Shown: positions 1 to 64,000 of the stretch, one piece after another
How the letters are laid out: each line of letters starts with the position of its first letter
Position numbering within the stretch: the stretch's first letter is position 1
Assembly (NCBI RefSeq): GCF_024347535.1
Contig: NZ_AP025497.1
Coordinates: 1,550,001 to 1,614,000, forward strand
Reading direction: 5' to 3'
Length of the DNA stretch: 64,000 nt
Source of the DNA: Vibrio kanaloae
GTDB lineage: Bacteria > Pseudomonadota > Gammaproteobacteria > Enterobacterales > Vibrionaceae
The notes under the pieces: generated by a model
What the model was told of the DNA's origin: nothing
The model's input: the letters and a program-made list of their open reading frames with translations, nothing else
The model's database searches: none
Position numbers and translations under genes: made by a program

Positions 1-412
1 CGCGTAGCCAGTTTTTCGGTTAATTGGCTTTCGTGTTATTCATTTCTTCCGTGTTAGTAAGGTTCATTTCTCAATATTCTTGCACGCTGCTTCTTTGGTT
101 TTGAACGTTAAGCGGGAACATTGAAAGATGGTATTTGTGGCCGTCGGCATCTACGAAAGTCTTCTTAGCCAAGTGCGTTTTGTTGGTTGGGTTTAAATTC
201 TGAGCTGCCCGTTTTACTTTTGCGTTTAAAACCATTAGTTTCATAGCTAATTCAGCACCTTGGCGCTAAACCTTTGGCTTCATCGCGGTGGCAAACTAAC
301 AAAGCGCTTAAGGCAGATTCGCAACGCGTAGCATTTTTAGTATGCGTTGATTTATGCGTTTAAGGTGTTATGCGGTGGCTTCGTATTACGTTGCTCACTA
401 CTTAGCTTAGCG
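1..412. repeat. Integron cassette, repeat copy 1 (cut by window start)
   Basis: This is the right part of an integron cassette that recurs at 413-928 and 2162-2679. The copies share long stretches of near-identity, including the boundary to attC. Each carries an ORF pointing against the attC direction. The left end of this copy lies outside the window. Confidence 0.8.
71..283 (-). pseudogene. Reverse-strand cassette ORF, copy 1, early stop
   Basis: This is homologous to the intact 70-codon ORF at 2338-2550. The first ATG (281-283) runs into an in-frame TAG at codon 6, where copy 3 has a Tyr codon. Beyond the stop the frame stays open to a TGA at 71-73. An internal ATG at 242-244 could still give a basic protein of about 57 residues that is close to copy 3. 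I do not recognise the family. Either translation starts at the internal ATG in every copy, or this copy is broken. Confidence 0.45.
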
Positions 413-418
413 TTAGTT
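294..418 (+). repeat. attC site 1 (VCR-like)
   Basis: Integron recombination site of about 125 bp. It starts with AACTAAC (R'' core, followed by AAAGCGC) and ends with GCGTTAGTT (R' core). The two ends are exact complements, and the interior is the imperfect palindrome typical of Vibrio repeats. The predicted crossover is between G412 and T413. Confidence 0.88.
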
Positions 419-928
419 TGCAAAGGGCAGAAAAGCATTTATGGTCTAAAAGCTTTGTTCTGCGTTCTAGCTATTCACCTGTTATTTCCCAAAGACTTTT
501 CATCGAAATAGGTATCTCGCGTAGCCCGTTTTTCGGTTAATTGGCTGTCGTGTTATTCAATCCTTTCGTGTTAGTAAGGTTCATTTCTCAATGTTCTTGC
601 GCGCTGCTTCTTTGGTTTTGAAAGTTAAGTGTGAGCATTGAACATTGCATTTGTGGCTGTCGGCATCTATGAAAGTCTTCTTAGCCAAGTGCGTTTTGTT
701 AGTTGGGTTTAAATTCTGATCTGCCCGTTTTACTTTTGCGTTCAAAGCCATTAGTTTTATAGCTAATTCAGCACCTTGGCGCTAAGACTTTGGCTTCATC
801 GTGGTGGCAAACTAACAAAGCGCTTAAGACAGATTCGCAACGCGTGGCATTTTTAGTATGCGTTGATTTTAGTGTTTAAGGTGTTATGCGTTGGCTTCGT
901 ATTATGTTGCTCACTACTTAGCTTAGCG
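413..928. repeat. Integron cassette, repeat copy 2
   Basis: A complete 516-bp cassette between two predicted crossover points. It is near-identical in layout to 2162-2679. About 175 bp of shared leader sequence is followed by the reverse ORF and an attC of the same subtype. Confidence 0.8.
588..799 (-). pseudogene. Reverse-strand cassette ORF, copy 2, stop plus frameshift
   Basis: This copy has the same stop at codon 6 as copy 1. It also has a net 1-nt loss around 636-648 relative to copy 3, which shifts the last third of the frame. The internal ATG used as a possible start in copy 1 is ATA here, with another ATG three codons on. It is most likely non-functional. Confidence 0.6.
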
Positions 929-934
929 TTAGTT
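810..934 (+). repeat. attC site 2 (VCR-like)
   Basis: Runs from AACTAAC at 810-816 to GTTAGTT at 928-934, about 125 bp. It is nearly identical to attC 1 and attC 5, as expected for attC sites of duplicated cassettes. Confidence 0.88.
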
Positions 935-947
935 GGCAGGGGGGAAC

Positions 948-1505
948 ATGTTAGAACATCAACTGGAAAAGTTAATTAGAAATACTCCTGAGCTAATGGA
1001 AACTGCACAAGCATGTATTGACGTTGGATTACCTGATTACTTTATTGCTGGAGGTTCAGTCACACAACTGATTTGGAACTCACTATCAGGTGAAAGACCA
1101 CTCAAGAATGTTAAGGACTTCGATATTGTTTACTTCGATATCGCTAGTACATCTAATGAAGAAAGCTACAGCAGTCGAATTAACAGTATCGTAAATCATA
1201 AAGTCCCAATTGATGTGGTAAACCAAGCACGTGTTCATGAATGGTACCCTCATAGATTTGGCCAAACTATACCTGCATATACAAAAGTAGAGCATGGCAT
1301 TGATTCTTGGTTATCTGCATTTGCGATCGGATTTAGGTTAAATTCAAACGGTACAATGCGTATTTACTCGCCTTATGGGCTAACTGATGCATTCAATAAA
1401 CGGGTAAAGCCAAATCCCATTGCAATGACGCGCGAAAGCTACAACCAAATGGTCGATGGCTATCGTAAGCGTTGGCCTGACATTACAGTGGAGCCTTGGG
1501 AATAG
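948..1505 (+). CDS. Cassette-borne nucleotidyltransferase-family protein (PF06042/COG3575 type)
   Basis: A 185-residue protein carried in the integron cassette 929-1628. The N-terminal half has the nucleotidyltransferase-like glycine motif IAGGSV, followed about 25 residues later by DFDIVYFD, whose spaced acidic residues fit metal ligands. This resembles the COG3575/PF06042 family, whose substrate is unknown to me. I chose the ATG at 948 because a GGGGGGA ribosome site ends four bases upstream. An in-frame TTG at 933 lies inside attC and has no such site. The stop is 3 bp before the attC core, the usual compact cassette layout. Expression probably depends on read-through or on a weak promoter of its own. 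The family call is fairly secure; the function is open. Confidence 0.75.
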   Translation: MLEHQLEKLIRNTPELMETAQACIDVGLPDYFIAGGSVTQLIWNSLSGERPLKNVKDFDIVYFDIASTSNEESYSSRINSIVNHKVPIDVVNQARVHEWYPHRFGQTIPAYTKVEHGIDSWLSAFAIGFRLNSNGTMRIYSPYGLTDAFNKRVKPNPIAMTRESYNQMVDGYRKRWPDITVEPWE

Positions 1506-1507
1506 CC

Positions 1508-1634
1508 AACTAACAAGGCGTTTAAGACGGATTCCCAACGCTTGGCATTTTTGGTTTGATTCAGCTTTAGTGTTTACGGCACAATGGTTTAGGTCGGGTG
1601 GTAGCGTTGCTCACCACTTAACGCGGCGTTAAAT
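1508..1634 (+). repeat. attC site 3
   Basis: Runs from AACTAAC at 1508-1514 to GTTAAAT at 1628-1634, about 127 bp. The interior differs from attC 1/2/5 (ACGGATTCCCAACGC) and matches attC 4, so two attC subtypes coexist in the array. Confidence 0.86.
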
Positions 1635-1661
1635 GCACGTGCGTTCTAATAGGATTTACGG

Positions 1662-2045
1662 ATGAATCGAAATATAGAATTTAGAACTAATTTATGGCAT
1701 TGGAAAATGGTGTTGTCCATGGTGACAAGCTATGTGGTTTTCACATTTATTTTCAATTGGTTCTACGAAACTGAATTTCAATTATGGTCAGTTCTAGTCG
1801 CAGTGACGAGTATGGTGGTTGTGTATTCAGTTTTAGCCTTGTTTAAGAAGAGTCATTTGTCAGTTGTGGGAAATGATGTTTTCCTCCGAGGACTCAAGGC
1901 TGAGTTGATGGCTAAGAAAGGTATGTTTGGGCATCAATATATTCAAATTACCTCAAATACAGAAACGGGCTACCATCGGCTTAAAGTTACCAAGAATCAG
2001 ATTTCTTTTTCAGACTGGGAGTTTCTGTTGGGAAAGTGCATTTAA
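1662..2045 (+). CDS. Cassette-borne small membrane protein
   Basis: A 127-residue protein in the cassette 1629-2161. Two hydrophobic segments (about residues 16-34 and 41-60) suggest an N-terminal membrane hairpin. The tail of about 65 residues is polar and rich in Lys and Thr, and is probably cytoplasmic. The ATG at 1662 follows AGGA at 1651-1654. The TAA stop (2043-2045) lies inside the R'' core of attC 4, a common arrangement in cassettes. I do not recognise a family and assign no function. Confidence 0.65.
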   Translation: MNRNIEFRTNLWHWKMVLSMVTSYVVFTFIFNWFYETEFQLWSVLVAVTSMVVVYSVLALFKKSHLSVVGNDVFLRGLKAELMAKKGMFGHQYIQITSNTETGYHRLKVTKNQISFSDWEFLLGKCI

Positions 2046-2167
2046 CAAAGCGTTTAAGACGGATTCCCAACGCTCGGCATTTTCGGCTTACTTTGGGTTA
2101 AGTGTTTATGTCACAATGGTTTAGGTAGGGTGGTTGGCGTTGCTCACCACTTAACGCGGCGTTAGTT
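2040..2167 (+). repeat. attC site 4
   Basis: Runs from ATTTAAC (a full RYYYAAC consensus) at 2040-2046 to GTTAGTT at 2161-2167. It overlaps the stop codon of the preceding cassette gene. Confidence 0.86.
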
Positions 2168-2679
2168 TGCAAAGGGCAGAAAAGCGTTTGTGGTCTAAAA
2201 GCCTTGTTCTGCGTTCTAGCTATTCACCTGTTATTTCCCAAAGACTTTTTCATCGAAATAGGCATCTCGCGTAGCCAGTTTTTCGGTTAATTGGCTTTCG
2301 TGTTATTCAATGCTTTCGTGTTAGTAAGGTTCACTTCTCAACGTTCTTGCGCGCTGCTTCTTTGGTTTTGAACGTTAAGCGGGAACATTGAAAGATGGTA
2401 TTTGTGGTTGTCGGCATCTACGAAAGTCTTCTTAGCCAAGTGTGTTTTGTTAGTTGGTTTTAAATTATGAGCTGCCCGTTTTACTTTTGCGTTTAAAGCC
2501 AGTAGTTTCATGGCTAATTCAGCACCTTGGCGATAAACCTCTCGTTTCATCGCGGTGGCAAACTAACAAAGCGCTTAAGACAGACTCGCAACGCGTGGCA
2601 TTTTTAGTATGCGTTGATTTTAGTGTTTAAGGTGTTATGCGGTGGCTTTGTATTGCGTTGCTCACTACTTAATTGGGTG
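2162..2679. repeat. Integron cassette, repeat copy 3
   Basis: A 518-bp cassette, the third copy of the repeated unit and the only one whose reverse ORF is unbroken. It is the last recognisable cassette before non-integron sequence. Confidence 0.82.
2338..2550 (-). CDS. Reverse-strand cassette ORF, intact copy, unknown function
   Basis: A 70-residue basic protein, antisense to the attC direction. It contains a Lys-rich stretch (about residues 20-45) and the segment FVDADNHKYHLSMFPLN, which copy 1 keeps almost unchanged. The ATG at 2550 lies only about 11 bp from attC and has no clear ribosome site. The internal Met at codon 14 may be the real start. Reverse cassette genes often carry their own promoter, as toxin-antitoxin cassettes do, but I see no second gene. 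Whether it is expressed is uncertain. Confidence 0.4.
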   Translation of the reverse strand: MKREVYRQGAELAMKLLALNAKVKRAAHNLKPTNKTHLAKKTFVDADNHKYHLSMFPLNVQNQRSSAQER

Positions 2680-2685
2680 TTAGTT
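2561..2685 (+). repeat. attC site 5, last of the array
   Basis: Runs from AACTAAC at 2561-2567 to GTTAGTT at 2679-2685. The right arm deviates near its end (AATTGGGTGTTAG against the usual CTTAGCGTTAG). This fits an array end where cassette sequence meets flanking chromosome, or a degenerating site. Confidence 0.84.
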
Positions 2686-2709
2686 ACTTCCAAGGACTAT
2701 AAGGTAAAT

Positions 2710-3219
2710 ATGGCAGTTTTAGGAATTCTGACTGCACCAGATCCAAGGCTCAAGCTTAAAGCGGAAAAGGTGCAAGATCTGTCGACGGTACAAACATTAA
2801 TAGACGATATGTTGGAAACGTTATATGCGACTGACAATGGTATAGGTTTGGCGTCGACTCAAGTTGGTCATAAAGAGGCCGTTGTTATTATCGACCTTTC
2901 AGAAAGTCGAGATGAACCGTTAATTTTAGTTAACCCAGAAGTGGTTAGTGGCTCAGATAAAGCATTGGGTCAAGAAGGTTGTTTATCAGTTCCTGATTAC
3001 TATGCAGACGTAGAGCGTTTTACCTCAGTTGTTGTGTCTGCTTTAGATCGCGAAGGTAAGCCAATTACCATAGAAAGCAATGATTTCTTAGCTATCGTAA
3101 TGCAGCACGAAATAGATCATTTGTCGGGCAATTTGTTTATTGACTACCTTTCTCCACTTAAGCGTCAAATGGCCATGAAAAAGGTTCAAAAGCACGTAAG
3201 GTTGATTTTGTATTCTTGA
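2710..3219 (+). CDS. def: Peptide deformylase, Def2 type
   Basis: Removes the formyl group from the initiator methionine of nascent proteins (cytoplasmic metalloenzyme). The 169-residue sequence has all three deformylase motifs: motif 1 GIGLASTQ (residues 44-51), motif 2 EGCLSVP with metal ligand Cys91, and motif 3 QHEIDH with ligands His133 and His137 and catalytic Glu134. Motif 1 usually reads GxGLAAPQ, so Ser49 and Thr50 are unusual. The body closely resembles the second deformylase of other vibrios, but the last few residues (after KKVQKHV) look different. The ATG at 2710 follows AAGG at 2701-2704. A longer frame back to 2614 runs through attC 5 and is not genuine. The gene starts 25 bp after the attC core, with no attC behind it, so it is either the first flanking gene or a cassette that lost its attC. 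Confidence 0.88.
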   Translation: MAVLGILTAPDPRLKLKAEKVQDLSTVQTLIDDMLETLYATDNGIGLASTQVGHKEAVVIIDLSESRDEPLILVNPEVVSGSDKALGQEGCLSVPDYYADVERFTSVVVSALDREGKPITIESNDFLAIVMQHEIDHLSGNLFIDYLSPLKRQMAMKKVQKHVRLILYS

Positions 3220-3275
3220 GTGTGTCATATCGTGTTGTTTTCTACTGAATTAGATGGTTTGTGAACAGGGGAGTT

Positions 3276-3605
3276 ATGGGTAATTATTTAGATATTTGGT
3301 TCACGGTTACCGCCCTAGTTTTTATTGTCAGCTTACTTTCAGCAATGTTTGTTGGCGTTTGGCATAAGAATGGGAAAGCGTTAATACTATTAATCGGAGT
3401 CGCGTTCATTAGTATTGCTCTGTTTTTTTCTCAAAAATATCAAATTAGATGGCTCCTTTCTGAAGAGTTGAGTGCGTCTAGTTTCGTCATTGAGGCACAT
3501 GAAGAGTTTGAAGCATCTAAATTGTTAGATTCTTTGAAAAATAAGAAGTACGTGGAGATGAATAGAACGGACCCATTGTCTAAAAGTAAAGTGCGTATTC
3601 ATTAG
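3276..3605 (+). CDS. Small membrane protein, unknown function
   Basis: A 109-residue protein with two hydrophobic segments (about residues 6-28 and 33-52) and a charged C-terminal half rich in Glu and Lys, so probably a membrane hairpin with a soluble tail. I prefer the ATG at 3276, after AGGGGAG. A GTG at 3261 would add five residues. It lies 56 bp after def and shares its terminator, so the two may be co-transcribed. No family is recognised. Confidence 0.55.
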   Translation: MGNYLDIWFTVTALVFIVSLLSAMFVGVWHKNGKALILLIGVAFISIALFFSQKYQIRWLLSEELSASSFVIEAHEEFEASKLLDSLKNKKYVEMNRTDPLSKSKVRIH

Positions 3606-3647
3606 ACTTAGGCAGGCAGATACTTCTAGATGAGTACCGTTAAATAC

Positions 3648-3680
3648 AAAAATACCGCCGAGATCATCAGCGGTATTTTT
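3648..3680. terminator. Bidirectional terminator after the def region
   Basis: An 11-bp perfect stem, AAAAATACCGC with GCGGTATTTTT, and an 11-nt loop. A-tract and T-tract on the two sides allow use in both directions. Confidence 0.85.
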
Positions 3681-3776
3681 ATGGATCTAATTGTCCATGT
3701 AAGTAATCTGTCGCTGCTTATTTAACCAGAGCTAACTGTCGAGGCCCTGTTTTTTGCTAGGTGTTTTGTGTGTTGC

Positions 3777-4185
3777 TTAACCTTCTTTTGCTGTCTGTTC
3801 AGAGGAGTTTGCTTTCGGCTTTACTTGCCAATCTCCGCCTAAGGCTTTGTATACAGCAATGGTGGTGCTGGCTGTTTGAAGTTTGGCGGCCAGAGTGGCT
3901 TCATCAATACGTTTTTGTGCGGCCATAGGCGAACAGGCTTGAATCTACTTCTGTGAATGCACTGTCTACCGAATGTTGGTAGTTAAGTGCAGCTGATCGA
4001 AACCTTGCTTCGTTCAGCTTGATCATAGCTTCACCTCGACCACCATCAAACACATTCCAGCTAATGCCTGCGGATGCTGCCCAACCAAAAGAGTCGCTGC
4101 TGAACAAGTCATCAAAGCTTCCCACAGTCACGCCTAGTGTGCCAGTTAGGAAGAACTTTGGAAAACGATTGGGGATGATTAGCAG
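3777..4185 (-). pseudogene. Decayed 3' end of an efflux outer-membrane factor (OprM/NodT family)
   Basis: Two reading frames together give the C-terminal part of a TolC/OprM-type outer-membrane channel. Residues like FFLTGTLGVTVGSFDDLFSS and AGISWNVFDGGRGEA sit upstream of a TGA at 3904. After a frame change come LAAKLQTASTT and YKALGGDWQVK, ending at a stop at 3777-3779. About 300 N-terminal residues and an internal block of about 40 residues that intact family members have are missing. No partner RND pump gene is nearby. It is a remnant at the boundary between the integron end and the syp locus. Confidence 0.78.
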
Positions 4186-4361
4186 GTATCGTATATTAAA
4201 TGGGGTACGAAATCGAAAAAAAAACGATGAGCAATTAAGTACTCATCAGTTTTGGTTGGGTCCGAATTAACCAATGCTAAGCAAGAAAGTTTATACTTGA
4301 ACGTAGCTATATTTGAACGTAGCTACGTTTTAACGTGACCAAAGGTTATCGCAACTCGATA
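4186..4361. other. Spacer with a 14-bp palindrome
   Basis: No gene seen. The 14-bp perfect palindrome AACGTAGCTACGTT lies at about 4316-4329, preceded by a second GAACGTAGCTA about 18 bp to the left. It could form a short hairpin downstream of sypR, but it lacks a proper T-tract on the minus strand. Confidence 0.4.
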
Positions 4362-5021
4362 CTAGCGACCTCGGCCATCAACCATCACCAAAATTGTTTT
4401 TGTCATAATGTTTAGATCTGCAGCAATCCATGATCTCATAGAACATAGACTAAGAGCATAACTGTGGTCGAAGCCAACTTTGCGACGAACATCTTCAATG
4501 CACGTGTCATACCCTTGGTTAACCTGTGCAAGACCTGTGATGCCAGGCATAACACCATAAGTACGGTCAGCAAAGTAAGGGATTTCATTTTCCAGTTTGT
4601 TATAGAACGTTGGGCGCTCGGGGCGAGGGCCAATTAATGACATTTCTCCTTTCAACACGTTAAACAACTGCGGAAGCTCATCAAGGCGCGTCTTTCTTAA
4701 AAAACGACCAACTGGTGTGATTCGAGGGTCATTTTCCGTTGCCCACACTGCACCTGAGCGAGTTTCCGCATCTTGATACATGCTACGAAACTTCATGATT
4801 TCAAAAATCTCCATCTTTTCCGGTGTCGATTTTCCGACGCGCAGTTGACGGTAGAAGATCGGGCCGCGAGAAGTCAGTGCAATAGCCAGTGCGATAAATG
4901 GGAACACTGGAGATAAGATGACTAACGCGAGTAAAGAGCTAACAAAATCAAAGGTGCGTTTCGCGCGAGAAATCTTGTATTGGTATAGATTCAGGTTTGA
5001 TAGTTGATCAATGTTCATCAT
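4362..5021 (-). CDS. sypR: SypR: initiating sugar-phosphate transferase
   Basis: Polyprenyl-phosphate hexose-1-phosphate transferase (PF02397). It puts the first sugar phosphate on the lipid carrier at the inner membrane to start the Syp repeat unit. The 219-residue short form has a basic N-terminus, KRTFDFVSS, leading into one hydrophobic segment (about residues 28-50). The catalytic region follows: YRQLRVGK, MKFRSM, RKTRLDELPQLFNVLKG and IGPRPERP. It is the last gene of the sypP-Q-R operon, 9 bp after sypQ. Its place and length match SypR of V. fischeri. Confidence 0.92.
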   Translation of the reverse strand: MMNIDQLSNLNLYQYKISRAKRTFDFVSSLLALVILSPVFPFIALAIALTSRGPIFYRQLRVGKSTPEKMEIFEIMKFRSMYQDAETRSGAVWATENDPRITPVGRFLRKTRLDELPQLFNVLKGEMSLIGPRPERPTFYNKLENEIPYFADRTYGVMPGITGLAQVNQGYDTCIEDVRRKVGFDHSYALSLCSMRSWIAADLNIMTKTILVMVDGRGR

Positions 5022-5030
5022 GGTCAGTCC

Positions 5031-6218
5031 TTAACGATTCACTCGAGTCCAAGGGGAGTTTTCAAGTCCCAGTAGGTAACGTACGCCACCAATGAAGTTG
5101 GCATAATGACCAACGATTAAATAAGAAATTAATGAAATAGGCTTATTGATCAGGGCTTTTGGCATGATGCAGCCCAGTATACCAATGCTGTAGACCGCGA
5201 TTTGTATCCAAAGTAACACTTCGAATAACAGGTTTTCTTTGAGAAGGGCGGAGCAAACTAAGCACATAATCATTAGATAAGGAGTGAGAAGTCGCAGGCC
5301 TTTCCCGGAGAAGAAAGCAAAAGCGGTGCCTTTGAATTTAGGGTTAAACAAGCCACACAACAGAATCGCTTGTTGCATGTTGCCAGCAGAAATTCGCAAA
5401 CGTCGATTGAAGTCTGTCTTTAGGTTTGATTCTTCTAATTCTAAAGCCACCATTTGCGTTTCGTATTCAGCTATATAGCCTTGTTTAACGATTTGCATGG
5501 GTAAAATAAAATCATCATTGATGGCGTTATGAGGTAATAACTCAAACAGTTTAGTTCGGAATAAGTAGAAGGCACCGTGAGAACCTAAGCTCGAACCCAT
5601 TGATGATTCATACTCTTTGACAGCGGTTTGATACTGCCAATAGCTATTCTCACCTGTGTTTTCCGTTGGGTATAATTGATAAGTGGCATTAACGACACCA
5701 ACCTTGTCATTTTCAAAATGAGCAGCAGCAATCAATAACGCATCCAATGAAATGAGTGCTGAAACGTCACTAAGAGCAATGATATTACTGGTTATGTTTG
5801 TTACTTCTTCGTTGATAATGGCGACTTTTCCTCGATTTTGAGCATAGTCATGTATCTCGAAGTGAACATCACTACACATCGCTTCTTGGATTGCCATTTG
5901 TGCCACTTCGACCGTGTTGTCGTTACAGCCATCACATGCAATGATCACTTGCAGTTTCTTTTTTGGGTAATCCAATGCGGCTAGGTTACGTATTTTGTCC
6001 GCTATCCACAGCTCTTCGTTAAAAGCGGGAACAAGAATGGTCACAGTTGGAAGTGTATGATCTTGTTGATCGTCTTTGTAACAACGCGAACTCTCTGCAA
6101 TTTGACGTGTAGGGTGGTGTCTTGCATACCAACGGAGTAATATCGGGTACGCGACATGATGATACATAATCAAAAGCCCAGAGAATAAACATAGTCCAGC
6201 AAGTATCCCATTCATCAT
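5031..6218 (-). CDS. sypQ: SypQ: family 2 glycosyltransferase
   Basis: Membrane GT-A glycosyltransferase, 395 residues. An N-terminal membrane anchor (about residues 4-22) is followed by TILVPAFNEE (nucleotide-sugar binding), the ACDGCNDNT region and the acidic NDDF motif. Several C-terminal membrane spans come after about residue 290. It adds a sugar to the growing lipid-linked Syp oligosaccharide; donor and acceptor are unknown. Its ATGATG start overlaps the stop of sypP by 4 bp, so translation is probably coupled. Confidence 0.9.
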   Translation of the reverse strand: MMNGILAGLCLFSGLLIMYHHVAYPILLRWYARHHPTRQIAESSRCYKDDQQDHTLPTVTILVPAFNEELWIADKIRNLAALDYPKKKLQVIIACDGCNDNTVEVAQMAIQEAMCSDVHFEIHDYAQNRGKVAIINEEVTNITSNIIALSDVSALISLDALLIAAAHFENDKVGVVNATYQLYPTENTGENSYWQYQTAVKEYESSMGSSLGSHGAFYLFRTKLFELLPHNAINDDFILPMQIVKQGYIAEYETQMVALELEESNLKTDFNRRLRISAGNMQQAILLCGLFNPKFKGTAFAFFSGKGLRLLTPYLMIMCLVCSALLKENLLFEVLLWIQIAVYSIGILGCIMPKALINKPISLISYLIVGHYANFIGGVRYLLGLENSPWTRVNR

Positions 6219-7357
6219 GCATATTCTCCTTCAGTGATGTTGTTATAAGAGGCAACCATTTTCACAATGTCGAAGTTATTCAGAACGTAGCGACGAGGGT
6301 TAGAATTATTTTCAAAAGTTAGATTGATTTGATGTTGCTTCTTGACTGATGAGTTGAGACTGGCTTTAAGCAGTTCGCCTGCTAACCCTGTGATACTGCC
6401 ACTGTTGACAAGATGTCCACTGACTGGACAGAGTGTTTCTTCGACAGCCCCCACATTCATTGCGACGGTCGGAATGTTACAAGCTTGAGCTTCTAATGTA
6501 GACAGTGGTAATCCTTCGTGACGAGATGGTAGGCAGAAGGTATCGAGAGCACTGTAAAATGTGGCCATGTCTTCAACTAGACCTAAAAAGATGACGCGTT
6601 CGACCAAGTTGAGTTTGTTGATGAGCAGTTCCAACTGTTTGCGTTTAGAACCTGTGCCAGCAAAAGCAACAATAGTATTTTTTGGAAGCAGTGTAAGTGC
6701 TTTGATCAACTGGTCTTGTCCTTTAACGTGCTCTAGACGACCTGCGCAACCTATGATGTTTTTGCCTTGTGGTAGATTTAACGCTGCTCTTGCATCAATT
6801 TTAGATACTGGCTTAAATTTGTCGCAATCAACGCCATTTCTGATGGTAATAATATTGTTGTAGGTGAAAGCTGAGCGGAGTTGGTTGTAGACACGTGTTG
6901 CATCGGCCACGAGTGTTGGTTGAACGGCTTTCAGTGCTAGTGCTTGTAGATGACGGCGTTTATCGTCTTGAAGATGCCACGCATCGTGTTCGGTATGGAT
7001 TCGGGTCTGTACACCGGTGAGGCGAGCGGCATACCCCGCGTAAAGTAGTGGACCAATATGATGAGTATGAACCACATCTGGACAAATAGATTTGAATGCT
7101 TTGATCAACTTGAGAATGACATTGAATTGAACGCCTGGCGCTTTGTCTAGAAATATGATTTGGTTTTGGTAACGCTCCAACTTTGGCCAGTTATCAATAG
7201 ACTCTTGTTTTGTTCCCTCTAAGCTTACAATAAACACTTGGTCACAAGGCTTAGCAAGGCGAAGCAAATCTAAGGTGAGTGTCTCTAGGCCTCCAGGAGC
7301 AAGATGCTGAACAACATGTATTACCTTCTTCCCATGTGTTGTGAGTTGGTTTTCCAT
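6215..7357 (-). CDS. sypP: SypP: family 4 glycosyltransferase
   Basis: Cytoplasmic GT-B retaining glycosyltransferase, 380 residues. The N-terminal domain has HLAPGGLETLTLDL. The C-terminal domain has NGVDCDKF, GRLEHVKGQD and the donor-site E-x7-E motif in SRHEGLPLSTLEAQA. It is the first gene of the third syp transcription unit (P-Q-R), which has its own sigma-54 promoter (7419-7435) and is separated from sypO by a terminator. Sugar specificity cannot be read from the sequence. Confidence 0.9.
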   Translation of the reverse strand: MENQLTTHGKKVIHVVQHLAPGGLETLTLDLLRLAKPCDQVFIVSLEGTKQESIDNWPKLERYQNQIIFLDKAPGVQFNVILKLIKAFKSICPDVVHTHHIGPLLYAGYAARLTGVQTRIHTEHDAWHLQDDKRRHLQALALKAVQPTLVADATRVYNQLRSAFTYNNIITIRNGVDCDKFKPVSKIDARAALNLPQGKNIIGCAGRLEHVKGQDQLIKALTLLPKNTIVAFAGTGSKRKQLELLINKLNLVERVIFLGLVEDMATFYSALDTFCLPSRHEGLPLSTLEAQACNIPTVAMNVGAVEETLCPVSGHLVNSGSITGLAGELLKASLNSSVKKQHQINLTFENNSNPRRYVLNNFDIVKMVASYNNITEGEYA

Positions 7358-7418
7358 AGTGCTCTCCCTGCTATTAAGTTATCTAAGTTGTTTCGTATTC
7401 ATTTTGTTATTCAATAAC

Positions 7419-7435
7419 TGCACGAGTTGTGCCAA
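7419..7435 (-). promoter_or_regulatory. Sigma-54 promoter of sypP
   Basis: Read on the minus strand this is TTGGCACAACTCGTGCA, with GG and GC 10 bp apart as RpoN requires. It lies 62 bp upstream of the sypP ATG. Confidence 0.85.
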
Positions 7436-7492
7436 TTAATTAATCTTTACTTATCATTAACTTAATTGCTTTTTTATTTTATCCTCTTGTTA

Positions 7493-7507
7493 TTCTCAAA
7501 ATAGGAA
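7493..7507 (+). promoter_or_regulatory. SypG-enhancer-like site before sypP
   Basis: TTCTCA-AAA-TAGGAA. The left half equals the V. fischeri SypG enhancer core (TTCTCANNNTGM, from memory); the right half departs at one of the conserved positions. It lies 58 bp upstream of the -24 element. Confidence 0.6.
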
Positions 7508-7632
7508 TCAAAACAGAATGTCGAAATAGGTAAGAGACTAATTAAGTGGGAGAAGAATAAGGCGAGGCGGTGTTTTAATCTGACAAAGACAAATGAAAGA
7601 GATGAAAATACAAGCGTAAAAAGTGCCCATAG

Positions 7633-7661
7633 AAAGAAAAACACCAGTACGAAGCTGGTGT
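7633..7661 (-). terminator. Terminator after sypO
   Basis: On the minus strand, stem ACACCAG/CTGGTGT with a 7-nt loop, followed by TTTTCTTTC. It begins 13 bp past the sypO stop codon. Confidence 0.82.
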
Positions 7662-7673
7662 ATTGGTTAAGTC

Positions 7674-9107
7674 TTAAATTGGATTGCTCATTTTGGGGAT
7701 AACGGTGATCACAGGAACGCCCAAAATATCTTCGATTTCTTCTTTACGTTTGATAGAAGAATCAAACAATTCGAATAACACCGCTAAACCGACACCAAGA
7801 CCAATGCCAGCAACCAAACCTGCTAGGATAAATACGAATGTCGGCATGTTAGATTTTACGCTTGGTGTAAAAGGCAAATCAATAATCTTGACTCGCTTGT
7901 TCTGCTCGAATATACCTAGAGAGCCTGTTAGTTGTGCCATTTCATAGCGTTCAGTAAGTTCATCATATAACTGACGTTTGATCTTCACATCTCGTTGAAG
8001 TCGGTACATTTCTTTTGCGTTTTCACCGAAGTTGTTGGCCTTGTTTTCCAATTCAAAGATTATAGTGCGAAGGCTTTTTGTTTCTTCTGTTAATGATTCA
8101 AAGCGCGATCGCACTAATTGAAGGCTTTGCAATTGTGTGACCAGCAATGGTTGATTGTCGGATAGCTTACTCAATGTTGTGCTACTCGCAATATCCCACA
8201 ACTGGTCATTGTTCATTCCTGGTTGTTTTAGAGCCAGCAATGTCTTGCGCTCGTTCTCCAGCCTCTCTAGTTCGCGAACCTTGGCTTGAACTGCGCTGTG
8301 TTTGTCTGTGTATTTAGCTTGTAGCAAGGTTAGCTCACTACGAATATCAATCAATTGGTCTTCTAAGCGCCCAATTACCGGGTTGGTTTTCGATAGTTGC
8401 TGATCAATCGAGCCTAGGCTTTTTTGGACACCAGATAACTCCGCCTCTTTCTCGGCCAATGTTTGTTTGAGTGACGCTAGTCGATTCAAACTCTGACTCT
8501 GAACTTCAGGTGTTGAGTGTACGTTTTCATTTACATAAAGTGCTAACGCTTCCTCTGCTTTGGCTAATTCTGCGCTGCGTTCGTCAATATGTACTTTTAA
8601 GAAGCTACTAGAGTCTTGAATTGATGAACGCTCCGGCGCTAACAGCTGCTCAATAAAATGCTCGCTGACTGACTGAAGGGTTGCCTCCATGCCAGTTGGA
8701 GTGTTTGACCTCAGGCTTATTTTTAGAAAATCTTTTCCTAGTTGAGTGACTGATAAACGTTGTGACAAATCGGAGATGAGTGTCTCTTTGTCGAAATTGG
8801 ACATTTCCGGCGTGAGCAATTTAAGCTCTTCCGCCACTGAGTAAAGTACATGGCGGCTATGCAGCAGTGTTCTGAGTGCGCTAATTCGATCTTTAAGCAT
8901 TGTCGATACAGCGATGTCTTTTAAGAAAGGGTTCATCTTTGCGGTTTCTTGGATCAACATGCTGGTGTGAGCATCATATTGGGTAGGAGCCAGTTTACTG
9001 ACTCCGAACCCGACGAAGGGGAGAACAAGAATCGGGACTAATATTACGTAGCGTTGACGCCACATTGCATTCAAAAGAATCAATAATCGCAATTTCAGAG
9101 TATTCAT
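7674..9107 (-). CDS. sypO: SypO: Wzz-type chain-length determinant
   Basis: Inner-membrane polysaccharide co-polymerase, 477 residues. It has an N-terminal membrane segment (about residues 18-36), a Wzz domain, and a long periplasmic coiled-coil region (about 160-400, rich in Lys/Glu/Leu heptads). The C-terminal membrane segment (about 428-455) is preceded by the Pro-rich DLPFTPSVKSNMP. It probably sets Syp polymer length together with SypL and SypC. It lacks a fused kinase domain, which fits the separate SypD. Its start overlaps the end of sypN by 4 bp. Confidence 0.92.
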   Translation of the reverse strand: MNTLKLRLLILLNAMWRQRYVILVPILVLPFVGFGVSKLAPTQYDAHTSMLIQETAKMNPFLKDIAVSTMLKDRISALRTLLHSRHVLYSVAEELKLLTPEMSNFDKETLISDLSQRLSVTQLGKDFLKISLRSNTPTGMEATLQSVSEHFIEQLLAPERSSIQDSSSFLKVHIDERSAELAKAEEALALYVNENVHSTPEVQSQSLNRLASLKQTLAEKEAELSGVQKSLGSIDQQLSKTNPVIGRLEDQLIDIRSELTLLQAKYTDKHSAVQAKVRELERLENERKTLLALKQPGMNNDQLWDIASSTTLSKLSDNQPLLVTQLQSLQLVRSRFESLTEETKSLRTIIFELENKANNFGENAKEMYRLQRDVKIKRQLYDELTERYEMAQLTGSLGIFEQNKRVKIIDLPFTPSVKSNMPTFVFILAGLVAGIGLGVGLAVLFELFDSSIKRKEEIEDILGVPVITVIPKMSNPI

Positions 9108-10222
9108 AGTAGCTCCAACATCCAGTGTACGAACTTGGCGCGGTTCTGCCAGCTGTCTTTTTCAACGAGTGATAATGGTGAATTGTTAAGCTGCCGAGCT
9201 TTGTTTAACGCCTCTATCATTTGTTGTGCATTACTGACCTTTGTTACGTGCTCTTGATAAGGCAATAGCGCTGGAAAAGGAGTGGTTACAATAGGCGTTC
9301 CTGCCGCAAGGTATTCCATCAGCTTTAAAGGGCTACATGCACGAATCTGTTCGTTATCAACAAATGGCAAAAGGCTCACATCCCAATGTTGTGAATAACT
9401 TGGCAAAGAATGATGTGGTTTTGGACCAAGGTAATGAATATTGTCAAGGTTAGGAAGCGCTAAATTATCAAGCTCATTCGGGCCAATGAAAACAAAATCC
9501 CAGTTAGGCATTGCTGTCGCTACATGTTCAATAAGGCCGTAATCGAGCCATTGAGATAGGCTGCCATAAAAACCTGCGATTGGTCTGTGATTACTGGGTA
9601 AGTCTTTCGCTCTCGGTACTTGAGTAGAGAAAAGGCTAACATCTACGCCATGTGGCAACAGCTGGACTTTATCTTCTGGAAACTTGTTGATTAATGTCTT
9701 ACTCGCGGCAAAAATTAGGTGCGATTTTTTTATCAGATCGGATTCATGCTCGGCAACAGTTTGATGGTCAACTCCGGCTAATGCACTAAAATCGTCTCCA
9801 CAATAATAAACCACTGCGGATTCACCAAGATGACCACACAGGTCGACAGCGGTAGGAAGTGACGTCCACAAGATCGGTGCCCGCAGGTTTAGCTGTGCGA
9901 TAATGGGCTTTAGTTGTTTCAACATGAGCATTTGTGCAAGCTTTCTTGCTAATGTTGATGAAGGTGCGGGGATAGTTTTTAGGTTTACCACCGTAATATG
10001 ACTGTGTTCATTTGAATCGAGCATATTCTGTGTCACGGCATTGGTTTTACCAAACCATTTGTTGAACGCACGCGTGACATCTTTTGTTGACAGTTTAGGT
10101 TGTCTTAAACCAATGGAGTTAATCCATAGCACTTTGTGTGTCTTAGCTAAATGGCGAATCAGATGCTGAGTGGATGAAGGAAGCCCGCCAAAGTCTTCAC
10201 CAAATACGATTAGATCACGCAT
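9104..10222 (-). CDS. sypN: SypN: glycosyltransferase
   Basis: GT-B-like glycosyltransferase of 372 residues. It starts MRDLIVFGEDFGGLPSS, and the C-terminal half has FYGSLSQWLDY, FIGPNELD and SPLKLMEYLAAGTPIV, typical of family 1/4 donor domains. I chose the ATG at 10222, after AGAGGTG, rather than 10243, which has no ribosome site. The gene overlaps the end of sypM by 8 bp. The sugar transferred is unknown. Confidence 0.87.
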   Translation of the reverse strand: MRDLIVFGEDFGGLPSSTQHLIRHLAKTHKVLWINSIGLRQPKLSTKDVTRAFNKWFGKTNAVTQNMLDSNEHSHITVVNLKTIPAPSSTLARKLAQMLMLKQLKPIIAQLNLRAPILWTSLPTAVDLCGHLGESAVVYYCGDDFSALAGVDHQTVAEHESDLIKKSHLIFAASKTLINKFPEDKVQLLPHGVDVSLFSTQVPRAKDLPSNHRPIAGFYGSLSQWLDYGLIEHVATAMPNWDFVFIGPNELDNLALPNLDNIHYLGPKPHHSLPSYSQHWDVSLLPFVDNEQIRACSPLKLMEYLAAGTPIVTTPFPALLPYQEHVTKVSNAQQMIEALNKARQLNNSPLSLVEKDSWQNRAKFVHWMLELL

Positions 10223-11000
10223 AGTCACCTCTATGATTTTCAAACGATTTAGCGGTATCTGGTTTGGCTGCTTTAACTGATTGAACCTGTCCTACAACTC
10301 GTGCTGGGTTGCCGGCTGCAATTGCAAACGGCGGGACATTTTTGATGACGACACTACCTGCAGCAATCACAGCGCCTTCACCAATGGTCACACCGCCTTT
10401 TACGGTCACGTTTGTGCCTAGCCACACATCTCGCTCGAGGATAATATCGCTGATCTGTTGGGGGTCATCGCCTTCACCGTCGGCTCTTCGTTTTGCATCA
10501 AGAGGGTGACCCGAATACCCAAACAAGAATGCACCGCCAGCGATACGAACATTGTCAGAGATGATGACACGTTTACCCACTGCAATCGTTGATTGCCAGC
10601 CGATATCAACATTGTTGCCAATCGATAGAAGAGGGGGCTTGAAACTGTCTAGTGGCTGTGAACACCCTGAAAATGTCGTGTGGCCAGAAATTCGACAGTT
10701 ATCGCCAATTGAAATTTGTAAAGGACCACTCACAAACGGTAAACCACCGTACAGGTACAAATGTTTTCCGCATTGCGTGACTCTTCCTTTGAATGCGGGT
10801 GTCCAATAGCAAAAACGAGTAAAGCCCGTAATCATGCTCACAACCAACTTGTGTAATTGGTAAAGGCAACGGTTAACCATTTGTGGGGTCGGTAACTCTG
10901 CGCTTCTTACGCTTTTCAAGATAGAAAATACATTTCGAATTCGAGAGTTTGGGTGAAACTTAAGCCAATGCTTGAATTGATGTAAGGATACTGTCGTCAT
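10215..11000 (-). CDS. sypM: SypM: hexapeptide-repeat acyltransferase
   Basis: A 261-residue acyltransferase. The left-handed beta-helix region (about residues 90-235) shows repeated [IV]-G-x-x-x hexapeptides such as IGDNCRISG, IGNNVDIG and IGEGAVIAAG, ending in AAGNPARVVG as in xenobiotic/serine acetyltransferases. The conserved catalytic His is probably in FGYSGHPLD. It probably O-acetylates a Syp sugar. It lies 92 bp after sypL. I see no -24/-12 promoter directly before it, unlike the separate sypM promoter reported in V. fischeri. Confidence 0.88.
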   Translation of the reverse strand: MTTVSLHQFKHWLKFHPNSRIRNVFSILKSVRSAELPTPQMVNRCLYQLHKLVVSMITGFTRFCYWTPAFKGRVTQCGKHLYLYGGLPFVSGPLQISIGDNCRISGHTTFSGCSQPLDSFKPPLLSIGNNVDIGWQSTIAVGKRVIISDNVRIAGGAFLFGYSGHPLDAKRRADGEGDDPQQISDIILERDVWLGTNVTVKGGVTIGEGAVIAAGSVVIKNVPPFAIAAGNPARVVGQVQSVKAAKPDTAKSFENHRGDYA

Positions 11001-11092
11001 AATGAAATTCCTTTTACGTTGTTACATAGAAGTCTTTCATATTGCGTGCCACTAAATAAATATATAATTTTCATATAGTTATAGCTTGCCTT

Positions 11093-12466
11093 TTAGATTT
11101 TCTCATTTTGACAAGCAGTATGAGACACGTTTGATACGCAAACGGTAAGTGCGGCTAAGATGTAAATTGGCCAGTTGAAGCCTTGTGTTAGGAAGGTGCC
11201 TGATACAATGGTACCAATTAAGCCCGCATAGACAGCATAAGCAACTGCATTAAGCTCGGGAGCGACCGCCGTACCTGCTTCAGACAGTCTTGCTAGTGTG
11301 GAGCGAGAAGTTCTGATTAATGAGATAATTAGGATGACAAAAATAATGAGACCAATAAAACCTGTTTCTGCTAGAACGCCAAACCATGTACTGTGAACCG
11401 CGTGATTTAAACCATCCCAGTGGGCGCTGTAAAAAAAATAATTTGAGAAGAAATTGTTTAATCCAACACCAGTCAATGGGTTTTCCACGGCCATTTTTAT
11501 TGCAGCTTCCCAAGCGTAAATTCTCCCCATGGCAGATTCATCAATGCCTTGCTCAGCAGCGCCTCCAGAGGCTCTGTCGGCAATGCCTGCGACAAGATAA
11601 AGTATAATCGCAGCTATGGATCCTAGCGATAGCAACAACACTTTTGAACGAATCAATTTCAAAGCAAAAATACCTATTACCGCAATAGAGCCAAGTAATC
11701 CTCCACGACTCTGAGTGGCAATAATCGCCGCTAGCAATAAGACGCAAACTAGCGCACTTATTATTCGCTTGAAATGGGAAATGCCTGGCGTTGTGGTTTG
11801 ACTAATGGCGAATGCCAATGGGAAAAGCAACACCAAAGCGAGGTCGTTCGGGTCACCAAGCATCGAACCAAAATCTCGTCCAATGGTTACTCTTGATCCT
11901 TCAACAAGACCAATACCGTTCACGGAGTTATAAACGGCGATAGTACTCACTAATGCGCCGGCGTAGATGATGGTCATCGCTGTTTTAGCAAGATTTTCTG
12001 TTGTATTAACGAGCCAAACGATAGCGAGGGACATGACTATTATCTTCCAATAAATGCTTTTGAACTCTGTGAGCGCTATGTTTCGGTTCGACGCGAATAC
12101 GATTCCAATAATGGTTAACACCCAAAATATAGAAAGCCAATTAAGTGAAGGGTGCCAATAGATTTTTAGCTCTTTACTGATTAGTGAGTGCCATAACAGT
12201 GCCGATAAGGCCCCTATGGATAGCAGCAAAGGTATTTTCAAAGGGTAAAGTAAAGGTAGTGCTTCGTGAATTCTAAAAAATGAAAACACAACAAACAGGA
12301 TCACAAACCAAAATGCTTTGTTGATAATAAACAGTGCGCCTAAAGGAATGAAGGCGATCAATATCACCATCGCTGGATGTGGAACAAAATACCAAGCAGC
12401 ACCAATCAGTAGGCTTAAGGTGGATAGCCCAATAATGAGTGGTGTTCTGTTGGCTTGATATTTCAT
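11093..12466 (-). CDS. sypL: SypL: Wzy/O-antigen-ligase-like membrane protein
   Basis: Polytopic inner-membrane protein of 457 residues with about 11-12 predicted spans. The O-antigen ligase/Wzy_C signature is in the second half: a large loop with ESAMGRIYAWEAA and NPLTGVGLNNF, followed by AVHSTWFGVLAETG. It probably polymerises the Syp repeat units in the periplasm. It heads the second sypL-M-N-O unit, behind its own sigma-54 promoter at 12572-12587. Confidence 0.87.
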   Translation of the reverse strand: MKYQANRTPLIIGLSTLSLLIGAAWYFVPHPAMVILIAFIPLGALFIINKAFWFVILFVVFSFFRIHEALPLLYPLKIPLLLSIGALSALLWHSLISKELKIYWHPSLNWLSIFWVLTIIGIVFASNRNIALTEFKSIYWKIIVMSLAIVWLVNTTENLAKTAMTIIYAGALVSTIAVYNSVNGIGLVEGSRVTIGRDFGSMLGDPNDLALVLLFPLAFAISQTTTPGISHFKRIISALVCVLLLAAIIATQSRGGLLGSIAVIGIFALKLIRSKVLLLSLGSIAAIILYLVAGIADRASGGAAEQGIDESAMGRIYAWEAAIKMAVENPLTGVGLNNFFSNYFFYSAHWDGLNHAVHSTWFGVLAETGFIGLIIFVILIISLIRTSRSTLARLSEAGTAVAPELNAVAYAVYAGLIGTIVSGTFLTQGFNWPIYILAALTVCVSNVSHTACQNEKI

Positions 12467-12571
12467 TACATCTCCTAGAAACGGATATATCTGCTAGCTC
12501 TGTTGATAGGCCTTTCTAATCGACAATTTGATTCTAAAACCAATCAATAACTTTACTTCTGAATAAGAGAT

Positions 12572-12587
12572 AGCAAGGTAAGTGCCA
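12572..12587 (-). promoter_or_regulatory. Sigma-54 promoter of sypL
   Basis: Minus strand: TGGCAC-TTACC-TTGCT, almost the textbook -24/-12 sequence, with correct 10-bp GG/GC spacing. It lies about 106 bp before the sypL ATG. Confidence 0.88.
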
Positions 12588-12657
12588 CATACGTATTAAA
12601 TTTAAATCACTGTATTCGATGAACATTTAAAATATAGATGGGGTGTACTTTGACGAT

Positions 12658-12672
12658 TGTTCAAATTGAGAA
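12658..12672 (-). promoter_or_regulatory. SypG-enhancer-like site before sypL
   Basis: Minus strand: TTCTCA-ATT-TGAACA. The core TTCTCANNNTGA is intact. It lies about 71 bp upstream of the -24 element and just past the 3' end of sypH. Confidence 0.68.
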
Positions 12673-12722
12673 TCAGATTGAATGGAGAATTAAAGAGATT
12701 GAAGTAGCTGATCAGAAGGGAA

Positions 12723-13865
12723 TTATAAACCGTAACACTTTAAAATTTGGGGAATCACAGCTTGAGGGGAGTAACGCTCAATGATGGTGCTTCTTGCTTT
12801 ATCTCCCACCGTGCTTTTGTCTTGAAGAGGAAGGTTGATCCAGTTCTGCAAGCATGTGTGGAGTTCTGCTTCACTTTGAGCGAGGTAACCATTGGTTTGA
12901 TGTTCAATCAACTGTGGTAGATTACCAACCGCTGTGGCGATAACAGGAATACGTCGTGCCATGGCTTCGAGCGCTGCCATCGGTAATCCTTCATATCGAG
13001 AAGGTACAACTAGCACATCGATGGTTTGCCAAGCTTTTTCCATACTTGTTTGGTGACCATGAAAGGTGAGGTTAGCAGGCTGATTACGCTCTAACGATTG
13101 CCGTTCAGGGCCATCACCGAAAATATGGAACTGTTGATTTGGGTTAGACCTCGCTAACATCACAAATCTATCGGCGGCTTTTTCGTGGCTCAAGCGCCCA
13201 ACAAAGCCTATGTCATAAGTGGTTGTGTTTTCTTCTAATGCGCAATGCTCTGCCGAGTTAGACTTACAAGATGAACAGGATTGCTCCGGGATTGAAATGA
13301 AGTTATTGAGCAGTGTTGTTTTTGTTGGGATCTTATCTCTGATTTTATCGCTCACTACTAAAGAGCGATTAGAGATAAAACCGCTATATCGGTCGATAAA
13401 GTCATAGAGCCACACTTTTCCTCTTGGCTTTTCTCCTGCGTGATAAGTGGATATTTGACGCAGTTTGTTCGGAGTCGTTGTTAACTTAATTATCTTACTC
13501 ACTATGCTCGCTTTGTAACCATGGGCATGAATAAAGCTAGGTTGGTATTCGGTAATTGCCTGTTTGAGTTGAGATAGGGCGTTTTGGCTATTTGGAGCAA
13601 GCTCGCAGAGGTGACAGTAAGGAAGCTGTAATAGGTTTAAGTGTGTGATAATCGGCGGTGGAGGGTTGAACTTAGTGAGAAGAACGACTCTTACTTTCTG
13701 TTTATGCTCAATTAAACCTATCGCTAATTCAATAACGTGCGTTTCAATTCCTCCGAAAGTTTGGCTGTCGATCAATAGCCAAATTTCATCATGCTCAAGA
13801 GCAAGTTGTTGTTGAGCCGAAGTGAGTATCGTAGTGTTCAATTGATTAGGCTTGATTGTACTCAT
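12723..13865 (-). CDS. sypH: SypH: family 4 glycosyltransferase
   Basis: A 380-residue GT-B glycosyltransferase. The N-terminal domain has DSQTFGGIETHV. The C-terminal domain has VGRLSHEKAADRF, FGDGPERQSLE and the donor E-x7-E motif in SRYEGLPMAALEAMA. A Cys pair (SCSSCKS, about residues 195-201) lies in the interdomain region. Its start overlaps the end of sypG by 20 bp, so the two are coupled. It is the last gene of the first syp unit; in V. fischeri sypI would follow, but here a 256-bp spacer leads to sypL. Confidence 0.88.
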   Translation of the reverse strand: MSTIKPNQLNTTILTSAQQQLALEHDEIWLLIDSQTFGGIETHVIELAIGLIEHKQKVRVVLLTKFNPPPPIITHLNLLQLPYCHLCELAPNSQNALSQLKQAITEYQPSFIHAHGYKASIVSKIIKLTTTPNKLRQISTYHAGEKPRGKVWLYDFIDRYSGFISNRSLVVSDKIRDKIPTKTTLLNNFISIPEQSCSSCKSNSAEHCALEENTTTYDIGFVGRLSHEKAADRFVMLARSNPNQQFHIFGDGPERQSLERNQPANLTFHGHQTSMEKAWQTIDVLVVPSRYEGLPMAALEAMARRIPVIATAVGNLPQLIEHQTNGYLAQSEAELHTCLQNWINLPLQDKSTVGDKARSTIIERYSPQAVIPQILKCYGL

Positions 13866-15381
13866 CCTCTGATTCCCAAGCCTGTTTCTTACGATAAACA
13901 GTAGAAGGGCTTAGCTCTAGCAATACGGCAGCGCTTAGTACATTGCCATCACAATGATTAATGGCGTGCTGGATTGCTTCACGTTCAATTTGCCACATAG
14001 GGCGAATTGCGCCATCACTGGTTGTTAGTGGCGGCGTTATTGGAGCATGTTGTGCTGGCATTTTGTGATCGTGAGTCGTTGAAGTGTGCAGCAGCTCTTC
14101 AGGGGGGATTGGTGATAATCTAGTTTCGGAGACAGCGGTCTCTTGAGGCGCAGCAACAGAGGGCGATGCTACATTTCGTATTGAAGTAACACTTTTCGGC
14201 GTCGCAATATCCATTCTGTTGATTGGCGGCGGTACCATCTCTATAGTCACGCTCATTTCGTTGTTTAACACCACTATGTTTCTAATGACGTTCTGTAATT
14301 GACGAACGTTTCCTGGCCATGGGTAACGTTTGAGTTGTGTCTGTGTTTCTTTGTCTATGGATTTGAATTTCTTTTTATCTTGCTTAGCGTACAGCTTTAA
14401 AAAGTGGTTAGCTAAGGTGAGAATATCACTCCCGCGTTCTCTTAAGGGGGGCATTTCGATAGGCACGACATGTACCCGATAGTAAAGGTCTTCTCGGAAT
14501 CGGCCTTCTTCAACTTCAACGAGTGGGTCACGGTTAGTTGCACAGATAATTCTGACATCAACTTTTATTTCTCGATTACCACCTAACGGTGTGAAGGTTC
14601 CGGTTTGCAAGAATCTCAGCAGCTTTTTTTGCATCTCCAATTCCATTTCACAAAGTTCATCAAGAAATAGGGTTCCGCCATTGGCCTGCATTGCTGCACC
14701 TTTACGATCGGTTGTCGCTCCAGTGAAAGCGCCTTTTACGTGACCAAAAATTTCACTTTCCATCAAATCACGAGGAATCGCACCACAGTTAATGGCAACG
14801 AATGGTTTACCGTTACGTTGACTTTCTTGGTGAATGGCTTCTGCGCAGACTTCTTTACCTGTACCACTTTCGCCGTTGATGAATACGCTTGCGGTGGTGG
14901 GGGCTACCGAGTCAATGATTTTGTAGACTGCTTGCATGGGTAAACAAGAGCCAATGAAATTATGAAAGCGGTTACGATCGAACTTACTCTGGATGTCGTC
15001 GACAAGGTTTTCGAGCTTAGTTCTACGCAGGTGGAGGTTGATTGACGTTCTCAGGCGGTCGGCCTGAATGGGTTTCTCTAGAAAATCTTCTGCGCCACGT
15101 TGAATGAGGTCAACAGCGATATTCACGGAACCATGCGCAGTTGCGATTACAACGGCCGTGGGAATGTCATTATCACTGATCCAATCCAATACTTCTTCAC
15201 CCTGCATATCGGGCAGTTTCAAATCAAGGATAACCAGTTCTGGAGCGTGTCTTTCAATGAATATTTTTGCTTCAGTACCAGTCTCAACATGAAATATATC
15301 GTAAGGCTCGTCTTTAACATACTGTTTGTAGAGCACAGCGAGAGAGGTGGAGTCTTCAACCAACAATACTTTAGGGCGCAT
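13846..15381 (-). CDS. sypG: SypG: sigma-54-dependent response regulator, syp activator
   Basis: A 511-residue enhancer-binding protein. The receiver domain (residues 1-120) has phospho-acceptor Asp53 in VILDLKLPD. The AAA+ domain (about 150-385) has GESGTGKE (Walker A), GAFTGA (sigma-54 contact) and GTLFLDE (Walker B). A Pro/Thr-rich linker leads to a Fis-type HTH near the C-terminus (DGNVLSAAVLLELSPSTVYRKK). The ATG at 15381 follows GGAAGA; an upstream TTG-type extension has no ribosome site. It should activate the three -24/-12 promoters before sypA, sypL and sypP through the TTCTCA sites. Its phosphate donor is probably the Hpt protein encoded just upstream. Confidence 0.94.
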   Translation of the reverse strand: MRPKVLLVEDSTSLAVLYKQYVKDEPYDIFHVETGTEAKIFIERHAPELVILDLKLPDMQGEEVLDWISDNDIPTAVVIATAHGSVNIAVDLIQRGAEDFLEKPIQADRLRTSINLHLRRTKLENLVDDIQSKFDRNRFHNFIGSCLPMQAVYKIIDSVAPTTASVFINGESGTGKEVCAEAIHQESQRNGKPFVAINCGAIPRDLMESEIFGHVKGAFTGATTDRKGAAMQANGGTLFLDELCEMELEMQKKLLRFLQTGTFTPLGGNREIKVDVRIICATNRDPLVEVEEGRFREDLYYRVHVVPIEMPPLRERGSDILTLANHFLKLYAKQDKKKFKSIDKETQTQLKRYPWPGNVRQLQNVIRNIVVLNNEMSVTIEMVPPPINRMDIATPKSVTSIRNVASPSVAAPQETAVSETRLSPIPPEELLHTSTTHDHKMPAQHAPITPPLTTSDGAIRPMWQIEREAIQHAINHCDGNVLSAAVLLELSPSTVYRKKQAWESEDEYNQA

Positions 15382-15630
15382 TGAGTCTTCCTTTTGAAAC
15401 TTTATCCTAACCAATCAATAGCATAGTGATATGCAACCATCAACATGAAACAAGTAGAATTGTTATCTACGTGTACAATATCTTTAATAACACTTGGTGA
15501 GTAACGAATAGTTCTTAGTTACTGGATCTTAACAATAAATGTGATTAAGCCTACTGCAGATACTTAAATAAGTATTGATACCGTCCTATTCGAAGTTTTG
15601 CTTTTCCAGGATAATTCGAAAGCTGACTTA
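15382..15630. other. sypG-hpt spacer with inverted repeat
   Basis: A 249-bp non-coding spacer. ATACTTA-AA-TAAGTAT at 15560-15575 is a perfect inverted repeat that could be an operator. I see no sigma-54 promoter here and no trace of a sypF reading frame. Confidence 0.4.
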
Positions 15631-16026
15631 TTAACTAAAGCCTTCGTTTTTTCTTTTCAGTAAGGCCTTAATTGAACGGTCTGCGAGCTCTAACAACTCT
15701 TCAACCCTAAGAAAGGCGGCATCATACTCTTGCTCTAGACATTGTTTTTCTAAAGTTCGAGACAGTACTGATAGAGGGCGGTTGCCTAACACCAATGCAG
15801 TACTGCCTATAGTGTGTACTTCAAATTCGAGGGCTTGTGCGTCGTTATTGGTGGCGGCATGTCTAATGGCGGCTAAGCGCGTTCGTGATTCTTCAACGTA
15901 GTGATCGATTAAAATAGGGATAACCTCCGCACTTGTGTCATGAATTAGCTGTTTTATAATTCGCTCATCAACAAGTTCTGCACCCACTTCTGCAGAGATG
16001 TCTGAAGCTAAAGTCGAGTTGTCCAC
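15631..16026 (-). CDS. Stand-alone Hpt (histidine phosphotransfer) protein in the sypE/F position
   Basis: A 131-residue all-helical protein with an Hpt domain over about residues 25-125. The predicted phospho-His is His71 in EVHTIGSTALVLGN. Most Hpt proteins read HxLKGS at this point; here the Lys is missing and the loop is one residue shorter. The GTG start at 16024-16026 follows AAGGAG at a good distance. No kinase or receiver domain is attached. In V. fischeri this spot holds sypE and the hybrid kinase sypF, whose C-terminal Hpt domain feeds SypG. The likely role is to relay phosphate from one or more unlinked sensor kinases to Asp53 of SypG. The Hpt assignment is good; the partners are inferred. 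Confidence 0.8.
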   Translation of the reverse strand: MDNSTLASDISAEVGAELVDERIIKQLIHDTSAEVIPILIDHYVEESRTRLAAIRHAATNNDAQALEFEVHTIGSTALVLGNRPLSVLSRTLEKQCLEQEYDAAFLRVEELLELADRSIKALLKRKNEGFS

Positions 16027-16356
16027 ACTAACTCCTTTATTGTCCCGTGAGTAAATACGCTCGATTGAGGTATATATATTTTGAGCATTATTAAGTTTTA
16101 GTCATTTACTAGAATAATTTCAACTGCTTGTCGGTAAAAGATGAGAATTAGTCGACGGGCTCTAGCTAATGACTTTATAAAGGCCTGAATGCAGATCTAT
16201 ACCTCGTTGTTCTTGAATGTTTTTAAAGGTGTCGAACCTATAGACTATGAGCGAAAATGTGATTTCTTTTCTCTAAAAATCAGTTTCTTAATGATTTCCT
16301 CAGTAAGAGGATTGATTATGTAGGGTTTAAAGGCTGGAAGCGCTAGGAAGGGAGAA
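16027..16356. other. Non-coding stretch between sypD and hpt
   Basis: About 330 bp with no convincing ORF, sigma-54 promoter or recognisable sypE remnant on either strand. It probably holds an ordinary promoter for hpt-sypG, since a hairpin terminator follows sypD. Confidence 0.4.
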
Positions 16357-16380
16357 AGCTGTCAGTTTTAAATGACAGCT
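16357..16380 (-). terminator. Hairpin after sypD
   Basis: AGCTGTCA/TGACAGCT, a perfect 8-bp stem with an 8-nt loop, followed on the minus strand by TTCTCCCTTCC. The T-tract is weak, so it may only attenuate. It separates sypA-D from hpt-sypG. Confidence 0.6.
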
Positions 16381-16386
16381 AACGGA

Positions 16387-17076
16387 TTACATCGACAGGT
16401 TTAAGAATTCATTACGATGCAGCCTATTCGCCAAGTTATCGCGAATTTTTTTGGGAATGAACTTCATCCGATTAATCTGCCTAACGAGTTCTTGAGCGAA
16501 ACTAGGATGTTGTTTCATATTCATTACGCAGCCCATGAGAGAGATACTTTTTGCGTCGAGTAGTTGCTTAGCTTGCTCTAGATGATGAGTCGACGTTTCA
16601 CCATAGGCGACAACCAGTAATGCACAATCACAAGCACTTGCGACGGATTGAGCTGGGATATTGCCTTTGTTGATATTCAGTAGTGGTGAGGTATCGACGA
16701 TGACACGATCATAGCTGTGCAGCCATTGGGTTACTGCTTTTTGAAGCGTCGAAGGATCTTTGTATGCCAGTTGAGCAGATGCCAATTGTGGGGCCGGGAC
16801 CCCAAGGAACATACGTTGTGACTCTATGTGCTCTATAAGTTGGCCTGACTGATCTTCTTCACGCATGTTTACGTCCTTAAACCCAGGGTTAAACAGGTTA
16901 AGGTCTACGTAAAGCGTAGAGTGACCTGCCAACAAAAAACGTTCTGCAAGTGCTGTGGCGATAGATGTTACACCGTCACCAGATTGGCAAGCCGTAACAC
17001 AAATTGAACGCTGACCGTTAAGTTCCGAAGCTAAATACAATTGTTCAACTTCGGCATGCGTGGCTGAAATAGTCAT
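16387..17076 (-). CDS. sypD: SypD: CpsD/CapB-type polysaccharide ATPase with degenerate P-loop
   Basis: A 229-residue cytoplasmic MinD/BY-kinase-like protein that would partner the Wzz-type SypO and the outer-membrane protein SypC. The P-loop region reads ACQSGDGVTSIA: the usual GxGK[ST][ST] has Val instead of the invariant Lys. A Walker A'-like segment, LYVDLNLFNPGF, has Asn where Asp-x-D is usual, and RVIVDTSPLL is a Walker B. There is no C-terminal tyrosine cluster. It may regulate assembly without strong ATP hydrolysis or autophosphorylation. Its start abuts the sypC stop (1-bp overlap). Confidence 0.87.
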   Translation of the reverse strand: MTISATHAEVEQLYLASELNGQRSICVTACQSGDGVTSIATALAERFLLAGHSTLYVDLNLFNPGFKDVNMREEDQSGQLIEHIESQRMFLGVPAPQLASAQLAYKDPSTLQKAVTQWLHSYDRVIVDTSPLLNINKGNIPAQSVASACDCALLVVAYGETSTHHLEQAKQLLDAKSISLMGCVMNMKQHPSFAQELVRQINRMKFIPKKIRDNLANRLHRNEFLNLSM

Positions 17077-19175
17077 TATAAAGCTCCTATAAGAACGATG
17101 GTGGTCGTGAGACGAAGAATGTCATCTAACCCTACACGGGCTTTTTCAAGAAAACTTTCACGACGGTCAGGAATGTAAATGGTGTCACCCGCGCGCAATA
17201 CCGGTAAATTGTAAATATTCGCGGTTTTACTGAACTCGATAAGGTTGAAGGTGCGTGCTTGGCCTTGGCAGCAAGACATATTGACGATGGTAATTTTCTC
17301 TACGTAAGCATTGTCGGTAGGACCTGCTGCTTCTGCCAATATATCAAGGATCGTCATATTGTCGTTGAACACATAACGACCAGGGTTGTTGATAGCGCCC
17401 AGCACTCGAACGGTTGCTTCTTTTGGCGTATCTAACCAATTCTTGTTTTTCTCTGGGATGTAAATGGTGTCACCAGTGGTCACGTTTGGCAGCAATGATT
17501 CATCACCAGTTTCAAAGTAAACGGATAAGTTTAGCTTGCTTACTTGCGAATAGGTTTTGTCACGATGTGTCACTCTAATATTGTGTATATCGGCACCTTT
17601 AGCTGGGCCATCAGCGGCAGACAATATGTCTAAGAAGTGCATGTCCTTGGTAAAACGGTAACGGCCGGGGGAATTCACTTGACCAAAAACGTAGATCGAA
17701 GCATCTGAGCTTTGACGAACCCATTGTGATTTATTGTCTGAAGGATCTTGTGGTAAGTCGTGAACACGGACGATTGAACCAGCTCGAATCGAGGGCATTT
17801 GATCTCGTGGGGCGCCGTTTTTAATAAACTCATCAAGGTTAAAGACAACCAGTTTTCTTCCTGTCACCACCTCAATTTTTGACGTGTCTGCACGTAGAGT
17901 TGGGCCTCCCACGTGAGCTAACAAACCCATGAAATTCATTTCATCTGACCATTCTATACGACCGGGTCGATTCACCTCACCAATAACATTAACGGCTCTA
18001 TCGGGCGTAATTTTCAACCAAGACTTCTCATTCATATCGGTTTTTTCAGGAACGAAAATCGCGTCACCCGCCTGAATTGAGGGGGGATCTGAATCTGATA
18101 TGCCTTCAGTATAGGCTGCTAGGTCAAATTTAAGTACACGGCCATTGGATTTGATAACGCGGATTTGTCTAGACTCAGCAAATCGAGTCGGACCACCAGC
18201 ATTCGCAAGAATGTCCATAAATGTCGCGTCTTTTTTACCTTCAAAAGCACCAGGTGCAGCTACTTCTCCCATGACGTAAACTGTATTCGCACCAGATTTA
18301 ATCTCTTCTTCTTGTTTCGGTACAAAAATGGTTGAGCCGGGTTGAAGGACGGGCAACAAGCTTTCATCTCCAGAGTCTAGGTAGCGCTTAAGGTTAAACA
18401 GAGTCGGTGTGTTGTTCGAAATTACGCGGATTTGTTCGACGCCGGCATAACGGGTTACACCACCAGAACGCATCAGTACATCAACTAAGTCGGTGTTCTC
18501 TTTGTAAGTAAACGAGCCAGGTGCGTTCACTTCACCAAACACCTTAATGGCGTTGCGAGAATCGGCACTGTCGCCAGAGTTAGCAAGTTTTGCTGCATCA
18601 AACTCTTGCTCGATGTTGCCTACTAACGGAGAAGCTGGAACAAACAGGGAGTCGAGCGATTGAAGCGTTGGTAAGGTAGATTCATCACCAGAATCAAGGA
18701 AACGTTTATAGTTAAACTCTGTCTTACCAGCCCCGCGTTTTAAGATAAGTTTGTCTAATTGTGCGCCCGGACGCAGACCACCCGCAGCATACAATGCAAT
18801 TTGAATACTAGAGCCCAATGACAATGTGTATTCACCTGGCTTTTCTACGTAGCCTTGAACAGCGATAATGATTTGCTGCTCTTTCACGTAAACTGAAGCG
18901 TTAGTTAGATCTTTATATGCGGAGGCTAGTGCTTCAAGCACGACTTGATTCAACTGGTCGTTATCGTAACCCGCGACAAAAATTGTACCCACTTCCGGAA
19001 GAGTGATTCGCCCGCGCTTGTCAACCTGAAAACCTGTATTCAAGGTGACTTCTCCGGGTAAATTGACTTGAATAAGATCTCCCACTTGTACTGCACCTGA
19101 AAATTTGTCTTCTGCATTGATTGTGGCTGTAAAGCATAGCGAGATGGTAATAATAAACGTCAGTAGTATTTTCAT
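17076..19175 (-). CDS. sypC: SypC: outer-membrane polysaccharide export protein with six SLBB domains
   Basis: A 699-residue Wza-like export protein. The signal peptide (residues 1-21, ending TINA) precedes a Poly_export domain (about 30-110). Six SLBB domains follow, each marked by a V-x-G-x-[VI]-x-x-P-G motif: VQGYVEKPG, VFGEVNAPG, VMGEVAAPG, VIGEVNRPG, VFGQVNSPG and VLGAINNPG. The C-terminal hydrophobic stretch (last ~20 residues) could be the outer-membrane helix. There is no lipobox Cys, unlike Wza. The six SLBB domains suggest an unusually long periplasmic tube. The gene overlaps sypB by 4 bp. Confidence 0.93.
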   Translation of the reverse strand: MKILLTFIITISLCFTATINAEDKFSGAVQVGDLIQVNLPGEVTLNTGFQVDKRGRITLPEVGTIFVAGYDNDQLNQVVLEALASAYKDLTNASVYVKEQQIIIAVQGYVEKPGEYTLSLGSSIQIALYAAGGLRPGAQLDKLILKRGAGKTEFNYKRFLDSGDESTLPTLQSLDSLFVPASPLVGNIEQEFDAAKLANSGDSADSRNAIKVFGEVNAPGSFTYKENTDLVDVLMRSGGVTRYAGVEQIRVISNNTPTLFNLKRYLDSGDESLLPVLQPGSTIFVPKQEEEIKSGANTVYVMGEVAAPGAFEGKKDATFMDILANAGGPTRFAESRQIRVIKSNGRVLKFDLAAYTEGISDSDPPSIQAGDAIFVPEKTDMNEKSWLKITPDRAVNVIGEVNRPGRIEWSDEMNFMGLLAHVGGPTLRADTSKIEVVTGRKLVVFNLDEFIKNGAPRDQMPSIRAGSIVRVHDLPQDPSDNKSQWVRQSSDASIYVFGQVNSPGRYRFTKDMHFLDILSAADGPAKGADIHNIRVTHRDKTYSQVSKLNLSVYFETGDESLLPNVTTGDTIYIPEKNKNWLDTPKEATVRVLGAINNPGRYVFNDNMTILDILAEAAGPTDNAYVEKITIVNMSCCQGQARTFNLIEFSKTANIYNLPVLRAGDTIYIPDRRESFLEKARVGLDDILRLTTTIVLIGAL

Positions 19176-20005
19176 AGTGCGACTCCCATTTTCGCCGCAT
19201 TTTCATGCGAGATCACTTCAATGCTTACCCGACGATTGGTTAAACGTGTTTCGTCATTCTCACCTTCGAAAAGTGGTACTGTTTCACCGACTGACACTGC
19301 TTTGATTCGTTGTGGGCTTAACCCAAAGATAGTGAGGTAACGCTCAACTTGTTTAGCACGGCCGAGCGCCAGTTTGTTGTTGTAAGTTTCTGATCCGCTT
19401 GCGTCTGCATGTCCCGTAACAATAAGGTCTAGCGATTTATTTTGCTTTAAAATATTGGCCGCCTCAGCGAGGTGTCCCATGTACTTAGGATTTACTTCGG
19501 TAGAGTTTTTCGCGAATTGATTGTCGACATTGAGTAGGTCATACAACTGCTCAATCACCGACAGTTGCATACGGAATTGGCTTTCATTCTTAGGAGGTTC
19601 ACAACGAGCCTGTGAGGTCACATAATCAAGTTGGAGCTCAAGTTCATTAAGGCGTTTTCTTTGAATAACCAAATCGTTAGCAGCATCTAACAACAACCCA
19701 CCTTGCAGTTCGCGTGCAATTCGGTTTTGCTTTTCGATGGCTTGAAGTACCGCAGCAGGAAAGCACCAACGAGCGCCTTCCTGAATTAAGGCATTTAGGT
19801 GCAGTTTTGCTAATTGCCAATCAAAGCGTAAGCCGTGTTCTGGGCCGAGTGGTTCGTCAGGCATGACTGGCGATAAATCTGAATTTTGATAGTTAATGGA
19901 ATCATAACTTTCAGCCAATCCTCCCGTGCCTTGCTCCGGGTAGCTTGTACAACCAAGAACAAGAAAAGACAGAGAAAGGCTTATATAATTTTTCAGTATT
20001 TTCAT
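19172..20005 (-). CDS. sypB: SypB: OmpA-like lipoprotein
   Basis: A 277-residue lipoprotein with lipobox LVLGC (Cys19) after a short signal. A helical middle (about residues 60-150) leads into a C-terminal OmpA-type peptidoglycan-binding domain (about 155-270): VTGHADASGSETYN, LALGRAKQVERYL and TRLTNRRVSIEV. It probably anchors the Syp export machinery to the cell wall. It lies 62 bp after sypA. Confidence 0.9.
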   Translation of the reverse strand: MKILKNYISLSLSFLVLGCTSYPEQGTGGLAESYDSINYQNSDLSPVMPDEPLGPEHGLRFDWQLAKLHLNALIQEGARWCFPAAVLQAIEKQNRIARELQGGLLLDAANDLVIQRKRLNELELQLDYVTSQARCEPPKNESQFRMQLSVIEQLYDLLNVDNQFAKNSTEVNPKYMGHLAEAANILKQNKSLDLIVTGHADASGSETYNNKLALGRAKQVERYLTIFGLSPQRIKAVSVGETVPLFEGENDETRLTNRRVSIEVISHENAAKMGVAL

Positions 20006-20067
20006 GCCAACGTCCTTTGTTTTCTATTTTTATTATTATGTTTTGTTATTTCTAGCTTAGTGGATCT

Positions 20068-20397
20068 TCATGAATTAGTAGGATTTTTTGAGTTAACTGG
20101 GATCGCGTGGCCAATGCGAAGTAGCTGCATAATTTCAAGAGGTTGCCCTGAGACATTTTCTAAACGCATATTTCTTTCTCGCTCCGTAAGACGTTTGAAC
20201 ATATAAACAATGGCACCTACACCTGATGAATCAAGAAACTGAACTTGGCTAAAATCCACTTCGATTTCTTGATGCCCATAATTTGAAATAACATCATCAA
20301 TATCGGCTTGCGCCTCGCGGCTACCTGCTGCGTCTAAGTTGCCAAAAATAGAAAGAGTCAGTGTTGTAGTGTCTAAGTCAATTTTACGTAATTCCAT
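20068..20397 (-). CDS. sypA: SypA: STAS-domain anti-sigma-antagonist-like regulator
   Basis: A 109-residue single STAS domain of the SpoIIAA/RsbV type. The phospho-switch motif FLDSSGVGA (Ser57/Ser58) is intact. In V. fischeri unphosphorylated SypA promotes biofilm formation, and SypE controls the phosphate on its conserved Ser. No sypE is present here. The ATG at 20397 follows AAAGGAGATAG; a longer frame to 20523 runs through the promoter and is not real. It is the first gene of the sypA-D unit. Confidence 0.92.
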   Translation of the reverse strand: MELRKIDLDTTTLTLSIFGNLDAAGSREAQADIDDVISNYGHQEIEVDFSQVQFLDSSGVGAIVYMFKRLTERERNMRLENVSGQPLEIMQLLRIGHAIPVNSKNPTNS

Positions 20398-20430
20398 AAT
20401 GCTATCTCCTTTAATGTATGACTTAACAAG

Positions 20431-20447
20431 AGCATGTAGCATGCCAA
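20431..20447 (-). promoter_or_regulatory. Sigma-54 promoter of sypA
   Basis: Minus strand: TTGGCATGCTACATGCT, GG and GC 10 bp apart, 34 bp before the sypA ATG. Confidence 0.82.
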
Positions 20448-20516
20448 GTTTAATTTTATTGTTTTTCAATGAGTTACAATGTCTATTGTTTTTAATCTCA
20501 TATTGATAGAGGTTGT

Positions 20517-20531
20517 TTCTCAATATGAGAA
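20517..20531. promoter_or_regulatory. SypG-enhancer-like palindrome before sypA
   Basis: TTCTCA-ATA-TGAGAA, a perfect inverted repeat that fits the V. fischeri SypG enhancer consensus over its full conserved length. It lies 70 bp upstream of the -24 element. Confidence 0.75.
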
Positions 20532-20691
20532 TTAGAAATGAGCTAATTTTTGTGAGTTATAAGTCATTAATTTTATGAATGAAATTTAAAATTAAATAAG
20601 GTTGATGTCTGGATCGCATCTTATTCCAAAGTTTGTCTATCTGTGGAGTGGAACGCTTAGGATTGAAGGAGTTATTAATACGGAGCAGATA

Positions 20692-21534
20692 ATGAGGCTA
20701 ACCAAACTGGCTATAGCGACTTTATGGGCGTGTTCGCTTTCATCTCATTCATACAATTTACCGCCAGAAAATTTAATCTTGGCAAACACATACCAGCAAG
20801 GTATTGATGTTTCTGAATATTGGAAAAGTGAAAAGCTCGATGGGATTCGGGCGCTGTGGGATGGTAACCATCTCTATACTCGTAACGGAAACCAGATTTA
20901 TGCACCAACGTGGTTCACTGAACAGCTACCAAAGGTCCGCCTTGAAGGGGAGTTATGGGCCGGTAGAGGCAAGTTCCATTTAGTGCAATCGACTGTTCTT
21001 GATCATACCCCTAGTGATACAGCATGGCGTGAAATAAAGTTCATGTTATTCGATATGCCGGGAGCGGCGGGAGATTACCAAAAACGCTACTATAATATCT
21101 TGCATTGGGTGAGTTTAATTGACGAGTCTCATGTTGGTTATATTGAACATGTCCCAATCCAAAATGAAAAGGCGTTATTTCATCAGTTAGACAATATCGA
21201 TGAACGTAACGGGGAAGGTTTGATGCTCCGCAAGATCACAAGTCGTTATCAGGCAGGTCGAAGTAATGATCTTCTAAAACTGAAAAGACATCATGATGTG
21301 GAAGCAACAGTCATTGGTTACAAAAGTGGTACAGGAAAATACAAGGGGATGATGGGTTCAATTTTGGTCCATACGGAAGAGGGGGTTGAGTTCTATATCG
21401 GTAGTGGATTTAGCGATAAAATGAGACTGTCACCTCCTGAAATCGGCAGCAGGATTACCTTTCGTTATAATGGCTTTACGCAAAATGGAAAACCGAAGTT
21501 TGCCCGCTTCGTTCGAGAGAAGAGTGAATATTAG
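20692..21534 (+). CDS. Periplasmic ATP-dependent DNA ligase
   Basis: A 280-residue minimal ATP-dependent DNA ligase with a Sec signal peptide (about residues 1-20). The adenylation motif I is EKLDGIRA (catalytic Lys48). Further motifs are LEGELW (III), EGLMLRK (IV), and LLKLKRHHDVEATV (V). A C-terminal OB-fold (about 205-280) follows. The family is known from vibrios, Haemophilus and Neisseria and may repair DNA in the periplasm during uptake. I chose the ATG at 20692, after GGAGCAG; the frame is open to 20602 but that stretch has no ribosome site. It is transcribed away from sypA. Confidence 0.88.
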   Translation: MRLTKLAIATLWACSLSSHSYNLPPENLILANTYQQGIDVSEYWKSEKLDGIRALWDGNHLYTRNGNQIYAPTWFTEQLPKVRLEGELWAGRGKFHLVQSTVLDHTPSDTAWREIKFMLFDMPGAAGDYQKRYYNILHWVSLIDESHVGYIEHVPIQNEKALFHQLDNIDERNGEGLMLRKITSRYQAGRSNDLLKLKRHHDVEATVIGYKSGTGKYKGMMGSILVHTEEGVEFYIGSGFSDKMRLSPPEIGSRITFRYNGFTQNGKPKFARFVREKSEY

Positions 21535-21567
21535 ACCACATTCACTGAACTCATACAGTAAAAAATT

Positions 21568-21609
21568 GAGCTCTAGACTCTTATCGTAAGAAAGTCAGAG
21601 CTCTTTTTT
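21568..21609. terminator. Terminator between the ligase and norM
   Basis: Stem GAGCTCTAGACT with AGTCAGAGCTC (one bulge), followed by TTTTTT. It serves the convergent ligase and norM genes. Confidence 0.8.
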
Positions 21610-21648
21610 ATTTGTGGTATCGGTTCTATCAATTTAGCAATTGAGCAT

Positions 21649-23019
21649 TTAACGAGAACTAAATTCTAACTGTACAACGTCATCTTGCTTGTGCATCCAG
21701 TGCAGGCGCATACCAAGCATCATTGCGGCTGAAGTGAGTCCGATAATGAAACCAATCCAGAAGCCGTGAGCCCCCATTGGTTCCACAAGCCAATCCGTCA
21801 TCCCAAGAATATAACCCGTCGGTAGACCAAGTAACCAATACGCAATAAAGGTTATGTTAAAAATAGAACGCATGTCTTTATATCCACGTAATGCACCCGC
21901 CGCGATCACTTGAATCGCATCAGTGCATTGATATACCGCGGCAAAAATAAGAAGCTGCATGGCAATGGTGATCACTGCGGTGTTTTCTGTATACAGTAAT
22001 GATACTTGTTCTCTAAACAACACCGTCAATGCTGCGGTCATAAAGGCGGTAACCAAACCAACAATAATCCCTACATGGGTCGCAATCTTAGCGCCTTCGG
22101 TATTATTCTCGCCCAGTTTATGTCCTACACGAATACTCACAGCAGCGCCGATACTCATTGGAATCATAAACACCAAAGTCGAGAAGTTAATGGCGACTTG
22201 ATGCGCTGCAACCACTAATGAACCTAATGGAGCAACCAGAAGAGCAACCACCGCAAACAAGGTCACTTCAAAGAAAAGTGCCGCGGCTACAGGAAAACCT
22301 AGCTTAAATAAACGGATTTGTGCTTTTAACTCAGGTTTATGGAATTGACCAAAGATGTTGATCTTCGCGAGACGCTTCGAAGTGAGTATGTATGTAAATA
22401 GTAGAGCAAACATTATCCAATAAACGATAGCCGTTGCTACGCCACAACCAACACCACCCAGAGCAGGAGCTCCAAGCTTACCGTATACAAACATCCAGTT
22501 AAGCGGGATGTTTAGCAACAAACCAATAAAACCAATCACCATTGCCGGTTTGGTTAAAGACATACCGTCAGTAAAACTTCTTAAGGTTTGAAAAAGTAAG
22601 AAAGCAGGCACCGCAAACATTACCGCATGCATATAGCCAATGGTTTTTTGAGCCATCAAGGCTTCAATGTCCATTAGCTTAAGTATGGCTTGAGTTTGAA
22701 AAAGTACGCCAATGATCGGCAGTGATATCAACAACGCCAGCACCGCGCCTTGTTGAATTTCGTATGGGATTTTAACTTGACGACCTGAGCCATTAAGTTG
22801 AGCAACCACTGGGACTAATGCCATCAATAAGCCTACACCGAACAAGATCGAAGGAAGCCAAATACTCGCAGCTATTGATACTGCGGCCATGTCAATGGCA
22901 CTCACGCCACCGGCCATCACGGTATCGACGAAACCCATTCCGGTTTGTGCTACGGATGCGATCAATACAGGGGTCGCAAGTTTGATTAGATTTGAGGCTT
23001 CTTCTTTGTAACGATGCAC
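21649..23019 (-). CDS. norM: NorM: MATE-family multidrug/Na+ antiporter
   Basis: A 456-residue inner-membrane MATE transporter, the same length as NorM of V. parahaemolyticus. It has 12 predicted spans in two homologous halves. Typical elements are PVLIASVAQTGMGFVDTVMAG in span 1, the Gly-rich loop GAPALGGVGCGVAT, and the second-half equivalent VAAHQVAINFSTL. It exports cationic drugs such as norfloxacin and ethidium in exchange for Na+. It is divergent from the riboflavin synthase gene, as is usual in vibrios. Confidence 0.92.
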   Translation of the reverse strand: MHRYKEEASNLIKLATPVLIASVAQTGMGFVDTVMAGGVSAIDMAAVSIAASIWLPSILFGVGLLMALVPVVAQLNGSGRQVKIPYEIQQGAVLALLISLPIIGVLFQTQAILKLMDIEALMAQKTIGYMHAVMFAVPAFLLFQTLRSFTDGMSLTKPAMVIGFIGLLLNIPLNWMFVYGKLGAPALGGVGCGVATAIVYWIMFALLFTYILTSKRLAKINIFGQFHKPELKAQIRLFKLGFPVAAALFFEVTLFAVVALLVAPLGSLVVAAHQVAINFSTLVFMIPMSIGAAVSIRVGHKLGENNTEGAKIATHVGIIVGLVTAFMTAALTVLFREQVSLLYTENTAVITIAMQLLIFAAVYQCTDAIQVIAAGALRGYKDMRSIFNITFIAYWLLGLPTGYILGMTDWLVEPMGAHGFWIGFIIGLTSAAMMLGMRLHWMHKQDDVVQLEFSSR

Positions 23020-23170
23020 AAATTACTCCAAATTAGATTAGTAGTATGAGGGATAGACGTTCAGAAGAAATCAGAGGCACTGATCATTAAGCTTCCATTG
23101 GACGAATCATAAAGAAATGTCACAATAACTGCTATTAAAAACTGATAGTAATACGCTAAATAGGAATTTT

Positions 23171-23779
23171 ATGTTTACAGGTATCGTTCAAGGAATGGCA
23201 ACATTAGTTGCTATAAATAAAAAAGAGTTGTTTCAGACTCATACCATTGAGCTAACAGATGAAATGATTGAAGGATTAGTGATTGGCGCTTCATTAGCTC
23301 ATAACGGTTGTTGCTTGACTGTCACTGAAATTTCAGGAAACCATGTCGCATTTGATTTAATGCAAGCAACGTTGAGGTTAACGAACCTTGGTCAATTGAA
23401 TGTTGGAGATCAAGTAAATGTAGAGCGTGCAGCCAAGTTTGGCGATGAAATTGGTGGTCACAGTATGTCTGGGCATATTGCTCTTATGGCTAAACTGGTT
23501 GAAGTGATCACAACTGAAAACAATCGTACACTATGGTTCGAATTGCCAGAAACATCAATGAAATATGTACTTAGTAAAGGCTACATTGGTCTAGATGGGT
23601 GTTCATTGACTATTGGTGAAGTTGAAGATAATCGTTTTTCTGTGCATTTAATACCAGAAACATTAAACCGAACTCTATTTGGTGGTCGTAAAGTCGGGGA
23701 CGATATAAACATTGAATTCGATCCTCAAACACAAGCCATTGTAGATACGGTTGAACGCGTACTAGCTAATCAGAAATAG
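23171..23779 (+). CDS. ribE: Riboflavin synthase alpha subunit
   Basis: Converts two 6,7-dimethyl-8-ribityllumazine molecules to riboflavin and the pyrimidine precursor. The 202 residues form two tandem lumazine-binding barrels: [15 protein letters not shown] and SGHI in the first, [14 protein letters not shown] and IPETLNRT in the second. The protein is close to the E. coli enzyme but lacks the last ~10 C-terminal residues. I see no FMN riboswitch in the 151-bp region shared with norM. Confidence 0.94.
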
Positions 23780-23851
23780 CTCTGTTTACTTCAAAGTTTC
23801 GTTTATCCTCGGATTAGCCCGATACATTGCGATAAAGACACAATATAATTA

Positions 23852-23878
23852 AAAAAGAGCGCTTGATGTGCTCTTTTT
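23852..23878. terminator. Bidirectional terminator after ribE
   Basis: AAAAAGAGC/GCTCTTTTT stem with a 9-nt loop, between convergent ribE and the CPXCG gene. Confidence 0.85.
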
Positions 23879-23909
23879 CTCTCTCGTGTGGGGCATCAAT
23901 ACATGCTAC

Positions 23910-24113
23910 TCAAAACACCTGCTCGTCATCAGCGTCAATGGATAGACTTATTTTTTCTCTTATCTCGTCGACCTGCATATCTAAGTGAATCGGATTGCAA
24001 CATACAGGACAATCGTCATAAAACTCCTGGCTGCCGTTGGACGCATCAAGCGTTATATTGATGGCGTGCCCGCAGTGAGGGCAGGAGACATGTTTTTCGG
24101 TGTATTTATGCAT
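23910..24113 (-). CDS. CPXCG-motif cysteine-rich protein
   Basis: A 67-residue protein with two Cys pairs, CPHCG (residues 11-15) and CPVCC (35-39), which suit a small zinc ribbon. The C-terminal half is acidic. It belongs to the CPXCG-motif family (PF14255), which is widespread in gammaproteobacteria and of unknown role. It lies 56 bp after the fructosamine kinase gene and may be co-transcribed with it. Confidence 0.85.
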   Translation of the reverse strand: MHKYTEKHVSCPHCGHAINITLDASNGSQEFYDDCPVCCNPIHLDMQVDEIREKISLSIDADDEQVF

Positions 24114-24169
24114 GGCAAATTCTCCTCACTGTAACCAATAGCAACCCTAGTTAATTACTGTGATTAGCA

Positions 24170-25036
24170 TTAAACGGCCTGAATTTTCTGAATACACGCT
24201 TCGGTCTGTGCCAAGTAATGGCCGCCAAATTGATTACAGTGATTAAGCAGGTGGTACAAATTGTAAATGTCTTTACGATCAGTATAGCCAATATCGAGTG
24301 TACTGACGCTTTGATAGCCTTCATAAAATTCTTTTGGAAACCCCTCGAACAACTCTGTTAATGCTAAGTCACATTCATGATCCCCCCAATAACAGGCTGG
24401 ATCATAACAGATTGGACCAAAAGCAGAGTTCGCAACATTGCCATACCAAAGATCACCATGAAGCAAAGAAGGGCGAGGGTTGTGGCCTGCGAGGCGCATA
24501 TTAACAACATCGACGAGTTCATCAATATCACCGAATTTAATGCCTTTTTCTTTCAACAGTTGCAGTTGAAAACCAATGCGTTGTTCTGAGAAAAATCGGC
24601 CCCACTTCTTATGCCAAGGATTAGGCTGCAGTGTACTACCGATGTAATTGTCTTGATCGCAACCAAATTCTTTCTGTTCACCCCATTGATGAAGTTGAGC
24701 AAGTTGAACGCCGAAATCAAAGCTATTATTGCCGGTTTCTAGCGGCTTGGTTGGTAAGTAATTAAGAATGATGAATGAGCACTCTTTAGTTTTACCAATA
24801 AGTACGAGTTCGGGAACATAAACCGTGGAGGTCTCTCTCAACAAACGCAAGTTCTCGGCTTCAATTTCGAACTTTGGTAAAAATTCTCGCTGATTCACTT
24901 TCACAAAGTAACGCTCGTTACCATCACTTATCATATAGCAATCATTAATGTCGCCACCAGAGAGTTTGGTGCGTTCAGTAATCTGGAAGCTAAATAGAAG
25001 TGTATCTGAAAGCTGTTGAGAAATGGCTTGCCACAT
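24170..25036 (-). CDS. Fructosamine/ketosamine-3-kinase family protein
   Basis: A 288-residue kinase-like protein of the fructosamine-3-kinase family (YniA type), which phosphorylates ketosamine adducts so that they come off proteins or amines. Visible motifs are KLSGGDINDCY (nucleotide loop), FVKVN (Lys of beta-3), LLHGDLWYGN (catalytic loop with Asp) and CYDPACYWGDHECD (metal-binding Asp). It has its own promoter region of over 400 bp upstream. Confidence 0.88.
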   Translation of the reverse strand: MWQAISQQLSDTLLFSFQITERTKLSGGDINDCYMISDGNERYFVKVNQREFLPKFEIEAENLRLLRETSTVYVPELVLIGKTKECSFIILNYLPTKPLETGNNSFDFGVQLAQLHQWGEQKEFGCDQDNYIGSTLQPNPWHKKWGRFFSEQRIGFQLQLLKEKGIKFGDIDELVDVVNMRLAGHNPRPSLLHGDLWYGNVANSAFGPICYDPACYWGDHECDLALTELFEGFPKEFYEGYQSVSTLDIGYTDRKDIYNLYHLLNHCNQFGGHYLAQTEACIQKIQAV

Positions 25037-25466
25037 AGAAAACCCTCAGGGAATGTTTGTTTAATAGCAATAGTTTAGGATAAATCTGAGTAATTTATAG
25101 ATGTACTCGTCAATGTTCTTGTTTCTTATTCATCTTATGTTGATTCATTTGGTTAATTTGTGAACTCGAACTATTTCAAGTTCATTGATAAATAAGAATA
25201 AATTGAAAATACGATGTCATAAATGGTTTGAGACGAGTCTCACAAACGGCACGTTTTGGATCGTAATAAACTGGAAAAGTCGACATGACTTGTTATTGTT
25301 TCAGCTTCATCTTAGGTAAAGCCTCTGAGTGATAGAATGTACTATCATTCAGTGGAAAGCCACGCTGCTGGAACACTCGTCTAACTCTTTGGAAGCATGT
25401 GACTGTCTATGTCATCCGTATATTGCTTGAAATTCAAGCTTAAAGACTCATTAGGAGCATTTTAAT
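25037..25466. other. Non-coding region with strong hairpins
   Basis: No ORF of note. CTGAGTGATAG/CTATCATTCAG (25325-25352, 11-bp stem, one G-U pair, loop AATGTA) and GCTTGAA-A-TTCAAGC (25425-25439) are clear inverted repeats upstream of the small ORF and the DUF3802 gene. They could belong to a structured leader or small RNA. I could not match it to a riboswitch family. Confidence 0.4.
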
Positions 25467-25550
25467 ATGATTTTTAGTAATAAAGTGATGACAAACAACT
25501 TCATTTACATAGTATTAGGCAATTACGTATTAATCTGCTCTAGAGCTTAA
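25467..25550 (+). CDS. Possible 27-residue hydrophobic leader peptide
   Basis: ATG at 25467 follows TTAGGAGC at 25451-25458, a strong ribosome site. The peptide has a hydrophobic stretch (NFIYIVLGNYVLIC) and ends 14 bp before the DUF3802 start, so it could be a leader peptide or a small membrane protein coupled to that gene. It is supported only by the ribosome site and position. Confidence 0.35.
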   Translation: MIFSNKVMTNNFIYIVLGNYVLICSRA

Positions 25551-25564
25551 AACGGAGATTTATT

Positions 25565-25909
25565 GTGGTTGTAGAAACCGATGGCTATTTGGCTTTGATC
25601 GAACACTTATCATTTAACTTAGATGTCTTTACGAATAGTAATGGCTATACAGGTAATGAAAGTGTTGAAGACATCATTACTGACATGATTTCAACTAACA
25701 TCATGGCTATTTTCGAGCAAAATCCCGAGTTACATTCCAGCGTTCGTTTTCAGCTATTGAAAGAAGCTGATGCCGTAGTAGCTGATTTAGGTGAAGTGCT
25801 AGCCGGTGTGTGGACCAAAAAAGCAACCAACGAGCAAATTGTATTTCTAGACGAATACATCGCTTTGGTAAAAAACCTATTTGATTCAGCCGTCGCTAAA
25901 TACGATTAG
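25565..25909 (+). CDS. DUF3802 family protein
   Basis: A 114-residue, acidic, mostly helical cytoplasmic protein of a family that I know mainly from Vibrionaceae and relatives. The GTG start at 25565 follows CGGAGAT at a good distance. It has no signal, membrane segment or catalytic motif. Function unknown. Confidence 0.78.
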   Translation: MVVETDGYLALIEHLSFNLDVFTNSNGYTGNESVEDIITDMISTNIMAIFEQNPELHSSVRFQLLKEADAVVADLGEVLAGVWTKKATNEQIVFLDEYIALVKNLFDSAVAKYD

Positions 25910-25989
25910 ATAGAACTGATATTATGATGCACGCTTATCTAGCATATTAGTGAGCGTGTAAGGTCGGGTATAAGCCTGCAGTGGATCTG

Positions 25990-26475
25990 TTATAAACGCC
26001 TAAAGTGCCAAAACTTGGAAGCCCAATAAGGGTTATCCAGCCTCGATATAATCACACCTTTCGATGTAGAAGCATGTAGAAATTGATTATTTCCGAGGTA
26101 GACACCTACGTGTCGCACAGTCATCGATGTCTTAAAAAACACCAAGTCGCCACTCGTTGCCTGTTCATACGCAATTTCTTTTCCCTTTTGACTTTGATCT
26201 TTTGTGGTTCTTGGTAGAGCTTGTTGGGTCGCATTTTGCATGGCAATCTGCACAAAAGCGGAGCAATCTACACCTCTAAATGAGGTTCCACCGAAATGGT
26301 ACGGCACGCCTTTCCACTGCTCATACACGCTCATATAAGCATTTTTAGTCAATAGTTCTGACTTGGATAAAGGTTTCTGTGCGGTTTGACTAAGCTGAGA
26401 AGGAGACGGGGTCGAGCTACATGCAGCTAATGTTGCGAAAGTTATTGTAACTGCAAGCATTTTTCTGAATTTCAT
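25990..26475 (-). CDS. NlpC/P60 family lipoprotein (cell-wall peptidase)
   Basis: A 161-residue lipoprotein with lipobox LAAC (Cys19). The NlpC/P60 domain (about residues 45-160) has the catalytic Cys in GVDCSAF, His in VRHVGVYLGN, and a third polar site in FLHAS. It resembles E. coli Spr/MepS and NlpC, which cut the peptide cross-links of peptidoglycan. It acts in the periplasm. Confidence 0.9.
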   Translation of the reverse strand: MKFRKMLAVTITFATLAACSSTPSPSQLSQTAQKPLSKSELLTKNAYMSVYEQWKGVPYHFGGTSFRGVDCSAFVQIAMQNATQQALPRTTKDQSQKGKEIAYEQATSGDLVFFKTSMTVRHVGVYLGNNQFLHASTSKGVIISRLDNPYWASKFWHFRRL

Positions 26476-26579
26476 ATGTAACTCTTCTGAAAAAAAAATG
26501 AAATAAAAACGTCATCAAGGACTTCTAGTATACAAGCTAACTTAAGGATATCTCTTTTCGTAGTCAAACTGGATTTCAC

Positions 26580-28634
26580 ATGCCCGACACAAATTTATCA
26601 ATAAAACCCTCTCGTTATACATTCTCGCTCATCCAAACCGTCACTACCGTATTTATCTCCATTCTTTTACTCGTTAGTTTTTTGTCGATGGTCAGCATCA
26701 CGGGAGTTGAACGGATTGGGGGTCACTTCAACGCGTTGTCCGAACGAGCACTACCATTAGCTCTTCATAATGCAGAACTGACACAAAACGTATTAGAGCA
26801 GGTGAAGCTCCTCACTTACAGTACTCAATCGAAAGATCTAAACACATTGAATACGACTCGCTCATCTATTGAACAACTCGTCGAGTCAAGTAACAAAGTG
26901 CTAGAGAAACTCCTTTTTATCTCCCAATCTTTTCCTGAAGCGATTTCTGTTGAACAAAAGCAAAACCTAACTGAAGACATGGCGGCATTAAAGCTTATGA
27001 CCAACAAGGTCTTGATGTCTCAAATTGAGATTCAAAATAAACAAAATCGTATTGATGGCCAAGTCGCTGAGTTTCGCTATGGTGTAAATTCAATTGGACC
27101 TGAGATGAATCGTATTAGCTCTTTTCTTGTTCAGGAAAACCCCGCTGCACACGATGCCGCCAACCGCTTCACGGCGAGTGCTTCGTCAATGGCGAATACC
27201 TTCTTAATGCTGATGATGCAATCGGACTTAGACAAAGCTGAAAGTGAGTTTCGAGAGCTACGTAATCGCATGGCTGGGATTAATCTCGCTTATGACGATT
27301 TTTCAGAATGGCACCCTGATATCACTGAGTTTGCAAGTTTAACGGCCCCTTATGAGATGGTTCAGACTGGATTCCAAGACAATGGTGTCTTAAAACAAAT
27401 CCTGCTAAAGCTTAAGTTAATCAAGCAACAAGAGGCCGACCTTGCTGAAGTGATAAAGCTTGCCAACAACGTAATAAGTACCTTAAATCAACTGTCTAAT
27501 ACTGCATCCATATTAATTGATGAAAGTGAATCTGTGGTCAATCAAACGATAGCGACCATTGATAGAGTGCTATTTATAAGTGGATTAGTGATCGCCGCTA
27601 TTATTGCTACTTCATGGTTTGTGTTACGCCGTTGGGTCAATAAAGGGCTCAAAAACATCACTTGCCAACTAAGCTCCCTTGCTGAGCACGATTTTTCAAA
27701 GCAAAGCGAACTGGTTGGGCCAAGAGAGCTTCAAGTTATCGCTTCGAAGCTCAATAGCGTTGTAGACTCGACTGCCGATTCTGTACGATCGGTGACGCGT
27801 AACTGTGAAACGCTTTACCAAACAGCAGAAGTAAGCCACGACGCTGCAGAACAAACTAATTCTAGCTTGAACGCGCAAAACGAATCGCTGCAGAACATGA
27901 TCACCACCATTACTGAACTGGAAGCGTCAATCGGTGAAATAGCACGTATCTCGAATGCATCGAACGACGACGCACAAGTCGCAGAAGACGAGTCAGTCAA
28001 TGGTAGCCAAGTCGTTGGGCTTAACCAGCAACGTTTGCAAGCGTTAGAACAGTCACTAAGCATGAACGAAGAATCAATGGCCGACCTTGATGGCCGCGTG
28101 AAACAGATTCGTGAAATGGTCGATATGATCAGTGGCATTGCAGAAAACACCAACTTATTAGCACTGAATGCAGCGATTGAAGCAGCGCGAGCAGGCGAAC
28201 AAGGCCGCGGTTTTGCTGTCGTTGCTGACGAAGTACGCAAATTGGCGAGTGGCACGTCTCAACAAACCACCAACATTCGCAATATGATGAATGAGCTGGT
28301 GGCTGCGGCTGACCGCTCTCGAACGTCTGTGACTGAATCTCGTAGCGAAATGGCCAATGCTCTGCAAACTAGCGAGAACGTGAAGCAAGCGTTTGAAAAA
28401 ATAGACATTGCGGTTAGCCAGATAAAAGGACGTGTTGAGCAAATTATGGTGGCAACAGAACAACAAGCACGTGCAACGGTGGACGTGACACATTCAATCA
28501 CGCGCGTTTCTGAACAAGGTGAAAATACCAAGCTTCAACTTGAATCAATGATTGAAAGTTCAGAACAAGTGGCCGAGATAGCGGGACATCAGCAGGAAAT
28601 GCTTCACAAATACCAGTTTGATGCAGAAAAATAG
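26580..28634 (+). CDS. Methyl-accepting chemotaxis protein
   Basis: A 684-residue chemoreceptor. The first membrane span (about residues 16-40) is followed by a long helical periplasmic domain (about 41-325), probably two stacked helical bundles. The second span is about 327-349; a HAMP domain (about 350-402) and a cytoplasmic coiled coil follow. The hairpin tip is [35 protein letters not shown]. No CheR pentapeptide is seen at the C-terminus. The ligand cannot be deduced. Long minus-strand ORFs across it are shadows of its biased codon use. Confidence 0.9.
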
Positions 28635-28705
28635 CGAATATTTCTAGTGTCTTAAGAACTTAAAAACTGAACCACAATAATAAAGCAAAACTTTCGGATA
28701 GCTTG

Positions 28706-29509
28706 TTAGTTTTTATTTTTCTGATTATATCTAAATGGCTGGGTAATCAACTTATCTAGCCTTTGTTCTTTTCCATCGCGTATTTCAGGAACGCCAATGC
28801 TTACCTTGTCATGGCCAAGCTTAGGTTGAGCGCGATAGGTTTTGAACCAAATGTCCCACACCGATAAGAAGAAACCAAAGTTCGAATGGGTTTCTTTAAC
28901 AATGACAGAGTGGTGAACTCGATGCATGTCGGGCGTGACAATCACCTTGCGTAATTGCTTATCGAACCATAACGGCAAACGACCATTACTATGGTTGAAC
29001 ATCGCACTCACATTCAACACCACTTCAAATATCACCACCGCTAAAGCCGGTACGCCGAGTACAAAAATCAATGCGACTTTAATCAGCATCGATAAGATCA
29101 TCTCAATCGGGTGGAAGCGGGTACCTGTTGTTACGTCAATATCTAGGTCTGCGTGATGAACTCGATGTAACTTCCATAGCCAAGGAATACGGTGAAACAC
29201 CAAGTGTTGGAGGTAAATAGCACAATCCAACAGCAACACGCATATCAGAATGCTAAGCTCTTTAGGAAGTGACAGGGTATTGAATACCCCCCATTGATTA
29301 TCTTGTGCGATAACCGCCGCTTGGAAGGCAGCGATAGGGATTAGAGTGGCTAATAGAAAACTATTCAAAGTGACTAGCGCGAAGTTATTCCCCCAACGAA
29401 ACCATTTGCTTTGAGTCAATGTTTTACGTGGGAAATGTTGTTCCCATAGAGCACACAATCCAAAAGCGACAATAAAACAAACAAGGCGAAGTAGCGATGG
29501 GTCCTGCAT
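28706..29509 (-). CDS. Sterol desaturase / fatty acid hydroxylase family protein
   Basis: A 267-residue membrane di-iron hydroxylase. The His clusters that bind iron are visible: HLVFHRI, KLHRVHHAD, FHPIE and MHRVHH. Four or so membrane spans occupy the first 190 residues. I chose the ATG at 29509, after AGAAGGA; upstream Met codons are not preceded by a ribosome site. Members act on sterols, fatty acids or carotenoids; the substrate here is unknown. Confidence 0.86.
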   Translation of the reverse strand: MQDPSLLRLVCFIVAFGLCALWEQHFPRKTLTQSKWFRWGNNFALVTLNSFLLATLIPIAAFQAAVIAQDNQWGVFNTLSLPKELSILICVLLLDCAIYLQHLVFHRIPWLWKLHRVHHADLDIDVTTGTRFHPIEMILSMLIKVALIFVLGVPALAVVIFEVVLNVSAMFNHSNGRLPLWFDKQLRKVIVTPDMHRVHHSVIVKETHSNFGFFLSVWDIWFKTYRAQPKLGHDKVSIGVPEIRDGKEQRLDKLITQPFRYNQKNKN

Positions 29510-29587
29510 AAGAATTCCTTCTATCATTATCAAGCCACTGTAAGTACAATCGTTCCACTTTTCTAGTTCTATCTGTCGTTATTGTCC

Positions 29588-30328
29588 ATGAGAATCCATG
29601 CTTTCCACCGTTTATACCAACACCGTTTATCTCTTTCTACCAAACCGTTTAATGCGCGCGGGTGTAAAGTAATACGATGTGAGTACTGCAAAATCAAACA
29701 AGACAGTTGTATCTGTGAACATCAACCAGACATAGATACGAACGTCGCGACCATGTTGATCTTGTCTGATAACGAAATCTTAAAGCCAAGCAACACAGGC
29801 CGTTTGATTGTGGATACCGTAAAAGACAGTCATGTTTACCTTTGGCATCGTACAGAGCCAAACACAGAGATGCTGGAAGTACTCAAAGACGACAAGTATC
29901 AGCCTGTCATTGTGTTCCCTGAAGACTACACCGATGACAAAACGCGAGTGGTTCAAGACTTACCACAAATGCGTGACCCAAATAAAAAGCTACTGCTAGT
30001 TTTCATCGATGGTAGCTGGCGTGAAGCAAGACGTATCTTCAGACGTTCTGAGTATCTGCAAGATTTACCGGTGCTGTCGATTGAGCCTGAATCGGTTTCT
30101 CAATATATGATGCGTAAGTCTGATAACGATCAACACCTTTCAACCGCAGAAGTAGCGAGCTTGGTATTAAAACAAGCAGGTGAAGAGCAGGGCGCGAAGA
30201 CTTTGCAGCTTTGGTTTGAAGCCTTTCGTGAAAGCTATATGTTGAGTAAGACTCGTTATAAGTCGGATCCGACCAAACCAAGTCTGAACGCTTTCATAGA
30301 GCACGGTAAAAATGAGAAGTCACTCTAA
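29588..30328 (+). CDS. DTW-domain protein, probable tRNA-uridine aminocarboxypropyltransferase
   Basis: A 246-residue DTW-domain protein. The N-terminal Cys cluster CEYCKIKQDSCIC could bind zinc, and the signature DGSWREARRI is present. The family (YfiP/TapT type) puts a 3-amino-3-carboxypropyl group from SAM on uridine 47 of some tRNAs. Start 29588 (ATG) or 29582 (TTG) cannot be separated; neither has a strong ribosome site. It is divergent from the hydroxylase gene. Confidence 0.8.
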   Translation: MRIHAFHRLYQHRLSLSTKPFNARGCKVIRCEYCKIKQDSCICEHQPDIDTNVATMLILSDNEILKPSNTGRLIVDTVKDSHVYLWHRTEPNTEMLEVLKDDKYQPVIVFPEDYTDDKTRVVQDLPQMRDPNKKLLLVFIDGSWREARRIFRRSEYLQDLPVLSIEPESVSQYMMRKSDNDQHLSTAEVASLVLKQAGEEQGAKTLQLWFEAFRESYMLSKTRYKSDPTKPSLNAFIEHGKNEKSL

Positions 30329-30491
30329 CCTTTAACCGCTTTGTGCTGACTTGTTGTTCAAACGGACTCGAACACGAGATAAGTTTGTTATCTATCACGG
30401 TTTGTAGGGGGAGTGTTATGGATAATGCTCCTTAGTTTTTTATTTACAAAAATTTGTTTGCCCGAATTTAGGGAAAAATTGGAGAGATTTC

Positions 30492-31400
30492 ATGTATTAC
30501 GGCTTCGATGTTGGCGGCACAAAAATTGAGTTTGGTGCGTTCAATGAAAAACTTGAGCGAGTAGCAACAGAGCGCGTACCAACGCCAACGGACGATTATC
30601 AATTACTGCTTGAAACCATTGCTGATTTGGTAAAAAAGTACGATAACGAACTCTCTTGCGAAGGCAAAATTGGCCTTGGTCTTCCTGGCATGGAAAACGC
30701 AGATGACGGCACAATGCTGGTTGTTAACGTACCAGCTTCAACAGGTAAACCACTACGTAAAGATTTAGAAGTGCTGATCGGTCGTAGTGTAAAGATCGAG
30801 AACGACGCAAACTGTTTTGCGCTTTCAGAAGCGTGGGATGACGAGCTTAAAGATGAGCCATCAGTTGCTGGCCTGATTCTAGGTACTGGCTTCGGTGGCG
30901 GTTTAGTTTACGAAGGTAAAGTGTTCTCTGGCCGTAACCACGTTGCGGGTGAGCTCGGTCATATGCGTCTTCCTATTGATGCATGGTTTCACCTTGGCGA
31001 CAACGCACCACTATTAGGCTGTGGTTGTGGTAAGAAAGGTTGTCTAGACAGCTACTTATCTGGTCGTGGCTTTGAGTTGATTTACGAGCACTACTTCGGT
31101 GAAAAGAAGAAAGCGATTGAGATCATCCAAGCGTACAACGAAGGTGAGGCGAAAGCGGCTAAGCACGTAGATCGCTTCATGGAGCTCTTGGCTATCTGTT
31201 TCGCGAACCTGTTTACCGGTCTTGACCCACACGTTGTTGCACTAGGCGGCGGTCTTTCAAACTTCGAGCTTATTTACGAAGAGATGCCAAAGCGCGTGCC
31301 TAAGTACCTGCTGTCTGTAGCGAAGTGTCCTAAGATCATCAAAGCGAAACACGGTGATTCAGGCGGCGTTCGTGGTGCTGCATTCCTTAACATCAAGTAA
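30492..31400 (+). CDS. nagK: NagK: N-acetyl-D-glucosamine kinase (ROK family)
   Basis: Phosphorylates GlcNAc recovered from cell wall or chitin to GlcNAc-6-phosphate. The 302-residue ROK sugar kinase has the ATP loop [10 protein letters not shown], catalytic Asp in ENDANCFA, the second phosphate loop GTGFGGGLV, the ROK His in GELGHMRL, and the zinc site CGCGKKGC. The ATG at 30492 follows GGAGAG. Codon use is strongly biased, which suggests good expression. Confidence 0.93.
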
Positions 31401-31435
31401 GATCTATTTGATGTAAGTTATTTAAAAGCACAAAT

Positions 31436-31474
31436 AAAAATGCCGCAATCTCGAAAGAGGTTGCGGCATTTTTT
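31436..31474. terminator. Terminator after nagK
   Basis: AAAAATGCCGCAA with TTGCGGCATTTTT, a 13-bp stem with T- and A-tracts on both sides. Confidence 0.9.
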
Positions 31475-31537
31475 ATGGTTTGGTGTTTTCGTCTCTCTAA
31501 CTCAAAACAAAAAAACTAGAAGTCAGAAGCTTAAGGC

Positions 31538-31804
31538 TTATTTCTTCTTTTTACCTACACCTAGGTTGTCTTTTTGCTTCAACGTAAGCTTAGTAAAGCC
31601 AAGCTTGCGGAAGTAGTTGTCCTGGTAGTTACGAACCGCTTTAGTATCGGAAATCAACTCAAGCTGTTGCTCAGTTTTAAGATACTCAGAGATGTCGATG
31701 CCTTCCGCTGCAGCAACCGCTTCTTGGATCGTGCGGTGTTCTTGTTTTGAAAACAGTAACTCTTTTTCTTCGTCTTTGTACGTGTACAGAATGGTACGAG
31801 CCAT
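31538..31804 (-). CDS. DUF2960 family protein
   Basis: An 88-residue basic protein with a Lys-rich tail (GVGKKKK), of the DUF2960 family that I know from vibrios and related gammaproteobacteria. The ATG at 31804 follows TTGGAG. No motif suggests a function; the tail could bind nucleic acid. Confidence 0.75.
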   Translation of the reverse strand: MARTILYTYKDEEKELLFSKQEHRTIQEAVAAAEGIDISEYLKTEQQLELISDTKAVRNYQDNYFRKLGFTKLTLKQKDNLGVGKKKK

Positions 31805-31926
31805 AATGCGCTCCAATAGAATTTTTACTTTGGGCGCACTCTACATAAAAACCGTACGTCGCTCAAGGTAATGGTAAGAAATCTTAAGATTATCGTCTTA
31901 ACGCTTATCGCTATATGAGCTTTGAA

Positions 31927-33744
31927 TTAAACGCGGCCCTGCAGAGGAATAATAGTCACTGTTTCGCCAACCTTCACCGTATCAACCGCTGGTGAGACTT
32001 CGATCAAGCAGTTTGCTTCACTCATTGAGCGCAGAATACCTGAACCTTGTTTGCCAGTCGTCTTCACTTCAAGCACACCAGATTCGTTCATAGAGAACAC
32101 ACCACGGCTGAACTCAGTACGACCTTGGCGAGAACGTAATTGCTCAGTCGCAACTGCGTTCGCTTTCACTGGCGTCCAGTTCGTTTGACCTTGAAGCTTA
32201 CGGATCGCTGGCTCTACAAAGTTAATGAACGACACCATCACAGCAACTGGATTACCCGGCAAGCCGAAGAAAGGTTTGTCTTCAATCTTACCGTAAGCAA
32301 GAGGACGCCCCGGACGCATGTTGATACGCCAGAAATTAATCTCACCCAGTTTATCTAATGCGAGTTTGATGTAGTCAGCATCACCAACAGACACGCCACC
32401 TGAAGTCAGAACCATGTCGGTCTCTAACGACGCAGCATGAAGTACATCCATCATCTTTTGTTCGTCATCTTCAATGATGCCGTAGTCAACAATGTCACAG
32501 CCTAGCTTTTGAAGCATGCCGATGATCGTGAAACGGTTCGAGTCGTAAACAGAGTTCGGCTTCTGCTCGCTACCCGGAGCTTGAACTTCATCACCTGTAG
32601 AGAATACGCCAACTTTCACTTTACGTAGAACAGGGCAGGTACCGAAACCTAATGATGCCATCATGCCCATTTCTGGCGCTTCGATTCGCGTGCCACGAGT
32701 AAAGACAGGTTGGCCGATTTCAAGGTCTTCACCCGCCATACGGACATTTTGTCCTACTGAGATTTTAGCGTCTGGGAAGCTAACTGTGTCGCCTTCTTGA
32801 ACGGCTTGCTCACGCATCACAACCACATCTACACCTTCAGGCATTGGCGCACCAGTCATGATCTTAACCGCTTCACCTTGTTGAACCGTTTTGTCGTAGC
32901 TGTGACCAGCCATGACTTCAGCAACCAGTTGGTAACTATCCAGTTCTAAATCTTCGCCACGAATGGCGTAGCCATCCATTGCAGAGTTTGTGTTCTGAGG
33001 CACGTTGATTGGCGAGATAACATCTTCAGCCAATACACGACCATAACCTTGCTCTAACGCAACAGATTCAATCAGCTCAAGTGCATCAATGCTATCGACA
33101 ATCTTTTGCTGACCTTGCGTAACGCTTAAGCCAGCAGGAGAAAATGAATCACAACAAACAACAGGTGAATCGTCTTTTGAAGATGAACACGACACTGTTT
33201 TGCTTGTTGTCGATGAAGGGGCGAACGACTGAGCATATTTGATGATGAAATCACGAATCGCTTCTAAGTCACTGATCGCCATTTGTGGCAAGTCTGATTC
33301 AACTTTGCTGTCTGCGGCGATAGCAATGATGTTGTCATCGTTTGGATAAAGCCAAGGTTTGCCAACTCCGTCACGGTGAAGCTCAATCTTAGGAAAGGCG
33401 ATGTTCTTACAGCCTTCAACCAGAATTAAGTCCAACGTGTTGGTATCGAAACGTGTAAGCAGATAATCAAAGTCGGCTTCGGCTTGTGGTGTTTCTGTCA
33501 TCATCACGTGACGGTTACGCGAAGCGATCAGCATTTGATTTGCGCCCGCTTTACGTAGGCGGTAGCTGTCTTTACCTGGCTTATCCACATCGAAATCGTG
33601 GTGAGCGTGTTTAAGAACACCCACTTTTAAACCCACATTAGTCAGCAGAGGCAGCAACGCTTCAAGTACAGTTGTTTTGCCTGTGCCGCTGTAAGCAGCA
33701 AAGCCCAATAAAGGAAGGTTAGGGCGTTGTTTTGAATCTTTCAT
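31927..33744 (-). CDS. mobB-moeA: MobB-MoeA fusion: molybdenum/tungsten cofactor biosynthesis
   Basis: A 605-residue fusion. Residues 1-170 are MobB, the GTP-binding adaptor for guanine-dinucleotide cofactor synthesis, with P-loop YSGTGKTT (18-25). Residues about 205-605 are MoeA, the molybdotransferase that inserts the metal into adenylated molybdopterin, with SAMDGYAI, SGGVSVGDAD and GLPGNPVA. A low-complexity linker of about 30 residues between them has Cys motifs (CSSS, VVCCDS). It is the last gene of the tupABC-mobA-mobB/moeA operon; its ATG shares a base with the mobA stop. It feeds the formate dehydrogenase encoded downstream in the window. Confidence 0.93.
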   Translation of the reverse strand: MKDSKQRPNLPLLGFAAYSGTGKTTVLEALLPLLTNVGLKVGVLKHAHHDFDVDKPGKDSYRLRKAGANQMLIASRNRHVMMTETPQAEADFDYLLTRFDTNTLDLILVEGCKNIAFPKIELHRDGVGKPWLYPNDDNIIAIAADSKVESDLPQMAISDLEAIRDFIIKYAQSFAPSSTTSKTVSCSSSKDDSPVVCCDSFSPAGLSVTQGQQKIVDSIDALELIESVALEQGYGRVLAEDVISPINVPQNTNSAMDGYAIRGEDLELDSYQLVAEVMAGHSYDKTVQQGEAVKIMTGAPMPEGVDVVVMREQAVQEGDTVSFPDAKISVGQNVRMAGEDLEIGQPVFTRGTRIEAPEMGMMASLGFGTCPVLRKVKVGVFSTGDEVQAPGSEQKPNSVYDSNRFTIIGMLQKLGCDIVDYGIIEDDEQKMMDVLHAASLETDMVLTSGGVSVGDADYIKLALDKLGEINFWRINMRPGRPLAYGKIEDKPFFGLPGNPVAVMVSFINFVEPAIRKLQGQTNWTPVKANAVATEQLRSRQGRTEFSRGVFSMNESGVLEVKTTGKQGSGILRSMSEANCLIEVSPAVDTVKVGETVTIIPLQGRV

Positions 33745-34328
33745 TATTGAAGCGTTCCAAATTGGGTGAGCTCTTCTGGCGTATTGAGATTAACAAAGCA
33801 GTTAGGCGCGTCGCTAAAGTCGACGTACTCCGTCACACACTCTTTGTAGAGCAAAATGATCTTACGGTCGCCACGTTCTAAAAACGCTTCTAGCTTTGGA
33901 AGAACACGTTTGTGGAATAGGGTAAACACAGGTTGTTTATATTCACCATCGTGAGCCACTAGAATGTCGCTGTCTTCCTTTACCGCAACGCAAAAACGCT
34001 CGACAAGGTCGCCACTGATTTGAGGGCTGTCGCAAGGAACAAAGCCCACCCAGTCTGTGGCCGCATTTTTAAGGCCAGCGTGAATGCCACCCAAAGGACC
34101 TGGGTAATCAGGGAATGAATCGGAAACAACCGGAGCGAATGTTTGGTAACTGTCTAAGTTACGGTTGGCATTGATGGTGATGCTGACATCTTGTTGTGAC
34201 AGCTTGTCTATAACGTATTGAATAAGCGGGGAACCGTTGAGCTCAACAAGTCCTTTATCTTTTCCGCCCATACGGCTGGCTTGTCCGCCAGCCAAAATAA
34301 CCCAACTAGTTTGCGTTGGAAGCAGCAT
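33744..34328 (-). CDS. mobA: MobA: molybdenum cofactor guanylyltransferase
   Basis: A 194-residue enzyme that transfers GMP from GTP to molybdopterin cofactor. The N-terminal [16 protein letters not shown] nucleotide motif and the metal-binding GFVPCDSPQ are intact. The start overlaps the end of tupC by 23 bp, so it is probably translated by coupling. The bis-MGD product is what DMSO-reductase-family enzymes such as FdhA use. Confidence 0.92.
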
Positions 34329-35025
34329 AAATATTCTCTTGTGCTTTGTTCTTTTTAATAACTTGCAGAAGCGGTGATTCTGTCAAAGTGTTGTCTTTGA
34401 TCCACCACTGCTTCTTACATAAATCGGTTAACGCGTTAGTTTGGTGGCTCGTGATGACTAAACTCGCGCCTCTCTGAAGAAGATCTTCGGCCATAATCAC
34501 CAATCTTTCAATAGACTCTTTGTCTAAAGAAGCACTTGGTTCATCCATCAGTAAGATTGAAGGCTTGAGAATCCAAGCTCGTGCCATTGCTACGCGTTGA
34601 CGCTCGCCACCAGACAACACGGAAATGTGCTCGTCTGCTAGGGTTTCTAAACCTACCATCCTTAAAGCATTAATTATTTGAGCTCGCTTATCTTTTTGGC
34701 TCTCTTTGTTAAAGCGAACGCCATAAGCGACATTTTGGTACACCGAGCCATCAAATAGGTAAGGGGTTTGATGGAGATAGATGATGTCTTTAAATTTTAG
34801 TTTGGGAAACAGGTTATGTTGCCAACTTTGTGTCGGGCATTGAATACGGCCAGAGCTTGGTTTGAGCAAGCCTGACAATATTTTAAGTAGGGTCGTTTTG
34901 CCAACACCGTTGTCACCTTTAAGATAAATAGCATCGTTTGGGCCGATAGACAGTTCAGGAATATGAAACAAAACACGCTCTTTATAGCGCATTGAAATTT
35001 GCTGCGTTGTTATTTTTATACTCAT
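34306..35025 (-). CDS. tupC: TupC: tungstate ABC transporter ATPase
   Basis: A 239-residue ABC ATPase with Walker [11 protein letters not shown]-loop HQTPYLF, signature [14 protein letters not shown], Walker B ILLMDEPS and switch His in ITSHQ. It lies 10 bp after the permease gene. Specificity comes from the TupA-like binding protein. A molybdate role cannot be excluded, but the tup context and lack of a ModA-type protein favour tungstate. Confidence 0.88.
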
Positions 35026-35035
35026 GACAGCGTTC

Positions 35036-35734
35036 CTATGTTCTTAAATAGCCTTTTCCTCTCACACTGGAAAGGAAAAAGTTAAGGGCTAATGCCAATG
35101 CCAATAAAACCATGCCTAGCGCGACACCTTGTGCGAATGCGCCTTTGTGACTTTCCATAGCAATAGCCGTTGGGATATTTCGTGTCATTCCCATAATGTT
35201 GCCGCCGACCATCATCGAACATCCGACTTCGGTTACGATGCGAGAAAAGGCTGCAATGGTCGCTGCCAACAAAGGAAATCGTGTTTCCCAAATTAAAGTA
35301 CACGCGACTCGAGTGGTTGAAACTCCAAGGGTACGTGCCGTTTCTACCGCTCGGCGATCACTGGCTTGCAGCGCACCGTGCATCATAGCAACCAGAATAG
35401 GGAAGCAGATCAGCATTTGGCCCAAAATCATCGCCTTTTGAGTGAACAGCAATTGCCAGTCACCTAAAGGGCCAGAGCGAGAGAGCATCATGTACATCAA
35501 CAAGCCAATCACCACAGTCGGTATCGCTTGTAAGGTGTTGATCACCGACAGCAGCGCCCATTTACCGGGAAACTCGGTATAAGCCAATATGAAAGCCATG
35601 ATGATTGCAGGAATAATCACCAGAGAAATGGCAGACAAAGACACGCTGAAGGATACCGCTACGATTTTCCACAGTTCGTGGTCAAAACTGACTAGTAGGT
35701 TCATTGCATCAATCGTTGTTTGCCATAGAGTCAT
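35036..35734 (-). CDS. tupB: TupB: tungstate ABC transporter permease
   Basis: A 232-residue inner-membrane permease with about six spans. The cytoplasmic EAA-like loop ETARTLGVSTTRVACTL is typical of the TupB/CysT type. The ATG at 35734 is preferred to a TTG at 35758. Confidence 0.87.
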   Translation of the reverse strand: MTLWQTTIDAMNLLVSFDHELWKIVAVSFSVSLSAISLVIIPAIIMAFILAYTEFPGKWALLSVINTLQAIPTVVIGLLMYMMLSRSGPLGDWQLLFTQKAMILGQMLICFPILVAMMHGALQASDRRAVETARTLGVSTTRVACTLIWETRFPLLAATIAAFSRIVTEVGCSMMVGGNIMGMTRNIPTAIAMESHKGAFAQGVALGMVLLALALALNFFLSSVRGKGYLRT

Positions 35735-35882
35735 GAAGTATCTCGTGTGAATCGACAATAAGTCTTAAAAGGTAATGCTGATATTTAGGTTATAGCTGAC
35801 ACGGGATTCGTCAAACAGGGTGAGTCAGCTATTCATTTTTTGCGAGCTCAATATTCACCCTGTAAGAGTAGTGCAATGACGA

Positions 35883-36689
35883 CTATTCAGCGCTCGCAAC
35901 AAACAACTGCTTGCCGTGTAGCTTGAAGTCGTTAATCAGTTTCTGACCTTTAGGGTTCACCAACCAATCACTGAATACCTTCGCCGCTTGGTAGTTGATG
36001 CTTGGGTAGCGCTCAGGGTTTACAAGAATCACTTGATAAGGGTTAAATAGGTTCTTGTCGCCTTGGAAAAGGATTTTAAGATCCAGTTTGTTTTGGTAAG
36101 CCAACCACGTGCCACGGTCTGTCATGGTGTAGCCTTGCATTTCAGACGCCATGTTCAGAGTAGGGCCCATGCCTTGACCAACACTGCGGTAGCCACCAAA
36201 GTTTGGTTCCATTTTGGTTTGTGCCCAAATCCCCATCTCTTTCTTGTGCGTACCTGAATCGTCACCACGAGACACAAACGTCACATTGTTGGTTGCAATC
36301 GCTTTGAACACATCAGCCACTGCTTTTTGAGATTCAATTTTTGCCGGATCGCTTTGAGGGCCAACAATCACAAAGTCGTTGTACATCAGTTTACGAGGTA
36401 AAACACCGTAGCCTTTTTCAACAAAGTTCGCTTCAGCCTTTGGTGCGTGAGTCATCACCAAATCCACATCGCCATTTTCACCCATGCGAAGAGATTTACC
36501 GGTACCCGCCGCTAGAACATCGACTTTAATGCCAGAATCTTTTTCGAATTCAGGCAGTAGGTAATCCAGTAGGCCAGAGTGATAAGTGCTTGTTGTTGTC
36601 GCAAGTTTGATATGCGTGGTGTCTTCTGCGCTGCTAGCCGAGTAACTGACGATAGATAGAGCGGCAATCGTTAAGGGAATTGCTTTCAT
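35883..36689 (-). CDS. tupA: TupA: tungstate-binding periplasmic protein
   Basis: A 268-residue solute-binding protein. The signal peptide (about residues 1-22) precedes the TupA hallmark TTTSTYHSGL, a second oxyanion-site segment AAGTGKSLRMGENGD, and the SRGDDSGTHKKE motif that in TupA-type proteins contacts tungstate. It is the first gene of the operon. I chose the ATG at 36689 by the signal peptide; in-frame Met codons lie up to 36704. The promoter is sigma-54 type (36802-36818). Confidence 0.9.
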   Translation of the reverse strand: MKAIPLTIAALSIVSYSASSAEDTTHIKLATTTSTYHSGLLDYLLPEFEKDSGIKVDVLAAGTGKSLRMGENGDVDLVMTHAPKAEANFVEKGYGVLPRKLMYNDFVIVGPQSDPAKIESQKAVADVFKAIATNNVTFVSRGDDSGTHKKEMGIWAQTKMEPNFGGYRSVGQGMGPTLNMASEMQGYTMTDRGTWLAYQNKLDLKILFQGDKNLFNPYQVILVNPERYPSINYQAAKVFSDWLVNPKGQKLINDFKLHGKQLFVASAE

Positions 36690-36801
36690 TATTATCATGT
36701 CCATTCTGTTATAAATGAATGACACGCTTTCTTTTAAAGAACTCAAAGAAGAGCATGTGCATAAGATGCTAATTTTTGTAATTAGAAATCATCACATTAC
36801 A

Positions 36802-36818
36802 AGCAAGCTTAATGCCAA
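36802..36818 (-). promoter_or_regulatory. Sigma-54 promoter of tupA
   Basis: Minus strand: TTGGCATTAAGCTTGCT, GG-N10-GC, about 113 bp before the tupA ATG. Confidence 0.82.
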
Positions 36819-36866
36819 TAAATAGTGCATCAGACTTCATTAAATTGCTGTTATTCCGCACAAAAC

Positions 36867-36881
36867 TGCGCCATTTGACCC
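36867..36881. promoter_or_regulatory. Putative activator site 1 at tupA
   Basis: TGCGCCATTTGACCC. This is a degenerate form of the element TGCGACATTTTGTCC seen at the next site and at fdh. It lies about 50 bp upstream of the -24 element. Confidence 0.45.
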
Positions 36882-36907
36882 GATAAAATGCATCAAAATA
36901 TGAGCTA

Positions 36908-36922
36908 GGACAAAATGTCGCA
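36908..36922. promoter_or_regulatory. Putative activator site 2 at tupA
   Basis: GGACAAAATGTCGCA with the inverted repeat GACA-AAA-TGTC. It shares an 11-bp identical core, GACAAAATGTC, with 50388-50398 before the fdh operon. It lies about 90 bp upstream of the -24 element. Confidence 0.7.
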
Positions 36923-36951
36923 CGTTGACCCTGTTGATCAAAAGGTTAATT

Positions 36952-36965
36952 GGTACACTCTGTCC
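36952..36965. promoter_or_regulatory. Putative activator site 3 near the regulator start
   Basis: GGTACACTCTGTCC keeps the ACA-N3-TGT symmetry of the other sites. It lies 26 bp before the response-regulator ATG, where it could allow autoregulation. Confidence 0.4.
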
Positions 36966-36990
36966 CAACTTTCCCTATCGGCTGATCATT

Positions 36991-38454
36991 ATGTCTTTAC
37001 CTAGTTCAAGCGCGTCTCATCTCAATTCAAACACATTGACTCAATATCAGGCATTTTCTGTCTTGGTTGTTGATGATGAAATTGGGATGCAGGCAATTCT
37101 TAAGAAAGCACTAGGTAAGTACTTTGGCAAGGTATCGAGTGCAGGTTCAGTAGAAGAAGCTGAGGTTCTACGTTGTAACGAACACTTCGATCTCATCGTT
37201 CTCGATATCAACCTTCCAGGCCGTTCTGGTATTGAATGGGAAGAAGCTTTTAACGACAGTGACCGAAAAGCCGATGTGATCTTCATGACTGGCTATGCCG
37301 ATTTAGAGATGACCATTTCGGCACTTAAGCTTGGTGCTTCTGACTTCATCCTAAAACCGTTCAACCTAGAGCAGATGATACAAGCCGTTTTGCGCTGCAT
37401 GGACAAACGCCTAGATCAAAGGATGCAATACGCGTTGAAGCGCGATGTTAGCCGTCATATCAAAACCGAACTAATCGGTAGTTCAGACAAAACCAAACAG
37501 CTAAAGCTACTTATCAGCCAGTTCGCACCATCACGAGCATCGGTTCTTATTGAAGGCGAGTCGGGCACAGGTAAAGAGTTAGTTGCGCGTGGCGTGCATG
37601 AAGCCAGCAAGCGAACAGGGCCATTTGTGCCAATTAACTGTGGCGCAATTGCTCCAGAACTTCTCGAAAGCGAATTGTTTGGCCACACCTCTGGCGCGTT
37701 TACTGGCGCGAAGAAAAATCGTGAAGGCTTATTCAGAGTGGCAAGCGGCGGCACACTTTTCCTTGATGAAATTGGTGAAATGCCATTGCCAATGCAAGCC
37801 GCACTTTTACGTGTATTAGAGCAACGAACCATTCGTCCGGTCGGTAGTGAGAAAGAAATTGCCGTCGATGTACGAGTGGTGGCGGCGACCAACCGTAACC
37901 TTCAACAAGAGGTAGATAAAGGAAACTTCCGTCGCGATCTTTTCTATCGATTGAATGTATTGAAGATTGATGTGGTGCCACTCAGAGAGCGTCCATCAGA
38001 TCTTATTGAGCTAGTTCCATACTTCACCCGCCTATTATCGAGTGAGCTAGGCATGCCACTTCCAAACTGGGCACATGAAGATATCTTAGCGATGAATGAA
38101 TACGAATGGCCGGGGAATATTCGGGAACTTAAAAATTTAGTGGAACGCTGCATTTTATTAGACAAACCACCAGCTCACTATTGGCGTGAAGTGAATGGCG
38201 ACCCTGCACCAACCAGCATTTCAGTGACGGTGTCACACGGCGCAGAAGTACCAAACCTGAATAACGCAGACGCCGTAGAGGGCTACCCAAATACTTGGAC
38301 GCTCAAAGAAGTGGAAAAATCCCATATAGAACAGTTGGTAAGTTTCCATGATGGTAATAAGTCTGCAGCAGCAAGAGATCTTGGTGTTGCACGAAAAACC
38401 TTAGAACGTAAATACAAAGACTGGAATACAGAAGGCTCTGAATATGCCGATTAG
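36991..38454 (+). CDS. Sigma-54-dependent response regulator, probable tup/fdh activator
   Basis: A 487-residue NtrC-type activator. The receiver domain (residues 22-140) has Asp72 in LIVLDINLPG. The AAA+ domain (about 165-395) has GESGTGKE, GAFTGA and GTLFLDE. A C-terminal Fis HTH ends the protein (DGNKSAAARDLGVARKTLERKY). The ATG at 36991 is chosen since the longer frame to 36925 covers the divergent promoter. It overlaps the sensor kinase gene by 11 bp and is divergent from tupA. Sigma-54 promoters with a shared palindrome precede tupA and the fdh genes, so I infer that it activates both. The signal is unknown; formate, oxyanion supply or redox state are options. Confidence 0.9.
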   Translation: MSLPSSSASHLNSNTLTQYQAFSVLVVDDEIGMQAILKKALGKYFGKVSSAGSVEEAEVLRCNEHFDLIVLDINLPGRSGIEWEEAFNDSDRKADVIFMTGYADLEMTISALKLGASDFILKPFNLEQMIQAVLRCMDKRLDQRMQYALKRDVSRHIKTELIGSSDKTKQLKLLISQFAPSRASVLIEGESGTGKELVARGVHEASKRTGPFVPINCGAIAPELLESELFGHTSGAFTGAKKNREGLFRVASGGTLFLDEIGEMPLPMQAALLRVLEQRTIRPVGSEKEIAVDVRVVAATNRNLQQEVDKGNFRRDLFYRLNVLKIDVVPLRERPSDLIELVPYFTRLLSSELGMPLPNWAHEDILAMNEYEWPGNIRELKNLVERCILLDKPPAHYWREVNGDPAPTSISVTVSHGAEVPNLNNADAVEGYPNTWTLKEVEKSHIEQLVSFHDGNKSAAARDLGVARKTLERKYKDWNTEGSEYAD

Positions 38455-40471
38455 ACGTCAATGGTGGTCCAAGTGGGCGTTCCGCTTCAAGACCATGGTG
38501 CGTTACCGTTTATTGTTTCTGACATCTGCGCCGATCATTCTGACGTTGTGCGCGCTTGTTGCTATCACGCTGTATTGGTCGGTTCATTACACGTGGCAGG
38601 GGGCATTGATTGATGTTGATGAGCGCTTGGACGTTGCTGATAATAGTATTCAACTGATTCAAAGCCAACAGGCCTATAACGTCCGAGCATTTGCTGAGTC
38701 TTACAACTTCCGGATCAAACTTTCGAGTGATATTTCAAAAGAAGAGCTCACACGTTGGGTTTCAGAAAACAAATCTCGCTATGAACTCGATTTTCTACGC
38801 TGGCATAGTGTCGAACGTATGGATAAGAAGCTGGAATACCTGAATCTGACCCATAAAGCGTCGTTTTTCAGCGTATTAAGCCAAAATGAACTCAGCAACC
38901 TAGACCGAGATCTCGCGAGAAAAGCAGAAGTGCCTATGCTTAACGGACAGAGTGTCGAAACACGAGGTCTAGTCAGTCGCACAGTCGTATCCATCCGGGA
39001 TGAGAATGACCGTGTAATTGGTTTTCTAGATGGCGGTATCCTACTCAACAACAGTACACAACTCGTCGATCAAATCAGTAACTTGATCTATCCGCAACGC
39101 GATGGACTTAATCGTCGTATTGGTACTGTCACCGTGTTCCTTGATGATCTACGTGTCAGCACGAACGTGCCTTTAAGCAGTGAAAAGAGTGCAGGACGCG
39201 CGATTGGTACGCGTGTTTCGCATGAGGTTCACTCAAAAGTCTTAAACGAAGGCAAAGAGTGGCTAGATCGCGCGTATGTTTACGACGCTTGGTACATCAC
39301 CGCATATCAGCCTATACATGACCAGTTCGATAATGTGATTGGCATGCTTTATACCGGTTATCTGATTTGGCCGTTGATAGAAACATATCTGACCAACCTT
39401 GGTGAAATCAGCATTACGATTGTGCTGCTATTGCTGGCTTCTGGATTAATCGTTCATCGTGGTGCACGTGATCTTTTCAACCCAATTGAACGCATTCATA
39501 AAGTGGTCAAGCTAGTACAGATGGGTAAAGACAAGCGAATTGGCGCGCTTGGTCTGGATGATCAACATGAATTAACACTACTCGCTAAACAGTTCGACAA
39601 GATGTTGGACTTACTTCATGAACGTAATCAAGAGATTCAACAAGCGGCTTCTGAACTGGAATGTAAGGTTCACTCGCGTACAGCGAGTTTAAAGGAGAAA
39701 ACAGAAGAACTCGAACTGCACATCAAACTGCTCAATCAAGCCAGAGATAAGCTGGTGGTCAATGAAAAATTGGCTGCGTTAGGTGAATTAACCGCGGGCA
39801 TTGCCCACGAGATCAACAACCCAACCGCTGTGATTCTTGGTAACGTTGAGCTAATGAAGTTTGAGTTGGGTGATGAAGTGAGCCGTGTAGACGAAGAAGT
39901 CCACGCCATCATGGAGCAGATTGACCGTATCCGAAACATCACCCGAAGCCTGCTTCAATACAGCCGACACGGTGGTGTACAAGATGAAATCACTTGGCAA
40001 CACATCAACCCAATCGTTGATGAAAGTATCACGCTTGTAAAAACAGGCGCGAAGAAAAAAGGCATTGTGTACGTATCACAACTGAATGCTAAAACCTCAG
40101 TGGAAGTGAACCGAAACCAATTATTGCAGATTCTAGTTAACCTACAAATGAATGCCATTCATGCCATGGACGGACAGGGCACATTGACTATCTCAAGTGA
40201 AGACTGGCTTGAAAATGGCGTGTCTCATGGGGCGATTGTTCATGTGGAAGATGAAGGTTGTGGTATCAATGAAGAACAACTGAAACGCATCTTCTCGCCT
40301 TTCTACACCACCAAACGCGACGGTACGGGCTTAGGTTTATCCGTTTCTCAAAGTATATTGAGCCAAACGGGCGGCGAGATACGAGTTGAATCGAAAGTGG
40401 GTAAAGGAAGTCGCTTTAGTATTTACCTTCAACAGAAAGCTACGCCTCAATTGCTAGTATCAAATCTATAA
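38444..40471 (+). CDS. Membrane sensor histidine kinase, partner of the sigma-54 regulator
   Basis: A 675-residue kinase. Membrane spans at about residues 22-45 and 318-337 enclose a periplasmic double-Cache-like sensor domain of about 270 residues. It continues with HAMP (about 340-392), a coiled coil (392-440), and a DHp helix with phospho-His455 in GELTAGIAHEINNP. The HATPase domain ends the protein (VNLQMNAIHAM, DEGCGI, GTGLGLSVS). The H-box and domain order resemble the NtrB/DctB class that pairs with sigma-54 regulators. It is translationally coupled to the regulator gene. Confidence 0.9.
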   Translation: MPIRRQWWSKWAFRFKTMVRYRLLFLTSAPIILTLCALVAITLYWSVHYTWQGALIDVDERLDVADNSIQLIQSQQAYNVRAFAESYNFRIKLSSDISKEELTRWVSENKSRYELDFLRWHSVERMDKKLEYLNLTHKASFFSVLSQNELSNLDRDLARKAEVPMLNGQSVETRGLVSRTVVSIRDENDRVIGFLDGGILLNNSTQLVDQISNLIYPQRDGLNRRIGTVTVFLDDLRVSTNVPLSSEKSAGRAIGTRVSHEVHSKVLNEGKEWLDRAYVYDAWYITAYQPIHDQFDNVIGMLYTGYLIWPLIETYLTNLGEISITIVLLLLASGLIVHRGARDLFNPIERIHKVVKLVQMGKDKRIGALGLDDQHELTLLAKQFDKMLDLLHERNQEIQQAASELECKVHSRTASLKEKTEELELHIKLLNQARDKLVVNEKLAALGELTAGIAHEINNPTAVILGNVELMKFELGDEVSRVDEEVHAIMEQIDRIRNITRSLLQYSRHGGVQDEITWQHINPIVDESITLVKTGAKKKGIVYVSQLNAKTSVEVNRNQLLQILVNLQMNAIHAMDGQGTLTISSEDWLENGVSHGAIVHVEDEGCGINEEQLKRIFSPFYTTKRDGTGLGLSVSQSILSQTGGEIRVESKVGKGSRFSIYLQQKATPQLLVSNL

Positions 40472-40521
40472 GTTCTAACAACTAATTCACTGATATTATT
40501 ACCCGATAATATTTCTAACGC

Positions 40522-40555
40522 GCTTGGGCTATTATACGAACGTTTTAGCCCAAGC
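40522..40555. terminator. Inverted repeat after the kinase gene
   Basis: GCTTGGGCT/AGCCCAAGC, a 9-bp stem with a 16-nt loop. No T-tract follows, so terminator activity is uncertain. Confidence 0.45.
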
Positions 40556-40744
40556 ACGAAAATTCCGCACTACTAATCTATCGCCAACAAAAGCTCAACC
40601 TATGGCTATTTGACGGGCACCTCTTTTTGATTATGTAACACAGTGTATATATAGTTCACTTGATGCATATCAACTTAGCTGCGCGATTTTTTGATACCTT
40701 GCTCCAAAATTCATAATCAAAAAAGATAATAAAGTCAGTCAGCT

Positions 40745-42364
40745 ATGAAACTAAGTAATCTATCCATCAAATCTAAGCTCGCATCCATCGTCGTTTTATC
40801 GGTTGTTCTATTGGGAATGGCGTCGACCTTTAATTTAATCCAGCAACGTGAAAGCTCCATGCAAGAGCGACAAGATAAACTCAGTGCTCAAGTCGAAACA
40901 GCGGTCAGCTTAGCTCAACACTATTATGACCAACGTAATGTTCTTGGCGAAGAGGTAGCAAAGAAACAAGCACTACAAGCCATTGAAACGCTTCGCTATG
41001 ACAACATCAACTATTTCTGGATTTTAAACCAGCAACTCAACATCATTAACCACCCATTAAAGCCAGAGCTGAATGGCACCAATGCCGGAAACTTGAAAGA
41101 CGGCGCGGGTAAACACCATTGGCGTGAGATGGTGACTATTTCTCTTACTCCAGAAGAGAAAGGCTTTCTTGATTACCAATGGATGAGCCCGCAAGGTGAA
41201 CTCAAAGACAAGATTTCCTACGTACAGCTGTTCCCCGAATGGAATTGGATTGTGGGCTCGGGCATCCTAGTTGCGGACATTCAAGAAGCCTTCTATGCGT
41301 TAGCCATTAAAGAAGGGGTGGTTGCCGTTGTTTTATCGGGTCTGTTGTTTGCGATGGGATATGCGATTTCAAATAATATACTCGCCCCACTTAACAAGCT
41401 GATTGATAACACCCATAAGATTGCAGACGGCGATCTTCGCGTACGTATGAATATGACGCGCAAAGATGAGTTGGGTGATATGAGTCATCAAATTGATACC
41501 ATGCTCGAAAAACTACAAAGCACACTTCGCACTGCCAATGAATCGGCGGATTTATCCAGCAACATGGCAAGTCACATTGCCCAAGCCAGTGAAGAAGCCG
41601 CAACCAGTGTGAACTCGCAACACGCACAGCTTGAGTTATTGTCTACCGCAATGACCGAGATGAGCGCCACCATTTCTGATGTCGCGGTTAATGCAGAAAA
41701 TACCGCCGAGAGCACCAATAAAGTGGTCGGTCATGCAAACCAAAATGACAAGAACATGCAAGTGACGTCTAAGACGATATCCCAGGTTTCAGAGAATATT
41801 TCGACAGCAAACGACCTAGTGAGAGATCTGCAATCAGGCGTCACTGAGATAAGCCAAGTGGTGAGTGTGATACGTGATGTATCAGAACAAACTAATTTGC
41901 TTGCGCTTAACGCAGCAATAGAGGCTGCACGGGCTGGAGAGCAAGGGCGAGGGTTCGCCGTAGTGGCAGACGAAGTACGTAACCTAGCGAGCCGTACTCA
42001 GAACTCAACCAATGAAGTACAGGCGACGATTGAGAAGCTGACTCAGCAAGCAGAGCGTACCTTTAAAGCGATGCAAAGCAGTAATGAGAAAGTCGATCAT
42101 AGTGTCGTTGCCTCTAACGAAACTCGTCAGCAGCTTGATGTGATTGTTAATGAACTTCATAACGCTAATGACATGGTGGCACAGATTGCTGCAGCGTCGG
42201 AGCAACAGAGCACCGTTGCGACGGAAATGAGTGAAAATGTCACCGGTATTCATTTAGCGGCTAACGAAGTTCTCCAAGCGTCACAATCACTCGCAGAAGA
42301 CAGCCAGAAAATGGCCAACACCACAGAACATCTTACTGACCAGTTGAAGTACTTTAAGGTGTAA
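40745..42364 (+). CDS. Methyl-accepting chemotaxis protein with single Cache domain
   Basis: A 539-residue chemoreceptor. Span 1 is about residues 13-33. A periplasmic sCache domain (about 35-185) has the typical [22 protein letters not shown] and WNWIVGSGI. Span 2 (about 190-212), HAMP (about 213-266) and the signalling domain with [35 protein letters not shown] follow. No pentapeptide tether is seen. Cache domains of this type bind small carboxylates or amines; the ligand is unknown. A cluster role with the neighbouring formate genes is only a guess. Confidence 0.9.
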
Positions 42365-42393
42365 ATCCCTTTCCACACATAGCAACCTCATAA

Positions 42394-42431
42394 AAAACAC
42401 CTCCGCACTTGAGATAGTTCGGAGGTGTTTT
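42394..42431. terminator. Terminator between the chemoreceptor and mscS-like gene
   Basis: AAAACACCTCCG/CGGAGGTGTTTT, a perfect 12-bp stem, usable in both directions for the convergent genes. Confidence 0.9.
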
Positions 42432-42493
42432 CGTTCGTTAATAACTAAGTGGCTAAATAGAACACAGAAAGCTAAATCTGAAACCAATCTTGA

Positions 42494-43381
42494 TTAATGC
42501 GCCGCCACTGAAATTTGCGGTGGATTAATGTTGTGCTTTTTAAACTCTTTCATTACTCGAAGGGTAATGTCTGTCTCGAACAACTTCTCATACGCCGTAT
42601 CCACTACATAAGCCTTACACGTTAACTGTATCGCTAGGTAGTTGTCAGTAATCGTCTGTTTAACAAGAACAGTCACCGGCTTTGGTAAGTGAATGTAGCG
42701 GCTTGAAGAAGCAGCCTCTTGAATCAAATCACGGGCGAGAGTGATGTCTTCATTCATCCCAACATAAAACGGAATCACCACTTGCATATCCAACGCGCCA
42801 TAGTTTCCACTGGTGGTCACTTCATTCAAGAACTTGTTGTTTGGAATCGTAATGATGTCGTCGTTTAAAGTTCTCATCCTTACAGAGCGTAAACCGATAG
42901 TAATGATATCCCCGTAGTTGCCCTCAAACGTAACACGATCACCAACCTGGAACGGTCTATCAATCATCACCGTGATGCCAGCGATGAAAGATGCCGCCAA
43001 ATCTTTAAGTGCGAAGCCAACCGACACGGCGAGGGTACCCCCAATCAGAGCCAGTATTTGGTCGTTGATTCGAAAACTCATCATGAATACGATAAGCCCT
43101 GTACTTACGTAAATGAAGAACTGAGTAAACGACTGCAGCTTTTGCAACAACATTCTATATTGCACGAATTGGCTACCAAAGCTTGTCACCAACGAATTGA
43201 TGAATTTAAGCAATAACCACATTGCTGCTATCACGATCATGGAAAAGAACACGCCGCTCCATCGTACTAAGCTAGCTATCTTCGAAATGTTTTCTACGTT
43301 AGCTAACTCTTCCGTTGCGTAGATCGGAAAACTGACCGTCGTCGCTAGGCCAACAAGTAATAGGACAAATAACTTCTTCAT
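42494..43381 (-). CDS. MscS-family mechanosensitive channel
   Basis: A 295-residue small-conductance mechanosensitive channel. A signal-like N-terminus is followed by three spans. The pore helix region (GTLAVSVGFALKDLAASFIAG, about residues 115-136) and the beta domain (FQVGDRVTFEGNYGDI, RTLNDDIITIPN) are typical. It forms an operon with the 781-residue ATPase gene just upstream (2 bp apart). It would release solutes on hypo-osmotic shock, but the pairing suggests ATP-dependent control or a more special role. Confidence 0.9.
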   Translation of the reverse strand: MKKLFVLLLVGLATTVSFPIYATEELANVENISKIASLVRWSGVFFSMIVIAAMWLLLKFINSLVTSFGSQFVQYRMLLQKLQSFTQFFIYVSTGLIVFMMSFRINDQILALIGGTLAVSVGFALKDLAASFIAGITVMIDRPFQVGDRVTFEGNYGDIITIGLRSVRMRTLNDDIITIPNNKFLNEVTTSGNYGALDMQVVIPFYVGMNEDITLARDLIQEAASSSRYIHLPKPVTVLVKQTITDNYLAIQLTCKAYVVDTAYEKLFETDITLRVMKEFKKHNINPPQISVAAH

Positions 43382-43382
43382 T

Positions 43383-45728
43383 TTACTTCACCAATAAATG
43401 TTGACGGTCGAGGACGTTGGTAATGTGCCGGAACCAGTGATCTGAAATCTTTGCCTTATCTTCATTCCAACCAATGTAACCACGGCTCTCGAAGTAACGT
43501 AAAACCCCAGTAATTTCAGCGATACTCAATTGAGTACAGTCAGACAGCACTTCAGGAGACGCGATTTCCAACTGCACAATAGAGCGCAACACAGCCAACA
43601 TAGGTTTAGGCATGTTTTCGAGTTCTTGCGCTTCTGGCACATGAAACAATCTCACTACAGCTTGATCCGTCTCTTTATTCCGATTTAGAGAGAAACGGAA
43701 GAAACGCAAGGCGACAGTAGGGTTGCCATCTGAGTAGTGCCATAAGATCCGATAGAAACCTTGGCGAGCGCGTTCTTCTTCTGTCATGTCATCTTGATCC
43801 CACTGTTTGGGAACGACCAAGCCATCAAACGACAGCGGTTTTTCTAACTCGGTATTAATACGGCTTGTCAGTAGCTCACCGATTTGTTTCTCTGTCCAAC
43901 GTGGCAGAAAGCAAACCAAATCAAACAACAAGCGTTCACCACGCGCTCTATCAACAAAGCGCCAACTAGACTTTGCAATCGACATCACTACACGGTGATT
44001 CTTTTTAGAACGACGTAATAAATTAGTTAAACGGATAAGATCAGATAAGCCTCCGACCATTGGTTTAACCAGCCTCTGAGCATTATCAATTGCGATCAAG
44101 TAAGTTGTTTCGCTTTTCCTTAAATGTGCCAAGATTTGAATTTCTGTAGCGTCTTCATCTAAACCAATACTCATGGCGAGGTGACATAGAAACTCTTGGT
44201 ATCCGGCATAAGGGCAACTGACGTAAAGGGGTTCAGCATTAGAAACTTTGTGCAGTAAAGTATAAAGCAGAGTTGTTGACCCAATGCCACGTTCACCAGA
44301 CACGATACAGATAGCAGGGCTGTCCGACATGAGGTAACGAGACAATTGTTTCACTTCGTCGCCAGCGTAATCAATTAGTGTGCTGTCGATCGAGCCCGGA
44401 AGTATGTATTCAAAAGTTTGATCGCCTTTGATTCGTACTAAGTTTTGCTGGCTTTTATCAAGATCAGATTGCTTTGCCACTTCGATTCTAAATAGGTAAG
44501 CCAAAGCTTGGCTAAACAGTGTGTAATTAGAAAGCAGAACCATGATGCGATGCTGACCGCTGTAGATACCCAACCATATAATCCCCAGTACTGTGGCTAT
44601 TATATTAAGTAGGAAAGTGTCTTTGCGGTTAACCGCCCAGTTGACCCATACCGGTCTTTCTGAGATATGCGAAAGGGCGTCAAATACCTTTGAACGCCAT
44701 AGGCGTAGAACAGATATCGTGACCAGTACAAACCATACGAACAGAGCACTGTAGATCCAGCTGTAAATGGTAGCTTTACCAAGAGTTTTAATAGAGATCT
44801 GAAGGATTACGCCCGCGACAATAAAACTCCATACATAACGTCGGATAGTAGACAAACGGAGTGCAACGACTTCTTGGTTTGAAGTTCTACTCATACGATA
44901 AGCAAATTCGAGTATAAAGCTAATCGCGATCGAACCACCAAGTATCCACCACGTAAAAATCTCTAGGAAGATCAAGTGCTGCAGACTAGGCAAACTGGAG
45001 AGCACTCGCAATGAGATAGTGATAGCAATTAACCACGCTATCGCACGATGGGCACGGCTGATATACCAAACCAAACGGACCAAAAAAGGAGGGTTCTGCT
45101 TGGCTTCCAAAATATTAACTCGGAATAATTCGGTAAGACGCGTGCTGTTTGATAACCACCAGGCTAAACAGAAATAGATAAACAATACCTTCAATGAAGC
45201 CCAAATAACTGGGACCGGTGAAATGAAGATCTCTGTAATCAAAGCGTTGAAGCTACGAGTTTGTAAATACACCAAGTACTCGACATTCAGTTGAGTTAGC
45301 TGCCATTCCTGCTTAAATTGGGTTACCCCATAAGGGCCGAAACCCGTTAGGCGATCTCTGTTCGCGTTCGTTGTTTGCTCTAACAGGTCCTGTTTACTGA
45401 CGTTCAAACTTTTTAATGTTAAGTAACTCGATTCAACAAAGAACCACTGGTCTGAATCGGCCTTGTCTCGATATGTTTTGAGCTGTCGTTCAAACGTTTC
45501 GATTTGTTGGTTTTGAATTCGTATTACGTCAGCAAGCAAGATACTGACTTTACGTTTATCCGATTCGTCCATAAACAAAGGGTCAGGCAGTGCATCGATT
45601 CGTTTAGCCAGATTTTGAACAACCTCCGACACCTCAGGTTGTAATTGCACGTCATATTCCAAGTTGGCATTAACAGGCCAAGAGAGCAGGGCTAATGTGA
45701 GTAATAAGAAGCGCAATAATAAATGCAT
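43383..45728 (-). CDS. Membrane-anchored AAA/STAND-like ATPase paired with MscS
   Basis: A 781-residue protein that I cannot name. A signal peptide (1-21) leads to a periplasmic helical region (about 22-165) and about seven membrane spans (170-415). The cytoplasmic ATPase domain (about 445-650) has a P-loop GERGIGSTT (478-486), in which the invariant Lys is Ser, and a Walker B-like YLIAIDNAQ (543-551) as in ExeA/AAA_22-type ATPases. The C-terminal ~120 residues look like a winged helix (SIAEITGVLRYFESRGYIGW). The 2-bp spacing to the MscS gene means co-translation. It may be a nucleotide sensor or gate for the channel. The architecture call is firm; the function is inference. Confidence 0.75.
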   Translation of the reverse strand: MHLLLRFLLLTLALLSWPVNANLEYDVQLQPEVSEVVQNLAKRIDALPDPLFMDESDKRKVSILLADVIRIQNQQIETFERQLKTYRDKADSDQWFFVESSYLTLKSLNVSKQDLLEQTTNANRDRLTGFGPYGVTQFKQEWQLTQLNVEYLVYLQTRSFNALITEIFISPVPVIWASLKVLFIYFCLAWWLSNSTRLTELFRVNILEAKQNPPFLVRLVWYISRAHRAIAWLIAITISLRVLSSLPSLQHLIFLEIFTWWILGGSIAISFILEFAYRMSRTSNQEVVALRLSTIRRYVWSFIVAGVILQISIKTLGKATIYSWIYSALFVWFVLVTISVLRLWRSKVFDALSHISERPVWVNWAVNRKDTFLLNIIATVLGIIWLGIYSGQHRIMVLLSNYTLFSQALAYLFRIEVAKQSDLDKSQQNLVRIKGDQTFEYILPGSIDSTLIDYAGDEVKQLSRYLMSDSPAICIVSGERGIGSTTLLYTLLHKVSNAEPLYVSCPYAGYQEFLCHLAMSIGLDEDATEIQILAHLRKSETTYLIAIDNAQRLVKPMVGGLSDLIRLTNLLRRSKKNHRVVMSIAKSSWRFVDRARGERLLFDLVCFLPRWTEKQIGELLTSRINTELEKPLSFDGLVVPKQWDQDDMTEEERARQGFYRILWHYSDGNPTVALRFFRFSLNRNKETDQAVVRLFHVPEAQELENMPKPMLAVLRSIVQLEIASPEVLSDCTQLSIAEITGVLRYFESRGYIGWNEDKAKISDHWFRHITNVLDRQHLLVK

Positions 45729-46173
45729 AAAAGTCTCTTAAAATTATGAGGTTAGGAATACTATAGTTAGTTAACCTTATTTTGTGAAATCTAACTCCGT
45801 TTGGAGATAAGTACTTTATTCTTGTTTCTTTCATCATGCCCATGATGCTGTCAGGTTTCAGGCTAGTATTTGAGCGTCTTGCTATGCACGTGTTACTGAT
45901 ATCAAAGAAGTTTGTAAATAACTAGCTGTGCTAGAGAATTTGATCATTGTAGAGGACACATAAGCCCCAATATTGGTTATCGTTCTCTATTTTGTTGTTT
46001 CTAAAGAACAACGTTTTTAGCGGTAAGATAGAGAATAAAAAGTGTGAGTTAACTCAAAGTATAATTTGACTGGGTTATGCTCAATTAATGACGGGTAATT
46101 ACAATCAAGACTTGCAGTTAAACCCTTGAACAAGTAACGTTGCGGCGTTTTTCACATTAAAAAGGTAAATGCA
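45729..46173. other. Divergent promoter region before ybiT
   Basis: 445 bp without a gene. It contains CATCATG-CC-CATGATG (45832-45847, perfect inverted repeat) and a weak GTTGTT/AACAAC hairpin near 45997-46015. I see no recognisable riboswitch, operator or sigma-54 promoter. Confidence 0.4.
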
Positions 46174-47757
46174 TTGATCTCCACAGCAAATATCACTCAA
46201 CAATTCGGTGCTAAGCCACTTTTCGAAAATATTTCAGTTAAGTTCGGCGAGGGTAACCGTTACGGTTTAATCGGCGCGAATGGCTGTGGTAAATCGACGT
46301 TCATGAAGATCCTATCTGGTGAACTTGAGCCAAGTGCTGGTAACGTAAGCTACGATCCAAATGAGCGTGTTGCTAAGCTAAACCAAGACCAGTTTGCTTA
46401 CGAAGAATTCACGGTAATCGATACGGTTATCATGGGTCACAAAGAGCTTTGGGCTATCAAACAAGAACGTGACCGTATCTACTCGCTTCCAGAAATGAGC
46501 GAAGAAGACGGCATGAAAGTGGCTGACCTTGAAGTTCAGTTCGCTGAAATGGACGGTTACATGGCAGAAGCGAAAGCGGGTGAGCTTCTTCTTGCAGTAG
46601 GTATTGAAGAATCAATGCACTTCGGCCTGATGAGCGAAGTAGCACCGGGTTGGAAACTTCGTGTTCTATTGTCTCAAGTACTGTTTGCAGACCCGCATAT
46701 CATGCTTCTTGACGAACCAACGAACAACCTGGACATGGACACCATCAAGTGGTTGGAAGATACGCTAAACCAACGTAACTGCACAATGATCATCATTTCG
46801 CACGACCGTCACTTCCTAAACTCTGTTTGTACACACATGGCTGATCTTGATTACGGTGAGCTTCGTCTTTACCCTGGTAACTACGATGAGTACATGACAG
46901 CAGCAACACAAGCTCGTGAGCGTCTACTTTCTGATAATGCGAAGAAGAAAGCGCAAATTGCTGAACTTCAAACGTTCGTTTCTCGTTTCTCAGCTAACGC
47001 ATCTAAAGCGAAACAAGCGACATCTCGTGCTAAACAGATCGACAAAATTCAACTAGACGAAGTTAAAGCGTCTAGCCGTCAAAACCCGTTCATCCGTTTC
47101 GAACAGTCTAAAGAGCTATTCCGTAACGCACTTGTGGTTGAAAATCTATCTCAAGGTTTTGAAGAAGACCTTTACAGCAAGTTCGATGCGATTTTCGAAG
47201 TAGGCGAGCGTGTTGCTATTATTGGTGAGAACGGTGTGGGCAAAACAACGTTACTCAACACACTAGCAGGTGCTTTGGAACCTCGCACTGGTGAATACAA
47301 GTGGTCTGAAAACTCAAACATTGGTTACTATGCTCAAGATCATGCACATGACTTTGAGACAGACATGAACCTGTTTGATTGGATGAGTCAATGGCGCCAA
47401 GAAGGTGAAGACGAGCAAGTTGTTCGTGGCTTCCTAGGTCGTATGCTGTTTGGTCAAGATGATATCAAGAAGTCTGTAAAGGTTATCTCTGGTGGTGAGC
47501 AAGGTCGTATGCTTCTTGGCAAGATCATGATGCACAAGCCAAATATCCTACTTATGGATGAACCAACGAACCACATGGATATGGAATCTATCGAAGCGCT
47601 TAACTTGGCTCTTGAGAACTACAAAGGCACACTGTTCTTCGTATCTCACGACCGTGTATTCGTAGACTCGCTAGCAACTCGTATCCTTGAGATCAAAGAC
47701 GGCAAGATCAACGACTTCCGCGGTACTTACGCTGAGTTCTTGAAAGCACGCGGCTAA
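46174..47757 (+). CDS. ybiT: YbiT-type ABC-F ATPase
   Basis: A 527-residue ABC-F protein, cytoplasmic, with two ATPase domains and no membrane part; the family acts on stalled ribosomes. Domain 1 has GANGCGKST and [10 protein letters not shown] with the unusual signature [12 protein letters not shown] that is typical of YbiT. The linker (about 240-310) is Lys/Ala-rich. Domain 2 has [18 protein letters not shown] and [11 protein letters not shown]. The start is TTG at 46174, after AAAGG at 46161-46165. The nearby ATG at 46169 is out of frame and closes after two codons. Codon bias suggests high expression. Confidence 0.93.
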
Positions 47758-47774
47758 GCATTAAGCAGGCCTTA

Positions 47775-47799
47775 GTTTCCAACTCAAGAGGTTGGAAAC
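47775..47799 (+). terminator. Hairpin 1 after ybiT
   Basis: GTTTCCAAC/GTTGGAAAC, perfect 9-bp stem with a 7-nt loop, followed by a short T run. Confidence 0.6.
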
Positions 47800-47816
47800 T
47801 TTAAGCTTTAACTAAG

Positions 47817-47852
47817 AAAACGCCGTCATACTGAAAAGCTGACGGCGTTTTT
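47817..47852. terminator. Terminator between ybiT and fdhD
   Basis: AAAACGCCGTCA/TGACGGCGTTTTT, 12-bp stem, T- and A-tracts on both sides, between convergent genes. Confidence 0.9.
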
Positions 47853-47931
47853 GTATTTATCTCTTGTGAGCCACTAACTCTTCACATCAGAATTTTACAT
47901 TAAAAACAATTAGCGAATCACCAAGTCGAAC

Positions 47932-48783
47932 TCACGCTTTTTGTCCGGCTGCTGATTGTTCACCTTTCACATCAAAGTCGATCTTGTCTGCACCCGTGAA
48001 CACTTGGAAGCGTAAACCTTTAGCGCGAGCAATGGTTGTGATGCCGAACTTCTGAGCCAGGTCTAAGCCCATTTGCGTTACGCCAGAACGTGATAGCAGA
48101 ACAGGGATACCCATCTGAGCAACCTTAATCACCATCTCAGATGTTAAACGACCTGTGGTATAGAAGATCTTGTCTTCACCTGACTCTTTGTTAAGCCACA
48201 TCTCACCAGCTAATGTATCAACGGCATTGTGTCGGCCAACATCTTCCACAAACGACAACACTTGGTCGTCTTTACACACTGCACAACCATGTACTGCGCC
48301 AGCCTTCTTGTAGGTGTCGTTGTAATGAGTCAACGCTTCAAGCGCTGTGTAGATTTCAGATTGCTTAATCTTGGTTTGAGGCACTTGGTAATTTTCCAAC
48401 TGCTTCATTACGTTACCAAACATGGTGCCCTGACCGCAGCCAGAGGTTACTGTCTTCTTCTTAAGCGCTTGCTCAAGTTGGCTCGTGTCTTCTTTGGTGA
48501 TAACCGCTGCAGAGCTGGTTTCCCAATCGATGATAATTGATTCAACCGCTTCAGGATCGGAAAGGAAGCTTTGGTTCTTCAAATAACCTAACACTAACGC
48601 TTCAGGGCGTGAGCCGAGTGTCATCAGCGTGACTATCTCTTTCCAGTTCAACATGACCGTGAGAGGGCGCTCGCAAGCGATTTGTTTGGTTAACTTTTCG
48701 CCATATTCATCAAACACTTCAACTTCGATTGTCTGAAGTGGGTTTTCACTGGTTTTTATTATGTTTGGTTTTACCACAGTCAT
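47932..48783 (-). CDS. fdhD: FdhD: formate dehydrogenase accessory sulfurtransferase
   Basis: A 283-residue FdhD protein, which passes sulfur from IscS to the Mo/W cofactor of FdhA. The conserved REDVGRHNAVDK-type core is present (EDVGRHNAVD), as are YTTGRLTSEM and SRSGVTQMGLDLA. The usual catalytic loop CGxCG is reduced to one Cys (C116 in TSGCGQG). A new C-x-x-C (C167-A-V-C170) replaces the Ala-rich HAAALF segment. It diverges from the DUF3305 gene. This may be a subfamily specific to this FDH type. Confidence 0.9.
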   Translation of the reverse strand: MTVVKPNIIKTSENPLQTIEVEVFDEYGEKLTKQIACERPLTVMLNWKEIVTLMTLGSRPEALVLGYLKNQSFLSDPEAVESIIIDWETSSAAVITKEDTSQLEQALKKKTVTSGCGQGTMFGNVMKQLENYQVPQTKIKQSEIYTALEALTHYNDTYKKAGAVHGCAVCKDDQVLSFVEDVGRHNAVDTLAGEMWLNKESGEDKIFYTTGRLTSEMVIKVAQMGIPVLLSRSGVTQMGLDLAQKFGITTIARAKGLRFQVFTGADKIDFDVKGEQSAAGQKA

Positions 48784-49084
48784 GTCCTACTTAATGAGAC
48801 AGCGATGTTATGAGATAAGAAGTCAACAAGAGCCATCCTATGACTCTATAGAATACATTTGTTCGCTGTAATTTGTTCAGTTTTAGTTTTACTTTAACTC
48901 AAGCATTTAGCAATTCTCATTCCAAAATAACGGGGATTCCAAAAAACATGAAGCATTTGATGAAAATAGCGCAAAATAAGAGAGTTCGTCGGGGGAGCTG
49001 TCTGAACTTACGAGTATCGGCTAACGTTATAGGGTTAACTGACTAGTGAAAGGCATTATGTAGGATAGTCAAAGTTATCGTGTA
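48784..49084. other. Upstream region of fdhD and the DUF3305 gene
   Basis: About 300 bp without a gene, upstream of the -24/-12 promoter. No clear copy of the GACAAAATGTC element was found here; the nearest one lies downstream of the promoter (49128-49140). Confidence 0.4.
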
Positions 49085-49101
49085 TTGGCGTGTTTATTGC
49101 T
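49085..49101 (+). promoter_or_regulatory. Sigma-54 promoter of the DUF3305-DUF3306 unit
   Basis: TTGGCGTGTTTATTGCT with GG-N10-GC spacing, about 79 bp before the ATG at 49180. Confidence 0.78.
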
Positions 49102-49127
49102 ATGTAGGGGGTATATGATTGCGCTCA

Positions 49128-49140
49128 GTACAAAATGTCC
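49128..49140. promoter_or_regulatory. GACAAAATGTC-like element in the DUF3305 leader
   Basis: GTACAAAATGTCC, one mismatch from the fdh/tup core. It lies downstream of the predicted transcription start, unlike the other copies. Confidence 0.5.
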
Positions 49141-49179
49141 TAAGTGTATTCAGACCAAAGAAAATCAATTGGGTGAAGT

Positions 49180-49644
49180 ATGTCTGAGATAAAAGAATTC
49201 AAAGAACAATATGAAAAAACAGAAGCAGCTTGGCCAATCGGTGTCCAAAGAATAGAGAAAGAGATCAAAACAGGTATCTGGGTCACGACTCAATGGGAAT
49301 TAACTGGGTTTGAACTGTCGCCAGAAGACGATGCCCAAGACGTGTGTTTACTCCAATTACATAAAGACGAGCGTACAGACTATCGTTTCAACCTAAGCTC
49401 TCAGCAACCTAAGCTTTTCTTAGTAATGGATAATGTTGATTCTGGTGTTAAGCCCGTAATTCAGTTACTTACAGCATCACAAACCGTAGCAGGGCAGTAC
49501 ATGGACGGAGACAACCAAGTGCTGTCTTACGACATGCCTCTGCCCGTACAAGCTTGGATGGAAGCATTCATCGGTCGTCATGGCGAGTTATTAGAAGCAA
49601 GGCGCAAGAAACGTAAAGGGGTGGGTAGATCAAATGGCAACTAA
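49180..49644 (+). CDS. DUF3305 protein of the formate dehydrogenase cluster
   Basis: A 154-residue cytoplasmic protein of the DUF3305 family, which I know from formate dehydrogenase loci of vibrios, Shewanella and relatives. It has no signal or membrane segment; the C-terminus is basic (ARRKKRKGVG). The role is unknown, probably FDH maturation or assembly. It overlaps the DUF3306 gene by 11 bp. Confidence 0.82.
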   Translation: MSEIKEFKEQYEKTEAAWPIGVQRIEKEIKTGIWVTTQWELTGFELSPEDDAQDVCLLQLHKDERTDYRFNLSSQQPKLFLVMDNVDSGVKPVIQLLTASQTVAGQYMDGDNQVLSYDMPLPVQAWMEAFIGRHGELLEARRKKRKGVGRSNGN

Positions 49645-50254
49645 TTTCTTTAGCCGTTGGTCTCAACGAAAACTTGATGAATCCACTGACGAGCCTTTTG
49701 AAGCAGAACAAACACTGGAAGAAATAGAACTTACCTCCTCCGATTCTGTATCTTCTGAGATTCTATCTACTGATCTTTCACCTGCTGCTGCCGCAGAAGC
49801 ACCTCAGCCTTTAGAAAGTGATGCTTTAGAAAGTGATGCTTTAGAAAGTGATGCTTTAGAAAGCGATGAAGAAGCTCATGCTGTCGACTCCCAAGATACG
49901 GCATCAGAATCGACTGAAGATTTGCCTGTTGCTCAATTATTGGTGTCAGAAGCCTCAGAAAGCGTAAAAAAAACCGCATTACGTAAATTATTCCTCTCAG
50001 AGGAGTTTAACGTGCGTGATGGCTTGGACGATTACGACGACGATTACAGCAATTTGAAGACTCTCTCTGAAGGTGTTGCAGAAACGCTTCGCGATTGGGT
50101 AAAAGACAAGACAGAAGAAGACACAGTAAACGAATCAGATCAAGTCGCTGATAATGAAGAAGAAATTTTGATTTATGAGGTTGATGACTCTATTAACGAA
50201 GCCGAAGTGACCGAATCAGAACTCAGTGAAAGTGACGAAATTGCGGGGGAATAA
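49634..50254 (+). CDS. DUF3306 protein of the formate dehydrogenase cluster
   Basis: A 206-residue very acidic protein of the DUF3306 family. The conserved part is at the N-terminus (NFFSRWSQRKLDE) and at about 115-155 (LRKLFLSEEFNVRDGLDDYDDDY). The rest is low-complexity Glu/Ser/Asp, including four LESDA-type repeats (about residues 59-78) encoded by a 15-bp tandem repeat. It is probably a disordered assembly factor for FDH. Confidence 0.82.
   Translation: MATNFFSRWSQRKLDESTDEPFEAEQTLEEIELTSSDSVSSEILSTDLSPAAAAEAPQPLESDALESDALESDALESDEEAHAVDSQDTASESTEDLPVAQLLVSEASESVKKTALRKLFLSEEFNVRDGLDDYDDDYSNLKTLSEGVAETLRDWVKDKTEEDTVNESDQVADNEEEILIYEVDDSINEAEVTESELSESDEIAGE
49809..49868 (+). repeat. 15-bp tandem repeat, four copies, in-frame
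   Basis: Four copies of CTTTAGAAAGTGATG, the last with one substitution. It encodes LESDA units, so copy number can change without a frameshift. Confidence 0.9.
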
Positions 50255-50324
50255 AAAGAACTGTATAAAAACACAGTAACCAGCAATAATGATACAGTGA
50301 CTAACGAAGATACTTAAAAGAGGT

Positions 50325-50339
50325 GAGACAAAATATACC
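50325..50339. promoter_or_regulatory. Putative activator site 1 at fdh
   Basis: GAGACAAAATATACC, a degenerate copy of the GACAAAATGTC element, about 145 bp upstream of the -24 element. Confidence 0.5.
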
Positions 50340-50351
50340 ACACAAAGAATA

Positions 50352-50365
50352 GGTACATTTTGACT
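50352..50365. promoter_or_regulatory. Putative activator site 2 at fdh
   Basis: GGTACATTTTGACT, reverse orientation (AGTCAAAATGTACC), about 115 bp upstream of the -24 element. Confidence 0.55.
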
Positions 50366-50377
50366 AAACACTCAATG

Positions 50378-50413
50378 AGCCGCTTGCGACAAAATGTCCC
50401 AAGCGGCTTTTTT
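50378..50413 (+). terminator. Terminator after DUF3306, with activator site in its loop
   Basis: AGCCGCTTG/CAAGCGGCT, 9-bp stem followed by TTTTTT. The 13-nt loop is CGACAAAATGTCC, which is the fdh/tup palindrome. Confidence 0.88.
50386..50400. promoter_or_regulatory. Putative activator site 3 at fdh
   Basis: GCGACAAAATGTCCC, with the same 11-bp core as 36909-36919 at tupA. It lies about 80 bp upstream of the -24 element and inside the terminator loop. Confidence 0.7.
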
Positions 50414-50469
50414 ATTATCTAAAGATACTCAGAATCACACTAATTCATTGAAAATAATGAATTATTAAT

Positions 50470-50486
50470 TTGGCATGGCACTTGCT
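50470..50486 (+). promoter_or_regulatory. Sigma-54 promoter of the main fdh operon
   Basis: TTGGCATGGCACTTGCT, GG-N10-GC, -12 box TTGCT. About 168 bp before the first ATG at 50654. Confidence 0.87.
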
Positions 50487-50653
50487 AAATATCGTTCATT
50501 ATCGACTTTTTTGTAGATAGCTTGAGTAAGGTTGAATGGATAATGAATAGCTAACGAAACAATTAGCTGTTAACTGATTACTCAGCAAGTTCTCTAACGC
50601 TAACTACAATGAAGGTTGAACAGATTATCCATGTCCAAAGATGGAACTGAGCA

Positions 50654-52315
50654 ATGCTTAAACAATTATTAGAACAAGCAACTTCAAATAACGCTAAAGC
50701 AAGACTGTATGCATTTGAAAATACAGTCGAATTAACAAACCTAATTCCACCGACAGTCAGTTATGAGAGCGGGGGAAATACACTCATTATTGGTCCAACT
50801 GCGATCATCGAAAGTGCGGCTGCGCAATTACCTCAGCTAACTAGCCTAACTTTATTGTCGACAGATGGTGAAAAGGGCACAAACCCAGAATTGTACTTCG
50901 CGAATTCGGTTCAAGTATCCGGTTTCCTTGGCACGTTTGAAGTTGTGATCGAAAGTAAAGGCACATCAAGCAACCTAGCGAAAGTCGCGATTAATCACGA
51001 TTGTTTCGATGTTGTTCTAGACCTATGTCTGAATAGCTGCATGACAGAAGAAGTGCCTGTACCGGGTTATTACCCAGTAGGCCGTGGCTATCCAAAACTG
51101 GCTGAAGCACTGGAAGAGATTCCAACGCTAATGGGCACATTTGATAAGCCTAAGTTCTTCCGTTTAGACACAGACCTATGTGCGCACAGTTCACGTGGCG
51201 TTAAAGGCTGTGAGCGTTGTGTTGACGCTTGTCCTGCTGGTGCACTATCAAGTGAAGGCTCGGATAAGACGGGTCACAAGATCGAGATTAACCCTTATCT
51301 ATGTCAAGGCGTCGGAACTTGTGCAACAAGCTGTCCTACAGAAGCGATTACCTATGCGCTTCCAAATCCTGACGACACTCAAAAATTCATTGAACGTACG
51401 CTAGCGAACTATGAGCAAGCGGGCGGTCTGGATCCAATCGTACTCATCTGTAGCTCTCGTCATGAGACTTACAATGTGATGGCTCTAAAAGCACTGCCAG
51501 ATAACGTGATTCCAATCGTTGTTGAAGAACTGCCTTCTATTGGTATCGATACTTGGTTTGCAGCGCTAGTGAATGGCGCAACTCAAGTTCTGTTTGCTGC
51601 TTCTCGTTTTATGCCAGAAACGATCATTCGTGTTCTGAATAACGAAGTAGGGATCGCTCAAGAGTTACTGGACCAAATCGGTGTTCCAAAAGAAACCATC
51701 GATATTCTGTATTTAGAGTCTCTACGTGAAGGTCCTCCAACTCTGTGTGTTGATTCATTCGATCTTGCACTTGGCGATCTTCAAGGCAATAAACGTCAAC
51801 GCCTCTTCACAGCACTTGATGCTATGTCTTCATCTCGCATTCCTGTTGAGAACATTGTTGAGCTTCCATCAAATGCGCCATATGGCACAGTTTCGTGTGA
51901 AAGCAAAGATTGTACGTTATGTATGAGTTGTGTGGCTGTGTGTCCGACACGTGCGCTTCATACCGACGGTACATCTCCATCGCTTAAGTTTGTAGAACAA
52001 GACTGTATTCAATGTGGTTTGTGTGAAAAAGCGTGTCCTGAAAATGTTCTGACTCTAACGCCTCGCATGAACTGGGTGAAAGAAGAACGTCAGAAGGCCG
52101 TTGTGATTCATGAAGAGAAAGCCGCGGAATGTTTACGTTGTCATAAGCCATTCGCACCACAGTCCATGATTGACATGTTACAGAATAAGTTACGCGGTCA
52201 CTCTCATTTTTCAGATGAAACTGCGATTAATCGTATTGCGATGTGTGAAGACTGTCGTGTAGTGGACATGTTCGACTCAATGGCTCAAGACCCATTGAAA
52301 CAACTTAAATACTAG
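50654..52315 (+). CDS. Multi-cluster 4Fe-4S ferredoxin protein of the fdh operon
   Basis: A 553-residue iron-sulfur protein. Residues 1-170 have no cluster motif. Two ferredoxin motifs follow (CERCVDACP, then CATSCPTEA), then a domain of about 160 residues. A second pair (CTLCMSCVAVCP, CIQCGLCEKACP) and two C-x-x-C pairs near the end (CLRCHKPF, CEDC) complete it. This gives room for about four 4Fe-4S clusters. It has no TAT or Sec signal, so it is cytoplasmic. It is the usual first gene of this operon type in Vibrio and Shewanella and probably helps FDH maturation or links to another electron carrier. Confidence 0.85.
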   Translation: MLKQLLEQATSNNAKARLYAFENTVELTNLIPPTVSYESGGNTLIIGPTAIIESAAAQLPQLTSLTLLSTDGEKGTNPELYFANSVQVSGFLGTFEVVIESKGTSSNLAKVAINHDCFDVVLDLCLNSCMTEEVPVPGYYPVGRGYPKLAEALEEIPTLMGTFDKPKFFRLDTDLCAHSSRGVKGCERCVDACPAGALSSEGSDKTGHKIEINPYLCQGVGTCATSCPTEAITYALPNPDDTQKFIERTLANYEQAGGLDPIVLICSSRHETYNVMALKALPDNVIPIVVEELPSIGIDTWFAALVNGATQVLFAASRFMPETIIRVLNNEVGIAQELLDQIGVPKETIDILYLESLREGPPTLCVDSFDLALGDLQGNKRQRLFTALDAMSSSRIPVENIVELPSNAPYGTVSCESKDCTLCMSCVAVCPTRALHTDGTSPSLKFVEQDCIQCGLCEKACPENVLTLTPRMNWVKEERQKAVVIHEEKAAECLRCHKPFAPQSMIDMLQNKLRGHSHFSDETAINRIAMCEDCRVVDMFDSMAQDPLKQLKY

Positions 52316-52324
52316 GAGTTGGCT

Positions 52325-52963
52325 TTGGATACTCATTTAGAACAAGCACAGGAACAGACACTAAGAGTTGAAATCTATTTGGTTCTTTCTGCATTGTTTC
52401 GTAGCGCACCTTCTGAAGAGGTGATTGATTTTCTAAAGACGCTAGACATTGAAGCGTCTGAAAGCGCGATGCAAAAGGCTTGGATTGCTATTAAACAAGC
52501 AGCAACTGAATCAAATCAAGAAGCATTAAAAGACGAATATCAAGACTTGTTCATAGGCATTGGCCGCGGAGAGATTGTTCCATTCGGTTCTTGGCACAGA
52601 ACAGGATCGATGATGGAAAAACCATTAGCTGAGATCCGTCACGATCTTGAATTGCTTGGCATTGAGCGTGATGAGCAGGTTAAAGAGCCTGAAGATCATA
52701 TCGCGGCTCTTTGTGAAGTAATGGCGATGCTAACCGATGAAGAAGACGCGCTACAACAAGCCGTTTTCAATAAACATATCGGTCCTTGGTTTAACTCTTT
52801 TACACGTCAGCTTGAAGCAGCAGAGAGTGCCAACTTCTACAAATCTGCAGCTCAGTTATGTGAAGCATTCTTAACGTTGGAGCAGGTTCGTTTCAGCGTG
52901 AATACAAAAAGCAGTAAACACAAATTAAAGATTGATGTGAAAAACGTCACTGATTACGAGTAA
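52325..52963 (+). CDS. TorD/DmsD-family chaperone for FdhA
   Basis: A 212-residue all-helical redox-enzyme maturation protein of the TorD family. It contains the family element EYQDLFIGIGRGEIVPFGSW followed by PEDHIAALCEVM. It would bind the TAT leader of FdhA and hold it until the cofactor is in place. The start is TTG at 52325, 7 bp after AGGAG; a TTG at 52319 is too close to that site. It lies 9 bp after the ferredoxin gene. Confidence 0.88.
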   Translation: MDTHLEQAQEQTLRVEIYLVLSALFRSAPSEEVIDFLKTLDIEASESAMQKAWIAIKQAATESNQEALKDEYQDLFIGIGRGEIVPFGSWHRTGSMMEKPLAEIRHDLELLGIERDEQVKEPEDHIAALCEVMAMLTDEEDALQQAVFNKHIGPWFNSFTRQLEAAESANFYKSAAQLCEAFLTLEQVRFSVNTKSSKHKLKIDVKNVTDYE

Positions 52964-53036
52964 TCGAGCAGTACGCGATTATATCGATAGAGGGGCATGA
53001 AGCCTCCAAAAAGATCTACCGCAAGGTAAGGAAGCA

Positions 53037-53240
53037 ATGATGAAAGATAATAAAGAAATAGATACAAGCCGTAGAGACTTACTCAAAGGTTTAACGACTG
53101 CAGCCGTTGCTGGTGCCGTTGTCGCTGGTACAACCAAAGTGGCAACCGCTTCAGAAACGGTTGAAATGCCCAAAGAAGACGTGAAGAAGACGGGCTATCG
53201 TGAAACGCAACATATTCGCGATTACTACGACACACTTTAG
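53037..53240 (+). CDS. FdhX-like formate dehydrogenase-region TAT peptide
   Basis: A 67-residue protein with a TAT signal (SRRDLLKGL, residues 11-19, then an Ala-rich stretch) and only about 25 residues of mature polar sequence. Such small TAT-targeted proteins recur in FDH operons (TIGR02811 type). It ends 10 bp before fdhA. It may be a small subunit or an export helper. Confidence 0.85.
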   Translation: MMKDNKEIDTSRRDLLKGLTTAAVAGAVVAGTTKVATASETVEMPKEDVKKTGYRETQHIRDYYDTL

Positions 53241-53250
53241 GAGATAACGG

Positions 53251-56106
53251 ATGAAACTTGTCAAACGCTCCGATAGTGTGAGCAAAGAAACCAATCAGTT
53301 AGGTGTGTCTCGTCGCGCGTTCATGAAAAATACTTCATTGGCTGCTGGTGGTGCGGTAGTAGGCGCAAGTCTATTCGCTCCGGGCATGATGAAGAAAGCA
53401 CAGGCTAAATCAGTCGACCCTGAAGCGAAAACAGAAGTAAAACGTACGATCTGTTCTCACTGTTCTGTGGGTTGTGGTATTTACGCTGAAGTTCAAAACG
53501 GTGTTTGGACGGGTCAAGAGCCTGCATTCGATCACCCATTCAACGCTGGTGGACACTGTGCTAAAGGCGCAGCTCTGCGTGAGCACGGCCACGGTGAACG
53601 TCGTCTTAAGTACCCAATGAAATTGGAAGGCGGTAAGTGGAAGAAGCTTTCTTGGGAACAAGCGATTGAAGAAATCGGCAACAAGGCGCTAGAACTTCGC
53701 AAAGAGTCTGGCCCTGATTCGGTTTACTTCCTAGGCAGTGCAAAACACAGTAACGAGCAAGCTTACGCATTCCGTAAGATGGCGTCGCTTTGGGGAACGA
53801 ACAACGTTGACCACCAAGCGCGTATTTGTCACTCAACCACAGTAGCTGGTGTTGCGAACACTTGGGGTTACGGTGCAATGACAAACTCGTTCAATGACAT
53901 GCACAACTGTAAATCAATGCTGTTCATTGGCTCGAACCCTGCGGAAGCTCACCCAGTTGCGATGCAACACATCCTGATCGCGAAAGAAAAGAACAACTGT
54001 AAGATCGTGGTTGCGGATCCTCGTCGTACGCGTACTGCTGCGAAATCTGATCACTATGTTTCTCTTCGCCCAGGTTCAGATGTTGCCTTCATTTGGGGCA
54101 TCTTATGGCATGTATTTGGAAACCAATGGGAAGACAAAGAGTTCATTCGCCAACGTGTATTCGGCATGGACGAGATCCGTGAAGAAGTCGCGAAGTGGAG
54201 CCCTGCTGAAGTTGAGCGCGTTACTGGCGTAAGCGAAGAAGACGTTTACCACACTGCAAAACTGCTTTCTGAAAACCGTCCGGGTTGTATCGTTTGGTGT
54301 ATGGGTGGTACTCAACATACTACGGGTAACAACAACACTCGTGCTTACTGTGTACTTGAGCTTGCACTAGGTAACATCGGTAAGTCAGGTGGTGGTGCAA
54401 ACATCTTCCGTGGTCACGATAACGTACAAGGCGCAACTGACCTTGGCGTACTATCAGACACGCTTCCAGGTTACTACGGCTTGTCTGAAGGCTCATGGCG
54501 CCACTGGTCGAAAGTTTGGGACGTAGACTTTGACTGGATCAAAGGACGTTTCGACGACAACGCATACGGCGGTCAAAAACCAATGAACAGTGCAGGTATT
54601 CCTGTCTCTCGTTGGGTTGATGGCGTACTCGAAGACAAAGACAAGATTCGTCAACGCGAAAACATCCGTGCCATGTTCTACTGGGGTCACGCAGTGAACT
54701 CTCAGACTCGTGGTCCAGAAATGAAGAAGGCGATGCAGAAGCTGGATATGATGGTTATCGTTGACCCATACCCAACAGTCGCAGCGGTAATGAACGATCG
54801 TACTGACGGCGTTTACCTGCTTCCAGCGACTACTCAATTTGAAACCTACGGCAGTGTAACGGCATCAAACCGTTCTCTACAGTGGCGTGACAAGGTGGTT
54901 GATCCTCTGTTCGAATCTAAGCCTGACCACGAAATCATGTACCTTCTTTCTAAGAAGCTTGGTTTCTCTGATCAACTATTCAAAAACATCCGTGTAGAGA
55001 ACAACCAACCACTGATTGAAGACATCACGCGTGAATTCAACAAAGGTATGTGGACGATCGGTTACACAGGTCAAAGCCCAGAGCGTTTGAAAGAACACCA
55101 ACAAAACTGGCACACGTTCCACAAAACCACGCTTGCTGCAGAAGGCGGCCCAGCAAATGGTGAGACTTACGGTCTGCCTTGGCCATGTTGGGGCAACCCA
55201 GAGATGAAACACCCAGGTACGCATATCCTTTACGATACGTCTAAACCTGTTGCTGAGGGCGGCGGTAACTTCCGTACTCGTTTCGGTGTCGAATTTGAAG
55301 GTCAAAGCCTGTTAGCTGAAGACAGCTACTCAAAAGGCAGCGAAATCAAAGATGGCTACCCTGAGTTCAGTGACAAACTACTGAAACAACTGGGTTGGTG
55401 GGATGACCTAACAGCAGAAGAGAAAGCCTCGGCTGAAGGTAAAAACTGGAAGACTGACGTTTCTGGTGGTATTCAACGTGTGGCTATCAAGCATGGTTGT
55501 ATCCCGTTTGGTAATGCGAAAGCGCGTGCGATTGTTTGGACATTCCCAGATAGAGTGCCACTACACCGTGAGCCGCTTTACACACCACGTCGTGATCTTG
55601 TTGCTGATTACCCAACGTGGGATGACAAAGAAGCGATTTTCCGTGTACCTACGTTGTACAAGTCAATTCAAGACCAAGACAAGTCTAGTGAATACCCGAT
55701 TATCCTGACTTCTGGTCGTCTGGTTGAATACGAAGGTGGTGGTGACGAAACTCGTTCTAACCCTTGGTTAGCAGAACTGCAACAAGAGATGTTTGTTGAA
55801 GTGAACCCAAAAGACGCAAACGACATCGGCTTCAAAGACGGTGACGATGTTTGGGTCGAGGGCGCAGAAAAAGGTCGTATTAAGGTGAAAGCGATGGTCA
55901 CACGTCGTGTGAAACCGGGGCTGGCGTTCATCCCATTCCACTTCGGTGGTAAGTTCCAAGGCGAAGATTTGCGTTCTAAATACCCAGAAGGCACTGATCC
56001 TTACGTTATTGGTGAAGCTGCTAACACAGCAACCACATATGGTTACGACCCTGTCACGTTGATGCAGGAAACGAAAGTAACCCTTTGTAATATTCGTAAA
56101 GCGTAA
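53251..56106 (+). CDS. fdhA: FdhA: Mo/W formate dehydrogenase catalytic subunit, Cys type
   Basis: A 951-residue DMSO-reductase-family enzyme that oxidises formate to CO2 in the periplasm. The TAT signal is SRRAFMK (residues 20-26) and ends near residue 52. One 4Fe-4S cluster is bound by C68, C71, C75 and C103. The metal ligand is Cys193, followed by His194 (ARICHSTTV), where E. coli FdhN has selenocysteine; no in-frame TGA is present. The C-terminal cofactor domain has LTSGRLVEYEGGGDETRSNPWL and ends near VTLCNIRK. It works with FdhB and FdhC at the inner membrane. Neighbouring tup genes favour tungsten, but molybdenum is possible. Confidence 0.95.
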   Translation: MKLVKRSDSVSKETNQLGVSRRAFMKNTSLAAGGAVVGASLFAPGMMKKAQAKSVDPEAKTEVKRTICSHCSVGCGIYAEVQNGVWTGQEPAFDHPFNAGGHCAKGAALREHGHGERRLKYPMKLEGGKWKKLSWEQAIEEIGNKALELRKESGPDSVYFLGSAKHSNEQAYAFRKMASLWGTNNVDHQARICHSTTVAGVANTWGYGAMTNSFNDMHNCKSMLFIGSNPAEAHPVAMQHILIAKEKNNCKIVVADPRRTRTAAKSDHYVSLRPGSDVAFIWGILWHVFGNQWEDKEFIRQRVFGMDEIREEVAKWSPAEVERVTGVSEEDVYHTAKLLSENRPGCIVWCMGGTQHTTGNNNTRAYCVLELALGNIGKSGGGANIFRGHDNVQGATDLGVLSDTLPGYYGLSEGSWRHWSKVWDVDFDWIKGRFDDNAYGGQKPMNSAGIPVSRWVDGVLEDKDKIRQRENIRAMFYWGHAVNSQTRGPEMKKAMQKLDMMVIVDPYPTVAAVMNDRTDGVYLLPATTQFETYGSVTASNRSLQWRDKVVDPLFESKPDHEIMYLLSKKLGFSDQLFKNIRVENNQPLIEDITREFNKGMWTIGYTGQSPERLKEHQQNWHTFHKTTLAAEGGPANGETYGLPWPCWGNPEMKHPGTHILYDTSKPVAEGGGNFRTRFGVEFEGQSLLAEDSYSKGSEIKDGYPEFSDKLLKQLGWWDDLTAEEKASAEGKNWKTDVSGGIQRVAIKHGCIPFGNAKARAIVWTFPDRVPLHREPLYTPRRDLVADYPTWDDKEAIFRVPTLYKSIQDQDKSSEYPIILTSGRLVEYEGGGDETRSNPWLAELQQEMFVEVNPKDANDIGFKDGDDVWVEGAEKGRIKVKAMVTRRVKPGLAFIPFHFGGKFQGEDLRSKYPEGTDPYVIGEAANTATTYGYDPVTLMQETKVTLCNIRKA

Positions 56107-56117
56107 GGAGTCTTAAA

Positions 56118-56726
56118 ATGGCTAGAATGAAATTTCTTTGTGACACCAAACGTTGTATCGAATGTAACGGTTGTGTCACTGCATGTAAGAATGAAAACGA
56201 TGATGCTCTGGAATGGGGTATCCAACGTCGCCGCGTTGTGACACTGAACGACGGTGAACCGGGTGAAAACTCAATATCAGTAGCGTGTATGCACTGTACT
56301 GATGCGCCTTGTATGGCAGTTTGTCCTGCAGACTGTTTTGAACATACCGAAGACGGCATTGTACTTCACAATAAAGATCTTTGTATCGGTTGTGGTTACT
56401 GCTTGTTTGCTTGTCCGTTTGGCGCACCTCAATTTCCTAAACAGGAAGCCTTTGGTGAGCGCGGTAAGATGGACAAATGTACCTTCTGCGCTGGCGGCCC
56501 TGAAACAGAACCAGGTTCTGTTGAAGAGCGTCAAAAATACGGTGCGAACCGTATTGCTGAAGGAAAGCTACCAATGTGTGCTTCGCTTTGTTCGACAAAA
56601 GCGCTACTTGCCGGTGATGCTGATCAAGTCTCTGATATCTTCCGTCAGCGTATTGTAGAGCGCGGTGCGAAAGGTGCCGGTTGGACAGACGGCAACGACC
56701 TTTCTTACGATGCGATGAAGAGCTAG
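56118..56726 (+). CDS. fdhB: FdhB: formate dehydrogenase iron-sulfur subunit
   Basis: A 202-residue electron-transfer subunit. Four Cys groups suit four 4Fe-4S clusters: CIECNGCVTACKNE, CMHCTDAPCMAVCP, CIGCGYCLFACPFG, and CTFC with the later CASLC. It has no signal of its own, so it should be exported with FdhA by the TAT route. It passes electrons from FdhA to the cytochrome FdhC. Confidence 0.94.
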   Translation: MARMKFLCDTKRCIECNGCVTACKNENDDALEWGIQRRRVVTLNDGEPGENSISVACMHCTDAPCMAVCPADCFEHTEDGIVLHNKDLCIGCGYCLFACPFGAPQFPKQEAFGERGKMDKCTFCAGGPETEPGSVEERQKYGANRIAEGKLPMCASLCSTKALLAGDADQVSDIFRQRIVERGAKGAGWTDGNDLSYDAMKS

Positions 56727-56739
56727 TTAGGAGAGACAT

Positions 56740-57813
56740 ATGCTTACAATGTTTAAGCGTCTCTTCCTTGTAGTGCTGCCAATGTTGGCAGCACTAACAG
56801 TGCTTTCTCCTATGAGTCATGCATCTGAGACGAACTCATCACAAACTCAATCGAATAGTGCAGAAAGAGAAATAACACAACTTGCTGGCGCCGATTTTTG
56901 GCGACAAGTAAGAAACGGTGAGGAAGGTTACACCACATCTCAATCTGCTGAGCACGGTGTGTTAATCAGTGCCCCTGGGCAAACATGGTACATACTGAAA
57001 GAGAAGTGGATGTCGCCAGCCGGCGCTGTTGCTATCTTTGGCAGTATTGCTTTCGTTACTCTAATGTACGTTGTGATTGGCCCACTAATGCTGAGCGCAC
57101 CAAGAACAGGCCGTAAGATCAAACGTTGGTCTCGACTTGACCGTGCTTTGCACTGGAGTATGGCGTTTACCTTCTTAACACTGGCGTTCAGTGGTTTGAT
57201 GTTGGTTTACGGTAAGCACTTCTTGAAGCCGTACATTCCAACGGACCTTTGGGGTTTCATCGTTCTATTGGCCAAGCAATACCACAACTACATCGGCCCG
57301 ATTTTCTATGTGCTGTTGATGGCTCTTCTTATCAAATGGTGGCGCAAATCGATTTTCAAAATGGTCGATATCCAGTGGTTCATAAAACTGGGTGGTATGG
57401 TCGGGAAACATAAAGGTTCTCATCCATCTGCAGAGTTTTCTAACGCGGGTGAGAAAGCGTTATTCTGGCTATTGATTGTTATGGGTAGTATCGCTGCGAT
57501 CAGTGGCTTGGTTTTGGACTTCCCAATTTTTGGTCAAACTCGACGTGATATGGAGCTTTCAAACCTTGTTCACATGTTGGCGGCTCTGATCCTTATTTGT
57601 GGTTTCGTATTCCACATCTACATCGGCCTGTTCGGTATGGAAGGCGCACTAGAAGGTATGGTAACTGGAGAAGTAGACGAAACCTGGGCAAAAGAACACC
57701 ATGACCTTTGGTACAAAGAAGTGATGGAACAAGAGAAAAACGGCGTTGAACAAAGCGCGAACGCAGTAACAGAGAAAAGTGAAAGGGTGAATAAAAATGA
57801 ACAAACCTCATAA
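56740..57813 (+). CDS. fdhC: FdhC: formate dehydrogenase cytochrome b subunit
   Basis: A 357-residue membrane subunit that reduces quinone. The signal peptide (about residues 1-28) and a periplasmic segment of about 60 residues precede five spans. Heme-binding His candidates lie in RALHWSMAF, KQYHNYIGP and LVHMLAA. The long N-terminal extension and charged C-terminal tail are typical of this Vibrio/Shewanella FDH type and absent from E. coli FdnI. The start follows TTAGGAGAG. Confidence 0.92.
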   Translation: MLTMFKRLFLVVLPMLAALTVLSPMSHASETNSSQTQSNSAEREITQLAGADFWRQVRNGEEGYTTSQSAEHGVLISAPGQTWYILKEKWMSPAGAVAIFGSIAFVTLMYVVIGPLMLSAPRTGRKIKRWSRLDRALHWSMAFTFLTLAFSGLMLVYGKHFLKPYIPTDLWGFIVLLAKQYHNYIGPIFYVLLMALLIKWWRKSIFKMVDIQWFIKLGGMVGKHKGSHPSAEFSNAGEKALFWLLIVMGSIAAISGLVLDFPIFGQTRRDMELSNLVHMLAALILICGFVFHIYIGLFGMEGALEGMVTGEVDETWAKEHHDLWYKEVMEQEKNGVEQSANAVTEKSERVNKNEQTS

Positions 57814-58213
57814 AGGTATTTGGGTTGCTTACATCCTAAGCTGCTTTACACCATTTACTTGTCTTCTCTCTGGTGTGGTCGCGATTATCTACGCAGGCTA
57901 TCGTTTAGATAAAGGGGAAGACGGCGAAGTCGTGGATACGCATTATTACGGCTTGATTCGCTCTTTCTTCTTGAACTTAACGTTCTTTGTGGTGCTTATC
58001 GTAACGGTAGCGACCTCTAATGGCGTGTTGATCGGTGTGAACGATTACTGGTATCAAAACCATATTATCGATTACATCGCTTACTACATTCCATATGTAG
58101 GTATGTTATTCGGTGGTATCGCAATTGTGGTTTGGTTTATCCGCATGTATCAAGGTATGCAGCGTTTAAGTCAAAACCTACCTCAAAACCCTTCAACAGG
58201 ACCGAACCTCTAG
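57797..58213 (+). CDS. Small membrane protein ending the fdh operon
   Basis: A 138-residue protein with three or four membrane spans (about residues 8-32, 52-75, 92-118), of a type like DUF4870/Tic20-like small proteins. It overlaps fdhC by 17 bp, so it is probably made with it. The function is unknown; an assembly factor for the membrane complex is one option. Confidence 0.7.
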   Translation: MNKPHKGIWVAYILSCFTPFTCLLSGVVAIIYAGYRLDKGEDGEVVDTHYYGLIRSFFLNLTFFVVLIVTVATSNGVLIGVNDYWYQNHIIDYIAYYIPYVGMLFGGIAIVVWFIRMYQGMQRLSQNLPQNPSTGPNL

Positions 58214-58291
58214 CTCTAACTAGCAAGCGAATGGAAGAGTTAAGCTTCGAACTAGCGCGATAACGACTTGCCCAGAGCAATAGTCATTTAT

Positions 58292-58325
58292 AAAGCCCAG
58301 TGATTCATTTCACTGGGCTTTTTGT
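58292..58325 (+). terminator. Terminator of the fdh operon
   Basis: AAAGCCCAGTGA/TCACTGGGCTTTTT, 12-bp stem with a 6-nt loop. Confidence 0.92.
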
Positions 58326-58407
58326 GTTTAAACACCTAGATAACTACAAGCAGCTCTGAGTCACTCAACTCTGAATAAAATTCGCCCCATTGACCGCTTC
58401 AATATAG

Positions 58408-58429
58408 TGCAACTCCCTATGTTGGTGCA
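58408..58429. promoter_or_regulatory. NtrC-like site before amtB
   Basis: TGCAAC-N7-GTTGGTGCA resembles the NtrC enhancer (GCAC...GGTGC) with one good half. It lies about 118 bp upstream of the sigma-54 -24 element. Confidence 0.5.
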
Positions 58430-58545
58430 ATCGTTCATGTGGCTTTTTCGCCCTCTAAGAGCCAAGAACGTGCAGCGGGAAATTTATTTATTTTTAATCA
58501 ATAACTTAAAAGTCAATTCTGTTGCACGAAAATTACGCCATGCAG

Positions 58546-58562
58546 TTGGAACACATCTTGCG
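58546..58562 (+). promoter_or_regulatory. Sigma-54 promoter of amtB
   Basis: TTGGAACACATCTTGCG, GG-N10-GC, 84 bp before the ATG. It fits nitrogen control. Confidence 0.78.
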
Positions 58563-58645
58563 TTCACTGTTGAGTCTTTAATTAATTACATCATTGAATC
58601 GCACGATATCAGTGCAAATCAGATAAAGCGAAGGAGAATGCTTTA

Positions 58646-59866
58646 ATGAGTGAAACGGTGACTCAAGTTCATAGTGCAGTACAAACCCTTACCCAAAGTT
58701 CAGATACTTTATTCCTATTACTCGGTGCCATCATGGTCTTCTTGATGCACGCTGGCTTTGCCTTTCTCGAAGTCGGTACTGTTCGAAAGAAGAACCAAGT
58801 CAATGCGCTGGTTAAGATTCTCTCGGATTTTGGTGTCTCCGCTATTGCTTACTTCTTTATCGGCTACTGGGTCGCTTATGGCGCGCACTTTTTTACCAAT
58901 GCTGAAACGCTATCACAAGGTAATGGATACGAACTGGTTAAGTTCTTCTTTCTAATGACCTTTGCAGCGGCTATCCCTGCGATTGTTTCTGGCGGTATCG
59001 CAGAGCGTGCACGTTTCTATCCCATTTTGATTGCGACACTGTTTACCGTTGGTTGCATCTACCCATTTTTTGAAGGCATCATTTGGAACGGTAACTTTGG
59101 CTTCCAGGCGTGGCTAGAAGGCCAATTTGGTTACGGATTCCACGACTTCGCGGGCTCTGTTGTTGTTCACGGCGTTGGCGGTTGGATTGCATTGGTCGCA
59201 GTTTACTTCCTAGGCATGCGTAAAGGCCGTATCCGCGCTGGCAAACACACCAACTTCGCACCGTCGAACATTCCATTCTTAGCTCTGGGTTCGTGGATCT
59301 TATGTGTGGGTTGGTTTGGCTTCAATGTGATGTCAGCTCAGGCTATTAATGGCATCAGCGGCCTAGTTGCGATGAACTCATTAATGGCAATGGTCGGCGG
59401 TATTCTTGCGGCGCTTGTGGCAGGAAAAAATGACCCAGGCTTTATCCATAATGGGCCTTTGGCTGGTTTAGTCGCGATTTGCGCTGGTTCAGACTTGATG
59501 CACCCACTAGGCGCTTTGGTGACGGGCGGCGTTGCAGGCGCTTTGTTTGTTTACTTGTTCACGTACATGCAAAACAAAACACAGATTGACGATGTATTGG
59601 GTGTGTGGCCTCTACACGGCGTGTGTGGCGCTTGGGGTGGCATCGCAGCTGGTATCTTCGGCCAGCAAGCATTCTGGGGGCTAGGGGGGGTGAGTTTTGC
59701 TTCTCAGGTTGTCGGTACGTTAGCTGGTATCGCTGTTGCTCTGACTGGCGCTTTGATTGTTTATGGCGTGCTGAGCAGACTAACTGGCTTACGTTTGAGT
59801 GAAGAAGAAGAGTTCAACGGTGCGGACCTTTCAATTCATAAAATCTCTTCTATCAATGAAGACTAA
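58646..59866 (+). CDS. amtB: AmtB: ammonium transporter
   Basis: A 406-residue Amt/Rh channel with 11 predicted spans. The twin-His pore residues are in DFAGSVVVHGVGGW and VWPLHGVCGAWGG; the signature FFLMTFAAAIPAIVSGGIAERA is complete. There is no signal peptide, unlike E. coli AmtB. No glnK lies next to it, so PII control would come from elsewhere. The promoter region has a -24/-12 box and an NtrC-like site. The ATG at 58646 overlaps the end of a small frame that I reject. Confidence 0.93.
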   Translation: MSETVTQVHSAVQTLTQSSDTLFLLLGAIMVFLMHAGFAFLEVGTVRKKNQVNALVKILSDFGVSAIAYFFIGYWVAYGAHFFTNAETLSQGNGYELVKFFFLMTFAAAIPAIVSGGIAERARFYPILIATLFTVGCIYPFFEGIIWNGNFGFQAWLEGQFGYGFHDFAGSVVVHGVGGWIALVAVYFLGMRKGRIRAGKHTNFAPSNIPFLALGSWILCVGWFGFNVMSAQAINGISGLVAMNSLMAMVGGILAALVAGKNDPGFIHNGPLAGLVAICAGSDLMHPLGALVTGGVAGALFVYLFTYMQNKTQIDDVLGVWPLHGVCGAWGGIAAGIFGQQAFWGLGGVSFASQVVGTLAGIAVALTGALIVYGVLSRLTGLRLSEEEEFNGADLSIHKISSINED

Positions 59867-59931
59867 CGCTAGTTGCAGCGTTGAGTTGTAAGCTATTCAA
59901 GTAAATATAAATTAAGAAAACAGTGAATAAT

Positions 59932-59953
59932 AAGCGGCTTCGGCCGCTTTTTT
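59932..59953. terminator. Terminator after amtB
   Basis: AAGCGGC-TTCG-GCCGCTT followed by TTTT, with the very stable TTCG tetraloop. Confidence 0.93.
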
Positions 59954-60132
59954 GTGTCAGTTGAAAACACATCGAAAGCTTCGGTAAGAAAGCCAAACGA
60001 TAGCCAATCGAGTTATGTCACAAATAACCAATGAATTCAGTTGGCTAAGACTATGGTCTAATTCCTAAAACTATTGTTGAAATTTGATCAGTGCTAAGCT
60101 GTTACAAAGTGACATATTGAAAAGGACGTTAT

Positions 60133-60867
60133 ATGCATTTCCCATATCGAAATATCGTAATTCTTACTGGCGCAGGTATTTCAGCGGAGTCAGGGATTCA
60201 AACATTCCGAGCACAAGACGGGCTATGGGAAAACCATAAAATCGAAGATGTCGCGACACCTGAAGGCTTTGAAAAAGATCCTGACTTAGTACAAGCTTTT
60301 TACAACAAACGTCGTTCCGGATTGCAAAGTGACAGCATTCAACCAAATTCAGCCCATAAGGCGCTAGGTGAGCTTGAAGACAAACTCGATGGCAAAGTCA
60401 CGATCATTACTCAAAATATCGATAATCTGCATGAGAGAGGCGGTAGCAGCAATATCATTCACATGCATGGTGAGCTACTAAAAGCACGCTGTAGCGAGTC
60501 TAATCAGGTTATCGAACATAAAGATGACATCGACACTGGTGAGCTTTGTCATTGTTGCCAGATTCCCGCGCAAATGCGTCCACACATTGTTTGGTTTGGC
60601 GAAATGCCTCTAAGAATGGGCGACATATATTCAGCGTTAGAAGACGCAGACTTGTTTATCTCAATCGGTACATCAGGTGTGGTTTATCCAGCGGCCGGTT
60701 TTGTACATGACGCTAAAATGCATGGCGCACATACTATCGAAATAAACCTCGAACCAAGTGCTGTTGAAAGTGAGTTTGAAGAGAAGCGTTACGGCAAAGC
60801 AAGTATCGAAGTACCTAAACTGGTTGGTGAACTGCTGAGCACGGAGCCAGGATCTTTAACGGCTTAA
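60133..60867 (+). CDS. cobB: CobB: NAD-dependent protein deacylase (sirtuin)
   Basis: A 244-residue sirtuin that removes acetyl or succinyl groups from Lys. NAD motifs [10 protein letters not shown] and [12 protein letters not shown] and the catalytic His in HMHGEL are visible. Zinc Cys residues are in ARCSES and CHCC. The Tyr-x-x-Arg pair AFYNKRR marks the class with desuccinylase activity. It is the short form without an N-terminal extension. It is a single gene with its own promoter. Confidence 0.93.
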
Positions 60868-60999
60868 TTAAGGTATAAAACGACGACAGACTGAGGCTGG
60901 TCGTTGTTATGCCAGCTCTACCCGAGCAGCGTCTACTTGGAACCATTTAGGGTAAACAAGTAAGTTGTCGTTTTGTTTGTGTATATCCATACAAAACAC

Positions 61000-61788
61000 T
61001 TAAAACTCGTCTGTGTCAGAGCGCTGGGCTTTTTTCATGACATACATAGCTTTATCAGATTCAATCAATGCTTGTTTAAAATTTTCTCGTTGGGCAACTT
61101 CGATACCGTATGAAAATGATATGTCTTCATCAAGGAGTAAGTTGGTAACTTGTTTAATAAACTCCCCACCGCGGCCAAGTTGAATGGTTGCTACAAACTC
61201 ATCGCCGCCAACACGAAACACCATTTCATCTTCAAGTACTACCTGATTTAGTGCTTGAGAAAAACGAACAATCATTAGATCACCGACTTGGTGCCCTTGG
61301 TGATCATTCACTTGCTTTAACCCATCTAAGTCGAAATAAATCAGCTCAAATTCTTCAAGCTTAATCGCATCGAACTTTTTACGATTATATAGTCCTGTAA
61401 GCTCATCTTTCTTACTTTGGTCTTTTAAGTGGGTATTTAATTTAGTGATACCGATGGCGATTAACAAAAAAGCAATTTGAAGTAAGCCATCTTCGAGAAA
61501 GGTATCAATTAGCTCATTTTGGTCAGCCCATTCATCGAGATATTGGACTTCACTCGATACATCATAAAATAAATTAAAGATAAGTAGCAGTGAGCCGAGC
61601 ATAAGTGTTCTATTTCGGCGAATAGAACGGCGAGCAACAAAGCAGATATATGTCGTAATTACGAGCGTATTCGTTTCAAAGAACAGATCGTAATTAGAAT
61701 CAACTTGAATAAGTGAGTTCAGCCCAAACAAAAGGAGTGACGTTAGAAGCGTTAAAATCACAACGAGTAGAATAGGGTTTGTTGGCAT
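61000..61788 (-). CDS. Membrane GGDEF protein (probable diguanylate cyclase)
   Basis: A 262-residue protein. Four short hydrophobic segments lie in the first 125 residues. A GGDEF domain (about 130-255) starts DELTGLYNRKKF and has the intact catalytic RVGGDEFVA. The RxxD inhibitory site is not evident upstream. It should make c-di-GMP from GTP. The N-terminus senses an unknown signal. It probably affects biofilm and motility, and is a possible link to the syp locus, but nothing in the sequence shows this. Confidence 0.87.
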   Translation of the reverse strand: MPTNPILLVVILTLLTSLLLFGLNSLIQVDSNYDLFFETNTLVITTYICFVARRSIRRNRTLMLGSLLLIFNLFYDVSSEVQYLDEWADQNELIDTFLEDGLLQIAFLLIAIGITKLNTHLKDQSKKDELTGLYNRKKFDAIKLEEFELIYFDLDGLKQVNDHQGHQVGDLMIVRFSQALNQVVLEDEMVFRVGGDEFVATIQLGRGGEFIKQVTNLLLDEDISFSYGIEVAQRENFKQALIESDKAMYVMKKAQRSDTDEF

Positions 61789-61842
61789 AACAAATAATAC
61801 TCCGTATTGCTTCCTTTTAATCTTCTATAAAGTGTAGATAAA

Positions 61843-61868
61843 AATAAAGCGGCTTACGCCGCTTTATT
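61843..61868. terminator. Terminator after potD
   Basis: AATAAAGCGGC/GCCGCTTTATT with loop TTAC, 11-bp stem, T run on the minus strand. Confidence 0.88.
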
Positions 61869-61885
61869 AACCTATCGGTAAAAAT

Positions 61886-62923
61886 CTAGTTGTTTACTTT
61901 AAGTTTTTGGAAGTACTCGTCATAAATGACGCTCGCTTCGCCAACTTCATCTTGCCAAACGCCGTTATCCATCACTGATTGTGGTGGGAAAATACTCTTA
62001 TCTTCAGCAAATTCTTTAGGAAGAAGAGGGTAAGCCGTTTTAACTGGCGTCGGGTAGCCGATCTCTAGAGCAATTTTAGCTGCGTTTTCAGGACGAAGAA
62101 GGAAGTCGATCATTTTATGTGCCGCTTCAGTGTTCTTAGCGCCTGCTGGAATCGCTAGGCTGTCCATCCAGAAAATAGCGCCTTTCTCTGGCCAAATAAT
62201 GTCAATTGTTGCGCCTTCTTGACGCGCCATGTAAGCAGAGCCATTCCAAAGCATACCAAGAGATACTTCACCCGCTAAGAAAGGGTTCGCAGGGAAATCT
62301 GAGTTGAATACCAATACGTTTGGCATTAGCTTACGCAGTTCTTCGTACGCTTCTTTGATTTCTTCAGGGTTAGTCGTGTTTGGAGAGTAACCTAGCTTAG
62401 ACAGGGCAATGTGGAAAACCTCACGAGAGTCATCCATCATCATCAATTGACCTTCCCACTGCGTATCCCAAAGATCACCCCAGCCTTTAACTGAAGACTT
62501 ATCTAGCATATCTGAGTTAATGCCAATACCTGTTGCGCCCCAAATATATGGGATCGAGTAGTTGTTGCTTGGGTCAAATGGCTTATCTAAGTAATTTGGG
62601 TCCAAATCTGCAAAGTGGCTTAGCTTGGTTTTATCAAGCTCTTGAAGCATGCCTTCTTTACGCATCTTAGAAACGAAGTAAGTCGAAGGAACCACTAGGT
62701 CATAACCTGTACCTTGAGTTTTTAACTTAGCGTACATGCTTTCGTTAGACTCATAGGTTGAGTAATAGACTTTAATGCCAGTTTCTTCGGTGAAGTCTTT
62801 TAGTACTTCATTTGGAATATATTCAGACCAGTTGTAAAAATACAGTTCTTGGTCAGCTGCGAAAGAGGGCGTAGAAAGTAAAGTAGCAGCACACAATGCG
62901 CCGGTATACAGTGTCTTTTTCAT
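61886..62923 (-). CDS. potD: PotD-like spermidine/putrescine-binding protein
   Basis: A 345-residue periplasmic polyamine-binding protein for an ABC importer. The signal peptide MKKTLYTGALCAATLLSTPSFA (residues 1-22) is followed by the mature start ADQELYFYNWSEYIPNEVL. Family motifs STYESNESMYAKLKT, YDLVVPSTYFV and WGDLWD are clear. The ATG at 62923 is chosen by the signal peptide and a GGAA site; 62938 would add five residues. A paralogue lies directly upstream; vibrios often have such a pair. Confidence 0.92.
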   Translation of the reverse strand: MKKTLYTGALCAATLLSTPSFAADQELYFYNWSEYIPNEVLKDFTEETGIKVYYSTYESNESMYAKLKTQGTGYDLVVPSTYFVSKMRKEGMLQELDKTKLSHFADLDPNYLDKPFDPSNNYSIPYIWGATGIGINSDMLDKSSVKGWGDLWDTQWEGQLMMMDDSREVFHIALSKLGYSPNTTNPEEIKEAYEELRKLMPNVLVFNSDFPANPFLAGEVSLGMLWNGSAYMARQEGATIDIIWPEKGAIFWMDSLAIPAGAKNTEAAHKMIDFLLRPENAAKIALEIGYPTPVKTAYPLLPKEFAEDKSIFPPQSVMDNGVWQDEVGEASVIYDEYFQKLKVNN

Positions 62924-63020
62924 TACTGTTCCGTTCATTTGTTTGATTTGGAGCTGGGTAGTGAACCCAAAGTAAAAGGATTTTTAAAAATCGCGCTAGA
63001 TTATATCAGCGATATAACAA

Positions 63021-63044
63021 AATAGGCAGCCTAAGCTGCCTATT
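63021..63044 (-). terminator. Hairpin between the two potD genes
   Basis: AATAGGCAGC/GCTGCCTATT, 10-bp stem with loop CTAA, followed on the minus strand by TTGTTATAT. It could terminate or limit read-through into the downstream potD. Confidence 0.7.
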
Positions 63045-63134
63045 CATTGATATTATTATTTTTAACTTGTTGATTATATAGATAGACTTGTTAAGTAAAT
63101 CAATTACTTGCTGCCAACTGGATAACACACTCGC

Positions 63135-64000
63135 TTACTGACCCGCCTTAAGCTTCATGAAGTAATCTTCGTACTTCACGGTCTTGTTGCCAACCGCTGC
63201 TTGCCATTCAACACGGTCAAGGTCTTCTTGCGATGGAAAAAGAGCAGGGCTGCCTTTGAACTTATCATTAGACGCTTTAACTGCCGTTAGGTAGCCAGTG
63301 TCACGAGAGATTTGCTCTGCGATTTCAGGGCGAAGTAGGAAGTCGATCATCTTATGAGCCGCTTCTACGTTTACCGCGCCAGAACTAATTGCAAAGTTAT
63401 CAACCCAACCGATGCCGCCTTCTTTAGGGAAAATCAGTTTCATTGGCAAACCTTCATTTTGCGCTGCAGCCGCAGAACCGTTCCAAAGCATACCAAGACC
63501 TACTTCACCTGCCATGTACGGTGCGCCTGGGTTGTCTGAGTTAAAGACGAGAACGTTTGGCATTAGCTTTTGCAGCTCAGCGTAAGCTTCGTCGATCTCT
63601 TTCTCGTTGGTTGTATTACCTGAATAACCTAACTTGCGCAGTGCGATGTGGAACACTTCACGCGTGTCGTCCATCATCATCAGCTGACCTTCAAGCTCAG
63701 GTTTCCATAGGTCAGCCCAGCTTTGGAAGTCTTGTGGGTCGTACATGTCTGTGTTAACAGCAAGACCTGTGATCGCGACTACGTGTGGAATAGAGTAGTC
63801 GTTGTTCGGATCATATGGCTTATCTAGATAGTTTGTATCTAGATTCGCAAAATTGTTTAGCTTGGTTTTGTCGATCTTTTGAAGCATGCCTTCGTCGCGC
63901 ATTTTAGACACGAAGTAGGTTGAAGGAACCACAAGGTCGTAACCTTTATTGTGTGTTTTTAGCTTTGCGTACAAAGTTTCATTCGACTCGTAAGTCGAGT
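63135..64000 (-). CDS. potD: Second PotD-like polyamine-binding protein (5' end beyond window)
   Basis: A partial gene; its start lies past base 64000. The visible 288 codons match the downstream potD across their length, with clear divergence (for example YMAGEVGLGMLWNGSAAAAQ against FLAGEVSLGMLWNGSAYMAR). Apparent Met starts near 63974 are internal: a TTG codon there reads Leu within SNETLYAKLKT. No stop or frameshift is seen. Ligand preference between the two paralogues cannot be judged. Confidence 0.9.
   Translation of the reverse strand, partial: STYESNETLYAKLKTHNKGYDLVVPSTYFVSKMRDEGMLQKIDKTKLNNFANLDTNYLDKPYDPNNDYSIPHVVAITGLAVNTDMYDPQDFQSWADLWKPELEGQLMMMDDTREVFHIALRKLGYSGNTTNEKEIDEAYAELQKLMPNVLVFNSDNPGAPYMAGEVGLGMLWNGSAAAAQNEGLPMKLIFPKEGGIGWVDNFAISSGAVNVEAAHKMIDFLLRPEIAEQISRDTGYLTAVKASNDKFKGSPALFPSQEDLDRVEWQAAVGNKTVKYEDYFMKLKAGQ

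Follow-up and report, generated by a model that had tools for sequence, protein, structure and literature searches.

The closest described relatives of the system considered here are the sigma-54 two-component systems of the NtrC/AtoC/ZraR type, which it resembles in having a regulator with receiver, AAA+ and Fis-type HTH domains, -24/-12 promoters and paired upstream palindromes. The control of E. coli formate hydrogenlyase by FhlA and ModE is comparable as a case of sigma-54 activation of formate metabolism; FhlA needs no kinase to sense cytoplasmic formate, and metal is signalled through ModE. TupR/TunR form a one-component, metal-binding regulator family that is unrelated to sigma-54 two-component systems. 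In Desulfovibrio they are described as controlling tungstoenzymes and the transport of tungstate (Rajeev 2019, as cited in the accessible text of PMC10102598), and the coupling of tungstate uptake to tungsten enzymes is what they appear to share with the present locus. For Vibrio itself, the accessible text of PMC9817140, on the regulons that sigma-54 controls in V. cholerae and V. parahaemolyticus, already reports fdh, VP1501 and VP1508 as lowered in an rpoN mutant. A named activator for tup or fdh in Vibrio was not found in the accessible text of the open-licence literature, which included PMC6855506, PMC4441509, PMC9817140, PMC12316311, PMC5816637, PMC12505965, PMC4293811 and PMC10102598.

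Our analysis of a 64,000-nucleotide stretch of the V. kanaloae genome (contig NZ_AP025497.1, positions 1,550,001 to 1,614,000; the window) suggests that one Vibrio two-component system very probably activates the genes for tungsten import, cofactor and formate dehydrogenase jointly, through a shared DNA element. The tupA side of this arrangement consists of the following features.

31927..36689, - strand: tupA-tupB-tupC-mobA-mobB/moeA, genes of a tungstate-type ABC importer and of molybdopterin (bis-MGD) synthesis, by NCBIfam/Pfam matches
36802..36817, - strand: tupA -24/-12 promoter TGGCATTAAGCTTGCT, found with at most 1 mismatch in 63/63 loci not fetched by pattern
36906..36922, + strand: R1, main putative activator site TAGGACAAAATGTCGCA, 1 mismatch to the palindrome TGSGACAAAATGTCSCA; a site with at most 3 mismatches in 63/63 loci
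36951..36967, - strand: R2, second putative site TGGGACAGAGTGTACCA, located between R1 and the start of the regulator gene; spacing kept in 57/63 relatives
36991..38454, + strand: sigma-54 response regulator with receiver, AAA+ and Fis-type HTH domains (PF00072, PF00158, PF02954)
38444..40471, + strand: sensor histidine kinase with a periplasmic sCache_3_3 domain

Because tupC, mobA and moeA overlap, the five genes from tupA to mobB/moeA are probably carried on a single transcript, and since mobA and mobB-moeA overlap tupC, cofactor synthesis is probably driven from the tupA promoter as well. The importer looks like a Tup importer, with tungstate or molybdate as its predicted preferred substrate. 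All three components score below the curated cut-offs (TupA 252 against 400 bits, TupB 179 against 320, TupC 106 against 400); the TupA model is the sole family match of its protein, and tupC is named by position, the TupC model being merely one among many ABC-ATPase matches.

Domain matches bear out the original prediction that the gene beside tupA encodes a sigma-54 response regulator accompanied by a sensor kinase. The regulator carries the GAFTGA sigma-54 contact loop and the HTH sequence GNKSAAARxLGVARKTLERK, and its domains and GAFTGA, together with target -24/-12 promoters preceded by palindromes, mark it as an enhancer-binding response regulator. Its best NCBIfam matches are AtoC, NtrC, PrdR and LuxO. 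It does not qualify as an AtoC, NtrC, LuxO or ZraR equivalog, every curated NCBIfam score being under its cut-off (for AtoC, 368 against 714 bits). A search for a sigma-70 promoter of the regulator gene found none. In a profile search, the only PDB sequence matches of the kinase sensor domain were the chemoreceptor ligand domains 8py1 (E 4e-4) and 8py0 (E 2e-3), which we take to be formate-binding sCache structures; a single-sequence search returned the same two entries at E 0.02 and 0.1 only.

On the other side, the enzyme operon is preceded by three putative sites and a promoter of the same class.

50324..50340, + strand: S1, putative activator site TGAGACAAAATATACCA, present in 70/79 relatives
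50351..50367, - strand: S2, putative activator site TTAGTCAAAATGTACCT, weak in the V. kanaloae genome; found with at most 4 mismatches in 29/79 relatives
50385..50401, + strand: S3, main putative activator site TGCGACAAAATGTCCCA, 0 mismatches and the sole such place in the genome
50471..50486, + strand: fdh operon -24/-12 promoter TGGCATGGCACTTGCT
50654..58213, + strand: fdh operon, encoding a 4Fe-4S protein, a TorD-type chaperone, FdhA, FDH3 beta, cytochrome b556 and a small protein

The promoters previously proposed for tupA and fdh were both recovered, as were the three copies of the element at fdh. Of the three copies claimed for tupA, one strong copy stands (R1) and is joined by R2, which had not been named; the other two had been given no places, and AAAA-containing stretches near 36858 and 36882 are half-sites at best that, judged by eye among the matches listed, recur only in close relatives. 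Exact copies of the 11-bp core GACAAAATGTC do lie at 36909-36919 and 50388-50398, as had been reported, but the core does not mark the element: when up to 2 mismatches are allowed, the window has 28 occurrences where 28.5 would be expected, and one further exact copy is found inside moeA (32743-32753), so that the core alone is no evidence. The informative element is the 17-bp palindrome, and the evidence for this putative element is the palindrome together with its pairing with predicted -24/-12 promoters. A genome scan, proposed with the original prediction, placed the 17-mer at 0-1 mismatch in two places in the 4.65-Mb genome, upstream of tupA and of fdh, and the core followed after 62 to 92 nucleotides by a -24/-12 promoter likewise matched exactly twice, at these two loci (0 matches in the reversed control). 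A search with the combined pattern in 148 Vibrio genomes gave at least 161 matches in at least 100 of them, against at least 17 in the reversed control; since many of the matches listed resemble coding sequence elsewhere and the counts are lower bounds, we treat this result as supportive only.

A wider regulon of the same layout in the V. kanaloae genome was considered and rejected. Genome-wide, a site followed 92-122 bp later by a -24/-12 promoter was matched once, inside mobA, with one match in the control as well, and a search for a site 10-40 bp after the promoter gave no match, with one in the control. Two further places with 2 mismatches, L003 and L004, lie on the second contig, and their ORF lists showed nothing that would tie them to the system.

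New with respect to the original prediction are further predicted -24/-12 promoters at DUF3305 and, as a candidate, at fdhD, which lie in a divergent gap between the two regions described above.

47932..48783, - strand: fdhD, formate dehydrogenase accessory sulfurtransferase
48909..48924, - strand: candidate fdhD -24/-12 promoter TGGAATGAGAATTGCT, present in 36/61 regulator-positive gaps (2% in shuffles)
49086..49101, + strand: DUF3305-DUF3306 -24/-12 promoter TGGCGTGTTTATTGCT, present in 54/61 regulator-positive gaps
49129..49139, + strand: TACAAAATGTC, copy resembling the element, immediately after the DUF3305 promoter; seen in close relatives only
49180..50254, + strand: DUF3305 and DUF3306, part of the cluster of formate dehydrogenase genes, with products that are probably maturation proteins (Pfam PF11749, PF11748)

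The promoter facing DUF3305 is missing from 7/61 regulator-positive gaps and that facing fdhD from 25/61. No good 17-bp site was found in the interval between the two promoters in Vibrio, and no conserved activator site there appeared among the listed rows of an alignment of 27 sequences. The DUF3305-DUF3306 genes and fdhD, with their predicted divergent -24/-12 promoters, are probably regulated along with tupA and fdh.

RNA measurements published for two Vibrio species agree with such a regulon, with the operons lowered in an rpoN mutant and co-expressed in relatives. In a V. parahaemolyticus rpoN mutant, according to the accessible text of PMC9817140, VP1510-VP1515 change by log2 -3.17 to -4.75, VP1501 by -1.45 and VP1508 by -1.84; fdh, VP1501 and VP1508 have predicted -24/-12 sites there and are flagged as RpoN ChIP peaks of V. 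cholerae. The VP1501 promoter as printed is contained in 14 genomes, and in 5/5 loci fetched from these it is found upstream of tupA; the DUF3305-DUF3306 promoter is a relative of the published VP1508 promoter (PMC9817140, accessible text). The same text states that purified V. parahaemolyticus RpoN gave no shift of the VP1510 promoter, and its authors propose indirect control. In a V. cholerae ribD mutant VC1510-VC1518, VC1523 and VC1524 are up, 10/11 of them also in a ribN mutant; VC1525 (tungstate transport) does not occur in the accessible text of that paper, nor do VC1519-VC1522. On the regulon reading, these rpoN and riboflavin results, hitherto unexplained, would become parts of a single testable scheme.

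The full explanation that we favour, and regard as highly likely, leads from a kinase whose signal is most likely formate, through the regulator and the palindromes at tupA and fdh, to the sigma-54 promoters. The histidine kinase would detect a signal in the periplasm, formate being the likeliest, and phosphorylate the response regulator; the active regulator would occupy TGSGACAnnnTGTCSCA in oligomeric form, using R1/R2 ahead of tupA and S1/S2/S3 ahead of fdh, and DNA looping would bring it to the sigma-54 RNA polymerase on the -24/-12 promoters. The tupABC-mobA-moeA genes, for tungstate import and the pterin cofactor, would be switched on together with the fdh enzyme operon, the imported metal presumably being tungsten rather than molybdenum. 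The earlier reading of one regulator over metal supply, cofactor synthesis and enzyme is supported by conservation, regulator co-occurrence, the GAFTGA link and the published RNA. An alternative confined to the signal, and compatible with everything else in this explanation, is that the kinase responds to metal (tungstate/molybdate) or to redox or iron state; the sCache_3_3 domain and its PDB matches argue for formate instead, and we give the alternative somewhat less than an even chance. In its favour, the operons are up in V. cholerae riboflavin mutants, and the authors of that study, in the accessible text, assign three of the genes to the iron regulon.

Comparative data support a tie between the putative element and the adjoining regulator, which it tracks across Vibrio. 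Among 118 sampled Vibrio genomes the regulator is present in 85, the first fdh gene in 90 and both in 82. A site with a -24/-12 promoter was found in 63/63 distinct Vibrionaceae tupA gaps fetched via the regulator protein (a larger count, 74/74, contains 11 gaps that the pattern itself had retrieved), and R1 and R2, at up to 3 mismatches with a free centre, are 45 bp apart in 52/63 relatives and 57 bp in 5/63, against 0/3150 shuffles. Upstream of fdh, where 86/90 genomes with the first fdh gene are covered, the pair of site and promoter was found in 77/79 regulator-positive and 0/7 regulator-negative genomes and in 0/4300 shuffled sequences, the remaining 2/79 having fallen short of the promoter threshold. 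S3 is present in 79/79 regulator-positive relatives, and S1 lies 59-63 bp from it in 70/79. The seven negatives, defined by the lack of a match at E <= 1e-180 so that a distant homologue is possible in them, form two clades and represent 2 changes on the tree; a lone site with at most 3 mismatches persists in 3 of them and a lone -24/-12 promoter in 1. TupA is present in 7/7 of these fdh-positive, regulator-negative genomes and in 0/13 tested genomes without fdh. GAFTGA is kept in 113/120 regulator loci, reads GSFTGA or GAFSGA in 4 and is absent in 3.

We were able to show predicted sites and promoters, their spacing and conservation, and their link to regulator presence and to GAFTGA, all at the level of sequence and of comparison between genomes. 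These links bear on the possibility that another enhancer-binding protein or a global factor binds the palindrome, while the neighbouring two-component system controls something else. Such candidates are plentiful, with 33-108 look-alike proteins per regulator-positive Vibrio genome at an unsifted first look, and an AphA ChIP peak is reported, in the accessible text, from the same V. cholerae gap (VC1522<>VC1523). Yet site and promoter are gone where the neighbouring regulator is gone, in two clades, and GAFTGA is lost in exactly those regulator-positive genomes that lack tupA and fdh (3/3). Outside Vibrio, moreover, distant regulator homologues, found in 15/273 other genomes sampled from the class, come with similar sites: TGSGWCANNNTGWCSCA at up to 1 mismatch, a pattern widened after some non-Vibrio sites had been seen, occurs 12 times in the 233 kb of the 15 loci against 0.5 expected. 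All 12 sites sit between mapped regulator, tup/mob, DUF3305 or fdh genes, and 8/15 loci, from other gammaproteobacterial families, have similar sites at tup, DUF3305 or fdh genes; the other 7/15 have no site within 1 mismatch. At the L260 locus 19.5 kb were covered without a tup or fdh gene, and the L256 and L258 loci (short contigs) show none either. Taken with these points, control by another regulator appears very improbable.

A further new observation is the position of S3, the strongest fdh site, which forms the head of the predicted terminator of the upstream operon.

50377..50416, + strand: intrinsic terminator after DUF3306, head = S3 (RNA fold -21.3 kcal/mol, z -6.1)

The hairpin is G+C-rich and is followed by a T run; a simple terminator scan did not return it, perhaps owing to a mismatch within the stem. 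Among relatives, 25/35 distinct arm pairs are fully paired, and 88.6% of cells are paired against 54.6% in shuffles. The outer stem covaries by compensated changes and GACA/TGTC is almost invariant, as the choice of sites by palindrome likeness would favour. That the fdh copy is a mere terminator hairpin and the tupA match chance, as the place of S3 within a strong hairpin and the chance-level core count might suggest, is extremely improbable, given the shifting outer stem around a nearly fixed core, the kept distance of S1, which lies outside the hairpin, and the limitation of the 17-mer to two loci genome-wide.

If S3 is bound as proposed, it would be a clean natural case of an enhancer and a transcription terminator using the same bases. 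A more elaborate version, which we consider rather unlikely, would be a formate-sensing feed-forward regulon in which the substrate raises tungsten import, cofactor synthesis, maturation factors and enzyme, and in which, with the enhancer of the enzyme operon inside the terminator of the maturation operon, the bound regulator and passing transcription would influence each other, either through an oligomer roadblock aiding termination or through read-through clearing the enhancer.

On the preferred reading, a two-component system found in most of the sampled Vibrio genomes gains a target set, a putative binding motif and a probable signal class, and the occurrence together of tungstate-type uptake and formate dehydrogenase would be accounted for, metal and enzyme being supplied jointly. 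The Vibrio regulator differs from those of NtrC/AtoC/ZraR-type systems in lying far under the equivalog cut-offs and in its target set and palindrome. The published V. cholerae and V. parahaemolyticus sigma-54 regulons, in the accessible text of PMC9817140, treat VP1501 as a hypothetical protein, name neither an activator nor a shared element, and regard the control of fdh as indirect. In contrast to the FhlA/ModE arrangement, the Vibrio two-component system seems itself to command the metal supply.

The original prediction, in which one regulator joins tungstate uptake with formate dehydrogenase, is in our view the best reading of the sequence, made firmer by the rarity of the element, by its conservation and by its co-occurrence with the regulator. 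A two-component sigma-54 activator would bind a 17-bp palindrome, TGSGACAAAATGTCSCA, with phosphorylation of the regulator and a signal input to the two-component system both presumed, and would command metal import, cofactor synthesis and the enzyme together. The genes of the window, which comes from a Vibrio chromosome (1550001-1614000), are arranged as follows:

31927-36689, minus strand: tupA-tupB-tupC-mobA-mobB/moeA (TupA and TupB by models, TupC by position)
36991-38454, divergent from the tup genes: sigma-54 response regulator
38444-40471, adjoining the regulator gene: histidine kinase with a periplasmic sCache_3_3 domain
beyond the kinase gene: fdhD (minus strand), DUF3305-DUF3306 and the fdh operon

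The model scores of TupA and TupB are below the curated cut-offs. Co-transcription of mobA and moeA with the tup genes is likely because the reading frames overlap. The closest named records of the regulator are from Vibrio, including V. splendidus and V. lentus.

Both copies of the 11-bp element GACAAAATGTC on which the prediction drew were confirmed in position, but the 11-mer by itself is uninformative, with 28 matches in the window at ≤2 mismatches versus 28.5 expected. The longer palindrome common to the tupA and fdh sites, TGSGACAAAATGTCSCA, occurs with ≤1 mismatch in only two places in 4,652,496 bases, 50385-50401 (0 mismatches) and 36906-36922 (1 mismatch); the second contig holds two further places at 2 mismatches, and at 3 mismatches the frequency equals that of the reversed control. 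GACAnnnTGTC followed 62-92 bp on by TGGCN8TGC is found exactly twice in the genome, at the tupA and fdh promoters, versus 0 in the reversed control. Lengthening the site-promoter spacing in the genome scan added a single match, which lies in mobA, and the control likewise gave one; placing the site after the promoter gave 0 matches.

A site (≤3 mismatches, three central bases free) together with a -24/-12 sequence (≤1 mismatch) is present in 74/74 distinct Vibrionaceae tupA-regulator gaps, and in 63/63 when the 11 gaps fetched via the pattern itself are left out. The paired tupA sites are spaced by 45 bp in 52 of these 63 gaps and by 57 bp in five, versus 0/3150 shuffled gaps. Upstream of the first fdh gene, the candidate site S3 (50385-50401) is found in 79/79 regulator-positive genomes, S1 lies 59-63 bp before it in 70/79, and S2 (≤4 mismatches) is found in 29/79.

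Among 118 Vibrio genomes, 85 have the regulator (E ≤ 1e-180) and 90 the first fdh gene (85 full length, 5 in two pieces); the two occur together in 82, the regulator alone in 3 and fdh alone in 8. One of these eight, G097, carries a stretch of the regulator next to tupA (locus L242) and was scored regulator-positive. In the fdh upstream regions fetched from 86 of the 90 genomes, a site with a -24/-12 sequence is present in 77/79 regulator-positive versus 0/7 regulator-negative genomes (Fisher p 7e-9, inflated by the relatedness of the genomes), and in 0/4300 shuffled sequences. In the two misses, genomes G001 and G097, the site is present and the -24/-12 sequence is weaker (3 mismatches); the seven regulator-negative regions hold a lone site (≤3 mismatches) in three cases and a lone -24/-12 in one. 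The seven genomes form two clades, corresponding to 2 changes on a tree built from 29 Vibrio and 4 outside proteins, whose root is unsure owing to long outside branches; a single change was seen in 0/200 bootstrap trees, although only one is forced when just the strongly supported branches are considered. TupA is present in 7/7 of the fdh-containing regulator-negative genomes, in 0/3 regulator-positive genomes without fdh and in 0/10 tested of the 25 genomes with neither. In the loci of the seven (L285-L291), tupABC directly follows fdhD in the same direction, beside DUF3305, and the site-plus-promoter is absent upstream of tupA. This arrangement is an alternative way of holding metal supply and enzyme together.

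The GAFTGA loop is where such regulators contact sigma-54. It is kept in 113/120 loci, not all from distinct genomes, with GSFTGA or GAFSGA in another 4/120, and it is lost in all three genomes that have the regulator but neither tupA nor fdh. The regulators without it, each in a fetched locus of a relative, are:

L235, 8659-10107, minus strand
L236, 8398-9855, minus strand
L237, 7129-8559, plus strand

All three retain the HTH despite the loss, and in L235 and L237 the gene is placed between mobA-moeA and an ammonium transporter gene. Our reading is that this may be a sigma-54 activator in decay or given another use.

Outside Vibrio, the regulator was detected (E ≤ 1e-120) in 16 of 274 genomes of the class, the window's genome included, and the other 15 regulators have 48-56% identity over the aligned part in that search and 46-51% when compared in the fetched loci, with the HTH GNKSAAARxLGVARKTLERK largely in common. 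Genes of the tup, mob/moe, fdhD or further fdh-cluster kinds, named by similarity only, lie near the regulator in 12 of these 15 loci; none was found in L256 and L258 (short contigs) or L260 (19.5 kb). The pattern TGSGWCAnnnTGWCSCA (≤1 mismatch), which was widened after part of its sites were already known, occurs 12 times in the 233 kb of the 15 loci versus 0.5 (maximum 1) in 15 first-order Markov copies. These sites are spread over 8 loci, with none in the other 7, and all lie between mapped genes of the tup/mob/regulator/fdh set, most with a -24/-12 nearby.

S3 is also the head of an intrinsic terminator, the RNA 50370-50420 folding at -21.3 kcal/mol (z -6.1). In 57 distinct sequences the outer stem varies around a GACA/TGTC core that is almost invariant. 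These sequences were selected for a T run and palindrome likeness, which accounts in part for the constancy of the core but not for the behaviour of the outer stem. Stem cells are paired in 88.6% of cases in 35 distinct arm pairs versus 54.6% (maximum 65.7%) in 2000 shuffles, a comparison uncorrected for relatedness. Because the core is nearly fixed while outer stem pairs compensate, a protein site and a terminator seem to be maintained in the same bases, the former via fixed letters and the latter via compensation. The T run after the hairpin is weak in some distant relatives.

In the fdhD-DUF3305 gap, 54/61 regulator-positive sequences have a -24/-12 toward DUF3305 and 36/61 toward fdhD, versus neither direction in 3/3 regulator-negative sequences and 2% per strand in shuffled gaps. 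No good activator site was found between these promoters in Vibrio; outside Vibrio, activator-type sites precede DUF3305 in the loci L254 and L261, and a weaker one in L264. An element-like TACAAAATGTC at 49129-49139, retained in close relatives, sits a short way downstream of the DUF3305 -24/-12, which would be an unusual position for an activator site. Downstream of fdh, within 58380-58646, the amt gene shows a -24/-12-like sequence of its own, TTGGAACACATCTTGCG, along with GTTGGTGCAATC-type stretches, which we take to be NtrC-like; because of these two features, amt is probably under nitrogen control, outside the tup/fdh regulon.

Pfam assigns the sensor domain of the kinase to sCache_3_3, both in the window and in the three relatives scanned. 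A profile of 26 such domains gave only two PDB matches, the chemoreceptor ligand domains 8py1 (E 4e-4) and 8py0 (E 2e-3), presumably formate-binding structures; formate as the kinase signal is a lead rather than a result. A chemoreceptor gene (40745-42364) follows the kinase gene in the window and, across 65 loci, in a minority that belongs chiefly to the closest relatives. Among NCBIfam models CtpM matches the receptor best, with a score under the cut-off, and the receptor might sense a ligand related to that of the kinase.

According to the accessible part of PMC9817140, log2 changes in a V. parahaemolyticus rpoN mutant are -3.17 to -4.75 for VP1510-VP1515, -1.45 for VP1501 and -1.84 for VP1508, and VP1510, VP1501 and VP1508 are flagged as V. 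cholerae RpoN ChIP peaks. The VP1501 promoter printed there is present in 14/196 Vibrio genomes, and because it precedes tupA in 5/5 fetched loci, VP1501 very probably corresponds to tupA; the VP1508 15-mer given there is identical to the DUF3305 promoter of a relative's locus, L126. In the same part, RpoN by itself gave no shift of the VP1510 promoter, and indirect control was suggested by the authors, which counts against a direct-regulon reading. In V. cholerae, VC1510-VC1518, VC1523 and VC1524 are up in a ribD mutant, and the same genes minus VC1524 in a ribN mutant, with three of the raised genes placed in the iron regulon; VC1519-VC1522 and VC1525 are unmentioned in the accessible text (PMC5816637). 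VC1524 and VC1525 are named tungstate transport in the portion available of PMC12505965, and from position we equate VC1523 with tupA and VC1517-VC1518 with DUF3306-DUF3305. An AphA ChIP peak at VC1522<>VC1523 (PMC6855506, in part), which we take to be the regulator-tupA gap equivalent to 36690-36990 of the window, is a possible quorum-sensing input. No activator for the tup/fdh genes is named in the accessible parts of PMC9817140, PMC5816637 and PMC12505965.

In the literature searched we found no earlier description of the target set, the motif, an enhancer inside a terminator, or the joint loss of the regulon and GAFTGA. The general kind to which this system belongs, the NtrC-like two-component activator, is well known.
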